64,000 nt of DNA from Polytrichum commune. Lineage: Eukaryota; Streptophyta; Polytrichopsida; Polytrichales; Polytrichaceae. Within the stretch, counting starts at the first letter, position 1, and each line of letters opens with the position of its first letter. Where the stretch lies: contig OX485809.1 of the NCBI GenBank assembly GCA_950295325.1, positions 27,962,001-28,026,000 on the forward strand. Direction: 5' to 3'. The position numbers and the translations under genes are program-made. A model generated the notes under the pieces. The model saw only the letters and a program-made list of their open reading frames with translations. It was not told the origin of the DNA and made no database searches. Below are positions 1-64,000 of this stretch, one piece after another.

Positions 1-167
1 TCCAGCTGACATTGACGCGTAACTTTGGGTTATATACCTACTCCATTCAAGTGCAAGCTCATTCTTCTAGGTGCTTTCACTTCTTGATTGAAGGTGTAGG
101 ACCTGCAACCAACTTCATGACGGTTCAAACAAGCGCCTCATTTACTTTGTGCTTCCATTTGTGGCAG

Positions 168-1219
168 AGCTGTAAAAGGTGCAATAGCTCGTCGACTTCG
201 GGCAGTGCGGAAAGCGCTTGGAGAAGACATCAAGTTAGTGTTTAAAGCCGCATCGCCGGGTGCCCTAGTTCCTCAGGCATCAAATGTCTGGAGGCCCCAT
301 CGAGGACTTCCCGGGATCGCTGTTGGGGTTCTACGCGGCTGGTTGTTTGAGCACTTCTTGCACCCGTGAGTGTCTTCGAACTGTGCACAGAATTCTTTTA
401 TTGTCAGTTTGTGGTAACATTCACAAATGCATTCAATGCGGAAATTTATGTTTCAATTATTCAGAGCATGTCGTTAATGTTCTACAGTCTTTGCAACATC
501 TTTATCTTCGTGAGATGTGATATTTTGCAGCTATCCTACAGACAAGGACAAAAAGGAATTGGCCCGTCAAACTGGATTGTCCAGGTCCCAGGTATATACT
601 CGAATTACAGCTCTTATATATTTCTTAGTGAGCAATGACCTCTTCAAAAATTGCAGGAATTCTTTCAGCAATGTCATGTCACATTCCAATAGTATTCTTT
701 ATTCAGATGACGATGATTCAGTCAAGGTGGGCTGATCGATGCTGGACGGTGGAGTGCTTGCAGGTCTCCAATTGGTTCATAAATGCAAGAGTTCGGCTGT
801 GGAAGCCGATGGTGGAAGAAATGTATAAGGATGAACTCATGCGGGAAGGCGCTGGAGAGCGTGAACGGGAGGTCAGAGCCGAGGCTGAAAGAGAGGTGTC
901 CACAGAGCGAATAGGCAAACTTCTGGACATGAACCGCGATCAAGCATGCATTGAGGCGGCAGAGAATACTGACCATACCCTAACGCTTGATCACTCGGGT
1001 CTCGTTGGGAATGGACCTCAGCAGGATCCAGTGCATGTGGGAGTGAATGAGCTTGGCCTCATTCATGTTTACAATGGCGGAGAACCTTCTTCATCACGGC
1101 AGCCCGACGTCGAGCTCGAGGTGTTTCTCACAATGCCCGAAGAGTTTGCTCATGTGGACAAACGGCTACGGCCACCCATGCCACTCAAAATCTGCAAACT
1201 AGAGCCAAAGGACACCTAA
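168..1219 (+). CDS. BEL1-like (TALE) homeodomain protein, 3' exons
   Basis: Transcription factor of the BELL/TALE class, which normally acts in the nucleus as a heterodimer with KNOX proteins. Three exons can be joined in phase: about 168-365, 531-591 and 764-1219, with GT/AG borders. The first carries the end of the BELL domain ([16 protein letters not shown]) and homeodomain helix 1 (WRPHRGLP...WLFEHFLHP). The 61-nt middle exon gives [20 protein letters not shown], including the PYP three-residue TALE insertion. The last exon starts [21 protein letters not shown], the recognition helix. The C-terminal tail is charged ([15 protein letters not shown]) and ends at the stop at 1217-1219. The 5' part of the gene, with the SKY/BELL start, lies outside the window or in exons I could not assign, so the 5' border at 168 is uncertain. 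Helix 1 reads [14 protein letters not shown] where BELL proteins usually have RGLPERxVxxLRAW. Confidence 0.88.
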
Positions 1220-4200
1220 CTCATGCATCAGTGTAAGCTATCATCGATAGATCGAGCTGTACCATACAGATGAAAAATGTGAGAGTTGTTGAATGGATAA
1301 CTGGCATTCCTCAATCTAGAGATTGTCCTTAATTCGTAGACACCAAGGATAATCAAACAAATGCAAGCCTGTCCGCGTACTGGACATCATTTTGTACCGT
1401 TGGTCGATCGTGAGCAGATCAGATTTGCTTCATTTCCAACGAGGAAAGCGGCATCCGGCCATATCGACAATTAATTAGACTGGGCCCAGCTGAATTTTTT
1501 TTTGATGGAACTCGAGAATCATGTAGTGGATCAGATACAGCAGCATTTATAAGTCATACCATGTAAATACTGTCAATCATCAATTCACTGATGAATATCA
1601 ACCAGCTGCTCATATACCGAAGACGTAGAGTATAGCAGGTATTTTGAAGTAGGAGGACATGATGATATGCTCAAAGCTGCCGTGGATGAATTTTGTCATA
1701 AGGAGCTGGAGGACATCTTGCAAGCATCTTGACATTCATTGAGCGCATATGTAAATTTTAATTCTTACATCTACCCCACCACCGACGCCGTGTGGAATGC
1801 TTGCTGGAAATGGCACAAGCAAGGCTTCGAATAATTTCTAGGTCCCTATGCATCTTCTGGAGTTTCGTATATATAGGAGACTGCACTCTTCTTAATTATT
1901 ATGTGCTGTTCCATAACCAGGTGCGTCGAACTGTATTCTCATACTTCACCTAAGATCAAGTACATAAGCAACTTGTGAGAATCCTAATCTTGGTTCGGTG
2001 AAAGAATAGATCGGTAGAAGTTTGCATTCGGGAACATTTTGACTGCAGTACTGTAGCACTCAATTGGATATCACCCGTTTAAGCAAAGGAGTTCTTGAGT
2101 TTTGCGCTTCACATGGACATAGTTGAAGGGTATAGTAATGGGTGAATATTCGTTCTCGTTGGTTACGATGCTCGAAGAGGAGCAACTTGAAATTGTGTAG
2201 AATCTCAGGATTGTAATTGCAACTGACATATATTGTGGACCCACACTGAAATTTCCTCACCCTTCATTTGGTCGGTCGATATTGACCCTCAGATGAGTGG
2301 GTAGGACAAAAATGTTCTGGTTGTTTGGATGTGCTAGGACAATCATTGTTAAGGAAAAAGTCACTCAACCATGCTTTTCCATAACATTAATTGCACCTAA
2401 TCTCCAGGTCCATATTGTCCATGCGAGCTACATTTGAAAACATAAAAGTCACCAAATAAATCAATAAAACAACCACTGCATCCCTGCTATTGATAGAGTT
2501 GTGGATGAGTACCAACATTCTAATAGAGTGCACATATTCATTGGAAAAAGCAGGTCACGCAAATATAATTCACTTCAATCTTGTGCACACTTCATTTGTG
2601 GAAGGAATCGATGGTTGGAACACAATGCCACTTGGAGTGGAGTGGGAGTGGAGTACCCAAGAAAATCTGGAATATCAGCGGCTGCTGAGAATCAGACCAA
2701 AAAGATGTTATCCAATACTTGATGAATGGATTGTGATCTAAGTGTTATCTGTGTAGGTGTAAGGACTAGATTTGGACCAATGTATAAGCATGGGTTTCGG
2801 AATTGATTTATAGATATGCAAGATAACCACTTGGCATTTGCGAGGAAGAACACTTACTGTGGCAATCAGATCTAAAAGTCAAATCTGCTCTTTCATACCC
2901 AAATCTTCTGATAAAGAAATAGCTACAGGACAGAGAGTGATTTTGGTTAGGTATACCTACAGTTTAAAAGACAATCAACAGGGTCATCAATCATCTTGAG
3001 CAAACCCACAAGGGATCTCATTGAATCACTTTGCGCGACAGAGCAACTGTGTGAGACGGGCTACATAACTCTCGCTAATCACATACACATGTTCTAATTC
3101 TTGAATTCATTGACTGATCTGAGTCCCTCCCATTTTTTTCAGACATATAATACACTTTGATTTACCACTACATTCCACAAGGATTTTGAGGAATATTGTA
3201 ATTGCCAATCCTTCCAGTGTGGAATCATAAACGAGTATACTGCAGTCAAGTACAGACAAATTTCGATGTATCAGGAAGGTTAGTAGTTATAATTCATTTG
3301 GATGCTTTTCAGATCCACAGGGTGGGAAATAGGCGCAGCTCTTCATGAGTCGATTAATTTCTGTCACCACGTTGAAGGTTTTAGGTCTTTTCCCGGCATT
3401 TGGTCCTCGAAGATATGAAGGGATGAACTCCATTTCACTTTGACGACATTTTGCAGGGGAAATAAAGGCCTGTGACAAAGCCATAGCCACATTTCCCGAT
3501 TGCTTTTAATTTGATACTCAAGTGTGATATTTGTCTGGTGGAGAAGTCAAACTCTGCTAACCAGCTAAATTTCTCCGCCATAGATACGTTCTCTACAACC
3601 TTTAACTCTTGGTTGCCCGTGAAAACTAATTTGAGCGCATTCTGAGTGGTCGCAATGGACAGGAGGCAGTAGGAGCAGCCAAAAGGAGTTTGCAACCTTC
3701 GGGAGGGCATTGATAAGGCTACAAAATCTTGGAACAAAATTGAAGTCCTCCCACGACTTCTCGGAATAGAACAAGAATGGATTCAAATCCTGGTATTCAT
3801 ACATGTTCCTGAAAATGATTTCTATTTCGAAACTTTGCTTTCTTCAATTCAAATTATGTAAAGCTGTACAGAAGAAGCCTGTACAAAGAAACATTGCTGG
3901 AAATCATTTGCAAATCCAGAGAGCTTCTGATTAGAAATTATTTCCTATTGCGTTGCTCCACCCAGTGAGTGATTAAGGCTACATACACTCCGGACACCCC
4001 GGAACACACAGATAAATCAACTCTGAAATAATTTGCCATCCCAAAAGTATGGTTATTCATGACATGATTGAAAGAAGCTCACCAAAGATGCTGCAAATGA
4101 AGTGGAATTGGTATAAGAGAAGGTTTTCCAAGCAGATGCAGACGAGATCAACAACCCCCAACTTATAATCAACAACCATATCTAAAAATCAAAGAGATGA

Positions 4201-6514
4201 GATCCTTACAGATTACTTTTTGTGAACTTGTCAACATCCTCAACCTTACGAAGCTCATATGCATTAACTGTTCTCCATTGATGATATACACAAGATATAC
4301 CCATTCCACAATTTCCCAAAAGAGTCTAATACAACATCAAAGCTTCAAAGGGCTGAAAAACAGACATAAACAAAAGAGGTGAAAGGCACACACCGGCGGT
4401 CACATATTTCAGTATCGTCAGGCATTTCATGGAGACAATGCAGTGTTCTCGCTCCCAAACCATGACCTACTGAACTTTTTTAGGAGATAATTGAATTCCA
4501 GAATCAACGAACTTCAATTATTGGTAAATTGAGCCTTCCCACAGATGCTCTTAGTCATCAGGGATTTAAATTCAGTTTGGCAACCCCCCCTGATTTACAA
4601 GCGTGAGGAGGAAAGAGAAATTCACAACTGTGCATCACGGATTCTCACTGTGATAGTCCTCCTCAGAATTAGAGAACATCCTTTGATGGTATACATGCAC
4701 AAATCCTCCAAGACGTTAAGACCCATTCTTTGGTAAAATATAAATTTGAACTCTCCAGTCACCATCCCTTCTGACTGCGGTAACCTTAAAATATGTGCAA
4801 AATTGTCGCATGGCAGTAAAAAAATGTAAAACCTAGAAAACCCTATATGGCAGTAGTACATAAAATACTATCGGTTGAGATACAATTGCATACCATTTCT
4901 TGAGCCACTTGTGAGCAGGAGGTTATATTTCGGGATCCTGCCATAGCCAACATGTCGGGATCCTTTGTAATTTCGGGATAATTTCTCGATAAGCTCTTGA
5001 TTCTCACTAATCAACGTTGATTCTTTGGCTCTCTCGAAGTGCCGGGGATGAGAGTGAGGCCACCCAACTTGGAATCCAAATGATTGAGAACTGTCAATGT
5101 AATTTGATTAAATCCTAAACCCTAGACAACCCAAAGTGGCTTTGTCTAATGTTTTCTAATGTCAATTTACAAGATACCGATTCTATCATTCGATTTCTTT
5201 ATCAAATGCTTGGTATAAATCTTATATGAAACTTTTATATGCCCTTTCCATGGCTTAAACATGAAAATATTCCAAGATTGTTATAGATTTAGATTACTAA
5301 ACAAAGAAAGTAATAAGCTTTTGACTTCATATTGTTTTCCATTCTCCACCATATTGTACAACTCATGGTCCCAACCTATCAAACCACATTTGCAAATACA
5401 AGTATAACATAATTTATGAATTGACAAATGCCTACAAGTTAACTGAAATATCATATGTGATAACCATAAATCTGACCACATGCAACTTCATACTAAATAA
5501 TTCAATGAAGCTACACCATAATGTTTATCATAGTTATTATACAAATTTAATGCGATTCTTCTACGAGAATACCTATGCCAGCTCCATGGCACTGAGTAAC
5601 ACATACTTTTCACATTGTTTATCCAACCCAAATGACCTCTCAAAGTGAAATTGTTTGAAATTTTCATGATTCATAAGTATTCTTAATAAATGTTAGCTCG
5701 TTGGTACTGAAGAACACATGAGGTATGCACTAGGCCACATGTGCTCACTTTTAGTCGGACAGCTATATTTCAGTGATATATGTCAGAGCTTGTAATCAAG
5801 AATGCACACCAATAAGACATCTGCCAGTGAGTGTTAATGATCTTAGGTACAATAGTTCACACAAACATGGGAGACTGATTGTTTGAAGAGAGAGACTCTT
5901 CACTTTAACCTCTTATACACATCAATTCTCAATTCTCAATATTGAAGTGAAAATCTTCGTGGCTTTCAATTGCTAGTAAATGGGTGAGATCATTATCTCC
6001 GTACTGATGCAATGGCCAAAATTATATCTCCACAACCAGGCCCACAACAAGTGTCACATATAGTAGTGTTTCACACTGTGTTAAAATTACGGCAATGTGC
6101 TCAAAAATAATTTGGCAACCAGTTTACATACTCAATAGTTAACATAACAATTGGGCGGAGCTTATGTGATTGTTTCAAGAGAAAAGAATCCATCTTCACT
6201 TTGACCTATTATAACTTTCACATCCCAACAACTTCAATTCTGAAACTCCGATTCTGAAACTCACACAATAAATTGTTTGTTTCGCAATTGCTAACCGGAT
6301 GATGTGACAATTCCCAATCCGTTGCAATGAGCCAAAAGTCTGTGTAGTCAGAACAGCCCACAAGAGTGTCATGTATCAAGGTGTTCCACACTAAAATCTT
6401 TCCAAGTGAAATGACCACTTCAAGTGGATTGTTTATTGATGTCAATAATATTTCGCATTGATGATGATGCAATTATCTATGTATACATGAATCTCACCAC
6501 CCAATGCGAGGCAT
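1220..6514. other. Intergenic region between homeobox and germin-like genes
   Basis: AT-rich DNA with no gene I can support. Three overlapping minus-strand open frames at 3287-3804 (for example SWLAEFDFSTRQISHLSIKLKAIG) look mildly protein-like, but they lie in different frames and match no family I recognise. They could be a decayed exon. No tandem repeat or terminal inverted repeat was noticed. Confidence 0.5.
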
Positions 6515-7171
6515 TTACTGAGCAGGCTGGAATTTCATCTTGATCTCCTGGGCCTCGATCTCGGTGATGCCGAAGCTCTTGGCCAAAACCTCATTGGAGA
6601 TGGCGGGGGTGCTTCCGAACAAAGATGAAGCGATGATCTGCAAACCTGGATTCTGCGCCGTAAAGAAGGAGATTGCGGCGGCTGGTCCCTTGCCGGTCTC
6701 CAGCTGGAAGTGCACCAAACCCTTGGGGAAGACGAACACTTCATTGGCCTTCAAAGTGGCAGCGAACAACTTCCCTGCGGTATCAACGAATCCCATCAAC
6801 ACCTCGCCACTCAACAAGTACAGGAGCTCGGTGGCCCTGGGGTGGGTGTGGGCAGGCACAAGGCCACCCTTGCCGAAGTCGATGCGAGCCAATGAAAGTC
6901 CCAAGGTGTTCAGTCCGGGGAAGTTGACACCAGCGAAGCCTGGGGTGATGACAATGCCTCCGGGCCTCGCGTTAGCGGCCATCTGGAAGCCGGAGAACAT
7001 GAAGTCTTGGAATGTGATGTCCTTGGCTGCCTTGCATGCGAGACCGTTGATGGTTAGCATGCTCTTCAGGTCGGCGGGGCAGTAGTCGTTGATGTTGTCT
7101 GCGTCACTTGCCATGGCTGTGACAGCAACGAGAGCCACAACAGCGGCAACAACCAAAAAGAGTCTCGCCAT
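6515..7171 (-). CDS. Germin-like protein (cupin)
   Basis: Secreted cell-wall glycoprotein of the germin/GLP family. Members form hexamers and bind manganese; some are superoxide dismutases or oxalate oxidases. The 218-residue product starts MARLFLVVAAVVALVAVTAMA, a clear signal peptide, followed by a Cys near residue 30 and a second about 15 residues later, as expected for the germin disulfide. Cupin box 1 is GGLVPAHTHPRATELLYLLSG, with ligands His, His and Glu. Box 2 is FPKGLVHFQ, with the fourth His. The length is typical. An in-frame ATG ten codons upstream (7201) exists, but I prefer 7171 because the signal peptide then begins at the N-terminus and the start has a GCAGCTATGG context. There are no frameshifts and the coding part is a single exon. 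Confidence 0.93.
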   Translation of the reverse strand: MARLFLVVAAVVALVAVTAMASDADNINDYCPADLKSMLTINGLACKAAKDITFQDFMFSGFQMAANARPGGIVITPGFAGVNFPGLNTLGLSLARIDFGKGGLVPAHTHPRATELLYLLSGEVLMGFVDTAGKLFAATLKANEVFVFPKGLVHFQLETGKGPAAAISFFTAQNPGLQIIASSLFGSTPAISNEVLAKSFGITEIEAQEIKMKFQPAQ

Positions 7172-7784
7172 AGCTGCTGCTGATGGATCTGCTGCGATCA
7201 TACAGAAAATTTTGCACTGAGGTGTTAAAACCAGTAATTGAGCAGCTGTCGATTCGCAACAGACACATATGCAATAAGCCGGTTTCAGTGGAACTTTGAA
7301 AGGAAAGCAACACTAGAGTGTGGGGGAATCATTTGCACGTCGATAGAGAAATCACATGAGGTGTTAGGAACCGCAACTACTGGTTTGGTGGGTGTGGTCT
7401 TTGAATTTTCACAGTTAGGGAGAGCAAGATTTAGTGACTAGCTGGGTGGAGATAACGCTGTAATTACAGTTTATGCAAGCTGTGAATCATGCATTGTTTT
7501 TGCTTAACTCTCGGAAAGACAATCATTCTCTGTTTTCGGCTAGTTCGGTCCTCCAGGATGCCTTGACTCCACTGTTCCAGATCTAAACAAATTATCGTGA
7601 ACAGTGTTCATGCCCTAGGCTAGCTTACATACAGTTCCAAGATAAGACGTTCTCAATTCGCTAGATTCCCTTTAACGAATTACAGAAAGTCTTCAAATCG
7701 ATTCCTATCTACCCACACCTAGAGCTTCGTAAACGTTGAAGCACTCATTGGCAGGAAGTTGCATTGCAAGATCAAACTTGACAA

Positions 7785-7806
7785 ATAGATAGATAGATAG
7801 ATAGAG
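7785..7806. repeat. (GATA)n microsatellite
   Basis: Five uninterrupted GATA units, within the proposed 5'UTR intron of the germin-like gene. Confidence 0.9.
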
Positions 7807-7976
7807 CACACTGAGGAAACTTGATTTTCTGTAGTAAACCTTCAAATAAAGTTACTGTAAAATGTCACTGAAGCATCCAAGGTGCACTTATCTGACCTAC
7901 AACTGTCAGCTAACAAATCTTAAACTCTTCGTGGAATCAACTCGAAATGTCAAATTTTCTGTTGCAGTGCACTCAC

Positions 7977-8027
7977 CACAAGTGGGTCTGATGAGGTGAA
8001 GAGAAGAGACGCTGCGTAGCGGTGATA
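7977..8027 (-). other. Candidate 5'UTR exon of the germin-like gene
   Basis: On the minus strand, about 30 bp downstream of a TATA box, lies a pyrimidine-rich stretch (CTCTTCTCTTCACC). It ends at 7977 and is followed directly by GTGAGT (7976-7971), a strong 5' splice site. A matching acceptor (for example the CTCAG or GCAG sites just before the ATGs at 7201/7171) would give a 5'UTR intron of about 0.75 kb. This is inference; no transcript evidence is available. Confidence 0.42.
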
Positions 8028-8052
8028 TATTCGATTGGGTCGAGATCAGTAC

Positions 8053-8059
8053 ATTTATA
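8053..8059 (-). promoter_or_regulatory. TATA box (TATAAAT) of the germin-like gene
   Basis: The minus strand reads GGGTATAAATGTAC. The position, about 30 bp upstream of a leader that ends in a good splice donor, fits a promoter for the germin-like gene. Confidence 0.45.
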
Positions 8060-9512
8060 CCCATGAGCCACTAGTGTTACCCCACCAAGTCCCGAACCAT
8101 GATCTCTGCAATCCATCCAGCTTGCAACCCTGCCAAAAGCTCCAGCTTTTCGAGGCGATCCCACGTAGAAATGATCAGCTCGATCGTCGGTACAGCGAGG
8201 TAGAATAGCGTTGAAGCCAGGGATATGCTGAACTTTATTTCCCTGGCTTTGAACTCGGGGATTTGAGAAAAAGCACTGGATGCACACAAATGTTAAGGCA
8301 ATGCGTTGTTTTCTTAACTAAATGAAAAGCAAATTGCATTCGACCAATAAGTTATGAAGGTATGCGGCCCTATTGTGGGCACTTCCTGCTGACTCCTTTA
8401 TTGTCCAATTAGGACTTGTCTCATCCAGTTAGCATTCGTGATTCACGCAAATTGTAATTCCAAGTTTCATGATTGAATGTGAGATGCAAAAGTTTTAAGA
8501 AATCAAAGTGAAAATTCCCACTCTTTTTGAACTGGCTACACAGGTCCTCCTAATTGCGTCAACAATTCAACTAACAATCGCACACAGACCAATGTCTTTC
8601 TGGTGCCCATTCTGAATTACAAGCCTTGCCATATCCCATTCAAATATAGGTGCCCAATTCAGAAGAATGACCACATGAGACGCACATACCTATTAGGTTC
8701 TATAGCAAGAAACCTAGCCACATCCAAGATTGTAATTGCAGCTTGTTAAATTGAGTGGGCTTAAACTTAGCTCGGGCACATTACTACTCTCGAGGTGAAT
8801 CACAGTGACCACTTGGAGAAACATCACAGCAATTGACTCATGGAAGTCTTCCAAATTTTCTCCCCGTCTGGACTGAAACCATGCTGCTATGCTGCTTTCG
8901 AAGTGGATGGTCGATCATAATTAAGTTGATCGTGTGTACGCGGCGGGGAAGTGGCCACGGGATTTTTAGAGTTCTATTCCTGAGCAATGATCGGGGAGAA
9001 CCGGCAGTTAGTTTCAAATGAACCGGTTGAGTTTGAGAAATAACCGGTCGAAGTTCAAGACTGCAGGAAAATTACCGATCACTCTAGAGGAATTTATAGA
9101 ATATACCCCAATTCAATAAAGGAAACCCGGAGGATGTCAACAAGTAACCGGTTGGACTTGCAAACACTCGGATCTCAACCGATTATGCCCAAAAATCTCC
9201 CCGATCACTGTTCCTGAGTGTGAATTTGTCTGCATGGGTGAGGTGGGAAGGGCGCATTAGTCGGCATGAAATTCTAATTTGGAAGCTGGCTGACCCTTAA
9301 CTGTGGGGAATAATTAAAAGTGCACTCCAGCCTTGGCAGCTTCACCAGGAGGTCGGAGGATCTAAAACCATCCATGCATTCACACAGCATAAATTATGTG
9401 TTTTTACAATGTAGTCCTTTCAACTGTGGCAACAGAAAGACAAAGATTAAGGAATTCATACAAGTTCAGTACACCGTTTATGGTGTTTAGTGTTGTGTAA
9501 ACTATTTGCAAA
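8060..9512. other. Intergenic, no gene seen
   Basis: This holds only the upstream region of the germin-like gene and unannotated AT-rich DNA. The motif AACCGGTT or variants of it recurs between 9000 and 9185, without a clear repeat unit. Confidence 0.4.
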
Positions 9513-9602
9513 GGGGGTGAACCAACGCATACACTCGTTCCTTGTTGGATGCCTAGTAAACCTTTGCCTTCAAGGAACCAGTGTACGAGTTGGTTTGCCC
9601 CA
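9513..9602. repeat. About 90-bp near-perfect hairpin
   Basis: The left arm (from GGGGTGAACCAAC to GTTCCTTG at 9544) pairs with the right arm (CAAGGAACC at 9571 to GGTTTGCCCC), with three to five mismatches over about 31 bp. The loop is 26 bp and contains GATGCCTA. It could be a tiny MITE or a hairpin RNA source; nothing decides between them. Confidence 0.6.
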
Positions 9603-9826
9603 ACCCTAAACTAGATGCCTACCCTGGGTACGCAACTCCCATATTATACGCAGGGGGCATCGTATTAAAAACAGCTTAGAGGACGGCTTTTGTAAAAATT
9701 ATATCAAATTAAAATGATCAAAAAGTTGGGTGAAGACCAAATTAAATAAATGAGATCATGAAAAAAAAGTTGGGTTGCATATTTATTTAAGAAAAACTCC
9801 AACGTATATATAAACAATTGAAACAC

Positions 9827-10021
9827 CTAGTTTTTTAACCTTGTAGAGCGTCTAAGAGGGGTATTCAATGTAGATGTCGGATTAGTATTCACAAATGATA
9901 GAGGGTCCTTTCGAGATCTCCCTCTTTTGGAAGGAGTTGTGGCAATTACAGGTGTAACATATTCCTTCTCCCTATCTCTACCTCCACTACATGAGCCTCT
10001 ACGCTTCATCTCACAATCCAT
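9827..10021 (-). CDS. Small basic protein, AT-hook-like, inside the TIR element
   Basis: A 64-residue frame starts at the ATG in AAACACATGG. It is highly basic, with a central SKRGRSRKDP stretch resembling an AT-hook whose core RGRP has become RGRS, and it ends RRSTRLKN. Upstream on the same strand are a TATA-like site and telobox motifs, so promoter, leader and frame look like a unit. It may be a fragment of a host gene picked up by the element. I do not recognise the family. The frame is short, so chance is not excluded. Confidence 0.4.
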   Translation of the reverse strand: MDCEMKRRGSCSGGRDREKEYVTPVIATTPSKRGRSRKDPLSFVNTNPTSTLNTPLRRSTRLKN

Positions 10022-10163
10022 GTGTTTGTTTAAGCCAAGGATGACCCTCCCAAATGAGCACAAGCACACTCCAAAGCGACAACACAAAGGCTCCAAAGCA
10101 AAGCCGCACACTCCAAAGCAAAGACACAAAGGCTCCAAAACCGAACACAAAAGCTTCAAAGCG

Positions 10164-10204
10164 AATATATAGAAGCCTCAAACCCTAAGCCCTAACCCTA
10201 AACC
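10164..10204 (-). promoter_or_regulatory. TATA-like site plus telobox cluster
   Basis: The minus strand has TCTATATATTCG at 10163-10173, preceded by repeats of the plant telobox type (plus strand AAACCCTAA, CCCTAACCCTAAA at 10180-10204). It lies about 140 bp upstream of the small basic-protein frame. Teloboxes are common in plant promoters. Confidence 0.45.
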
Positions 10205-10726
10205 GGGAACCCATGATATTTTGAAATACCCCATGATACCCTTGAGCAGTCGGGGCACCATATGATGTATATGGTCTTAAAAATACATACCTCAACTATA
10301 TCCTAACACAAATCATTAATTTTCTATCCCAACAGTTAGACCAGTAAATTGCCTATACATAATTTTAAAAAATCCACACGAATATTTGCCTCCAATTAGA
10401 ATTATAAGCCACGAATAGTTGCCTCCCATTAAAATTATAAGTCATTCACAATGTTAAAATTTTATTAAAAAGTCCAAAAAGTTGGGTAGTTTGACCTATG
10501 GTACATGTATTAAAAAAATCATATAATTAGGTTTTTAATGCAATTATATGCTTCAAAATATATTCATTTCCTATATATAATTACATTTTTGGATTCCTTG
10601 TTAGAAGGGCTACAAGGGTTTCCTACATTAAAACAAATTGTATCACTCAATATTGGACTAAAACGCATTATAAGTAATTATAATCAGGACCATATAATAC
10701 GGGAGTTGCGTACCCGGGATGCCTAC

Positions 10727-13639
10727 AGGTCTCAAAGTTTCAAAGTTTCATGTCCACTAATTGCCAATAGAATACTATTCATCAACACAAGTAACCTTTT
10801 TAAGTGAAAATTTATTTACATGAACACATTGCGATACGTGACATGATAGGTTAGCGTAGCACATTGGGATACTTGAGCTGATACTTTTCCATTCTAGTAT
10901 CCAAGGGGAAGTAGTTGTTGAGCATACTAATGCCAAGTGGCATTTGTGTACACTTTAGTCAACTTCGAGATCATTGTATAAACACATGCGTATGTCACCT
11001 CACAACATTATTGAACATACTCATGCCATTAGTAAGCACATTTGAACACCAAGTGTCATGAGGTGACACTAATGATGAAGTCGTTGATCATTAGTGTAAA
11101 CCAAGCATCCGCCTCAAAATAGGGTAAGTGACAATATTATGCATGTGACACTACACACCAGAAATAGTACATGCACAAGAGTCACCCATTAATTAAACCA
11201 GAGTTCTGGTCAAGAGCCTTTAGTGTATTTCATATAAAAAAAAAATTGTTCTTATTTGGTAGGTTTTTGGAGCATGCTTGGATCAATGTGGAGGTTTGAA
11301 CAAAGAACATTGTACCAGTGGCCAAGGAGATTTTTGGGCATAATCAGTCAAGATCCCAATGTTTCCAATTCCAACTAGCTACACATTGATATCTTTCAGT
11401 TTTTTTTACTAATCTAAGGTATATTCTCTAAATTCCTTTGAAATGATCAATGATTTTTCTAAAGTCTTGGACTTTCAACCGGTTATTTCTCAAACTCAAG
11501 TGGCTCATCTAAAACTAGCAATTAGTTCTCCCTATTCGTTGCATTGTACATATATTCGATTCGTTTTTCATGTTCTCCAAATTCTACCGACTAGATTCAT
11601 GCAACAAAACTTGTGCCGCATTAGTAAATCTATGATGAAGCATCAACAAAATTCGGCCCTCCATCAGTTTAGTTATGATTAATAAGAATGCATCTGTGTT
11701 GATTCTTAAAATGATTACCTAGGTCCTCCAATTGTGTTGACTATTGGGTCTAGAGTGGTTCATCAATTTTGAGCATGTGGAGCAATCTTTTTAAACACAT
11801 GTGTTGTTGGGTTCCATTGTTAGATCTAATCTAACCGCACACCACTCCAATATACAAATGTCCGATTAAGATAAATAACCAAATAAGGCCCACATACCAA
11901 GTGTGTATCTTATGTGTAATGCACACATAAGGGACTGAATACATCCTATCATGTGTAAAGGGGGATTCCTACGAGCAAAACATGACTACCATGCTCGTAT
12001 ATGCATGTTGGTGAGCTCTTGAATTAAGTATACTAGACTTTGATAGGGATAACATTCTCTAAAACATTAATACAAGGATGTGGAATCAATGTGACATAAT
12101 TTTGATTTTCATTCATTCTCAAGACCGTTGGTACAAGGATTTGAATTCAATCTCTTTTTAGGTCATTACCAAGCACATGGCATGACTAGACATTGCAACC
12201 CCCTTTCCACATAAGGCTGCTCATTCATTCATAATTTTGTCTTGGATGTATTGGACAAAGATTCTCTTTTTAGTGCCTTATGAGTGATCATTGTGAATAG
12301 AGGAAAGATACATGCAATTCATATATTTTTTATTTAAAAAGTATTTTCATTCAACAAATTTGAAAGGTACATGCGCTTGATCTTTAGGTCTGGCATGACT
12401 TGGAGTGGACACGTATACTTCTCATCAGTCTACACATGCTTCTAAAGGTGGTGTTTGTATAATATACATCTTAAAAAATTATAGTCAACCATAGTAAGGT
12501 GCTTCATGACCTTGATTGCACACTTTAATATCAATTTTGGAGTTTTACAGTAGAAAAGGTTGGTCTCGCGAACACATCATGGCATGACAAGAGTACTACA
12601 ATAAAGGGAATTGAAATCTATGCCTTTAGTTGTCAACATTGAAAACATGGCCTCCACGGGGCCTCCTCACTCTAGTAATGTAGAGGGTGCTAAAACAAAC
12701 ACCCCACCCAAAAGCAACACCTATAAACGCTTTCCGATCACCAACACTCTACTACCTCCATATAGCGTAGGTAACATGCTCCATTCTATCTCGGATCAGT
12801 TAGGGTGGCATGCCAATGCCTATTCTAAAAAATTTATTCACGGGGGTGGGGGGGTGGGGGGGGGGGTGGTTCAAGCTCACAAAGCCAAGGGGGTCGATTA
12901 CGAGTAAGAAGGGGGTTGATACTTGGGATGCAAGGGGGTCGGTACCCGAGATGCAAGGGGACGGTTCTACAATTGAACCGGGTGGGATCATTGAGGTGGC
13001 CAAGTTGGGCTTTGATCTAGCTTGGGCCAGTACCCAACTATGTTATATTGGTTCTAGGCAATGAAGGTGGGGGGTCCTCATCATATGCAAGGTTGTCATA
13101 CACGGGACCTACGGATCGGCTTAAGGAAGCTAGTGGTTCTCACTTTGAATATTCATCAAATATTCGATTGAGGCTAGAAATAAATTTTGTTTCTTTGTAC
13201 ATATGTTTAACCCAAAGGCTAATATGAATATCTATATTTTTCATATTAACCACATAGCCATATGTATGTGCAACAACGTTAAATGTTGGTTTAAGCACCC
13301 TCTACCTTAGATCACCTCTACATTTAGCCACCAATGTAGAGGTCGAATTTTGGGGCATATGGTCAAAATCTTAGTGTTTCCAAGTCCCACCGGTTACTTA
13401 CAGTAATCGTTTGCTTTTCTTTATTTGATTTTCAGATATATTCTACAGATTCTCTTAGAATTATTTGTTCTTTTCCTGAGGTCTTGAACTTCAACCAATT
13501 ATTTTTCAAACTCAACCCAGTGCATCTGTAACTACACTAAATAATGCATTTAGTGTCATATGGCATTTCAAGTCACTGTGGTAACCATTCTAATGACAGT
13601 ACTCATGAATAAGTTTCCAAATATTGTCACCTTAACTTA
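10727..13639. other. AT-rich spacer, no gene seen
   Basis: No convincing coding region. Short open frames here are scattered and low in complexity. It includes the G-run at 12841-12870. Confidence 0.4.
12841..12870 (+). repeat. Poly-G tract, possible G-quadruplex
   Basis: Runs of five, seven and eleven G separated by single T occur on the plus strand, enough G-runs for an intrastrand quadruplex. Confidence 0.6.
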
Positions 13640-13906
13640 CTTAAATAGTTCATCTACTTTATGTATACATTATGCATCCTAACATTTTTGTAATGAAATA
13701 TTTTCATAGATGATTGAAATTTGGATGAGAAAACACGTAGTAAGTGACAGTAATTGCAACATTGTAAATCTATAATGGCAAAAAGAAAATTGCAAGGAAT
13801 GACAAAAATAGTTGGGTTAACACTTAGTGTTTGTGACACTACACCAGGGTTTACAATTAGTTTTGAGCAAGACAATATAGAATTGGTGACACTAAATACA
13901 ATATTA
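13640..13906. repeat. Dispersed repeat, copy 1 (copy 2 near 59.4-59.7 kb)
   Basis: Shared stretches include TTGCAACATTGTAAATCTAT, CAAGGAATGACAA, GTGACACTACAC, GTTTACAATTAGT and GGTGACACTAAATACAA, in the same order and orientation as at about 59400-59690. Copy 1 is cut by the Tourist-like MITE at 13907. No coding capacity. Confidence 0.6.
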
Positions 13907-14423
13907 GGGCAGGTTTAGACTTGGAATCAGGGCTCAAAAATGGGCTGGGGTGCAAGAAATCCACTCCTCTCATTGGTAGAGTGGTTGGGACTTGCCTCTT
14001 CAAGTTTACACCATGAGTTGGGGCCAATTAACAAATAAATGATTTTATTCATCATGACAATGGCCTCAAGCCTTGGAAAAGAGAGCTCCCAACCTTGTGG
14101 AATCTTTCCCTCTAGTTGAGGCCATTGTCAAAGCTTTTATTTGCTTGTAGTAGTTTATTCTTTGAGCATTGAATAGGAGGGGAGAAATTCTAAATTTATT
14201 ATACTTTAATCATTATCCATAGAATAATTCATTGAGGTGGATAACCCTCTCATAATTGCAGCCTCCAAATGGCCCCAACCCCACCTAGATAGGTTTACAC
14301 ATGAAAGCAATGAATGGAGTTAGGTTACTTTCTTATTAATGGCCTTGGGGGCCCATTTGCATGCCACATGAGACATATTGGCCTTCGATCACAATGGCCT
14401 TGGCCCCAAGTCTAAACAGGCCC
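13907..14423. mobile_element. Tourist/PIF-Harbinger-like MITE
   Basis: Inverted termini GGGC(A/C)(A/T)GGTTTAGACTTGG at the left and GGGCCTGTTTAGACTTGG (reverse strand) at the right. They are flanked by TTA on both sides (13904-13906 and 14424-14426), the 3-bp target duplication typical of PIF/Harbinger. It is 517 bp with no coding capacity. Confidence 0.75.
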
Positions 14424-14635
14424 TTAGTCTAGTTGTTTATTTTCCCCATTTATTGGTGGCTAGTTCAAGGATGCGTTGGGACATTAATTCATATACGTAG
14501 GTGCAACAGGCTAGGACGGCATGGATCCAAACTAGTTTTCTTACAAGCCTGCATGGATTGTTGTAGCCATGTGTGTAATTGCATGGTTGGTTGATGCAGT
14601 GATAATGAGGATGTCAGAGGCTATGGAAGAAAGTG

Positions 14636-14866
14636 CAGATCCTGGCATTTCATTTAGAAAGAATTGCAGGGGAGCAATTATTCAAATCACCCGAAGAACG
14701 ACTTTCAAGTTTTCTCGCAGCATCTCCAGTTACATCAGCAATAACTTATGCATCAGGAAATAATGGGCTTATAAGTTTGTGTAAGAATGTGATTCAGGAT
14801 ACTCGCAATAAGCTGAGGCAGAAGGTGGATCGGTACCTTCCACACAAATCTTACAAGCCTGCATGA
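14636..14866 (+). CDS. Possible terminal exon, unrecognised
   Basis: The frame LAFHLERIAGEQLFKSPEERLSSFLAASPVTSAITYASGNN...NKLRQKVDRYLPHKSYKPA has a protein-like composition and follows a possible acceptor (AGTGCAG at about 14631-14637). I cannot name a family, and the upstream exons are not evident. It could be a decayed gene fragment. Confidence 0.25.
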   Translation, partial: QILAFHLERIAGEQLFKSPEERLSSFLAASPVTSAITYASGNNGLISLCKNVIQDTRNKLRQKVDRYLPHKSYKPA

Positions 14867-15068
14867 GTTTTCTATTATTTCACCGATTGTATGTGGTTGC
14901 CCTGTTGGTTGATAAGTGACAATGAGGATGGGGACCGACGGCTATGGAAGAAATCGCACTTTGAGAGACCCTCAATTCTATCAAGTTTTCCGAACATGTC
15001 TTCAGCTACATTGTCACCAGCAATAGAAGAAAATGTCAATGGTCTAAGTTTGTGATCTGGTTCACTCA

Positions 15069-15500
15069 TCAGAGCACAGTTTCTCGAAATCCTTGAGGAT
15101 TCAAGGAAAAAGCACTAAGTCCACCGAATCGTTGGTGCAGGAGGACCACTGCATAGCACCCATGTATGCCTCTCTTGCGAGGTTGCAAACTAGGATGACA
15201 GACGATGTGAGCTGATCTAAGGGCAGATCCTGTCAAGGTTGAGTCTAGGACTTCAGTGCTTGGGAAGAATAGTGAGTCCGCATGAAGAATGGTGGGCAGC
15301 AGGATGAATTGGGGAGCAAGTGGGCGGCCACGGACGTTGGAGAGGATGTTGGCAATGATCTGAGGCAGGAGGTAGAAATCAAGCACCAGCTTTGCTACTC
15401 CATCATTTTGCAAGTTGTTGTTGTTGTTGGTGATGCTGTGCGAGTGAAATTCGGATGTGGATGTATTGTTGCTGGATGAGAAGGCAATAAGGATGAGGGC
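15069..15500 (-). pseudogene. Fragment resembling plant DUF2921 membrane proteins
   Basis: The segment LVLDFYLLPQIIANILSNVRGRPLAPQFIL recalls the conserved C-terminal membrane region of the plant-specific DUF2921 family (LDFFLLPQ...N...KALAPxF). The expected VRxxPHxYD continuation is replaced by unrelated sequence. A further protein-like stretch on the same strand near 15595-15720 (HMKLVHDLKYFPPVSIFGF) could belong to it. I read this as a decayed or partial gene. The resemblance is from memory and weak. Confidence 0.3.
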
Positions 15501-15739
15501 CATGGCCATGGAAGAAATTGACCAGGTGGTGCATTATTGATTAGGAGGGAACCTTGGGGGATGCAGGATGGTCACCCTAAGCTCCGACAAAACTAGTTTT
15601 GAGTTTTGCTTCAAGCGTCTCCTCCGCTGCAAAGTGGTAGGGTCTGGTACGAACTTGAAAGCCAAAGATGGAAACAGGGGGGAAGTACTTCAGATCGTGC
15701 ACCAATTTCATATGAATCGGCTCACTTTCAAATTGTCGG

Positions 15740-16877
15740 ATGCAGTATGTTGACTAGTTGGGGATTTGTACCTGCATCATAAGAGGCCCAATTTAATTCT
15801 AGCTCAAATCTTGCCTTGAATCAGATTCTACGCTTGCTCCCTCCGACTGCTCATGAGGTGCATGAGGCATGAAGGAGTCAGTTGGTCACAAATGCCATGA
15901 AATTAGAGAGGATGCACAGTATCAGCATCTTTCGAACTTTCATGATGCACTTAAGACAGATTTGAAAAATATACATGGACTCTTCAAGTAGCGCAAATTG
16001 CTCCAATTTCATGACAATGACAGTAGTGAACGATTGATTTGAGCCTCAATTAATTGTTCAATCGTACTTTCCCAGCTTGGCACATCAATGAGGAAGCTCT
16101 GACATAGCAACATGTTGCAGCCATCAAGTTTGATCAGTGTTGCACGTGTATACATTCATGCATGAAATATACATACCTTGAGCATCATACTACAATCGAA
16201 AGAATTAGATTTAAGGGGTGGACGGTCTGCACGGCCCATATACATAACTGCCACTCGGACCCCGTACTCAGGAAAGCACCTTCAAACTCAAAAATGCAAA
16301 CAATAGCTGATCATTAACTGGTTGGCAAGACGAATATACTTATCCACTAAAGGAGCGATCGGGAAGTTGAACATACATCGATGGTACGACATCGATTAAC
16401 TTAAACAGGATGATTCAAACATGCATCTAATTTCACAAGATGTTGCACATGACTGAATTAACGGCTAACTTCGGAGTACAGAATTTCATTGTATTTTGGG
16501 AGGATTATATCCAATGCATGTGAGGATACTTACCTGCTGATTTAGGGACATCCACAAGCCACCCAGGTGCCCATGGTCACTAAGTCCTAATAGAGCCCAA
16601 GTGGTTCTTTCACTGATTTGGTCTCTCTTTGGGCTGTCAACCGCCCCAATCTTTTGACCAGACGTGTAGTTAAGTTTCATATGAGAGATTTCCTAATTAG
16701 TTTGGCCGCTTCCCTCCAGGAGAGTTGAGATTGGGATGAACTACTAATTCAGGGCTAGGAAACCGATTCCCGAAACCCCGCCAGTGTAGAGCTGCCTCAT
16801 CTGTCTAGTGGCTATTACCTTGAAGGGTTCGCGACGGTGCCAAGATCTGCACAGCTTGTAGAGAGAGGCATAGAACA
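15740..16877. other. Intergenic, no gene seen
   Basis: Unique-looking AT-rich DNA up to the left target duplication of the copia element. No supported feature. Confidence 0.4.
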
Positions 16878-16882
16878 CTTAC

Positions 16883-17074
16883 TATTGGGAAATGAGAGGA
16901 GAAAGCAAAGACATCAGCGTAGAAAGGTAGAACACAACACACAAGGATTGCATACAATGGAGAGAGTGATTAGCTCCTCCCCTTATGCCTTTATTTATAT
17001 GTGTAGGTTAGGACCAGCCGTGACAACCCATATGGGACAATGTCACCGATGCAACCTAACACTACCTTCCAATA
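16883..17074 (-). repeat. 3' LTR of the copia element
   Basis: 192 bp, identical by eye to 22419-22610. On the minus strand it contains ATATAAATAA (17000-16991), a good TATA box. The end of gag-pol, with its stop codon (17062-17064), runs 13 bp into this LTR. Confidence 0.95.
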
Positions 17075-20000
17075 CTCCCACTTTGCGAGGTGGCATTGTA
17101 CTCCAACCCCATTATTTCACTTAACATCTCATGCCTATCCCTCACTAAAGCCTTTGTAAGAATATCCGCTACCATATATTGCGTTGGACAATATTCTAGC
17201 TCTACAACATTGTTTTCAATTTTCTCTCTAATAAAATGATGTTGCACATCTATATGTTTTGACCTATCATGGTTGGTTGGGTTCTTTGCTAATGCCATAG
17301 AACCTTGGTTGTCGCACATCATGGTCGTCGCCTCCTCTTGTGCACAACCTACATCCTCCATTAGTTGCCTTAGCCAAATGGCCTCCCTCGTGCATCGGTT
17401 CATGGCCATGTACTCCGCCTCCATTGTGGATTGAGCCACCGTTAGTTGTCGTTTGCTATTCCACGTCACGGCCCCGTCTCCAACGAAGAAAACGTATCCG
17501 GAGGTAGACCTTCGGTTTTCCACATCGCCGGCCCAATCCGCGTCCGAATAACCTTTAAGGTTTATGTGTTGTCCTCCGATGCGCAACCTCATATCAATGG
17601 TGCCTTTCAAGTATCTCATGATTCGTTTCACGGCCATCCAATGCATCGGACCCGGTTGCGACATAAACCGACTTACCACGCTTACCGCGAATGCGAGGTC
17701 CGGTCTTGTGGCCACCATTGCGTACATCAACGACCCCACCGCCCTTTGGTACGGAATGTCCTTCATTTCGTGTGAATGCTTCTCGTATTCCTCCTCCGAA
17801 AGCTTCGCCAATGAGGTCTTGGTGTCGAGCGGGGTTGAGATGGGCTTGCAATCACTCATGCCGAATCGCTCCAAAATGGTTTCGATGTAGCTTCGTTGAT
17901 GCATGGTGATGGTGCGCGTCCTCCTATCCCGCTCGAAATGGACTCCGAGGAAGAAATGCAACTCGCCGAGGTCGCTCATCTCGAACTCCTTCTCGAGGCT
18001 AGATTTCAACTCGTTGATCACGTCCACGTTGCTTGCCAAGATGATGAGGTCGTCTACATATATGATTACGATCACAATGTAGTGGCAAGTTTGTAACACG
18101 TACAACGAGTGGTCCGCATGGCTCCTCGTAAAGCCTTTGTTCACAAAGAATATGTGAATGCACTCGTACCACGCTCGTCCGGATTGCTTCAATCCGTAGA
18201 GCGATTTCCCCAACTTGCATACGAGGTGCTCTCGGCCTTTTTGCACAAACCCCTCCGGTTGCTCCATGTAGATGACCACGTGCAATTCGCCGTTCAAGAA
18301 TGCGGTCTTGACGTCCATTTGATGTATCTCCAAGCCCATGGCCGCCGCCATTGCCAGGATGACCCTAATGGTGTTGAATTTGGCCACGGGTGCGAAAGTC
18401 TCGCCGAAATCCACACCTTCCACTTGCGAGCACCCCTTGGCCACCAACCTCGCTTTGAAACGCACCACCACGCCGTTGGCATCCTTCTTCGTGCGAAACA
18501 CCCACTTGCATTTCACGGCCTTGCGGCCCTTCGGCAATGGAACCAACTCCCACGTGGCGTTGGCTATGAGAGATTCGTACTCCTCTTGCATAGCCGACTC
18601 CCACTCGCTCGCATCACTCGATTCAAATGCTTCTCTCAAGTTTCTAGGTTCCCCAACCATTGCCATGTTTGCGTGCTCATCGTCTTCGGGTTGCGGAATG
18701 TGGTTCTTCCACCATTCCCCAAGAGGTTTGCGTGGCCTATCCGGATACCTAGAATTGCCTATGGTCTCATTGCCATCTTGCGGTGGTGGAGGTGGTTTGG
18801 TTGCGGTTTTCTTACCGGCGTTAAGTTTCGATGCCTCCGCGCTACGAGTGGATTTCGCGGCCGGTACTTCGGCCTCCCACTCGTCCTCAATGTTCGGCTC
18901 CTCCTCGTCCGGCTCCGAAACGTCGCCGCTCGCCTCCAACTCCTCCGCTTCCGATTTGGGAGATATGTCCACCTTCACCGTCGGTACTTCATCAACTCTC
19001 CCACTTGGACAATCCTCCAAATGCGTTTTGTCCTCGAAAAATACCACGTCCGGACTCTTGATGATTTTCTTCGTCTCCAAGCACATGAGCCGATACGCCT
19101 TGGTGCCTTCGCAATATCCGAGGAACAAACACTTGACGCCCTTCGCATCCAACTTTGTTCGCCTTTGATCCGGCACCTTCGCGTAAGCCACGCATCCGAA
19201 CACCCGCATGTGCGACACGTGCGGCATCCTCCCGCTCCACGCCTCCTCGGGTGTCATTCCTTCAACCGCCTTGGTCGGACACCGGTTGCGTACGTACGCC
19301 GCATTGCACACCGCCTCCGCCCAAAATTCGTGGCCGAGGCGTTGGGCATGAATCATGGACCGTGCCATCTCCACGATGGTCCGGTTGGCTCGCTCCGCCA
19401 CGCCGTTTTGTTGCGGCGTGTAAGGTGAGGAGGTTTGCCGTGCAATGCCATGTTTGCTCAAGAAATCATCAAATGCCTTTGAAATGTATTCCCCCCCGTT
19501 ATCCGACCTAAGAACCTTCACTACGTGCTCCGATTGCCTCTCCACCAAGGTTTTCCATTCTTTGAACCTTGCCAACACCTCCTTCTTGGACTTGAGCACG
19601 TACACCCAAATCTTGCGCGAGAAATCGTCAATGAAGGTGAGAAAATACCTTGCGCCTCCAATGGACGCCGTTTTCATCGGCCCGCACACGTCGGAATGCA
19701 CGAGCTCCAAGATCTTGGTGGCGCGGGTGCCTCCGTCCGTGGAGAATGGTCGCCTCGCTTGTTTGCCCTCCACACATCCTTCGCACGCGAAGGAATGCAC
19801 GTCGCCTTGCGCCGCTCCCACGTCCATCCCGCTCACCATGCTTTGGAGCATTTTCACGCTATTGGCGTTGAGATGCCCCAACCTCTTGTGCCAAAGCTCC
19901 AAAGGATGCGAGTTGGCCTCCGAATGCGCCAAAGAACTTGTTTCGGCCCCATTCAACACGTTGGTGTCCAATTGGTACAAATTGGACTCCAACGACGCCA

Positions 20001-21126
20001 CGCCCAACATCTCGCCGTTGCTCGCCCTCACCACGCATCCCAACGAGTTGAAATGCACTTTCAAACCCCTCGAAATGAGCTTGCTCACCGAAAGCAAGTT
20101 GGAATGCATTTTCGGCACATGAAGCACGTCGTGCATTCTAATGCTCCGCACACGGCCTTTCACGCGTGTTTCCACTAGTATGGAGCCTTTGCCTACGGCA
20201 TCTACCATGCCGTTATCACCCATAAACACTTTGCGACCCGTGACGGGTTCGTAAGTGTCAAAAAAATGCTTATGTGGTGTCATGTGTTGCGAGGCCCCCG
20301 AATCCACGATCCATCTAGTGGCGGACGTTTTAGACGCCCCATCTCTCGCTACAAATGCAAAATCATCACTCGCCCTTGCCATGTTTGCGTTCCCCTTGCG
20401 TTTCATTCGACAATTACGAGCAATGTGGCCCAACTTACCACAATTGTAGCACCTCGGGCCGTCGCCGCGCCTCTCGTTGTTGTCGAACGCTCGATGTTGG
20501 CGGGACAACATGGCCGCATCGTCGCCTTGAGGCTCCTTCTCCTTCCTCTTGGACACCTCGTGCATGAGACGTGCGGTGATGAAGTCCAACTTGAGCTCCG
20601 AAATGGGGCGCGTCTCCAATGCGGTGATCAAATGCTCGAACGAGGGCGGTAGGCTATCGAGCAAGGTCATGACCACGTCCTCGTCCTTCATAGGCACCTC
20701 CAAGCACGTGAGTTGGTCCGCAAGAGATTTTACCTTGTTGATGTGCGTGAGGATGTCGTCGCCCTCGTCCATCTTGATGGTGAAGAACTTGCGCCTTATG
20801 AACAAGATGTTGGACAAGCTTTTGGTTTCGTGGATGTTGCACAAGGTCTTCCACGCTTCCGCGGGTCCCTTGCATCCTTTGATGTGCGCCAACTCCTTGT
20901 CCACCAAACTCATGGCAATGATGGCGAAGGCTTTCTTGCATCGTCGCTCGTACGCCTTCTTGACTTCGTCGCTCGCCGTAGAAGGCGGTGGCAACTCCGA
21001 ACCATCCACGATCTCCCAAAGATCTTTGGTGGACATGGCCATCTCCAATTTAAACTTATAGAGGTTGAAGTTCTCGCCACCGAACTTGTCAACCGATATA
21101 AGTCCATCGTTTTCCCTAGAAGCCAT
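17062..21126 (-). CDS. Copia gag-pol polyprotein
   Basis: A single 1,354-residue frame from the ATG at 21126. The frame is open upstream to 21159, but without an earlier ATG. Order: gag (about 1-220), zinc knuckle CYNCGKLGHIARNC (about 226-239), protease active site DSGAS (about 275), integrase zinc region HKRLGHL...CEGC (about 413-450), and integrase core with D in HSDVCGP, D in RSDNGGEY and E in NGVAERAN. Reverse transcriptase follows with YVDDLIIL (about 1023), then RNase H with SDADWAG, MEAEY and the ADILTKAL end. The order INT before RT marks Ty1/copia. All catalytic motifs are present and there are no stops. Gag and Pol are fused without a frameshift, as is usual for plant copia elements. 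Confidence 0.97.
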   Translation of the reverse strand: MASRENDGLISVDKFGGENFNLYKFKLEMAMSTKDLWEIVDGSELPPPSTASDEVKKAYERRCKKAFAIIAMSLVDKELAHIKGCKGPAEAWKTLCNIHETKSLSNILFIRRKFFTIKMDEGDDILTHINKVKSLADQLTCLEVPMKDEDVVMTLLDSLPPSFEHLITALETRPISELKLDFITARLMHEVSKRKEKEPQGDDAAMLSRQHRAFDNNERRGDGPRCYNCGKLGHIARNCRMKRKGNANMARASDDFAFVARDGASKTSATRWIVDSGASQHMTPHKHFFDTYEPVTGRKVFMGDNGMVDAVGKGSILVETRVKGRVRSIRMHDVLHVPKMHSNLLSVSKLISRGLKVHFNSLGCVVRASNGEMLGVASLESNLYQLDTNVLNGAETSSLAHSEANSHPLELWHKRLGHLNANSVKMLQSMVSGMDVGAAQGDVHSFACEGCVEGKQARRPFSTDGGTRATKILELVHSDVCGPMKTASIGGARYFLTFIDDFSRKIWVYVLKSKKEVLARFKEWKTLVERQSEHVVKVLRSDNGGEYISKAFDDFLSKHGIARQTSSPYTPQQNGVAERANRTIVEMARSMIHAQRLGHEFWAEAVCNAAYVRNRCPTKAVEGMTPEEAWSGRMPHVSHMRVFGCVAYAKVPDQRRTKLDAKGVKCLFLGYCEGTKAYRLMCLETKKIIKSPDVVFFEDKTHLEDCPSGRVDEVPTVKVDISPKSEAEELEASGDVSEPDEEEPNIEDEWEAEVPAAKSTRSAEASKLNAGKKTATKPPPPPQDGNETIGNSRYPDRPRKPLGEWWKNHIPQPEDDEHANMAMVGEPRNLREAFESSDASEWESAMQEEYESLIANATWELVPLPKGRKAVKCKWVFRTKKDANGVVVRFKARLVAKGCSQVEGVDFGETFAPVAKFNTIRVILAMAAAMGLEIHQMDVKTAFLNGELHVVIYMEQPEGFVQKGREHLVCKLGKSLYGLKQSGRAWYECIHIFFVNKGFTRSHADHSLYVLQTCHYIVIVIIYVDDLIILASNVDVINELKSSLEKEFEMSDLGELHFFLGVHFERDRRTRTITMHQRSYIETILERFGMSDCKPISTPLDTKTSLAKLSEEEYEKHSHEMKDIPYQRAVGSLMYAMVATRPDLAFAVSVVSRFMSQPGPMHWMAVKRIMRYLKGTIDMRLRIGGQHINLKGYSDADWAGDVENRRSTSGYVFFVGDGAVTWNSKRQLTVAQSTMEAEYMAMNRCTREAIWLRQLMEDVGCAQEEATTMMCDNQGSMALAKNPTNHDRSKHIDVQHHFIREKIENNVVELEYCPTQYMVADILTKALVRDRHEMLSEIMGLEYNATSQSGSIGR
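17075..17084 (-). promoter_or_regulatory. Polypurine tract
   Basis: The minus strand reads AAAGTGGGAG directly before the 3' LTR, as expected for the plus-strand primer of reverse transcription. Confidence 0.85.
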
Positions 21127-21240
21127 TTTCAAAGCGAATGCAAGCTCCCACTCACTCAATGTAGTACAAGGGCTTAGAAACCCTCAAGGAAGTTTAGAAA
21201 ATGATTTTAAACTTTGGAATTAATTCAAGGTTCTCACACA

Positions 21241-22190
21241 CTCAAGTCAGCACCTTTCCACTCCAAAGCTAAGCCAAATAACTATATAACCATCAAAAAA
21301 CCACAACTAAGCCTTTTGGAACTCAAAACACCTCAAAGTAAGCATAGAATGGATGGATCTCTCAAGTCAGCACCTTTCCACTCCAAAACTAAGCTTAATA
21401 ACTACATAACCATCAAAAAGCCACACCTAAGCCTTTTGGAACTCAAAACACCTCAAAGTAAGCATAGAATGGATGGATCTCTCAAGTCAGCACCTTTCCA
21501 CTCCAAAACTAAGCTTAATAACTATATAACCATCAAAAAGCCACACCTAAGCCTTTTGGAACTCAAAACACCTCAAAGTAAGCATAGAATGGATGGATCT
21601 CTCAAGTCAGCACCTTTCCACTCCAAAACTAAGCTTAATAACTACATAACCATCAAAAAGCCACACCTAAGCCTTTTGGAACTCAAAACACCTCAAAGTA
21701 AGCATAGAATGGATGGATCTCTCAAGTCAGCACCTTTCCACTCCAAAACTAAGCTTAATAACTACATAACCATCAAAAAGCCACACCTAAGCCTTTTGGA
21801 ACTCAAAACACCTCAAAGTAAGCATAGAATGGATGGATCTCTCAAGTCAGCACCTTTCCACTCCAAAACTAAGCTTAATAACTACATAACCATCAAAAAG
21901 CCACACCTAAGCCTTTTGGAATTCAAAACACCTCAAAGTAAGCATAGAATGGATGGATCTCTTAAGTCAGCACCTTTCCACTCCAAAACTAAGCTTAATA
22001 ACTACATAACCATCAAAAAAGCCACACCTAAGCCTTTTGGAACTCAAAACACCTCAAAGTAAGCATAGAATGGATGGATCTCTCAAGTCAGCACCTTTCC
22101 ACTCCAAAACTAAGCTTAATAACTACATAACCATCAAAAAGCCACAACAAAGCCTTTTGGAACTCTAATCACCTCAAACCCTCAAAATGC
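21241..22190. repeat. 120-bp tandem repeat in the copia leader
   Basis: Eight head-to-tail copies start at 21241, 21361, 21481, 21601, 21721, 21841, 21961 and 22082. The first is somewhat divergent, the seventh has one extra A and the last is partial. Units differ by only a few bases. The array lies between the primer site and gag, in the untranslated leader. As 120 is divisible by three, the opposite strand stays open over most of it (21214-22062), most likely by chance. Confidence 0.95.
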
Positions 22191-22404
22191 GAATCGATCT
22201 CACATAAACACTCAAGATACAATGAACCTCAACCTAAGGTATCCTCCACGCTGGTCCAAGTGTCCAAGAATGCTCCAAGGCGCTCCAAAAATGCTCCAAA
22301 ACTCCAAAACTCCACCAAAAGCTTGAAACACCTTCAAATCGCCTCCGATCAGATCCGACTCTCTCCTACCTCCTCCTAAGCTGATCTCTAAGCTCTAAAG
22401 CAAA

Positions 22405-22418
22405 GTGGGCCCATAACC
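22405..22418 (-). promoter_or_regulatory. Primer binding site for a tRNA-iMet internal fragment
   Basis: Directly inside the 5' LTR the element reads GGTTATGGGCCCAC. The other strand, GTGGGCCCATAACC, equals the anticodon arm of plant initiator tRNA-Met (CAU anticodon included), not its 3' CCA end. Drosophila copia and yeast Ty5 are known to prime from such an internal tRNA-iMet fragment. Confidence 0.85.
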
Positions 22419-22610
22419 TATTGGGAAATGAGAGGAGAAAGCAAAGACATCAGCGTAGAAAGGTAGAACACAACACACAAGGATTGCATACAATGGAGAG
22501 AGTGATTAGCTCCTCCCCTTATGCCTTTATTTATATGTGTAGGTTAGGACCAGCCGTGACAACCCATATGGGACAATGTCACCGATGCAACCTAACACTA
22601 CCTTCCAATA
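22419..22610 (-). repeat. 5' LTR of the copia element
   Basis: 192 bp, identical by eye to the other LTR. It is the promoter copy for transcription toward lower coordinates. Confidence 0.95.
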
Positions 22611-22615
22611 CTTAC

Positions 22616-23500
22616 ACCCTTGAATATCCGGTGCCTTGATGCAGGCTCTGAATGTTTTACCATGACACCTCCCTCATATGGCGACAATTGTTACTCATCT
22701 GCATCTCAGAGAGATCCCAGTCTTATATAATCCCAAGGTGGCAATTCTCCTTCTAGATCGACTAGTAGAACACAAGTGTCTTTGTGATTGTATCTCTGTA
22801 ATGTTGTGACATCTACCATAACTTGGCCCTTTGTGACGTAAATTCTATCTCAAAATTAACTAGTCACATCAAACTGTTCACTGGTTCACATTTCCAAATT
22901 TGAAGTGACATGTACATGTCACTAACAACAACCAAGGTGAATCCAAAAGCCTCCATCCCTGCATATTTTTCCTGACTACCAAAGCTTTGAATGCCTTTTC
23001 ACCTGCGTGGTCAGGCTAATACTTGCATATACCTACTTCGTTTAGGGTAATCCCAACAAATATTTCCATAATTGTCTTATTCCTTACAGGGCACGAGATT
23101 GAGGAAGGTAGAAGTGAAAAGAGAAACTCTCAATCTGTTATGTATGCTCTGTTGGGATTATTGTCTACCAATGTAGGAATGTTGACAATTTAAGCTATTT
23201 CTTTGCGTAAATTGTTTATGATTGTGTTTTGAAATTTTGGGTTGTGTGTACCAAAATTCTTTTATTGGCAGTTGTGGTTGTGGGGCCTTATGCACTAATC
23301 TTCCATTTCAGAAGAGACCTTGAGGTGAAATGAAAGCCATAAACGTGGACAATCCTTCTTTTGGCATAGGATTGCAGCTATGCTAAATTGTCTAATTAGT
23401 AATGGTTATCGTTTGGGGATACATGTTGTCATAACTTTTTGCTGAGAGTATCATTCTTTACTCCAAATAGCATAAATAGTTAGTATGCACACCAAGAATA
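22616..23500. other. Spacer, no gene seen
   Basis: AT-rich unique-looking sequence between the copia element and the first CACTAGTAG foldback element. Confidence 0.4.
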
Positions 23501-23836
23501 CACTAGTAGAAAAATATGTCCAGAAAAACCGCAACTAAAATCAACTGCGATTCTTTTGAGCAGTCTGCTCTGCAATCGCTAAACGACTGTAGTTTTCCCT
23601 TTATTTTTTTTCAACCACTATTTTTAATTTTTTGGGTTGTGTAATATACCATCGGAAAGGTATTCTTAAAACCTTTCCAATGATATACTACACCCCCAAA
23701 ATTCCTAAAATTTCAGTCATTTAAACAAAAAAAAACAAACAAATATGCAATCGTTCAGCGACAACAAATCAAGCTGGTCAAAAAAATTGCAGTCGATTTC
23801 GACTGCAATTCTTTTTAGCATAGTTTCCTACTAGTG
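23501..23836. mobile_element. Foldback MITE with CACTAGTAG ends, copy 1
   Basis: 336 bp. It begins CACTAGTAGAAA and ends TTTCCTACTAGTG. Almost the whole element is one imperfect palindrome centred on GGAAAGGTATTCTTAAAACCTTTCC (about 23655-23679). Relatives of this type are usually non-autonomous CACTA elements. The flanks (ATA, GTA) do not give a clean 3-bp duplication. Confidence 0.75.
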
Positions 23837-24887
23837 GTATGCTACAAGTCTGTTGGTAAAAAACGATGATATCGGTAAAACTTTATAGCATCACATAACT
23901 CCGAATGGTAACCCACACTAATTAGACAATTTTATTGTAAGTGAAGTGCCAACTAGATGGTAACTATTTTGGCAGTGACATATTGTTATTAGGAAGCTTG
24001 AAAATACTATCATGGATGATTGAAATCTCCAATAAAATCCATCTCAATCATTTTCACAATGTTTGAGTGTCAAATTATAAACATAGGTGAGCCAACTGAT
24101 GTTTTTTGGTCAGAAATGAGGTGTTACGCCTATTCACATGTTCGGTGGTACTTCCCTTGGCATTCAAAATGGAGTGACCTAGATAAGAGGACGAAGCATT
24201 CTTTGATACACAAACTAGAGGAAAAATTTGGTGGTGGGTAGAATGATTCACTTGTTATGAAAGCCATCTCCAAGCTCATGCACCAAAAGCATCTGTGGGC
24301 TAAGTCTTTTATTAGATCAGGGGAAGGAAAGGCCACTAAATTTGTGGCATGCAATTTGGCTTCATAAGAAGCACTTTCTACACAAAAGGTTGTAACACAC
24401 TCGGATGCAACGGTCTTGTGCACCCATAATGTAGTGAAAGCTTGAATGGAAAGGGGAAATTTTTTAAATTAGAATATTTTTATAAAAAAAGACTTTTCAT
24501 CACCTAGGCGCATGTGGGGTGAAAGGCACATACACAAAATTTGTAAGTGTATCCCTCACTTTTCTTATAAGCGATCCTTGTTTTTTTTTTTTTTTAAATG
24601 AACAGAAACTTAGCTTGTGATTTACGGAATACATATGCATTCATATAATTTTTATTGTGCAGAGACCCAACATATTCTAGACAAATGTCATCGTTGGTTT
24701 TATTGGATATCTAATACCATATTTTCTAGCTTATAAGCAATCAGCTTTGTTTATTGATAGGTGACACCTTCATGTACAATCATACGTGCTTTGTGTGTAT
24801 AGCAAACTAGGTGATTCCTTTCTGACCATGTGCCATTGAAGTTTGCTCACCTGCCACAATTACTTGAAAATCTAAGAGAAACTCAAG
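23837..24887. other. Spacer with possible transposon-protein scrap
   Basis: At 24020-24241 (+) the frame ends WHSKWSDLDKRTKHSLIHKLEEKFGGG. This faintly recalls the conserved tail domain of plant En/Spm-associated proteins (W...L.KR.K..LI.KLEEKF). It is too short to claim. The remainder is AT-rich, with a poly-T run at about 24579-24594. Confidence 0.25.
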
Positions 24888-25179
24888 GGGTGGGTCTAAA
24901 TACCCCCATCGAGCGTGGCTCGGAGGCCAGGTTCGATGGGGTTCATTTTTCTGGCCCTCCCTGTTTTGGCCCCTTGGGGCATTTTTTTGGTTTTTTTTTG
25001 CTAAATTTGGGTCCTACGGCCCCAAATTACTCTAGGAAGCCCCCTATGAGATTAAAAAAATTTGGGTCCTAAGGCCCCACCCAATTAAAAAAATAGGGGG
25101 CAAGTTTTACCCCAACCTTGCCACCCCCTCCCGAACCTAGCCTCCGAGCCACGCTCGATGGGGGTTTTTAGGCAGATCC
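24888..25179. mobile_element. 292-bp Mutator-type MITE
   Basis: Long inverted ends share ACCCCCATCGAGCGTGGCTC and continue through CGGAGGC(C/T)AGGTTCG. They are flanked by a perfect 9-bp duplication AAACTCAAG at 24879-24887 and 25180-25188. A 9-bp duplication with extended TIRs is the Mutator superfamily signature. No coding capacity. Confidence 0.85.
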
Positions 25180-25188
25180 AAACTCAAG

Positions 25189-25618
25189 CATCTCTAAAAT
25201 CTGCAATACAGCATACTAGGTAACAATTCTTTATCATTCATTTAAGAACTTAGACAGCTCAACTGCTCCAAGAAGCTTAATCTGCAATTGGCAGGAAAAC
25301 ATGTTATTTAATGGAAATCCTTAATACTAACTCTGGACATACTTGTTATTAATATCACAAACTATGTTAAGCATTTTTCTATCCTTCGAATTAAGGCGGT
25401 AGGATGTTATAATGACATCATTCATCGAATTGAACAACAACTTAGCATGTGGTTTACACCTCAATTTGTGAACACCATTCTCCCAGTTTACATAATGGTG
25501 CGTGGTAAGCTGAATGCAATTATTGGGAGCCATGATGTGTTATGTAGCATGATCTTCATATATAATACACTAAACCATTGATATTGAGTGCCAATAAATT
25601 TGTGTCGCATGTCAACTA
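25189..25618. other. Spacer, no gene seen
   Basis: AT-rich DNA between two MITEs. A 68-codon minus-strand frame (25327-25533) has no recognisable motif. Confidence 0.4.
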
Positions 25619-25948
25619 CACTAGTAGAAAGCTATGCCCAAAAAAATCGCAACTGAAATAGGCTGCGGTTCTTTTGACCAACTTGATATGTAGTCGCTAA
25701 ACAACAACAGATTTTTGTTTTTCATTTTGTGACTTCAGTTTTAAGAATTGAGGGGATTATAATATACCGTTGGAAAGGTATTTTCAAGACCTTTCCAACG
25801 GTATATTACACGCCCTCAATTTTATAAAATTTCAGTCGCTAACCTAAAAAACCAAATCTGCAACCATTTTGCGACTGTAGATCAGGCTGGTCAAAGAACC
25901 ACAGTCGATTTTGGCTGTGGTTCTCTTTAACATACTTTTCTACTAGTG
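25619..25948. mobile_element. Foldback MITE with CACTAGTAG ends, copy 2
   Basis: 330 bp, the same family as 23501-23836: CACTAGTAGAAA ... TTTTCTACTAGTG, the same order of internal inverted blocks, and the centre GGAAAGGTATTTTCAAGACCTTTCC. The spacing from copy 1 is about 1.8 kb. Confidence 0.78.
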
Positions 25949-26006
25949 TTGAAGTGGTCTTTGTGACTTGTCATATGATATGATGACGAACTATTTATCT
26001 TACTAA

Positions 26007-26607
26007 GGGCCACTTCACACACAAGGCTGAAGGCCCTTGACCATGGCAATGTAAGAGCTCTCATTGGTCGAAAAGGCGGAGACCATCCAAGTTCACTTCA
26101 CACTAGGAGGTGAAGGCCTAAAGGCCCAAAGAAAAGTTCGTGGATGAAAAGTCTACATGGAGTCCTACATGGCTAGTTGTGGATAAGGGTGCATGGTCTA
26201 CTGGAATTTGCGTCAGGCCCACCTCCAAGAGGTGGGCTTGACGCAAATTCCGGGAGACCATGATTTTTTTAATATTTTTCCAGCAGGACAGATTTCAGGA
26301 CAGACTGCATGGCAGATTCCAGGACAGATTCCAAGACAGATTCCAGGACAGACAAACACCACCAAGTAGTTATCTTAAATTGATCAACTTGGAGACATAT
26401 TATATTAAACCAAATCCTCCCCTCTTTTTCCGCCAACAAAATATGCAATGGTCCCGCAACATGGTTCATTCTCACTTCACACTATGCTTGAGGGCCAAAG
26501 ACTACATAAAATGGCTTTCCCAACACCCATGGTACGGCCTTTGGATGAGAGTCAAGGGTCCTCACCATTACAAGGTCACGGCTCTTGGCTCATGTGTGAA
26601 GTGGCCC
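26007..26607. mobile_element. PIF/Harbinger-like MITE with GGGCCACTTCACAC ends
   Basis: 601 bp with inverted termini GGGCCACTTCACACA, flanked by TAA at 26004-26006 and 26608-26610. It contains a separate strong stem-loop at 26192-26262 (arms CATGGTCTACTGGAATTTGC and its complement, 4-bp loop). It also contains a short tandem array of GGACAGATTCCA-type units at 26285-26352. The open frame across it has only repeat-derived content. Confidence 0.75.
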
Positions 26608-26610
26608 TAA

Positions 26611-29052
26611 GCACGAAATGTATATGAGGAATATGACGATGCATGTGATGATGAATGCATAGTCACTATATCAAGAGTTTTTATGTGGGTGATGCTTAAT
26701 TTGAACAATTTGGATGACAGATGACTACAAACAAGATGGGGGTTGCGAAGAGTGAAGGTTGGGAGAAGTTGTAAAGATCAATCGTCATCAAGAACAATAA
26801 AGAGTGGAGGATGATCAATCTGAATGGTGTGCAGAGGTTGAACAATTTAAAGATGCAATCCATGATTAGCATCCATTTCGCAAGAAGCACGTGGGATATA
26901 AGTATGGCATAGATCATAGGAGTTCAAGTTGGAGGGTATGCACGTAGTCATATGCATCTTGGTCTTCAGAAGTTGAAATGTCATTATATAATATACCATA
27001 TATTTTGGTTAATATACAATACATTTCGGTCAGTATACAATATATTTTGGTCTTTGCTATACAAATACATCTTTGAGTAGAATAATGACTGGAGCAATTA
27101 GTTATTGGAAATAAAATAGCATCCGTTTGTTACTTTTCCCTTCTCACATCCATCGTTGAGTGTTTCTTACATTACTTTGACAAGATTCTTGTTAAAATTG
27201 CATTCAAATAATAACATATTGCTAGTGACATGTATAGTGACATCAAAGTGCGGCAAATATATCACATTAAATATTTTCTTTATAAACTAGTTGGTGACAA
27301 TAAACATGTCATAATATAACACATCTTGTACCGGTGATTAATTCTTTTTAAATCACTTCGTATGCATCTAATAAATTGACAGTTTAATGCAACACAAGAA
27401 GAAGCAATGTTCAGGCTTAGAAAGAATGTATTGAGACAAGTCCATTGGTATTATTTGTGTATGTCTTAGAAAATATTTTAATATTAATATATTTTTCTTA
27501 GCTCTAATGAAAATATTTTTTTCTAAAGCAAGAGTCATTATTTCTGTGTAGATATTTATTTTCAACTTTAAGAATTTCTCGGAAATTTATTAGAATACAT
27601 AGTCTTTGAAATGTTTTTAGTGAATAAGAAATTCCAAATATATGCTTCAAGATTATAAATCATTTATAGCTCCAAACCATATCCTGAAGACGCTGATCCT
27701 TGTAGATGCTATAGATAAGTGTCAATCCAGGTTCATAATATGTATACCAGTTTGGATCGGTAGACATAAGATTACTTAGCGATGTGAGCCCCCGAAATAT
27801 AACAGTTGGATGATGGGAGCTTAGCTGAGTCTAAGTCTGCTTGCATAGCTTTCTAAATATCCAACTCTTATATTCTAAAGGCCCACTGAATGGTGTAATG
27901 TTTTCAAACTGGAAGGTTCACTGTCCAAACCCCCAACTTTATGTTTTTTTTTCTTAGAATCTATAAATTTTTTTTAATTTGAAATTTCTAAAAAGTATGA
28001 GAAAGGCAACTTCCAAGGGGACTTAGGGCATGGTGTAGGGTCTAGGGTTTGAGGGCCCCAAAGGGGCTTGGGCTTGCATTAGTGTTGGTGTTGTGTGTGA
28101 CCTCTATTTGAGTGGAGGAAATGGGCAATTGCTTGAGTGATAAATTATGTCCCTGATGAGTCTAGATTATGTAGCAATTGTGAGTTCCTAATTGAAGCAT
28201 AAAGAACAACAACAAAACATCTTTTGCATGAATCAACTCATGAAGAAAACATGAAATCCTTTAAGTTCTCGTGATTCTTCACCTCTAAACATGATGAAGC
28301 TATTCCCAAGCCATTTCTCTTGTAAAACTTTAGAGTTGACTTCATTGGTGTATCTTCTTATGTACCTTCACATGTTCACCAATCTCTTTGTCTTCATTTA
28401 GGTTTAAACACCTTGCAAATCCTAGTTAAGCCAACCTTCACAAATAAACATTATATCATATAATAGATGATGATGGTGTATTTGGCTCATCTTTGCTTTT
28501 CATATTGGCATAAATGAGGTTGGGGATGATGATCTAATCTCATCAATTTGCAATTGCGTGTCTTGTCCATTTCATATATTACATAAAAATATGATTGTAA
28601 CTTTGGATTTGCAAATGAATATCAATTTGCATTTGCACTCTTAGCCGATGTTGTAATAATCCACCAAATTCGAGTGCTTGATGATGTCCAAGTCCGAATT
28701 TTATGTGTGCTCTACCTAGTTGAATGATTGTAGGTGTATATCGAACTCCCATAAAACTCGGGTAACAACTTCAAATGGATTGAGCATTTCTAAGTTTCAA
28801 GTTGTTCTCATGGTAAGCAATTCTCATTTATAACTTATTAGAATTAGCAAGTGTAGCTCTTTCCTCCAAATCTCCTATTATAACTTATAACTTATAATCC
28901 TATAATCTTATTCTAAATTTTTGCATTATAGAATTCAATTGTTGCCATTCCGGGACAAATCCTGCATAAATCAACAAATGGTTTCAATTGAAGTTCCTGT
29001 GACATAAGTTTTCCAGAAAGAAATGGCTGCTACTGCTGCTTAGCAGGAATCA

Positions 29053-29085
<33 letters not shown>

Positions 29086-30159
29086 GTGTGTGTGTCTCTC
29101 TGTAACGTTGAAACACCACTTAAATCACATAGGTCATTGTGTGCCATTAATGGAGCCGCACTTAAGAATGCCAACTTTGGTCGCAGTGAATTTCAGGTTG
29201 CAAATGGCAAATCTCTCTACAATGAGGAATACCATAGGCAGATGGACATCATTATTCTAACCATGTGACCACCATGTGAAGCTTAAGCAAAGATTTGTAG
29301 AAGATGTTGTCATCTCATACATCCATGTCATGCACATCAGTGAATCACTTCAAAGTCCTGATAAAAAAATATGAACAGGTTTGCAACGCCCCTTTTGTAA
29401 TGGTCAATGTAAATGAGATTTTATAAAGATTGTAACAGGCTCTTCTATCACGCAAGTTGTAGATTGGTTGTTCTTGTTTTATACCAGTTTTTGTTGTGCT
29501 ACATGCATGCACTGCATATTGTTGTAGATTTATGTTGGTTTATGACACATTAATTTTTACTTTAATTGATACCTCTTATGCTTCTGGAAAGAGAAATAAT
29601 TCTACACATATAATATTTTCTCACCCTTGCATACACCTGCTACAAGATCAAGAAGGTGGCAACGGCGCTTGCGCTTGGTGTAGTAGATGCTCTTGTTCCT
29701 TGATTAGGAAGGTCAATGGCTTAGTGCAATTGGTTATCATCTACATCGAACGAGGAAGATAGGAGTCCTAGTATCTCTCTTACACAAGGCATACATGTCC
29801 GCACCGGCCCTTTCAATACTGATAAATTCATTAAAAACACACGGGTGTATCCACTCTTGAGGATTGACCCACATCCAACATCTCTACGGTGTTGATATGT
29901 GCATTCATCAGTGCTCCAAAAATCCTACAATAACATTGTGCGTGCACAAATAGTTGATGGCTGTGGTTTTATTTCTTCATACCTCAAACTCAAGTCTCAT
30001 TCAGCACCAGGACATCAATCTATCTTGGTCATAATGTGCAGGAAGAATCGATGTAATGTGAGGTGTAGTATGGAAAGTTGATGAAGCTATTGATTGAACG
30101 AAGCTGATGAAGCTAATGATTTTAGACATGAAGGCTTGAGTGCCCAAAAACAATTACTC
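26611..30159. other. AT-rich spacer, no gene seen
   Basis: No supported gene or element apart from the TG/TA microsatellite at 29052-29097. Short frames such as 29496-29762 lack motifs. Confidence 0.4.
29052..29097. repeat. (TG)n(TA)n(TG)n microsatellite
   Basis: Compound dinucleotide repeat, uninterrupted in each block. Confidence 0.92.
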
Positions 30160-30224
30160 ATGTGGCCATTAGAAATGCATGATCCATCTGGTAACTACCG
30201 AATTAGGAAACTCAACGCAGATGT

Positions 30225-31621
30225 ATGTCCACCAAAAAAAACATCAAAAGAATCATAGGCTTGGTACTAACCAAAGATCAGCTTGGAGAATCCGGAGCGG
30301 GACATACAAGTTACCTACCTATAACCTCCAAGTGGGTGTATGAAATCAAAATGGCAGTGGATGGTCAAGTTGCAAAACTCAAAGCTAGATTAGTGGCATG
30401 GGGTATTGAATAGGAAGAGGGTGTGGATTACCAGGAGATCTTTGCTCCGACAGTCAAGTGGATCATAATCGTGTTAATGATTTTTATCGCTACCAAAAAC
30501 AAATGGCTAATCAAGCATGTGGACATCAAAACGGCCTTTTTGAATGGGAATTTAGATTAGGAAGTGTTCATGGAAATACCATAAGGACTCAAACACCTCT
30601 ACTCAAATCACTTGGGTTGCAAGCTCAAAAAGACTATATATGGACTCAAACAAGCCTCTAGAGCATGGTACATTAGAATTGAGACAATTTTCTCATAAAA
30701 CAAGGCTTTCAAAGGAGCAGTTGTGATCATAATTTGTACATGTTTTTTGAAAATGATTTGTGTGTTGTCATTGTGCTCTACGTTGATGATTTACTCATCA
30801 CAGGGAGTCATGCAACCATGGTAAAAGGAACTAGAACAAAAGCTAGAGCATGAATTTGAAATGTCAAAATTAGGATTTACTCATCTATTACATAGGAATA
30901 GAGTTTGTTTATCTCAATGAAGGGAATTTGTTGTTGCAAAGGAACTACATTTAGATGTTGTTGGACAAGGTTAGCATGACCAATTGTGCACATGTTACTA
31001 CACCTATGGAGAAGAGAATATGTCTATCAAAAGACATGGGAGTAGACAACATAGATGCAAATATCTATCAAAGCATGGTTGGGAGTCTTCTTGACAAATA
31101 ATAAGCCGCACATATCCTACCCCATCAGCTGTGTCAGTTGGTATATGGCTACTCCTTAGTTACCCCACCTCAATGCAACAAGGAGGATCCTCATATATGC
31201 AAAAAAACACAGCAAGTCAGGGGATCTTCTGTTAAAAAAAAATTCATAAGACATTCTAACAAGTTATGTTGATGTTGATTGGGGTAGGGACTTAGACAAA
31301 AAGGAAATCAATTACATGCATGTAGTTCAAGATTGGCGATACCTCACTACACTCGAGTAGCAAATTACAATCCACAACTGCGTTATCCGCCACTGAGGTT
31401 GAGTATAGGGTTCTTTCATAAGGAGCCAAGGAAATTGCATGGATCGAATCTCTACCGGAGAAAGTGAAATTTCAATAGAATGATCCTACTATTCTATCTT
31501 GTAACAACCAACCATATATAAATCCAACGTCATTACATTAGAGAAAGAGTTGGGAGTGAGGATGTTGAAGTCAGATACATTTATACCACTGAGCAAGAAG
31601 CAAATATTCTTAGCAAGCCAT
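30225..31621 (+). pseudogene. Decayed copia RT-RNase H
   Basis: In scattered frames one reads LKARLVAWG, YQEIFAPTVKW, HVDIKTAFLNG, then LYVDDLLITG, ATEVEYR and EQEANILSKPLL, the landmarks of copia reverse transcriptase and RNase H. There are several in-frame stops and frameshifts. The last codons abut directly on the LTR at 31622, with the usual 3' untranslated part missing. It is probably the remains of an element upstream of, or fused in tandem with, the next one. Confidence 0.85.
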
Positions 31622-31969
31622 TGTTAGACATATGTTCATGACTATATGTACATCGTATATTATAATGTATGGTACACTAGTTTGTAATCTAAGTTGAAGA
31701 GTTGTCATGTAAGAGATGTGACTCTTATTGCCTTTAATGTTTCTCCGGCACATCCACCATTTGCCTCATATAACCATGTCTTGGCCAAGCATTCTTGACC
31801 GACTGGAGTCCTTCTCCACCGTAGTGTAAACCGGCCCTTACATAGAGTTGTGACTCTTGAAGAGGGACCTTCTTGAGTACAAGCATACATTGAAAATGTG
31901 TACCATTATTCTTTAACACAATTACTTTGCTCATGTGTATGTATCTTCTTCTTTTCTCATAAAATTCCA
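31622..31969 (+). repeat. LTR of old copia element (left)
   Basis: It starts TGTTAGACATA and ends CTCATAAAATTCCA. It is homologous to 54435-54663, but about 120 bp longer because of a block at about 31728-31840 that is absent from the right copy. TGGTATCATAGC, a typical tRNA-iMet 3'-end primer site, follows at 31972-31983, so this LTR serves as the 5' LTR of the element to its right. Confidence 0.85.
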
Positions 31970-31971
31970 CA

Positions 31972-31983
31972 TGGTATCATAGC
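31972..31983 (+). promoter_or_regulatory. Primer binding site (tRNA-iMet 3' end)
   Basis: TGGTATCATAGC differs by one base from the canonical plant copia primer site TGGTATCAGAGC and lies 2 bp after the LTR. Confidence 0.8.
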
Positions 31984-32296
31984 GATCTCAATGTTTAGAA
32001 TGCTTGATCCTAGAAAGAATTGAACAAGAAAAGAATTGCATTGATTACAAAATAGCTTGTAATGGCCATGGAAGAACAAACTATTGTAATCAAAGAGGTT
32101 GTTGATGAAATTGAAGTCATCAAACCTCTGGAATGCAATTTCAATCTTGCACCAAACAACACTCACTAAACAACCAAACACAAACCATAAGTGAAATGGA
32201 AGGAGTGGAAGCATGGAGGAACAATCTTACTATCTTCATGGAAGAACTTGAAATACATGTGATATTAAATCAAGTATATTGAAAATGGCATAAAAG

Positions 32297-33419
32297 GTGG
32301 ACATCAAGCACGTTATTGAATTTGATGGTTCTTACTTCAATAAATGGAAACATACATTAACATTGAATTTCAAGGCAAAAGAATTATGGCCCCTTGTCAG
32401 TGGTGTAGAACTCTTACCGGTGGCACCAACGGCGGCACAAATTGATGTTGGATGCCCACCTTTACATGTCATAGGAGCAAAGTGTATAGGTGCATAGGAA
32501 GACAAAGATGCTTTGTCTTTAACAATTATCAATAACTACCTTGAAAACAATATTGTTTCACATATACAATAATGCATATCTACTCATTTTGCAAGGCAAG
32601 AACTAATCAAATCATTTGAATCACATGTGTTGTAACAAAAATTGTATTTAAAGGATTAAACTACACACTTTAAAAATTAAAGAAAATGAAAGTGTTGTTA
32701 AACACATTCATAATTTTAGATCTCACCTTGAGCAATTATTAGCAGCTGATTTAGCACTTATTGATGATAAAGCCATACTCACCTTGATGAGAAGTCTTCC
32801 TCCAAGTTATAGATCCTTCGTTAGCTCCTTAAGAAGGCAACCATGGATTACCTTGCAATCATTAATCACGGATTTAATTTAAGAAGAAACCCTAATGATG
32901 GATATGAACTTTATAATAGATAATGCATCCACGTTCTATGTAGGAATAAAGTTTTATAATAAAGGTAAGAAACCTTACACTAAAATGAAGTCTAGGGAAA
33001 GTTCATATTCAAAGGAAGAGAGTTGTGATTCCAAGCCTTTTAAAAAGGAAAAATGTTAATATCGATAAGAAATGCTTCTACTGCAGGGTACAAGGACATG
33101 TGATTAAAAATTGCAGAACAAGAATTGTTGCAAAAAGAAGTAATAACCAAACTCAAACAAATGTTGTTACCAAAACAAACAAGCTATAAGTAGCTTTAAT
33201 AGCTAAAGGAACATCAAATTCCACATGGTATGTGGATTCGGGAGCGACACAACATATGTGTCATCAACTTGAAGGCTTCACAAAATACACAAAAGCGAAA
33301 ATCGACAAGTTGTCTACTTAGGATACCACTCAACATCATATACCATAGAACGATATGGTGATGTAAATATAAGACTCTTAAATGGTGATGAGAATATCAT
33401 ACATGATGTCTTACACATA
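32297..33419 (+). pseudogene. Decayed copia gag and protease
   Basis: Recognisable gag start (FDGSYFNKWKHTLTLNFKAKELWPLVSG), zinc knuckle CFYCRVQGHVIKNC at about 33070-33114, and protease motif WYVDSGATQHM at about 33223-33255. It continues to HDVLHIP, where an insertion splits the frame. Many stops. Confidence 0.85.
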
Positions 33420-33422
33420 CCG

Positions 33423-34627
33423 TGTCGGGTAGAGAGGGGTCCGCTTTGGGAAAACACTGGGCTTTTGGCTGCAACTAGATTTGCTTGCCAGACCGTCGAA
33501 TCTTCTTGTCTTCAAAAGTCTCAGTCTTCAGTTTCTTCAAAACTTCAAATTGTTTTCCGTTGGCCTATCCTGTTGCGGCTCTAAACGGGTTAAGGGTAAG
33601 GGTAGGGTGATAAGAAAACACATGCCTCGGATGGGTAAAATGGGACGTCAGAACACGAGCTGACGTCCGACAGATTGGCTCCTAAACTTTCAAACCCACG
33701 GTGACCAGCAAACGCGCCTCAACAATGGGAACAACAAAATACAACCTTGTGGGTCATCAATCCCACTTCGTTGTCACAAACATGAAATGAGGCTTTTATG
33801 GTTTCCCACAAAAACCCGCAACAATTTTACGATGCAAAAAAATCAAGTACAACTAGCCTCCAAATCCGGCTGGGAATCACAAAAAAAAAATGACAACGAA
33901 CCACAAGCCACAACACACTTGAATCTTGGAAATTCTTCAAGTCTTCCAATCTTCATATGCACACCAAATTGATCGAATCATATCTTTACAAAAAAAAAAC
34001 TAACGATAAGTGCTACACTTCCTCAAAGGTTTGTTGCAAACAAAAGACTTGTCCGTCTTCTATGGTCGGTCGAAGTCTCAACTATTCTTGGCAACAGCCA
34101 ACAGACCTCCCTTCACTCAAACTAGCACAACTTTTGTTTTTTTGCTAACTTCCATTCAAGCAAGTGATCACTCTCGAGAAAACAACACCATGAAACGCAA
34201 CTCCTGCATTTTTTTTATTTTCAGATTCTCGTAAAATCCACTCACACACCATGAGCTTCCAACAACAACAACCAAAAAAAAAACTCTCTTCTTCCCAACC
34301 TCTTCTCTCCCTCTGAGTCTTCTCTCCAACCACACATGTGAGATAAGCCCAAAAATCCTTCTCTTATCCTCATCACATGGCTTCTAATTATCCATTGGTC
34401 TAAAAATAAACTAAAGATAAAACTAGAAGTAAGACTAAAAGATATAAGCTAAGAGTAAAAAAAAAAGATAAGATTAAAAGGGTAAACTAAAAGTCACTAA
34501 GAATAAACTATGAATAAACAAAAAAAATCTATTTCTATTCCCTTTTAATTTTCCTCCAAATCAAAGAATCACAATGCAACACAAAATAAGTACACATCTA
34601 TATAGTGTACGCATTTACATTACGACA
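33423..34627. mobile_element. 1.2-kb insertion splitting the copia pol, TGTCG...CGACA
   Basis: The host copia frame reads HIP before and GLAKNLFS after. Removing 33423-34627 and one copy of CCG (33420-33422, 34628-34630) rejoins it in frame. The ends are TGTCGGGTA and TTACGACA. This is either a solo LTR (TG...CA ends, though 5 bp rather than 3 would be expected) or a short-TIR DNA element with a 3-bp duplication. No coding region. Confidence 0.75.
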
Positions 34628-34630
34628 CCG

Positions 34631-35300
34631 GGACTTGCCAAGAATTTGTTTTCAGCCAAACAATTAGACAAAGTTGGTGGAGAAATCTGCATCAAAGTTA
34701 GGATATGTGGACCTATGTAAGTCGGGACACATACAAGGTCTACTTACTTCATTATGTACATTGATGATCTTATAAGATATTGCCATGTATACTTAATGAC
34801 ACATAAATCGCAAGCATTTGATAAATTTCTATAAAACAAAAGCTTTGTAGAAAAACCAACAAATCACAAAATTAAAAGAGTAAGGTCATATCAAGGTGGA
34901 GAATATGTGTCCAACGAGTTCAATGATTATTGTCAAAAAGAAGGCATCAAAAGAGAACTTACTACAACCTACATAGCATAACAAACCGGGAAGTAAAAAT
35001 TAAAAAATGGGACAGTGGCTAGAGTAGTTCTATCCATGTTATCCTATTTTTAAATTACCAAAGACATTTTGGGGTGAAGCACTTTAAATTGCAAATTACC
35101 TATAAAATAGAAGTCCTACAAAGGCTATAACAACAAATAAAACTCCTTTTGAAATATGGCATGGAATACAACCAAATTTATCTTATCTTAAAGTTTTTGG
35201 ATGCAAAACTCATGGTTTAATTCACAAGGGATTAAGAAGAAAATTAGACTCACATTCTCTTGAAGCAATCTTCCTAGGCTATTGCGTGATTATAAACTTT
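34631..35300 (+). pseudogene. Decayed copia integrase
   Basis: Continues the split element: GLAKNLFSAKQLDKVGGEI, then YFIMYIDD, RSYQGGEYVSNEFNDYCQKEG (the catalytic D of RSDxGGEY is now Y), and AIFLGYC. Multiple stops. It ends at the truncated gypsy-type LTR. Confidence 0.8.
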
Positions 35301-35579
35301 GAGATAGGAAGTTTCACAAGAAATATTCTAAATCTACTTACTCGTAGATGCGACACATAAATTCATCATAACATAGATATAACTAATATAGAAATTCCTA
35401 CCTCATCAACTTAATGAGATGTAAATCTTGTCACTGTTCTATCAACTTGGACATGGGCAAGTAATGGCCAATTGACCAATATCTTTTAGAATTTACCACA
35501 AATCCTTAACAACTTACCTACTTTCTAATCCTAAGTAAATCTTCACAATACTATTGAATCCACAATTTTAACCATAACA
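35301..35579 (-). repeat. Truncated LTR of Ty3/gypsy-type element (3' LTR)
   Basis: Matches 52300-52575 in the same orientation over about 280 bp (for example CTACTTGCTCGTAGATGCGACACATAAAT with small changes) and lacks the outer 230 bp or so. The next interior bases on the minus strand, AAGTGTGGGGATAA, look like a polypurine tract. Confidence 0.75.
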
Positions 35580-35620
35580 TTATCCCCACACTTATAGCAA
35601 AATCCGTTTTCGGAATTTCT

Positions 35621-35931
35621 CTAGTCCAACAAGTTTACATAAGTTTTTTTCAACCTGTCATGATTAACCCGATCCGGGTAATCTGTTTCATCCAAATTGC
35701 GTAAAGAATAAGTATTGTTTGTCGTAAAAACTTCTTTAATTTCGTACGATCCAAACCACTTAGGTAGTGGTTTTTTGTGAGCTCTATGAAAATGCCTTGA
35801 GTCGTACATCATCACCAAATTTCCGATTTCAAATACTCGCTTCTTCACCTTCATATCTCACACTTTCTTCATTTTTGCTTGAACAACTTCAATCGCTTGT
35901 CTTGCCCTCAATTGGATATTGTCCAACATAT
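35621..35931 (-). pseudogene. Ty3/gypsy integrase C-terminal region
   Basis: Frame KKRVFEIGNLVMMYDSRHFHRAHKKPLPKWFGSYEIKEVFTTNNTYSLRNLDETDYPDRVNHDRLKKTY is the typical gypsy integrase tail (VGDLVLMYD...KLLPKWxGPYxI...NxxxLK). Upstream LRARQAIEVVQAKMKKV precedes a stop. It lies just inside the LTR, as expected for the end of pol. Confidence 0.85.
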
Positions 35932-37099
35932 CTGTCATAACATGGAATCCAAATGAGGTTCGACATCATGATGCATTCATTTTCTCATCTTACTACCAAT
36001 CACGCAACAATAGCAAAGCCGCTACCAACTTCAGAAAGATAAAAGAACCATCAGCAAACTTTTTTCCTCTTTGTAACCGTCAACTCGAACTACGTCGTGC
36101 GCAAGTCTTGTCTCATGCAGCCTTTACAAATTCTCAACCCAACATCGTCTGCAAGGGACCTCCGTCCCTACAACGTGTCTCTAGGTGGCATATACCCTAC
36201 AACAATTGCTTGAACCTAACCACGTATGCTCAACCAAGCATCATCAACAGAGCGCCTCCGCCCTTCCTTTGCAAACCTTCATGTGGCATTTTATCCGCAG
36301 CGTCCACTCGAACACCTCTCAATCATTACTATGTCCAATTCCTTGCGCTTACGCTTCTCTAGGACAACACCAGCGCCACCAGGAAAATTCCTGATACCCA
36401 GTTTAGAGACTTCGATAACAAAATTTGCCAATGTCACACACATTCCTGGCACATTATTAACTACAACTATGCCCTAACAACAAAGACGACAAATACACTT
36501 CTTTCGCCATAAAACATATATGTGAAATCACTTCTCTGCTTCAGCATCGTTACTGATATAATACAACAACATGTCGCGAATGAAACTCACTTCACAAAGC
36601 TCCATCCAACACTATCAACATAATGTTACTTCCACTGACCACAAGCAAGACACCATTATCGATACTCCGACGACGATCTCCAATAGGCGCTAGAATGAAG
36701 ACAACATATGTTACAAACCCCTGTCTCGAACCTCGGAGAATCAAATCATTGGCAAGATTTCGTTCAAGACAACGCCTCCATCCCAACTACGGAATTATCT
36801 AACGAGGCTACCACATGCCTCCTTCCGAAGAACCATAGTATTCCAGACACCACTACTCGTGTTTTTGATGAATATTCGTGTTCAGCTCCCTCGACGACCT
36901 CGTGATCTTACTCACTTCACGGCTGAACCACAACACCACGAGACTTGTGGATACCGTCATTTTCAAAGCCTGCAGGCACCCCTCGCAAACTTCGCCTCGA
37001 GCTACACACATTTCCAGATGTATCAATCCAAATATTGTGTTATAATCCCATTATCGGCTTAGTGTTCTCATGGCCCATGCCACAATCATAATGTTGCAA
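35932..37099. other. Interior of gypsy-type element, undefined
   Basis: No recognisable domain. The last part (about 37070-37099, CATGCCACAATCAT...) resembles 49100-49135, so it belongs to the same repeat that received the MULE. Confidence 0.45.
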
Positions 37100-37108
37100 G
37101 TGTCGATC
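37100..37108. repeat. MULE target-site duplication, left
   Basis: GTGTCGATC, identical to 47248-47256. Confidence 0.95.
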
Positions 37109-37552
37109 CCCTAACATTACCCAACCCAATGGTCTTAACTCCATCCCGGAGTTCGAGGCATGGCAGAGGTGCGTCAGTAGTACTTTGTCCCAAACCTGGA
37201 CCCAGCCCGGGCCGGAGCTCCAGCAGCCAGCCCCGTGCGTCACCCTGGCCGTCGCCCACGCTGGCATCGGCTGCCCCTGCTCCACGGTGTCAGCCGTTCA
37301 CGCTGGCACCTCCGCCACGCTGTCACCCCAGCCTACGTGTCGGCCGCCCGCCTCCACGTCCGCATGCCCATCCCTTGAGGGTGGCCCATGCCCTTGCATC
37401 ATGCCATGGTGCTCGGTATCACCATGGCCTTCACCCACCCATCCATGCTGGTAACCTAACCGCCCTCGGGGAGCGCGTCATTTCAAACACGCACTCAGCC
37501 ACCCCTAATGATTGTGTGTAATTAACTTGCTCATTCAGTAGAGACTGCAAAT
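37109..37552 (+). repeat. Left terminal inverted repeat of the MULE
   Basis: Inverted copy of 46853-47247, apart from a block of about 48 bp (about 37449-37496) present only here. Differences seen between the copies are all transitions. The pro-rich open frame across it is a by-product of its GC-rich composition. Confidence 0.93.
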
Positions 37553-37732
37553 TTTTGCTGCAATGGAGATTGTTACACGAAGTGATGCGATGTGAGCAAT
37601 GATGCGGACAAGCTATACGGACAAGATCACCTCATTGATCATATCTTTTCAGGATTCCTTTGGTTTCATGCTTTTGATTAATCGTAACATGTGCATTAAC
37701 TAAACAATCTTCATTTTTGTAGCACTGGAATG

Positions 37733-38050
37733 TCTTGCATGTAGTGATGCGACCGCTCCAATGATGTACTCAAGGTATATGTCTAAAACCATTAAGTCGA
37801 GTGCCCACATCGCACACGGTGGTCACAATCACCCTCACTCATTGTGTTTTCCATATTTCTTCTCAGATCTGCAATCAACCATTGCTTCTGTCTTGCATGT
37901 ACTGATGCGAAGCCAACAATGATGTACTGAAGGTATGTGTGTGAAACCACTAAGCCGAGCGCCCTGATCGCACACGGTGGTCACAATCGCCCTCACTCAT
38001 TGTGCTTTCCATATTTCTTATTAGATCTGCAGTCCACCATCGCGCCTCAT
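37733..38050 (+). repeat. Two 158-bp direct repeats upstream of the transposase
   Basis: Copies start TCTTGCATGTA at 37733 and 37891 and share GATGCGA, AATGATGTACT, CGCACACGGTGGTCACAATC and CCCTCACTCATTGTG. Each holds the small palindrome CACAAT...ATTGTG. They lie in the 5' region of the transposase gene and may be regulatory. Confidence 0.8.
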
Positions 38051-38129
38051 TGACTGTAACCAGTTCATTTACTGCTCACTTCTCTTTCATTATGCTCCTC
38101 ATTGCTTCCAGGGTTTAGGGGTTTAGGGT

Positions 38130-40954
38130 ATGCACGAGCAGGTGGAGGTCCTCCGAGTGCTCCACAACGGAACGTCAATGGGATCCTCTGCTGATTTGCC
38201 AACTGAAGTACATGTTGTCCGACATGGAGACCATGGCACTGAACAAACACTTCGCATGCCCTTTGCCGTGGATCCCTCGTATGAGTCTACTTACCGGGAG
38301 GCACACAAAGGGGAGTTTGAGCGGCTCCGCAGTTTCGTTCAGAGACCTGAAGCGGGAACCTTCATGCACACTGATCTATCGTGGGCAAGGCAGATCCGGG
38401 TGAAAGGGAGGAGGACTGACCTCAAGACTCATGCGGCAATTTCGGTTGCGTACATACCTTGGGCAAGAGTCCAGGATTTTGTGAAAGGTGAGGAGGCCTG
38501 CATTGATGCTCCCTGCAAATTTGTTTGCCAAGGCGCTCCATCGAAGGAACAACGAAAACTAGCGTTCCCCCATTGGAACAGCTACTCTGTCGTCATTAGG
38601 TGTGTTTGTAACATGCAATTCGAATTCCATTCTGCATGTTGCAATGTTACAACACTAAAACTTCTTTGTGGCATCTTATACCTCACTCTCCCTTCCACCA
38701 CTTGTTGTCTGCCTCAGGTATCATTGCCAATATGGGCCAAATGACAATGCCTCGCACATACCAGTTGTTACAAAGGATATGTACCAGAAGAAACAAAAAC
38801 TCGATTCCAAGGGCAAATACGTTCCAAATGGAAATGGTCACTCAGGTCCTCGCACATCCACCAGGATGCGAGGATTTGGGCAACGAAGGGGTTGCCAATG
38901 CGGTTTTGTTGTCAAGCGACTGTACCTTAAGCCCTCGGTCGCAGAAATAACGTACCACCAGATGCAGCATGTCAACTTCAAAGGGTTCTTCTGCCATGGT
39001 GCCACAAAGACCGGCCATAAGAGCAGATTCTCTAGCCATCTGTCACCGCATGTTCGGGAATTCATCATGACTCATCTGCGTTTGGGTTTGTCCATCCCGC
39101 AAATAATGGCAAAACATAGGAAACGTTTCCTGGAAATGTGTGAAAGAGGGGACGAGCTCACACGGAACCTCTTCATTTGTGACCAAGACATCCGTAACGT
39201 CGCTGGCCGTCTGGCAATAGAGACCTTCAAACGCGACAACAATGATGCGAAATCTGTTCGTATGTGGGTGCAAGAACATCCCCATCTCGTGTTCTACTAC
39301 AAAGAATCCGGCGTACATGTTCGCGGTGTTATTACACGTGACAACATTTCATTCACGATAGGCATCCAAACAGCTTGGCAACAAGATATGATGCTCAAAC
39401 ACGGACATAAATGTGCTATCTCCATTGATGCCACGTTTGCAACAAATGAAAACAAAGTTTGTTGCTATCATGCTCCATGAATTGTCGTGTTACAGACCGT
39501 CATAGCTACTTGCTTAGCCATAATCCATGTTACAACAATGTTATCTGTAACGTCTATGATCCCCCAGCCTGTAATGTTATTATTTTTCCTTCTTGTGGCA
39601 GTTTCCGCTCTACACCTTGATGGTGTTTGATGATTGGCTAAACGGAGTGCCCGTAGCATACATTATTACTTCTAGTTCCAAGTAACCCAATCTTGAACCA
39701 TGGATAAGGGCGCTCGCCATGAAATTGGCGTCAGTGCAAGAAGATTGGATGCCGAATGCTTTCATTACAGATTGTGCGCAGGCCGAGATCGGAGGGTTGC
39801 AGTCTGTGTGGCCCGGAGTGAAAGTCTTTCTTTGCCTTTGGCATGTCCGTCGTGCATGGTTGAAACAAGCGGTGGCAAAAATTAAAGACCATGCTATCCG
39901 GGCTGGTGTGCTGAAGGGATTGGGTCGTATTATGTACGATACAAAGTGCCCCCATGGAGATGAAATGGGGCCTTGGGCTCTTCGCCAACTGAACGCTCTT
40001 ATGGATAGCTTCCCCATTGTCAACAATTTTTGGGCGTATTTCAACAAACAATGGGCAGACAAGACCCATATGTGGGTTGTGGGGCATCGTAACATGCCTT
40101 ATGCTGGGCAGGACACAAATGCAGCAATTGAAAGCTATCACTCTAACCTTAAAGCCACCTTGCGTGCCTCAAAAGGAAGAGCGCATGGACGTCGGCTGGA
40201 CTGGGTCATATACGAGTTGATAGAGGAAATTCTCTCCCATTATTGGTACCAGGCAATAAGAAAACAATACGGGTTCGTCCCCAACTTGAAACATGAGCAG
40301 TTTGTTATCAATGCAGTTCTCAAAGCGAGAGAAATTCCTGACAATTGTGTCACTCTCCCCATTGCGGATGACGGCTCAGCAATCGTAACCTCCAAGACCA
40401 ACGCAACTAAATAGTATTTTGTGTACAACCCAGACTGTGAGTGGGGTTGCTGTGACTGCGTGTGGGCACTAAAGGGAAACATTTGCAAACATCAGATTAA
40501 AGTCCTCATGATGCTCCATCCTAGCCTTGCAGAGGGAACCATTACACGTTACTGTGGATCCCTTGCAGGCACAACCGAGGGCGGCCGTGGTAACATGTTG
40601 GATCCTGTTCTGCATTTCCCAAATGATTGTTATGATACCGGACCACCAGTGGCCACCCCCACACCAAATCATGCTAATGCCAACCAATGGGTCACACCAT
40701 CTCACGAGGACATCGAAAAACATGTTCGCAACCTTGCAGCAGAGTTCATGGATGCGGCCACGGGTGACACTTTCCTGTTGAAGCACCTCCTAACAGACCT
40801 GCACATTGTAAGGGGGAAGCAACAGACATTGCTTGCTCAGATCAAACATGAGTTGGTGGAGGCATCCCAACCGGACTTGCATTTCTTGCCCAACGACGAT
40901 GGCAGCAACATGTCCCTCAAGCGTAGGAAGGACTTTTTGGAGGAAGGTCGGTAG
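38130..40954 (+). pseudogene. MULE transposase (mudrA-like), two nonsense codons
   Basis: Exons 38130-38599, 38718-39456 and 39602-40954 join in phase through GT/AG introns of 118 and 145 bp, giving about 853 codons. The DDE core has D394 (SIDATF), D460 (FITDCAQAE), the C/H motif LCLWHVRRAW and E580 (TNAAIESYHSNLK). A SWIM zinc motif follows: C687, C689, C698 and H700 in CCDCVWALKGNICKH. An N-terminal C/H-rich part (RGCQCGF...FFCHG) precedes the core. In-frame TAA at 39683-39685 (codon 431) and TAG at 40412-40414 (codon 674) break the protein. The reading frame is otherwise clean. It is a recently dead, or conceivably partly functional, transposase. Confidence 0.9.
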
Positions 40955-41039
40955 ATAAATAATGACAGTCAACCACGTGTTGTAACTTGTGCATGTTACG
41001 ACACACCCCACATGCAGGATGACGTTGCTACACTTAGGG

Positions 41040-41046
41040 TATATAA
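41040..41046 (+). promoter_or_regulatory. TATA box of the 123-codon gene
   Basis: GGGTATATAAGG, 84 bp after the transposase stop and 136 bp before the ATG at 41182. It suggests a separate promoter for the small gene. Confidence 0.65.
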
Positions 41047-41181
41047 GGTCAGGACCTGCCTTCAACGAGACGGGTTCCTTTCTTCCGCACTAGGTCCATA
41101 TGGTTAGGCAACAAGGTGCATTAGCAGTCTCCAACATCTCCCTCTTCCCCTAGCCCGTCATATACCCCATTTTCCCTCACC

Positions 41182-41553
41182 ATGGCACGTTTTGACGTCG
41201 TGCGGGTTGGCGCGTCTGTTTGGAAGTGGCTTTGTAGATGCCCTGATGCCATCGGGCCCGTGCAAGACAGTTCAAGCGACAACGAGTTCTTCACTCCTCC
41301 AACAACGCCTTTGCGTGACGCCGAAGACCTCCGTGTGGCCACCTCCCCGCGATCCCCTTCGGCCCTCACATCCACAGCATGCGGCGTTCAAAGGTTGCTC
41401 TCGCCGGCACAGACTGCTCGACTGCAGCGCCGACATGCAGAGGTTGTGCGGCAACTGACCACCCCACCTCCAGTCGTCACGCCGACCCCACATGGTCCGT
41501 TGAAGGCTTACCAGCGACCGATTAAGGTTTACAGGCCAAGCTGGGCCCTATAG
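41182..41553 (+). CDS. 123-residue protein of unknown function, MULE-encoded
   Basis: Single exon with an excellent start context (TCACCATGGC), a TATA box upstream and a poly(A)-type signal 56 bp after the stop. The product starts MARFDVVRVGASVWKWLCRC. It is rich in Ser, Thr and Pro (SSSDNEFFTPPTTPLRD, TTPPPVVTPTPHGP), with a short basic helix-like stretch LLSPAQTARLQRRHAEVVRQL, and it ends KVYRPSWAL. I recognise no family. It lies between the transposase and the convergent large gene and is intact. It is probably an accessory gene of the element. A disordered regulatory protein is one guess, without proof. Confidence 0.6.
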   Translation: MARFDVVRVGASVWKWLCRCPDAIGPVQDSSSDNEFFTPPTTPLRDAEDLRVATSPRSPSALTSTACGVQRLLSPAQTARLQRRHAEVVRQLTTPPPVVTPTPHGPLKAYQRPIKVYRPSWAL

Positions 41554-41608
41554 TGTCCCGTTCCATGTTACCTCTACCGGACGTAAAGGCTTTCATAAAT
41601 GCATGCTA

Positions 41609-41614
41609 AATAAA
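41609..41614 (+). terminator. Poly(A) signal AATAAA
   Basis: AATAAA in GCTAAATAAACAC, 56 bp past the stop of the 123-codon gene, followed by a T-rich stretch. Confidence 0.55.
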
Positions 41615-42022
41615 CACATTTTGTTTCGTGCACGACTTGTAACATGTTCTGACGTATACATCTCTTTGTTTATGCGAATTGGAAGTCCATACATGTATGA
41701 AGTGCGCATGGCTTGACATATCGCATTGTGAGGGAGAATCGCAACACAAAATTGGCATATCTAGCACATATCTTTTCATGCTTCCGTTACATAGAACATC
41801 ACATGCTAGATTGCAATTGGCTAAATAGAAGGGGGCAATGTTAATACATGTTACAACTTTTACACATCAGTCGTGGGTGTACGAGACAATGGACCCCTGG
41901 CTTCACGGGTTTGCAGATAGTTTGGAGCATAAATTATCCATAGTTTCACTTTTACAGTTTTACACTATTGGATGTGGATGCCCTAAGTCCCCCAAGTCTT
42001 TTGCATCAATTGTAACAGTAAC

Positions 42023-45000
42023 CTAAGCCAAAATCTGCGATGCATCACCAATGGCGTCCGTGGTTGTGCACCCAGAATGTGGAACTTGGGAGGGTGCCTG
42101 TTGTGTGGACTCCACGACGGCCTCCTGCGCAATCTGGGAAACCTCCACAAATGCATGCACATCCACGTCATGAGGCACCATCGCAGGTCGGGGAGTGCTA
42201 ACGACGTCCATCTCTCCACCCAGATTGCGTGTTGTAACATGGGTAAGAGTGGAGTTGGGGGACACCGAGTCTTGCCACTCAAAATCAAGTTGACTAGGCA
42301 ACTCCTCTAGGCTCTTCTCCTGGGTCATGGGGATGTGAAATGCTGGCCCAATATGCTCCACCGGGCGTTGGACATCCTCCGAGGCGCCTACCTTGCCGAA
42401 AGTGCCTATGCTAGCAGGGCTTTGAGGACATGGCTGCGCAACGTCGCAAGATGTAACATCAGCTGGTGGTGTAGCATGTGCTGGTGGATACACCTCCGAG
42501 TGCTCCAACCGCTCTCGCACAATATTGTCGGCAATGTTGCGAAGATCCTCCATGTACTCAGTATGCTCCAACGAAGGGACCATGACATCTGCCAAGGGGT
42601 GCACAGCCGGGCGTGGTTAATTTTGCGTTTGCGGGAATGGATGTTCAAAGCGGACTACTATGATACAGGGCAAAAGTGTGTTTAATTACCTGGTTTCGCA
42701 AGGACATAGCCAATGTCCAAGTCCTCCCGATGTTGTAACCAACACTCGTAACATGCAAGTGCTGGTGAATGAGTTTTGGGACGATCACGAATTACCCAAG
42801 CGTTCATCCACTCCGACTTGTTGTGAAAGGCCATGTCTTGAAGTGCCCTCAACTGGATGGAGTTGCACCACATACGGAATTCTGCCCACCACTCTGGAGT
42901 GGGATTTTTCAAATCCATCCAAGCAGATTCCATGGCTGCAACCCAATCTTGTTGCGAACCCACCAACCGGGCACCTGCAAACACGAGAAAACCCTCATCT
43001 TTCAAGTAAGATTTTGCCAAATGCCACGCACGGGGACCTTCTCCAACGATTTCTTCAACGAGCTTCAACCATCTCCTAACGTTGTCGACAGAACCACCAC
43101 TATGTGGGTGCGAGATGGGATGGGGCACCATGCTATGGAATTTTAGGAAACAACGAAGGAGAAGCACAGACCATGGCACAGGGTAAGCCCTTACAACATG
43201 GGATTCCTGCAAGAGCAATGCATGCACATGTAAACCCTCAACCACTGAATGATACAAAGGGTAGGAGGGTCTGAAGTTTAGGCTCAAAGGATTAGAAACA
43301 AATGCGGCATAGAAAGGGTGCCATCCCCATGTCGCCTCCAGCAAGCAAGGGTAGTGCTCATCGTCCCACTGTTTCATGGCCCTTGAAACAGCGTCGCTAA
43401 TCTTTGCTTGGCGGTCATCATCCCATTGCTTTCGTTGCTTCATCACCTCACGCGACAAAAATAACTGCTGGATGTAGTGGCACAGGGCAGCAATCTCAGA
43501 TTCTAGTGCGGCATCGTCATCAACCTGGCTCATTGCTGCCACAACAATCTTTGTGATGGGTGGCCCGATGTGTGGTTTAGCCTGCGTCAGCATGGAGCAC
43601 TGATGTGACGATGACATTATGGTACATCCAACGCATGTTACGACTACTAAATGACTGCAGTGCAGGGTGTCCACAGTGGCCCATGTCACAGCAATAGTTG
43701 CACATCTGAAATTTGAATGCACCTTGTCACATTTCTGCATGTTACAAGGCCCTAAACTTGCTAATTTCCTTGTACAATGCACCCTGGCCACAGTGCAGCA
43801 TACTACAAAACAATGTGCAGGTTCAAAATTTCAATGTACAACACCCTAAACCATGTTACAACGCGACCTGCATATATTTATAAGCCAATGCACCAATTGG
43901 ATTGGGAGAAGACACAACGTGTACCTGATGTTTGGGCGAGTAAAATCTGCCATAGGCAGCAAAGAGCCTGTCCATGAACGCCGGGTCATTCTTCCAATTG
44001 TAAACCTCCTCCTCGAACGCATGGAAGTCGCCGCACTCCAAGTCAAATTTCAGCAAACCACATGGCAGCAAATGAAACAAACCTGGGGGTTGAATTGGGG
44101 GCCTCAACGGTGGTTTGGGGATGTCCATCCTCACAGATCCACGGGTTGCCGTTGCGGCTCTCACATAGAACACTTGACGCTCCTTTCGCAGCCCCGAAGC
44201 AATATCAAGATCACCTCTAGAGGTATCCATGGGGGGGCCAGGGGTCACAGGTGGCGTAGGGGCAGCATCTGCAACGGGCGAAGGAGGAGCCACAAGGGCC
44301 CACCTCTCTGGGGATGGGCAACGTGTTGCAATTGGCTTGACACGAATGGGGTGGGGAGGCGGTGCAGGTGCAGAAGGCGTCGGGTTGTGTCTCTTGGGCG
44401 CAGAGTTGAACCGCCGGGTGGAGTGGAAAACCCGATGGCCCTCCTCCATCTGTGCGTGACTTCGTTTCTTCGGCCGAGAAGGGGGAGGTTCAGCTTCATC
44501 AGTGCCGTCATCCCCTAGGTCCACGAAATCTTCCGATGGGGGTGGTGGAGTATGTCGCATGGGAGACCGTTGCTGTCTAGGGGTTGGTTGCGACCCACCC
44601 TCCGTCCAGGAATGTGAAGCCCTCAATCGCTCGATTGTGGGCAACATGAACCGCCGCACCTGCACTCTCGCTCCAGTGGGGGGGTAAGTAGGGTCCTTCA
44701 GCTCGGGGTTAAGCTCCAACCACATCGCATTGTCTTGCAAGTTGTCCCACACCAAGCGCTCACCTCGTTGCAATGCCGCTTTCAGGTCTTTACCTTGTTT
44801 GGCCGTCTTGAGGTTGGGGTAGACAGGGAGCTCCAGCTTTGTGCCACTTCGGTCCACGGGTCCACATGTGCAACCCCCCAGCCTATGATCCGTCAAGCGC
44901 AACTTGCTTGGGAAAGATGCTCTGCAGTAGACGCACAACCAGTCATCCCTAGATTTCTGCCCATCCCGACATCGATTGCGAGTACATTCGAGCTTGAGCT

Positions 45001-45112
45001 TGATGTACACGCGCCTCCTGACGCTCTGCTCCACCCAACCTTGTGAATCTCTATTCACAAAATACGTGACCTCGTCCTCTTCGGGCAGGGGCGTTTCTCC
45101 CTCGGCATCCAT
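42023..45112 (-). CDS. 881-residue zinc-finger protein, MULE-encoded, novel
   Basis: Three exons join in perfect phase on the minus strand: 45112-43925, 43581-42690 and 42588-42023. The introns are 343 and 101 bp (GTACAC...ACGCAG and GTAATT...TGGCAG). The start is the ATG in AATATGGATGCC. The protein has an acidic start and a C2HC zinc finger (C60, C63, H76, C81; spacing 2, 12, 4) with extra Cys at 43, 48 and 83. A long Pro-rich, probably disordered middle follows, with a nuclear-localisation-like RPKKR. A predicted helical, Trp-rich core comes next (about 397-690, with two KQWDD motifs and KNPTPEWWAEFRMW), then an acidic low-complexity tail. There are no stops over 881 codons, although the element's transposase is dead. 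I know no family for it. Its place, convergent with the transposase, is that of mudrB in MuDR. An element regulator or anti-silencing factor is my inference. Confidence 0.82.
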
Positions 45113-45344
45113 ATTCTGCACAGCACAATGTAAGTCAATGGCCCAAAATAATGCATACTGAGGTGCCTAGATGAAGGAGGGGGGGTGGCAGTTTGAGGCG
45201 CGGGGAAGAGGGATGAATTTGCTGGGTTGCTGAGAGGAGTGTCCCTCCCTGGGAGGAATTGCGCCAACGGCCATGGCCAGCAACTCTACAATGTGCGTGA
45301 GGAATTTTTCTGAACCATTAGTATGGTGTACCTTAACATCACTA

Positions 45345-46030
45345 TAGCTGAAACCGCCTGCACTAAATCACCCTGTAACCAGCAACAGTTCATTGAGATC
45401 CATATTCCCGAGCCTCCTTGCGAGGCAAGTGCCCACAACACTATGTAAGGTAACTTAAAACCCTCAACCCTCAAGCGCGTGCTCTAAATCACCCCAAAAC
45501 CCTAAACACTCCTTGCAGACCCATATTCCAGAGCCTCCATGCGTGGCAAATGGCATACAAAACGTTGTATGCTGCCGCAAAAGAACCAGGCGCCCGAAAC
45601 CGCCTATGCGAAATCACCCTAAACCCTAAAACAAACGTTGCAGATCGTATTGCAGAGCCTCACTGAAAGTGCCTTCCCCACACTATGTAAGCCTTCGCAA
45701 AACACCCAAAAGTCCGAAATCGCCTGGTAAATCACCCTCACCCACTAACACTCCTCCCAGATCCTATTGCGGAGCGTCCATGGTCGGCAAGTGGCATCCC
45801 CACACTCTGTATGCCTAGCCAATACACTAGAACGCCCTAACCCGCCAGCCCTATATCACCCTCAGACACTAACAGTCCTTGCAGATCATGTTGTTTTGCC
45901 TCCCTGCGAGGCAAAAACCATCCCCACACTCTGTATGCCTAGGAAAAACAACAAAACGCCCTAAACCGCCTGACCCAAATCACTCCCACCCACTACAACT
46001 CCTTCCAGATCCTGCTGCGTCCACAATGTA
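45345..46030. repeat. Degenerate 122-bp tandem array upstream of the large gene
   Basis: About six diverged copies spaced 120-126 bp. Each has AAATCACCCY, ACTCCTTGCAGATC, GAGCCTCCATGCG.GGCAA and CCACACT.TGTATGCCT. It lies between the right TIR and the start codon of the 881-residue gene. The block ATCACCCTCAC(C/T)CA also occurs in the 158-bp repeats at the other end of the element. Confidence 0.75.
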
Positions 46031-46852
46031 GTGCCTCGACCCTAAATCAAGTGTCGCTTTCATTGACAAAACCACCCTAAACACCTCAAACCAGCGACAA
46101 CCCATGCCACAAGCATTCCTAAACCCTATGCAACCAGTAGCAAACTGCCCCAAGACGACCATAAGCACTACCTAACAATACCTCCACAAACCACAAGGAA
46201 ACCCTAACACTACATAAACAGATAACAAACACTGCCACATGCAAACAGTAAAGAAGAGAAAGGTGCAGCAAAAAGATAGGAAGGGCAGTCATGTTACAAC
46301 ATGGTAAGTGATGTTTGGATGGTGTATGCCCCTTGTAACCACTGGCGGAGGATGTTGCGCTCCTGCAGCTACGATCCTTGTGCGGCGAAATGGCAGTCGT
46401 CTTTGCTTTTTCCTGCTCACAAAGGGAAGCATGCAAACATAAGAAGATTGAAGGGAATATCATTGCAGCAATCATAATTTACATAATGCGTTCATGCCAT
46501 GTGTAACATGAGTGGCATGATTGAAAAACCCCAAAACCAAGTAAAGTGAGTGAGTGGCAATCGTCAAAACATAAGATCTTCCAAGGCACATCGCAAGACA
46601 TCATCATGTTGGCTTGCCCACACTCCTAAACCCTAAACCAGGACCATGCAGGAAATGATTCAACTTGGCAACTCACTCAGAAGTTACAATCAGTGGGAAA
46701 CGATGGTTGATTGGAAGTTTGGAAGCCTAAATATTAATTGATGTCACTCACCTTCATTGTAACCACCTGTTCGAAGAGCAGCAGTCTGGCTGTGATCATC
46801 CGCCGCAAGTCCTTCACTCCATGATTGTTGCTGAGGCAGCTAAACCCTGAAC
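46031..46852. other. Right subterminal region of the MULE
   Basis: Non-coding. It contains two of the dispersed motifs (46290, 46503) and several AAACCCTAAA telobox-like sites. No gene seen. Confidence 0.5.
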
Positions 46853-47247
46853 ACAATTTCGAGTCTGTAATGAATGAGCAGGTTACACACAATGATCAAG
46901 GGTGGCTGAATGGATGGGTGGGTGAAGGCCATGGCGATACCGAGCACCATGGCATGATGCAAGGGCATGGGCCACCCTCGAGGGATGGGCATGCGGACGT
47001 GGAGGCGGGCGGCCGACACGTAGGTTGGGGTGACAACGTGGCGGAGGTGCCAGCGTGGACGGCTGACACCGTGGAGCAGGGGCAGCCGATGCCAGCGTGG
47101 GCGACGGCCAGGGTGGCGCACGGGGCTGGCTGCTGGAGCTCCGGCCCGGGCTGGGTCCAGGTTTGGGACAAAGTACTACTGACGCACCTCTGCCATGCCT
47201 CGAACTCCGGGATGGAGTTAAGACCATTGGGTTGGGTAATGTTAGGG
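46853..47247 (-). repeat. Right terminal inverted repeat of the MULE
   Basis: About 395 bp, inverted copy of the left end. By analogy with MuDR the TIR may hold the promoter of the minus-strand gene, though its start codon lies 1.7 kb inside. Confidence 0.93.
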
Positions 47248-47256
47248 GTGTCGATC
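47248..47256. repeat. MULE target-site duplication, right
   Basis: GTGTCGATC, identical to 37100-37108. The following GATCTTGCCGCA continues the interrupted host repeat, as at 49122-49138. Confidence 0.95.
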
Positions 47257-48123
47257 TTGCCGCACTCGGCATTGGATCCCATGCCCTTGCCACTTGGCTA
47301 GCTTCTTATTCCACAGACCCTCCGTACTACAAAAATTGTCATGATCATGTAAATACACTCTTCAAGCCCTCCACACAACAACATCATTCTCGTGAATTCT
47401 GTAAACATCAAAAATATGCATTCCACTCATTGCATACATTGACAGTCGAGCGACACATCATTCCAAGCACATCTCATGTCTGGATCTTGTGTCAGCCCTT
47501 TCGCGCGGCTCTATTGTCATATCCTAAGCACTCTTCAAACCCTCAATACAACACCACCATCTTCGTGGATATTGTAAACATCAAAAGGATACATCCCACT
47601 TCTTGCACACCTTGACATTCTAGCGACACATCATTCGAAGCACATCTCTGCTTGAAACTTGTGTCGACCCTTTCACTCTGCTCTAATGTCATATCCCAGG
47701 CACTTCTTAAGCCCTCAACACAACACCACCATCATCGTGGTACTATGTGAGGCCAAACCACCCACCCTTAAGTGTCCTAGTCCGGGTGAGGGAATGGGTA
47801 TCACATTCGTTTCGCATAGCTCCCTCTTACCAACTTCGTTAGAAGTCATTACATTTCTCATTAATTCGTACACACCAATTTATTCCATAACAAGATTACA
47901 AGTGTTAAGAAACACTCTTATCTATCATGGCGTTATTCATGTGCTCAAGGACAATCCCACACTCAACCACACCTCTAATGAGCTAAGTCTTTTCATTTTT
48001 GTTTGAAACCAACACTATGTATCCACCTAATTTACTACGCTACAATTTAGTCTAGTCTAATTGCCCCTTAGTAAGCCTTGGTCCCAACCCTTAATCAGAT
48101 TATGGTCTCAACCTTAATTCACT

Positions 48124-48452
48124 TCTGTCTCGGCCTAATCCAGCTTCTGCTCCAGCCTTGATTCACTTCTGGTCTCAGCCTAGTCCAGCTTCTGCTCCAG
48201 CCTTTAATCAACCTCTGTCTCGGCCTAGTCCAGCTTCTGCTCCAGCCTTAATTCACTTATGGTCTCGGCCTAATCCAGCTTCTGCTCCAGCCTTAATTCA
48301 CTTCTGGTCTCGGCCTAATCCAACTTATGCTCCAGCCTTAATTCACTTCTGGTCTCGGCCTAATCCAGCTTCTGCTCCAGACTTAATTCACTTCTGGTCT
48401 CGGCCTAGTCCAACTTCTGCTCCAGCCTTAATTCACTTCTGGTCTCGGCCTA
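48124..48452 (+). repeat. 45-bp minisatellite
   Basis: About seven units of the form GTCTCGGCCTAATCCAGC/TTCTGCTCCAGCC/TTAATTCACTTCTG. Because 45 is divisible by three, a repetitive frame (RPNPASAPALIHFWS) stays open. I do not regard it as a gene. Confidence 0.9.
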
Positions 48453-48550
48453 AGTACCTACCTTAGCTACTCTAATTACTATTCTCTAAGTTCCCTCTAA
48501 TTACTATTCTCTAAGTTCCATCTAATCAACTCTATTCTATGTCACCCTCC

Positions 48551-48611
48551 ACAACACACACACACACACACACCCACACGAGAGAGAGAGAGAGAGAGAG
48601 TGAGAGAGAGG
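48551..48611. repeat. (CA)n(GA)n microsatellite
   Basis: A CA run followed by a GA run, with single-base interruptions. Confidence 0.93.
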
Positions 48612-49842
48612 AGGGAGGAATGAGAGAGGGCATCCCACAACCACGACCTCTTTAACATTTTCCTACTTAGTAGGACCTTATCCTATCCACTAACTCATTG
48701 CCCCCTAAACCAACAAGAACATGTTCTAATTCAAACATTTAAATCAAAGGCACTTCCCCTTGCCTCATCAAACACTACTCCTCTAATCAAAACACTCCCT
48801 AATGCCACTAACCCTCTAATTAACCACACAAAATGGCTTAAGGCCTAAACATAAATCCACACCAAGCCTCACTCTTTTTATACTTTTATTTGTTTCAATA
48901 ACACTTCAAATGCAATTCTAAGTAGATCCTAAACATAAAACAAATATGAGCACTCATTTTGGGCTCATATACTATAAACATAAAAAAAAATACGCATCTC
49001 ACTTCTTGCACACCTTGACTCTCGAGCTACACATCATCCCAAACAAATATGTTTGGACCATGTGTCAACCCACTTTCCATTCGGCTCCAAGTACTGTACC
49101 TCGCCACAATCATGTCACGGATGTCGATCTTGCCGCATTCAAGCATCGGGTCTTCCCTGGCTGGTCACAGACCCTAAACATCATCCTCACAACACATTGC
49201 CCTAAAGCTTTATATAATTACAAAACGCTCGCGCAGACACATTTCAACCCCTCATAACATCCCAGAAAAAAAATAACATTGTGCAAATCAAAAGAAAATT
49301 TCAGAATATCATATTTCCTTCCAAAATACTCTGAATGCCTTCATATTTTGACCATGATTAAACAACTTAATCACAAATCATCTTCTGAAATTTCAACTCC
49401 ATCCCATTTTCAATCTGAAAATTATGGTTTTTTCAGTGTGCATCTCTCAGAAAAACTTCAGATCAGTATAGTTCCTTCTCACTTATTCAAAATATCTTGA
49501 AATTTGAATCGTAATTAGAAAAACTAAGCACAAAACATGTCTCAAAATTATGTACATTTCAGCGTGCAAATATAGGAAAACTTCACAATATCATAACTGT
49601 GTCTGACTTACTCCAAACGCCTTTAGATTTTTTACAATGATCTGAACTACTAATCTTATACTACCCTCTAAAATTTCAACTCGTTTTCATTTTCTGACCA
49701 AACGTTATGTCCCTTCCAAACCAGACTACTAAAAGGACCCTCCCATGTAACGGCCATCAAGACGTTACCTACTCGGGTCCCGGCAACAAAACCAAAATGT
49801 TGGAAAATTTCACATCCCCCCCTCCCCCAGATTACCCTACCA

Positions 49843-51500
49843 TGTTATGATTCAAATTGTGAATTCACGAGTATTATGAAAATTTACTTAGGATTAGAAA
49901 GTAGGTAAGTTATTAAGCATTTGTGGTAAGTTCTAGAAGATATTGGTCAATTGGCCATTATTTGCTCATGTCCAAGTTGATAGAATGGTGACAAGGCCTA
50001 CACCTCATCAAGTTGATGATGTAGAAATTTATATATTAATCATATCTATGTTATGATAGATTTATGTGTTGCATCTACGAGTAAGTACATTTAGGATATT
50101 TCTTGTAAAAAATCCTATTTCATAGTATATAAAGGCTCTCAATGAAGGATCCGATACCTTCTTTGAGTGTTTAGGATAGAGATAGTTGACGTAGGATAGA
50201 TTTGGATGATAGATTAGAGTTAGGACTAGTTTTGTGTATATAGGCCTTGGCCTTAAGAGTTTAACAAGGATAAGAGCTACATTTGTTTATGAAATCTCTA
50301 TATCATAATTTTTTTTTATGTTATTTGTCTTTATGCCAAAACGATCCAACATTTTGGTTCCGTTGCCAGGACCCGAGTTGGTAACGTCTTGATGGCTGTT
50401 ACATGGGAGGATCCTTTTAGTAGTCTGGTCTGGAAGGACATAACTTTTGGTCAGGAAATAAAAACGGGTTGAAATTTTAGAAGGTAGTATAAGACTAGGT
50501 TTTTTGATTATTGTCAAAATCTGAAGGTGTTTAGAATAAGTCAGACACAAGTATGATATTATGAAGTTTTCCTAGATTTGCACGCTGAAATAGGCATAAC
50601 TTTCAGACAAAAAATGGGATAGGTCTGAAATTTTCAGAGATGCTTTATAATTAGTTTTTCTAATAACGATTCAAATTTTAAGATATTTTGAGTAAGTCAA
50701 AAAGAGCTACACTGTTCTGAAATTTTTCCGAGAGCTGCAGAGTAAAAAAAATCACAATTTTTAGACAGAAAATGAAATAGAGTTAAAATTTTGGAGGATG
50801 ATTTTTAATTAGGTTATTTAATCAGAGTCAAAATCGAAAGACATTCAAAGTAATTTAGAAGGAATTATGATATTATGAAATTTTGCCTTTGATTTGCATA
50901 ATTTTTTTTTATGTTCTTGAGGGGTTTCAAGCAAATATTGGTATAGCACATATGGAAGGGGATATAGTTTGGAAAATATTAAATGTTAAGGGCTCGTGAA
51001 ACAAGTTACGTGACGGAGAGAATGTAATACGTACATGTAGCTATCTATTTTTTGAGTTTTTTAAGATGGTGAGGTGCTAGATTGAATTTTAGTATTTGTA
51101 ATAGTTTGAAAAGTTGGGTCATAAGAGGAGGGGTTGTAATTATGATTCCAATATTCAAATGGATGAAGGATGAAGATCCAGAGTCGTCTTTAAGAAATAC
51201 AAAAGGACTTGAAGAATACATGGGATATGGCATTGGAGTCACGCGAAAGGGCCGACACAAGATCCACACATATTTGTTTGGAATGATGTGTAGCTCGAGA
51301 GTCAATGTATGCAAGAAGTGAGATGCATGCCTTTAATGTTTATAGTATTTAAGAGGATGATGGTGGTGTAATGAGGGCTAAGACAGTGAATCTTCATGAT
51401 TAAAATATTTTTTGTAATACACAAGGTGTGTAAAATCAGAGGCCAGCCAAAAGGCAAGGGCGGAGGACCCAATGCCGAGTGCACCAAGATCGATACCTAC
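49843..51500 (+). mobile_element. Gypsy-type LTR and leader, copy B (plus)
   Basis: LTR 49843-50351 (509 bp, TGTTATG...CCAACA), followed by TTTTGGTTCCGTTGCCAGGA, a primer-site-like sequence of the TGG...CCGTTGCC type used by several plant gypsy elements. Then comes a leader homologous to copies A and C in inverted orientation. No coding domain; it ends where copy C begins in the opposite sense. Confidence 0.75.
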
Positions 51501-52575
51501 GACATTATGATAATGCAAATCAAAATCAAATTTCAGAATATTAGAAGTCCTTCTAAATTATTTTGAATGCCTTCCGATTTTGACCGTGATTAAATAACCT
51601 AATCACAAATCATCTCCCAAAATTTCAACTCTATCCCATTTTCTATCTAAAAATTATGGTTTTTTTTACTCTGCAGCTCTCAGAAAAATTTCAGAACAGT
51701 GTAGCTCCTTTTGACTTACTCAAAATATCTTAAAATTTTAACCATCATTAGAAAAACTAATCACAAAGCATCTCTCAAAAATTTATATCTATCCCATTTT
51801 CTGTCTGAAAGTTATGCCTATTTCAGCGTGCAAATCTAAGAAAACTTGATAATATCATACATATGTCTTACTTACTCTAAATGTCTTCAGATTTTGACAA
51901 TGATCAGAAAAACTAGTTTTATACTACCTTCTAAAATTTCAACCCGTTTTCATTTTCTGACCAAAGTTATGCCCTTTCCAAACCAGACTACTAAAAAGAC
52001 CATACTATGTAACGGCCATCAAGACGTTACCAACTTGGGTCCCAGCAACGGAACCATAAATGTTGGGTACTTTTGACATAAAGGCAAATAACATAAAGAA
52101 AGAGATAATCACGACATACAAACTTAGTAAACAAATGTAGCTTTCACCCTTGTTAAACTCTTAAGGCCGAGGCCTTGATACACAACAACTGGTCATAATT
52201 CTAATCTATCACTCAAATCTATCTTACGTCAACGATCTCTATCCTAAGCACTCGAAGAAGGTGTCGGACCCTTCACCGAGAGCCTTTATTTACTATGAAA
52301 TAAGAAGTTTTACAAGAAATATCCTAAATCTACTTGCTCGTAGATGCGACACATAAATATATTATAATATAGATATGACTAATATAGAAGTTCCTACCTC
52401 ATCAACTTAATGAGGTGTAGGCCTTGTCACTGTTCTATCAACTTAGACATGGGCAAGTAATGGCTAATTGACCAATATCTTCTAGAACTTACCACAAATC
52501 CTTAACAACTTACCTACTTTCTAATCCTAAGTAAATCTTCACAATACTAGTGAATCCACAATTTTAACCATAACA
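51501..52575 (-). mobile_element. Gypsy-type LTR and leader, copy C (minus)
   Basis: LTR 52061-52575 (515 bp, TG...CA), with its leader and primer-site complement to the left (CAGCAACGGAACCATAAA at 52043-52060). It is the likely 5' LTR partner of the truncated LTR at 35301-35579, with which it shares orientation. Its outer edge abuts the copia RT remains at 52576. Confidence 0.75.
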
Positions 52576-53830
52576 GAGACATATTGTCCAGTTATGAAAT
52601 TGAATTCAATCAAAGTGTTGTTAGGCCCTTGCAACACAATATAATTTAGAAATACACCAATTAGATGTTAAGACAACAATTCTAAATGGATTTCTAGGAG
52701 AAGTCCTTTATATGATTATACCTGAAAGACTACTTCCATCCAACAATCCAACACATGGTAAACTTCTCAACCCTTGTATGGACCTAAGCAATCCTCAAGA
52801 GTTTGATATCAATGGTTGAATCAATACCTTCTCCTCTATGAATTTCAAAGTTTACAACCTGATACAAACATCTATCTCAAAAGTGAAAATGACCATAGAT
52901 TCACAATTATTATTGTTTATGTTGATGATTGTATATTTTTAAGCAAAAAAAATCATTCGTTCAACAAGTCAAAGTCATTATTCAAAAAGAATGTGATATG
53001 TCATATGAAGGAGAAATTCATTATACTCTTGGAAATGCCATAATTAAAAATTGACAAGAAAGTTGGACAATTATACACCAACAACAATACTTGACATCAA
53101 AACCTAAAGAATACAACATGCTCACTTGTAATCCATTAAGCACACAAATGCGAACAAGCATTCGACTAAGCAAAGAGGAAAGTTTCACCTCCACTAAAGA
53201 CCAATATCCTTACTTGCAAATGTTTGGCAGCTTAATGCACGCCATTGTCAACTCCCGCCTTGATTGTGCATAAATTGTAGTAGTCTTGCACAATACCTAT
53301 CAGCTCCAACTCCATCGCATATTCAAACTTTGAAAAGAACAATGCGATACATCAAAGATACCCTTACCTTTGGATTCAAATACCAAAAATCCCCTCAAAG
53401 AGATATTTTGCATGGTTATTCCAATGCCAATTGGGCAAGAGACAAAGACACTCAACATTCAACCTTTGGATATTGCTTCATGCTTGTTGGCAGTGTCGTT
53501 TGTTAGGGCAGCAAGAAACAACAATCAATTGCACTCTCCTCTACATAATCATAATACATGGCATTGGCAAAAGCAACAACTGAAGTTATATTTGGCTCTA
53601 AAAATTGTTACAAGGACTTGGTTTTACTCAAATTGAACCTACCACCATCTATTCGGATAGCCAAATTGTTATTGCATTAGGTGAAAATCCCAAAGATCAC
53701 TTAAGAAGCAAACATGTCGACACCTAATTTCATTTTACAAGAGTAAAAGTTCTCACAAAAGAAGTCTAGCTCACCTATATACGAGCTTCACACATGACAA
53801 CTAACATTCTTACATAATCACTACCAAAAG
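52576..53830 (+). pseudogene. Decayed copia RT-RNase H (right half of nested element)
   Basis: Reads ETYCPVMKLNSIKVLLG, LDVKTTILNGFLGEV, VYVDDCIFLSKK, YSNANWARDKDTQHSTFGY, TTIYSDSQIVIALGENP and RSKHVDT across frames, the order of copia RT then RNase H. Many stops. It continues the element split at 35300; roughly 200 codons between the two halves are missing, so a deletion accompanied or followed the gypsy insertion. Confidence 0.85.
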
Positions 53831-54434
53831 AGAAACATATCACTTGCATGTCTCAACTTGGTATGTGTTTGATTTCTTGGTCTCAAACACCTCAACATAT
53901 TCAAGTTCAATTTAACTCACAATTTTAGCCCTTATTACTTACACATCTCAAAGTGTACATCCCTATATTTTATGTGAGAGACGTTCACCCCTATATTTTG
54001 ACAAGTCTTTGAGTGGGAGACAAGGACAAAAAGGTTGCCAAAAATCAAACATTTTCTAAAATATCAAATTTTTTGGAGAAAGATTTGCCAAAGCAACAAG
54101 CAAATAATTGTAAAATCTTCAAAGAAAATTCTCATCATGCATAGGCAAAAAACAAAAAAGACAATGTACACAATTGAGACCACTGTCACCAAAAATTTAT
54201 AACATAAACTATCAACATAAAACTTTCCAAGAACCACATTGGAAGGAGACACCAACCACTACCCAAGCCAACATTGTGCACTAAAATGCACACATTCTTC
54301 ACACAGACAATTAAAGAGGGTGGTGACTTCAACAAGGTTTTGAAGACAAAAGGAAGCAAACCATATTGGATGAAGAATGATAACAAATGAAAAAAATAAA
54401 ATTGGATGAAAACAAAGTAGTGTACTAGTGGGAG

Positions 54435-54663
54435 TGTTAGACATAAGTTCATGACTATATATACATCATTTAATATAATATATTGTACATTAGTTTGTAA
54501 TCTAGATTGAAGAGTTGTCATGTAAGAGATGTGACTCTTACATAGAGTTGTGACTCTTGAAAAGGGTTCTTCTTAAGTGCAAGCATACATTGGAAATGTG
54601 TAACATTTTTCTTTAACACAGCTACTTTGCTCATGCGTCTTCTTCTTTTCTCATAAAATTCCA
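54435..54663 (+). repeat. LTR of old copia element (right, 3' LTR)
   Basis: TGTTAGACATAAG ... CTCATAAAATTCCA, preceded by the purine-rich GTGGGAG. Homologous to 31622-31969, but without its extra block of about 120 bp. Confidence 0.85.
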
Positions 54664-55301
54664 TAGTTCATGTCCTCAACTATATTGTTGTATATTGATT
54701 CTAATCCTACTACTTGAGCCCAGTCATAATCTTTGAGTTGCTTCTAGGCTCTGGCTGCAGTACAAGGTGAGAGGTTCATGTTGAGATCGTTGTGAACATT
54801 TGAAACGGAAAACTCGAGGTGCAACAAAGACGAAGCATATGAAGTCCTTGTAAATTCTAAAGTAGAATCCTACAAAAGTAGGAGAATCTTTTGAAGCTAT
54901 TACCAAAATTTCAACATGATTGAACTATATTTGAATTGGTTATGATTTTGCATGTTAAAAAGATAAAATTGACAATAAATACATTCTAAGCATAAAATCT
55001 CATCCAGAGTTTTATTTGTGGTAGAGAAAGTATGTATCATTTGTATGCAAGAAACTGCAAAGGAAGAAACTATAAGAAGCACATGATTGAAGCATCCGTA
55101 GAACTTGGTTTGCATTCTGGGCACTCAAATTTTGTCAATATTTTGTCAATGGTGTAGAATTTACAGATTAGGTCATTTTCTCAATTCTGATGGTCAAAAG
55201 ATTAATCTTAACCTAACTTAAACATCTTGTGAAATAAGCATTTTCGAAAAAGGTTTGAAAATTGAGGATTTGGTCCTTTGACGAGGAATCAACCACTTTG
55301 T
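54664..55301. other. Spacer, no gene seen
   Basis: AT-rich DNA between the 3' LTR and a foldback element. Confidence 0.4.
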
Positions 55302-55658
55302 GGTCGCCCCACGGGGGGGTCACTCCATTGTCAAGTTGAACACCACGTGCCACCAAAAAACATCTTCTTTTGGTAAGTTGCACCACCAAAATGGGTCAAA
55401 ATTTTATCAATTTTTTTTTCATGAGTAGATATACACAGTACCTATGACATAGTTAAAAGTGGTAACTAAATTTGATGATTTGTTTTTTTTCATAAAACAT
55501 ACCGTTTCTAACTAGAATGACACATAATTGAACTAAAAAAATTACCAGAAAAAATAAAGAGGACTAAAAATTTCAAAAACATATACAAAAGATACTATCA
55601 AACTTTGTCCGCACGTGGTGTCAACTTGACAATGAAGTGACCTCCCCGTGGGTCGCCC
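55302..55658. mobile_element. Foldback element, about 357 bp
   Basis: Arms of about 47 bp: GGTCGCCCCACGGGG...CATTGTCAAGTTGA.CACCACGTG at 55302-55348 and its inverse at 55613-55658. AT-rich centre, no coding region. No clear target duplication. Confidence 0.65.
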
Positions 55659-55779
55659 ATGCATTTAAGGGTTAACGGGACTTTTTACCTTGAAAATATT
55701 TAACCCATTTAGAGTGTCCGGCAATGATGTTGTTGTGTACGTTATCAAGAGACTCCTCCAATTTGAGAATGTCATACAT

Positions 55780-56423
55780 TCAAGATGCCACCACGTGTGC
55801 ATGATCATAGTCGTTCGGAACTAACGATGATAACATTGGTGCTAATGTATTCGGATGGTAAAAGTGGTGGGTACCGTAAACAAGTTCAAATGGGATAAAT
55901 CCCATTGCAACTTCATAGGCAATGCGGTAGGCCCATATGGTTGCGGGAAGGCATTCATCCCAATCCGTGTTGTTTTCACTCACAAATATAGATAACATTT
56001 TGACACTCCATTCCCTTGAGGATAATATGGTGTGGATGTACATTGTTTGATGACGAAATTTTTCATGATTTGGGTTATAACATCGTTAAAGAAGTTCCCT
56101 CCTTGGGCTGAGACAAATTCCATAAGGCAACCAAAACATATTATTATCGTGTTGAAAATAAATTTTGTTGTGACTGCCACGGTATTGGTCCATAATGCCT
56201 TAGCCTCAGCCCACTTGGTAACATATTCCATTATTACAAGAATGTACCGGTTTTGTACATAATAGGATACAAATTTAATTAATGTTACAAAATCCATGCC
56301 ACATTGCATAAAAAGGGCAAGAGGGGTAATGGATTTTAACGGTGCCTTGGTGGACTTGGCGAAAGGCGTATGAACTTGGCAGGCATGGCATGAATGACGA
56401 TATATATAAATGTCTTTGTGCAT
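55780..56423 (-). pseudogene. Decayed Ty3/gypsy integrase
   Basis: Two overlapping frames together show an HxxxxCHxC-type zinc end (CHACQVHTP), MDFVTLIKF, EYVTKWAEAKAL, SAQGGNFFNDV (the catalytic SDQG has become SAQG), PYYPQGNG, then WDECLPATIWAYRIAYEVAMGFIPFELVYG. One frameshift lies near the PQGNG motif, with other damage. Too short and damaged for function. Confidence 0.85.
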
Positions 56424-56674
56424 TATTTTCTAATAGTATTTAGCTTGGGTTATTTGGGGATGGTAGCTTCACCACTAATGTGAGCCAATATGGAGTAACA
56501 CGGGTCGTGTGTATGCGTGGGGTGGCGGTTTGTTTTTTTATAAGTGTTCCTTCGTTGGCAAGTATGTCGGCTATTTCATTTCCAGTAATGCCTGAGTGTG
56601 CACGTAGTTTGTGAATGTGAATTTTATGTGGGGTCCAGTATATCTAGTGTAGGATAGTTGTCATTAATAGTTTG

Positions 56675-56959
56675 TCATGGTGATGATGTTGTGATGTGAG
56701 TCGGGTGTTGTATGTGATTATTGATTGGGTATATACTATTGATGTTGTCTATAAATACGTGCCTGTCTAGTTGGGTGGCTTGTATGGTTTTGATGGCAAT
56801 GAGTATTGCATTAAGTTCAGCACGGAGGATGTTTTGGTAGCCTGGGAGCCGTTCTGCTATTCGTGTGTTATTGTTGGGACTGTAGACTCCTGATCCTAGT
56901 GTATAGCCTTCTATTCGGCCTTCAGCGTTTTTGGTAGGTGGGGTGAAGGAGCCATCCAT
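56675..56959 (-). pseudogene. RNase H domain fragment, retroelement
   Basis: DGSFTPPTKNAEGR...GSGVYSPNNN...ERLPGYQNILRAELNAILIAIKTIQ...HVFIDN: the D (DGS), E (AEL) and D (IDN) of a type I RNase H. It is most like the RNase H of non-LTR retrotransposons. It could instead be a second RNase H of a gypsy element, as gypsy integrase lies next to it on the same strand. Confidence 0.6.
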
Positions 56960-58100
56960 GTAAATGTTGTGTTGGGGGTGGTATTTGAGGGGGTGAATGG
57001 GATAGTATTTGGCTGGTAGGGGTATCGTAGGGCTACTTATTCAAATGGGGTTCTTGTTTTTGGGGCGTCTTTCCACGCTTTGGAGATTCTAACGTGGTAT
57101 TTTATGGGGGTGGATCGAATGGGATATATGTCTATGTGCGTGTTAATTGTGGCTTTTAGGACATTTTGCAGCACGTGTGGGATTTGTAATTTCATCGTCT
57201 GATGTGTTGGTTGTGTATGCATATTATTGATGTTAGGCCCCCATTACATATGGCAAGGGACCCATTTAAGTGTTTTCTGAAATTTCCACTAGACGAGTTC
57301 TAACTCACTCTACACCAAATCAAAAAGCACCTTCACCATTTTTCTTGAAAAGAAGATTCTAAAATTGGTTGATATCTTCGACAATAACATGAATCTGTTG
57401 TATGGATGTCCTCCCACGTTGGCATCCACCTTTCACAAACTTTCATCTAGATGCTAACTTCGAAGAAAGTCTGGAAGCCATATTCTTTGCTTAGAGGTGA
57501 AACCTATGGTTCATGTGGGCTTCAATGGAGTGCGTTGTGAATCAAACATGTGAAGAGGCACAACTTCAACATCAAACACAAAGCGCTTTTCACCAAATGT
57601 GAGGTTGGTGGAGGAGTCTTAAGATGTCCAAAAACCATTGAAAATCTACATCCCATAAGACGTACAAAGCAAAGCACGATTTCTCGCTTGATAGAACCCC
57701 CCACCGAAAGGCGCAAACCCATCACCGAAAAGGGAGCCACAGCAGCCACTCCGGCGAAGAGACTCTCCTCCACGACACGCCATGCGCTAGCGTCCGCGAC
57801 TCTTCATGCATGTCACGGTCACTTTAGGTTAAAGGTTGATCTTTTATTGATATTATTCATTGTGGAGTCTTTGTCACAAAAAATGTACTGATCTGACATG
57901 ACCTATTTTAATTGTGCTCAAAAGCAGCAACTTACGTACACAGTACTACATTGTTCACATACTTATTGTTGAATATGGGAGACTTAGCTAGCTACCACAA
58001 ACTTATAACTCAGTCACACATCCACACATGCTAAGTACACTTACATGATTTCAGCACAGATTGAGCTTATCTCAATTGATGAGGACTTTATTGATGAGAG
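56960..58100. other. Spacer, no supported gene
   Basis: Includes two opposite frames at 57522-57891 without recognisable motifs. Confidence 0.4.
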
Positions 58101-58607
58101 CCCGGGGTGGCAACTAGTGCAAAATTATCCATTTGTAACAGATTATCCATCCATATTATCCTTGTACATTCATATCAAACAATAAATTTACGGAACTTAG
58201 AATGGAGTGAGGTAGTGCACATTGAGACCGGTCATAATATGTAATAATTTTTTTGATTTGAAGATGTTATGTATTATAATACATCGATAATTTGAAAATA
58301 ATGTGGACTTTCTCTTGGACAGGGGTGTTTGTCCATAATTTGGTCTCCATCAGACCTAGTTATAATTTAGATAACCTAATTTTTTTTTGAAGATGATCTA
58401 GATTGTTTTGGCTTTTAAGTCCTCACCCTAATTCTCTTCCCAACTTCTCTCGGTGGCCTCTCTCCCGCTTCTCTTTTGAAACTCTTGAATCCAAATAATT
58501 TGAAACATAATCTAGATTATATGTACAATTATGTGTACATAATCTATGCCTTTGTGGAATTTTTGGACGAGCCCCTTGTAATTATTTGTTTGAGTTGCCA
58601 CCCCGGG
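58101..58607. mobile_element. TIR element with CCCGGGGTGGCAACT ends
   Basis: 507 bp with inverted 14-15-bp ends. The flanks GATGAGAG (left) and ATCGAGAG (right) are similar but not identical 8-mers, which would suit an old hAT-type duplication. No coding region. Confidence 0.55.
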
Positions 58608-58849
58608 ATCGAGAGCCACGACATTTTATACTTTTTAAATGTTTATGTAGATGATTCCAATGTGTAGCACAACATGAGTGTTGAGGCACATAGTGCTAAA
58701 AAAACTGTCACTTTCAGCATCGAGTGTATTATTATTGTTGTTATTGTTACTAATGAAGTTCTAGATGTTTTTGCTAGTATTTGAGAGGTTTTTCCAATTC
58801 TTATTTGAGTTTCATATGTAGAAGTTATAAGGGTCCAATGTTTTATTGG

Positions 58850-59010
58850 TGGGTGATTCAAAACCAGTAGAAGAACATGATGTTAAGGTGGTGGACATTC
58901 TCATAATCGATAGATATATATACATTTATCATACAAATTTTCAATGTGTTAGTTTTGGGTGGGGTGTCGGTTTTAGCATCATCTACCTTAAATCAAAGCA
59001 CCATATGTCC
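58850..59010. repeat. Dispersed repeat shared with about 60690-60795
   Basis: Both carry ACATGATG.TAAGGTGGTGGACAT, then GTT.(A/G)TTTTGG..G, GTTTTAGCATC/G and TCTACCTTA in the same order and orientation. The copy at 59380-59690 of the repeat described at 13640 follows shortly after. Confidence 0.5.
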
Positions 59011-59379
59011 ACATGTGAGCAACAAATCGATGTGGCGAGTTTGCTTCACTAACCTGAATTTGTGTCACAGTTTTATGACCTACAAATTTACAATAGATTC
59101 TATATACAAGACACACAATGAATTACACTGGTCTAGTGGAATCCCATACGGTCTTTTTTTTATGTTGGATCGGATCATCAATCATGTCATTTGGCTAACA
59201 ATTGCAAATCATGAAGAATGACGTTTTAAGTTTCAGAGTCGGTATTGACTTGCAAATATTATAAGTCTATGTCATAGTGAAGATTTTGATTCTTATGAGA
59301 CGATCACATAGGGCCTTGAGATTGTATTAACTTTTGAACCTAGATCAATGTGTATATTTTGAGCACACACTAGTCTCAT

Positions 59380-59690
59380 CGTGCCATGCGTTGTTTCGGA
59401 GTCAAATGCCAATTATTGAAACGAATTTTGTTATTCTACATCCTAATTCTTTTTCGTAATGAAAGATGGTCGCGCGTAATCAAAATTTGGATGAAAATTC
59501 ACTCAATAAGTGGTAGTAACTGCAACATTGTAAATCTATGTTGCCCAATCTATTTTTATATTTTTGGCAAGGAATGACAATGTAATATTAGGTTTGCGTT
59601 TAGCGTTGGTGACACTACACGGGTAGTTTACAATTAGTATTAAGCAAGCCAAATCAAATCGGTGACACTAAATACAACATTCATTTATTG
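59380..59690. repeat. Dispersed repeat, copy 2 (copy 1 at 13640-13906)
   Basis: Same blocks in the same order as the 13.7-kb copy (CTGCAACATTGTAAATCTAT, GGCAAGGAATGACAA, GGTGACACTACAC, TTTACAATTAGT, GGTGACACTAAATACAAC), without the MITE. Confidence 0.6.
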
Positions 59691-59956
59691 TAAGTTTCAA
59701 ATCAGATGGGTACTGTATCTACCAACTGTCACAGCTCCCGTTTCACAAACCAGAAACTCGTTGCCATAGAAAATCAAACCATATCTATATCCATGGAGTA
59801 GTGTGTGTACCCGGTGTCACGGATTGAAGTTGAAGCTGTGAGGGACAATCTGAAGAGAAATTGGAGCCGAATGATATATTTCCCATGCTTCTTACGGTCC
59901 CGGGTACAAGTGGAGCAGTAAGATCTCAATTTCGTGTCAGAGTGGAACGTGATGCC

Positions 59957-60427
59957 ATCTCTTTCGAAGATCGAATCATGTGATTTCCTTCACGGGCTGA
60001 ATTAACTTGATGTTACCTCTTTTAAGAATCTAATCCTTTCGAGGATCGAATAATGTGATTTCCTTCACGGGCTGAATTAACATCTTGATGTTACCTCTTT
60101 TAAGAGTCTAATCCTTTCGAGGATCGAATAATGTGATTTCCTTCACGGGCTGAATTAACATCTTGATGTTACCTCTTTTAAGAGTCTAATCCTTTCGAGG
60201 ATCGAATAATGTGATTTCCTTCACGGGCTGAATTAACATCTTGATGTTACCTCTTTTAAGAGTCTAATCCTTTCGAAGATCGAATAATGTGATTTCCTTC
60301 ACAGGCTGAATTAACATCTTGATGTTACCTCTTTTAAGAGTCTAATCCTTTCGAAGATTGAATAATGTGATTTCCTTCACGGGCTGAATTAACATCTTGA
60401 TGTTACCTCTTTTAAGAGTCTAATCCT
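59957..60427. repeat. 78-bp tandem repeat
   Basis: Units begin AATCCTTTCGAGGATCGAAT at 60032, 60110, 60188, 60266 and 60344, exactly 78 bp apart, preceded by one divergent unit at about 59957. Each contains TTCACGGGCTGAATTAAC and GATGTTACCTCTTTTAAG. Units differ by one to three bases. Non-coding. Confidence 0.93.
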
Positions 60428-62329
60428 GACTCTTCCCAGAACGAAGTGAAGTTTAGGGTCATATTCTCACTCCTGAGTGTCAGTACTCTTCACATGAAGA
60501 CCTGCTTTTGCATGTCAGTACTCCTGTAAGGATAGATATTACGGTTATATCAAAAGAATAAAATTACATGGGTGTCATGAGCAATTGATATGGGATTCCA
60601 ATGCACCAACAAAGGGGTCTTATTTGCATTCAACATGCCAAAATTAGAAAGATTCGAAGTTTTCTTCATAACCGATTCAGATCGGTTTGAGACCGGCACC
60701 AGGACATGATGGTAAGGTGGTGGACATATTGTGCATGATTTTGGGATGTTGATTTTGAAATGGTGTTGATTTTAGCATGCTCTACCTTATATTCGACGTG
60801 GTGATTCATGAATGTGAGTTTTGAAACATTATAACATTCCATGAGATGTTAATGGTGTAAGGTAGGCGTCATGCGGTTGCTTTGCTTGGTTCTAAAGCCT
60901 TTAACTAGTTACACAAATCGATGTTTTTATGAGTATATAGATTCTCGTCCCATTCTGAATTTTGCCAAGTGTACCTAACTTATTGTGACATTTTTCATGA
61001 TTTAGGTCTTCCTTCAGTGATATAAGCTACGATGATTGATCTAGTGTGTTTAAATTGGGATGAATCAACAACCAACCTACATGAACACATGTTTTTACTA
61101 TTACCCCCTATGTAGATGTTAAAACCCAAACTTCACTTGAAATGTATTGCTATGCATGTGATTACATGCTTCACCAGGTGCTTAATGACCAATTTCAGTT
61201 TTAAAATTAAATTTCCATGTGGGATGTTAATTCTTGCCACCTAATGTGGTGACGTCACATGGCAATATATTTGAGAACATAACTACTTCAAGGGGAAAAA
61301 AGTAAAAATATTTTTATTTTTATTTATTTAAAAAAAATGAGGTAAGATTCATGTAATGCAGTTGCTTTGCTTGGTCCTAAGGCCTTTGACTAATTATAAA
61401 ATTTGACATTTTACAAGCATACAGATTCCTTTCACATGTTGAAGTTGCCCTCCAAATCTTGGCCAAATACCCCTCCAAATCTTGGCCAAATACCCCTCCA
61501 AATCACAGATTGGTACTTAGTAAGGTAAGCGGGCCAAATTCTGCTATTTATCTTAATCGACCATCTATGTCTAAGTGGTTTCCAGTTAGGCGTGGATCCA
61601 AGAACGGACACCAAAATGGCATTTGTTTAGAAGAGATTGGACTATGTGCTCAAGATTTGGAGAACTTCCTATGAATTCCTACACATTTAGCCTAACATTG
61701 ACTTGCACGCTTATCCTCCTCTTGGTTTAACAATCACGCAATTTTACCTTCTTGATATCTAGGTTAAACATGGATTTGACATCTGCCACAAAACAACAAT
61801 TGACATCATGGGGCATGTCACAATGGAAAACCCAAGCACCCCAACACTACTGGAAATCACATTTGATGCTCTCGAGCATGCCTTTCTCGCTAAGATGAAC
61901 AACCTTTTCCGCCAAGAACTTTCTCAACTGTAAATGTGAATTGTACGTGAAGCAGCCATTGACACCACCCTCTCACAAAATTATTGTTGCTTATTGCACC
62001 TCAAATCATAGACTCGCCATCAACCCTTTTTTTTATTTTTTTTATTTTTAGAAGTAGTGGGTTTGGTTACATGTTGAGTTCAAAATTAGTCAAGGTGGCA
62101 AGCATAAGATTTTTGTGGAGTTTGGGGTGGCTATACTTAGATAAATCAAAGGGAGAATTTGGCGAGTGCATAGAACCTGTGTGTCAATTTGGGTGGTAAT
62201 TTCTAATTGTACATGGAAGAAATCCAAGGCTACATACATGCTTTGAGAAGGTGAATAATGACCTCATTTAAAAATAAGAAGTAGCCCCATACTCATATTC
62301 ACATTCTTCAAGTGGCCTCACAAACCACA
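60428..62329. other. AT-rich spacer, no gene seen
   Basis: Only a 23-bp doublet (CCTCCAAATCTTGGCCAAATA, twice at about 61450-61500) and T-rich runs were noticed. Confidence 0.4.
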
Positions 62330-63225
62330 AACTAAGGTTGAGGTATTCATAGTTGACCATGTCCATTTACCTCTCACTAGGGTACATGTATTGTCGACAT
62401 GAATGAGATCTATACTTTTCAGGCAAATGGAGTTAAAGTTTATGTGTTGGCAGCTTGTGATTGATTACCCACATAAGAGTTTTGACAATTGTCATAGCCA
62501 AGCATTAGCATTTAGATGAGTGGTTTTGCGTTAGCCTATAGATTGACTATGTATTACCCTAAACTTTACCACTTTAAAATGTGTAGCAATTCTCGTATTC
62601 ATGAAAAAAAAAACTTTGGCAACTTGCTTTCTCCTTAAAAAAATTTTTGATTCACAAGAAAAATAATCTATAACTCCTCTTAAATAGATGCAAAATAGTT
62701 TATTTTATTAGTTGTAGATGCCTCAACCTTAAGGAGGTAGTTGGCTACGTATTGAAATTGGCTACACACAAAAAAACAAATAAAAAATACTAAGCCCCTT
62801 AGATCTCTAGAGGCTTCCAAGTTCAACTAAGGTTGAGGCATTCATAGTCGACCATGTCCATTTAACCATTCAATAGGGTCATGTAATGTTGACATGGATG
62901 AGATCTTTATTTTTATGTGAACAAAGTTAAGGTTTACATGATGGCGGCTTCTGATTGATTACCCTCAAAAGAATTTTGACAACTGTCATAGCTAAGCATT
63001 AGCATTTAGATGAGTGGTTATGGGTTAACCAATAGGTCAACTATATGTTACCCTAACTTTACCGCTTCAAAATTTGTAGGAATTTCCATATTCATGAAAA
63101 AAAAAAAAAACTGCATTCTCCATAGAATTTGTTTCTCTTTGCAAGAAAAATGATTCCCTACTATTAGTCCTCCTTAACATATGCAAGCTCTCTTATTTTA
63201 CCGGTTATAGATGCCTCAACCTTAG
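62330..63225. repeat. About 495-bp tandem duplication
   Basis: Two diverged head-to-tail copies (from about 62333 and 62827) share AAGGTTGAGGCATTCATAGT, CATTAGCATTTAGATGAGTGG, TTCATGAAAAAAAAA and GATGCCTCAACCTTA. No coding region. Confidence 0.75.
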
Positions 63226-64000
63226 CTTGTGAATGTATGAGAGGATCAACACACACATATCATTCGTTTCAAGCACTTAGCAACATCTTAGGCCAATAAT
63301 TGTTGCACCAACCCTCTTAAATATCAATGTGCACCCAAATTGCACCAGTTTGCACACATATACGATGATCAATGTTGAAACATCTTACACTTGAAGTACG
63401 TAATGCAATTCTACATTCAAAAGATTGAACCAACCCACTTACACAAAAGAATACACCTTGAATGTACAAAAGGGGGACCTAAGATTTAGAGACAATTTGA
63501 CAATAGATGTTAGTTTCATCCGATGTACGTTTTCATTGATCGATGTCATACAATAATAGTCCTCAAATGACTACATTGTCCATTCTTGTTAGGGTTTGCA
63601 TTTGGGTTCTATGTTTTACAAATTGGAGGCTCTTGGATCGCTCATGGGCTTCCTTGAGTTTTGTTCTTTGGATTATGGCAAAGTTGTTGTGCTCTTGTCA
63701 TTGTTTGTTCAATGCAATTGTTGAGTTACATGCTATGAATGAAAAAAAAAATTAAAAAAATCAATGACTTTTTCATTGGAAGTGAAAGTGGGTTATATAA
63801 GTAATAAAGGTCTATTTAATTCATGATTTCTAATTTTTATATGAAGTGGAGGCATTTATCACATTAAATTGCAAAGCTTAGTATAAATACACGAGTCCAT
63901 TTTCTAGCTTGCCTTAGTACATATACATTTGTTTTTCTTTGTAAACTTCTTGTATATAGGGGGTTTGATTTCATAATAACTTGTGCATGTCATTTAGATA
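63226..64000. other. Spacer to window end, no gene seen
   Basis: AT-rich. On the plus strand TATAAATAC (about 63881-63889) in a plausible promoter setting sits about 110 bp before the window end. A gene could begin beyond, but nothing here proves it. Confidence 0.35.

Follow-up and report, generated by a model that had tools for sequence, protein, structure and literature searches.

Family-specific words dispersed through MULE-type transposons of Polytrichum commune and a zinc-finger accessory protein that may read them

The window (the whole stretch of 64,000 nucleotides of Polytrichum commune DNA analysed here) contains a transposon through which one short word, CATGTTAC/GTAACATG, is scattered, and the locus raises the question of what recognizes this word and to what effect. 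A sequence-only reading had proposed a VANC-like anti-silencing system on a MULE with terminal inverted repeats (TIRs), with binding by the transposase as the main alternative. The element (family A copy E0) has TIR arms of ∼ 350 bp each that are 97% complementary; with its 9-bp target-site duplication (TSD), these long TIRs are those of a MULE-type element. Among the five mapped elements the TSD is perfect at E0, E2, E3 and E4 and there is none at E1. Eleven MITEs share the outer 51 bp, 8 of them with perfect 9-bp duplications. The structure of E0 is as follows.

37109..47247, no strand: MULE-type element, family A copy E0, 10,139 bp (inverted arms, TSD, TIR copies elsewhere)
37100..37108, no strand: left TSD GTGTCGATC, read from the sequence
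47248..47256, no strand: right TSD GTGTCGATC, read from the sequence
37109..37457, + strand: left TIR, without CATGTTAC
46899..47247, - strand: right TIR, without CATGTTAC
38129..38599, + strand: transposase exon 1, boundaries by eye
38718..39459, + strand: transposase exon 2, boundaries by eye
39602..40954, + strand: transposase exon 3, interrupted by in-frame stops at 39683 and 40412; its MULE-domain match is weak
41182..41553, + strand: small 123-aa ORF (third gene), purifying selection in most copies
42023..42588, - strand: accessory gene exon 3
42690..43581, - strand: accessory gene exon 2
43582..43924, - strand: accessory intron 1, 343 bp, three motif sites
43925..45112, - strand: accessory zinc-finger gene exon 1
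44870..44935, - strand: C2HC zinc finger CVYCRASFPSKLRLTDHRLGGC, proposed DNA reader

The two in-frame stops (39683 and 40412) break the E0 transposase. PF10551 (MULE transposase) matches E0 at E 2e-4 with 21.9 bits and its relative E3 with 22.1 bits, both below the 27.6-bit cut-off. The transposase pieces tested from families B, C and D (see below) gave no PF10551 match at E 0.01 and are homologous to the family A transposase at 47–51%.

The 881-residue accessory gene model is supported by purifying selection on its exons: dN/dS is 0.14–0.38 for exons 1 and 2 (15 comparisons) and, of the frames of exon 3, the modelled one has pN < pS. Exon 1 carries a stop in 5 of 15 relatives, and L013 has three stops in the modelled frame of exon 3. 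Pfam found no reliable domain in the family A protein, and Pfam zinc-finger matches to the accessory proteins were weak and below cut-off. A PDB sequence search with the 881-residue protein returned nothing at E up to 10, and AlphaFold2 run on residues 1–170 as a single sequence gave a fold of no use (pLDDT 38). The 22-residue finger is stable within the family, 17–20 of its 22 residues being identical to E0 in 15 family A copies (near-twin E1 excluded); the 240 residues after it show 42–75% identity to E0 in the same 15 copies.

The word occurs 18 times in the window, 16 times inside E0 (37684–46510) and twice outside (12771 and 30991). The recount agrees with the 16 exact sites originally reported for the ∼ 10.1-kb MULE. 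Outside the element two sites, not the one first noted, were found. Dinucleotide shuffling of the window (100 shuffles) yields a mean of 2.45 sites and a maximum of 9. Genome-wide (407.8 Mb) there are 18,001 sites versus 15,809 for the reversed pattern; this amounts to 0.44 per 10 kb, against 16 in E0, and predicts ∼ 0.45 sites in 10.1 kb, which bears out the proposed element-specificity. The longer form CATGTTACRA is matched by 13 of the 16 E0 sites. Under our exon model 12 sites are non-coding and 4 coding, and three lie in the one 343-bp intron, both as first described. The sites are listed with their retention among 16 aligned copies where recorded.

37684..37691, - strand: transposase gene 5' region
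38608..38615, - strand: transposase intron 1, kept in 14/16
39526..39533, + strand: transposase intron 2
40089..40096, - strand: transposase coding, private to E0
40590..40597, - strand: transposase coding, kept in 12/16
40992..40999, + strand: between transposase and small ORF
41564..41571, + strand: spacer
41639..41646, - strand: spacer
41847..41854, + strand: spacer, kept in 13/16
42234..42241, - strand: accessory exon 3
42748..42755, - strand: accessory exon 2, kept in 11/16
43634..43641, + strand: accessory intron 1
43738..43745, + strand: accessory intron 1
43852..43859, + strand: accessory intron 1
46290..46297, + strand: accessory 5' region, kept in 12/16
46503..46510, - strand: accessory 5' region, kept in 6/16

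The enrichment extends to the family copies, so that the check first proposed is passed: 16 of 17 family A loci have 9–18 CATGTTAC sites. The other, L018, has 3 sites and is counted among the 17, but was left out of the alignment. Its nearest transposase match among those listed lies 14 kb past the 10-kb cut end (C1:29516182). Of 132 comparisons of a non-coding motif site with relatives, 56 show identity (0.424), as against 1,545 of 35,440 (0.044) for other non-coding 8-mers, and 0 of 5,000 random sets reach 0.424; the word is thus conserved beyond its surroundings. The 217 sites occupy 66 alignment places and, since 31 of these are private to one copy, sites have been gained as well as retained. 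The 181 distinct instances hold almost no information beyond CATGTTACRA, so the sites are not copied flanks. Both orientations occur (87 and 130 sites), which counts against an RNA-level signal. These data support the view that CATGTTAC is an element-specific, family-wide and mostly non-coding word kept by selection.

Tandem duplication and base composition are both highly improbable as the origin of the words. In L017, L013 and L019 some of the sites do fall in word-bearing 31-bp tandem repeats in accessory intron 1 (placement by eye), but a tandem-repeat artefact was rejected because the counts hold after removal of sites with like flanks and the flanks are nearly information-free. Base composition was rejected because the reversed word has 15 sites versus 217 in the same copies, and a splice-site relic because the word stands in both orientations.

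Four sister families (B–E) have little or no CATGTTAC and carry dense words of their own instead: CAGTGTCAC, TGTTCTRC, TGTCMTTC and TGTAGTGC, the last of which (family E) is based on one locus. The five words reach 12.9–21.7 sites per 10 kb in their home families and 0–2.8 in the other four. All five families encode versions of one accessory protein with a C2HC finger, which is steadier within than between families. A Ulp1-type domain (Peptidase_C48), the proposed working end of the protein, exceeds the Pfam cut-off in families C and D but falls short of it in family E (17.8 bits, cut-off 20.7); it was matched neither in the family B frame of L041 nor, by Pfam, in the family A protein. The B-like loci L023 and L042 have weak words only and no clear own word, and the isolated finger homologue L027 shows 2 CATGTTAC sites, without enrichment. 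Foreign words are present in some copies: five of family E in L013, five of family D and three of family E in L020, and six of family C in L025.

Transposase and accessory protein trees group the families alike, so that sequence alone cannot tell which of the two reads the word. The transposase might bind the dispersed word and in this way assemble or guide the transposition complex, leaving the accessory protein with another job. The transposases of families A, B and C + D differ in step with the words, and the TIR tip GGGTAATGTTAGGG includes ATGTTA, six bases of the family A word. We nevertheless consider this alternative unlikely, and weaker than when it was first raised. The sites are spread through the entire element; the terminal 350 bp of the five mapped elements contain no CATGTTAC, the outermost sites being 518–1,577 bp from the ends. 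The word is also absent from the 11 same-tip MITEs (∼ 4.3 kb in total, where ∼ 5.5 sites would be expected at family-A density), and one end of E2 has AATATTA at its tip.

On balance we lean towards a model in which the accessory protein of each family recognizes its own copies by their word, probably as a VANC-like anti-silencing system. CATGTTAC(RA) would be the recognition word of family A, and the accessory protein (881 residues in E0) would read it, with the N-terminal C2HC zinc-finger domain as its most likely reading part, thereby marking every family A copy along most of its length. We infer the binding, the role of the finger and the outcome alike: the bound protein would most likely act as VANC does on VANDAL and relieve host silencing, the copies losing DNA methylation or repressive chromatin. 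Judging by the Ulp1-type domain (C and D, with a weaker match in E), the ancestral mechanism may be that the protein strips SUMO from a silencing factor. With diverged fingers and diverged words in the sister families, each family would free itself alone.

When copies were compared in pairs, C-to-T changes at CG sites were not fewer within 150 bp of a motif and gave no sign of protection; the E0/E1 values are 0.051 near and 0.038 far, and near exceeds far in 5 of 6 pairs. The test is weak because near-motif sites are more often non-coding. The same five pairs have more CG than CHH changes, and the copies therefore appear to have undergone methylation over time, near the motif too. The original VANC-like proposal is borne out in part: family-specific, selected words, and sister families that encode a relative of the same zinc-finger protein, make up the VANC pattern on a TIR element, whereas for anti-silencing activity the C-to-T comparison gave no support.

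The cited extracts describe Arabidopsis VANDAL elements as MULEs in which the accessory protein evolves fast and the neighbouring transposase is better conserved, and VANC words as family-specific, mostly non-coding and in intron tandem repeats (YAGTATTAY; AGTTGTCC/AGTTGTAC) (PMC5735166; PMC10398659); VANC21 targets include such word-bearing intron repeats (PMC5735166). The families studied here resemble this system in an accessory protein that changes faster than the transposase next to it and in their short, mostly non-coding words, which differ between families and occur in intron tandem repeats. They differ in several respects. VANDAL elements are without TIRs or have short degenerate ones, unlike the ∼ 350-bp, 97% TIRs of E0, although some VANDAL-grouped elements do have TIRs, according to the part consulted of PMC6446971. 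The protein has a C2HC finger, and DUF1985 was found neither in the 881-residue protein (E up to 1) nor in the tested accessory pieces of families B, C, D and E, and we do not class it as VANC for this reason; a genome search for DUF1985 gave 0 matches here, but 0 in the control genomes too, and so says nothing about its absence from the genome. Within family A the word is constant while accessory exon identity drops to 59%, unlike in VANDAL/VANC. Transposon sequence-specific anti-silencing is described, in the sources at hand, from Arabidopsis and other eudicots; the present host lies outside the flowering plants, as its dynein genes also suggest, and anti-silencing is proposed here by analogy.

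Ulp1 domains are carried by Kaonashi/KIU and by melon, rice and grapevine MULEs, and Ulp1-carrying VANC proteins are said in a review to recognize the motifs of their own group (PMC13317346; PMC2528002, both in extract). The accessory proteins of families C and D share this domain, that of E falling below the Pfam cut-off. In contrast to KIU as described there, a zinc finger stands ahead, families A and B have TIRs (KIU is non-TIR) and no Ulp1 domain was seen in family A. Spectre MULEs of invertebrates also combine TIRs with a separate zinc-finger ORF (C2H2) beside the transposase, a likeness by description only; their host range is different, and the extract consulted does not mention dispersed words (PMC6446971).

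The accessory protein could instead bind the word to help its own element transpose or be transcribed, as a TnpA-like protein or self-activator, rather than to remove silencing. En/Spm TnpA and similar proteins bind repeated subterminal words clustered near the ends. They have in common with the present families a protein encoded by the element and a short word in many copies; here, however, the words occupy introns, spacer and coding DNA, and none lies in the terminal 350 bp. The same sequence evidence serves this reading and the anti-silencing one, and the lack of a near-motif methylation footprint speaks for it. Two features speak against it: the sites are spread over the entire element, also in introns and spacer, and are not confined to ends or promoters; and family words occupy non-coding sequence and tandem repeats within introns, the VANC pattern in the cited extract (PMC5735166). 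We judge it rather improbable.

That a DNA-binding protein of the host, be it an activator, a silencer or a chromatin factor, recognizes each family's word appears quite improbable. Short words can be bound by host factors, and the telobox-like word CCCTAAAC, a known plant host site, is enriched in family A as well. However, five related families would each require a different factor, and the word differences by family, with retention and gain within the family, would be left unexplained.

We tentatively suggest, as a possibility somewhat short of even, that a TIR MULE-type lineage outside the flowering plants has its own self-addressing anti-silencing system, which either arose independently of VANC or diverged from it long ago. 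Its C2HC-finger accessory protein would ancestrally have been joined to a SUMO-protease-like domain and would have at least five specificities, the words consisting of TGT plus family-specific bases and finger and word forming a co-evolving code. If true in a plant with flagellate sperm and with another DNA-reading domain, self-recognition by dispersed words would be a general or repeated strategy among elements of this kind. Five families with different fingers and words in one genome would allow finger-to-word specificity to be tested directly by domain swaps, and the finger/word pairs could be developed into new tools that remove DNA methylation at chosen targets.

The word CATGTTAC, counted on both strands, occurs 18 times in the window, and 16 of these sites lie at 37684-46510, inside the family-A MULE-type element E0.

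Features of E0
37109-47247, whole element, with terminal arms of ~350 bp
Both flanks, target-site duplication (TSD) GTGTCGATC
Plus strand, transposase gene, with in-frame stops at 39683 and 40412
Minus strand, convergent to the transposase gene, accessory gene for an 881-residue C2HC-finger protein, its three exons parted by introns of 343 and 101 bp
41182-41553, third gene, a 123-aa ORF

The sequence-only reading had counted the 16 element sites correctly and had called twelve of them non-coding, as they are on our own exon model (12/16); it placed one site in the remaining 54 kb, where there are two. CATGTTACRA fits 13 of the 16. Dinucleotide-shuffled windows hold a mean of 2.45 sites over their whole length. 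A genome-wide count, which the same reading had proposed, gives 18,001 sites per 407.8 Mb (versus 15,809 for the reversed word), or 0.44 per 10 kb versus 16 in the 10.1 kb of E0.

The MULE domain of the E0 transposase is below cut-off (E 2e-4); many homologous frames occur across the genome. Accessory exons 1 and 2 give dN/dS values of 0.14-0.38 in all 15 comparisons, a stop is present in exon 1 of five of 15 relatives, and the modelled frame of exon 3 is the conserved one. The 123-aa ORF, which has no family match at cut-off, is under purifying selection (dN/dS 0.12-0.58 in 14 of 15 comparisons, 0.68 in L017); it contains stops in loci L009, L015 and L017. The closest relative of E0, E1 (L001/L002, 97%), has no TSD at its ends, and E0, E2, E3 and E4 have one. 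Direct repeats of 290 bp, 92% alike and 17 kb apart (35290-35579 and 52286-52575), flank E0, perhaps as the termini of an older element around it. The window also contains a very young Copia element (16882-22617; 1,373-aa open frame; 200-bp direct repeats at its ends, 99% alike) with a 120-bp tandem repeat within its span (21121-22261), and further tandem repeats at 48037-48498 (45 bp) and 59928-60505 (78 bp). The genome has 38 matches to DHC_N2 (dynein heavy chain) at eight places; flowering plants are not known to have axonemal dyneins, so that the host is probably an alga or a land plant whose sperm are flagellate. A bryophyte-grade plant would agree with the seven large contigs (42-78 Mb), with a cupin (germin-like) frame in the window and with a homeobox match there, a weak one.

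Among 136 matched accessory-exon pieces, sixteen further loci were picked for their identity (96% to 59%), making 17 with E0. The word is present 9-18 times in 16 of the 17 and three times in L018; ranked against the other 8-mers of those 16, it leads in 11, ties in one and comes second in four, two of which have the overlapping ATGTTACA at the top. The same 160,788 bases contain the reversed word 15 times versus 217 for CATGTTAC. Conservation was assessed in a 16-copy alignment by comparing E0 with 14 copies (its 97% twin E1 was not compared); because the copies share ancestry, these comparisons are not independent of one another. The 12 non-coding E0 sites are identical in 56/132 comparisons versus 1,545/35,440 for other non-coding 8-mers (a level reached by 0/5,000 random sets), the four coding sites in 22/56 versus 12,888/74,705 (reached by 150/5,000). 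Loss of the motif between family members with the flanks kept, the outcome the sequence-only reading had named as counting against it, is thus not what we find. The 217 sites occupy 66 alignment places, 31 of them private to one copy, which reflect either new sites arising or the misplacement of some by the alignment. Sites spaced 31 bp apart, which by eye lie directly ahead of the accessory exon-2 start, number five in L017, three in L013 and two in L019. The 181 distinct instances hold little information outside CATGTTAC plus R and A, and position 3 is most tolerant of C and G (44 and 51 sites versus 217). A telobox-like word, CCCTAAAC, which we take to be a possible host-factor site, is also enriched in family A (nine in E0, 2-14 in the 16 loci besides L018).

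Thirteen loci outside family A were collected, six by transposase at 47-51% identity, then seven more plus two extensions. Eleven carry their own dense word, which in none is CATGTTAC; L023 and L042 have weak B-like words only.

Words, fingers (with a YP motif after each) and sites per 10 kb (home versus other four families)
Family A: word CATGTTAC; finger CVYCRASFPSKLRLTDHRLGGC; 12.9 versus 0-1.7
Family B: word CAGTGTCAC in L039+L021 and L022, again in L040 (close relative) and L041; finger CIYCGQNDFSNKMMLNRHRFIDGC; 14.0 versus 0-1.7
Family C: word TGTTCTRC in L024, again in L044 (close relative) and L045; finger CIHCRESGKDKNTISHHRMFNMC; 21.7 versus 1.2-2.8
Family D: word TGTCMTTC in L025 and L026+L047, again in L046; finger CIHCKESHKDKNTTSYHRMFKLC; 19.0 versus 0.8-2.6
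Family E: word TGTAGTGC in L043 only; finger CRYCHMDFSDKNALSYHRHKDQC; 13.7 versus 0-0.6

Since the B-E words were first found in the same loci as the most enriched, independent support comes from the loci in which they are seen again. All five words share TGT followed by family-specific bases, and single copies contain up to six foreign words. In L039+L021, 17/17 AGTGTCAC sites are inside the inverted repeats (2588-13410 of a 14.5-kb stretch). L043, which has two finger-bearing frames, was cut around the finger gene without a transposase; E is called an element family because the nearest listed transposase (C2:581212, 41% to that of A) is ~7 kb beyond the cut. At ~2684-2850 in L023, a word resembling TGTAACACTGA, which falls between those of A and B, stands in short repeats as judged by eye.

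The accessory protein is encoded in all five families, and a D-family query recovers accessory genes next to the transposases retrieved for C and D. Within family A, 15 copies depart from E0 at 2-5 of the 22 finger residues and E1 at none; the following 240 residues are 42-75% identical. Ulp1 (PF02902) scores above cut-off in C and D and below it in E, and in B (L041) an Ulp1-like stretch is seen by eye only, without a Pfam match. A 242-aa transposase exon piece keeps 82-96% identity across its 39 other matches of full length, and identity is far lower for the accessory exon, a pattern of steadier transposase and faster accessory protein that resembles VANA/VANC as described in PMC5735166. L027 (C3:22243500-22250499; 499-aa open frame), a lone homologue of the finger protein in which no word is enriched, may represent a domesticated host gene.

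VANC is described in PMC5735166 and PMC10398659, Ulp1-carrying MULEs in PMC13317346 and PMC2528002, antisilencing in eudicots in PMC13317346, and MULE diversity in PMC6446971; the last includes Spectre of aphids, a TIR-bearing element whose zinc-finger ORF is separate. Among the titles and abstract openings searched, we found no description of a TIR MULE in which dispersed words go together with a zinc-finger accessory protein.

The transposase could itself read the word, and the TIR tip does contain ATGTTA. However, CATGTTAC is absent from the outer 350 bp at either end of five mapped copies and from 11 MITEs sharing the outer 51 bp of the TIR (L028-L038, with more such elements at other places; 342-365 bp, one end often GGATAACATTA in place of CCCTAACATTA), 8/11 with perfect 9-bp TSDs; the word is thus not needed by the transposase at the tips. 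The finger and transposase trees each separate A, B and C+D, with C not cleanly apart from D and E in the finger tree only; because they are alike, the sequences cannot tell which protein reads the word. We favour the accessory protein as its probable reader.

In five of six copy pairs, CG transitions are commoner up to 150 bp from the motif than at greater distances, the sole pair with fewer being the near-identical E3/E4 (0/466 versus 3/1,366). Since they are not fewer near the motif, the copies were probably methylated there for much of their history; the data give no sign of methylation loss. If the accessory protein is the reader, its effect is rather likely to be anti-silencing, and silenced VANC-type elements would likewise be methylated near the motif.
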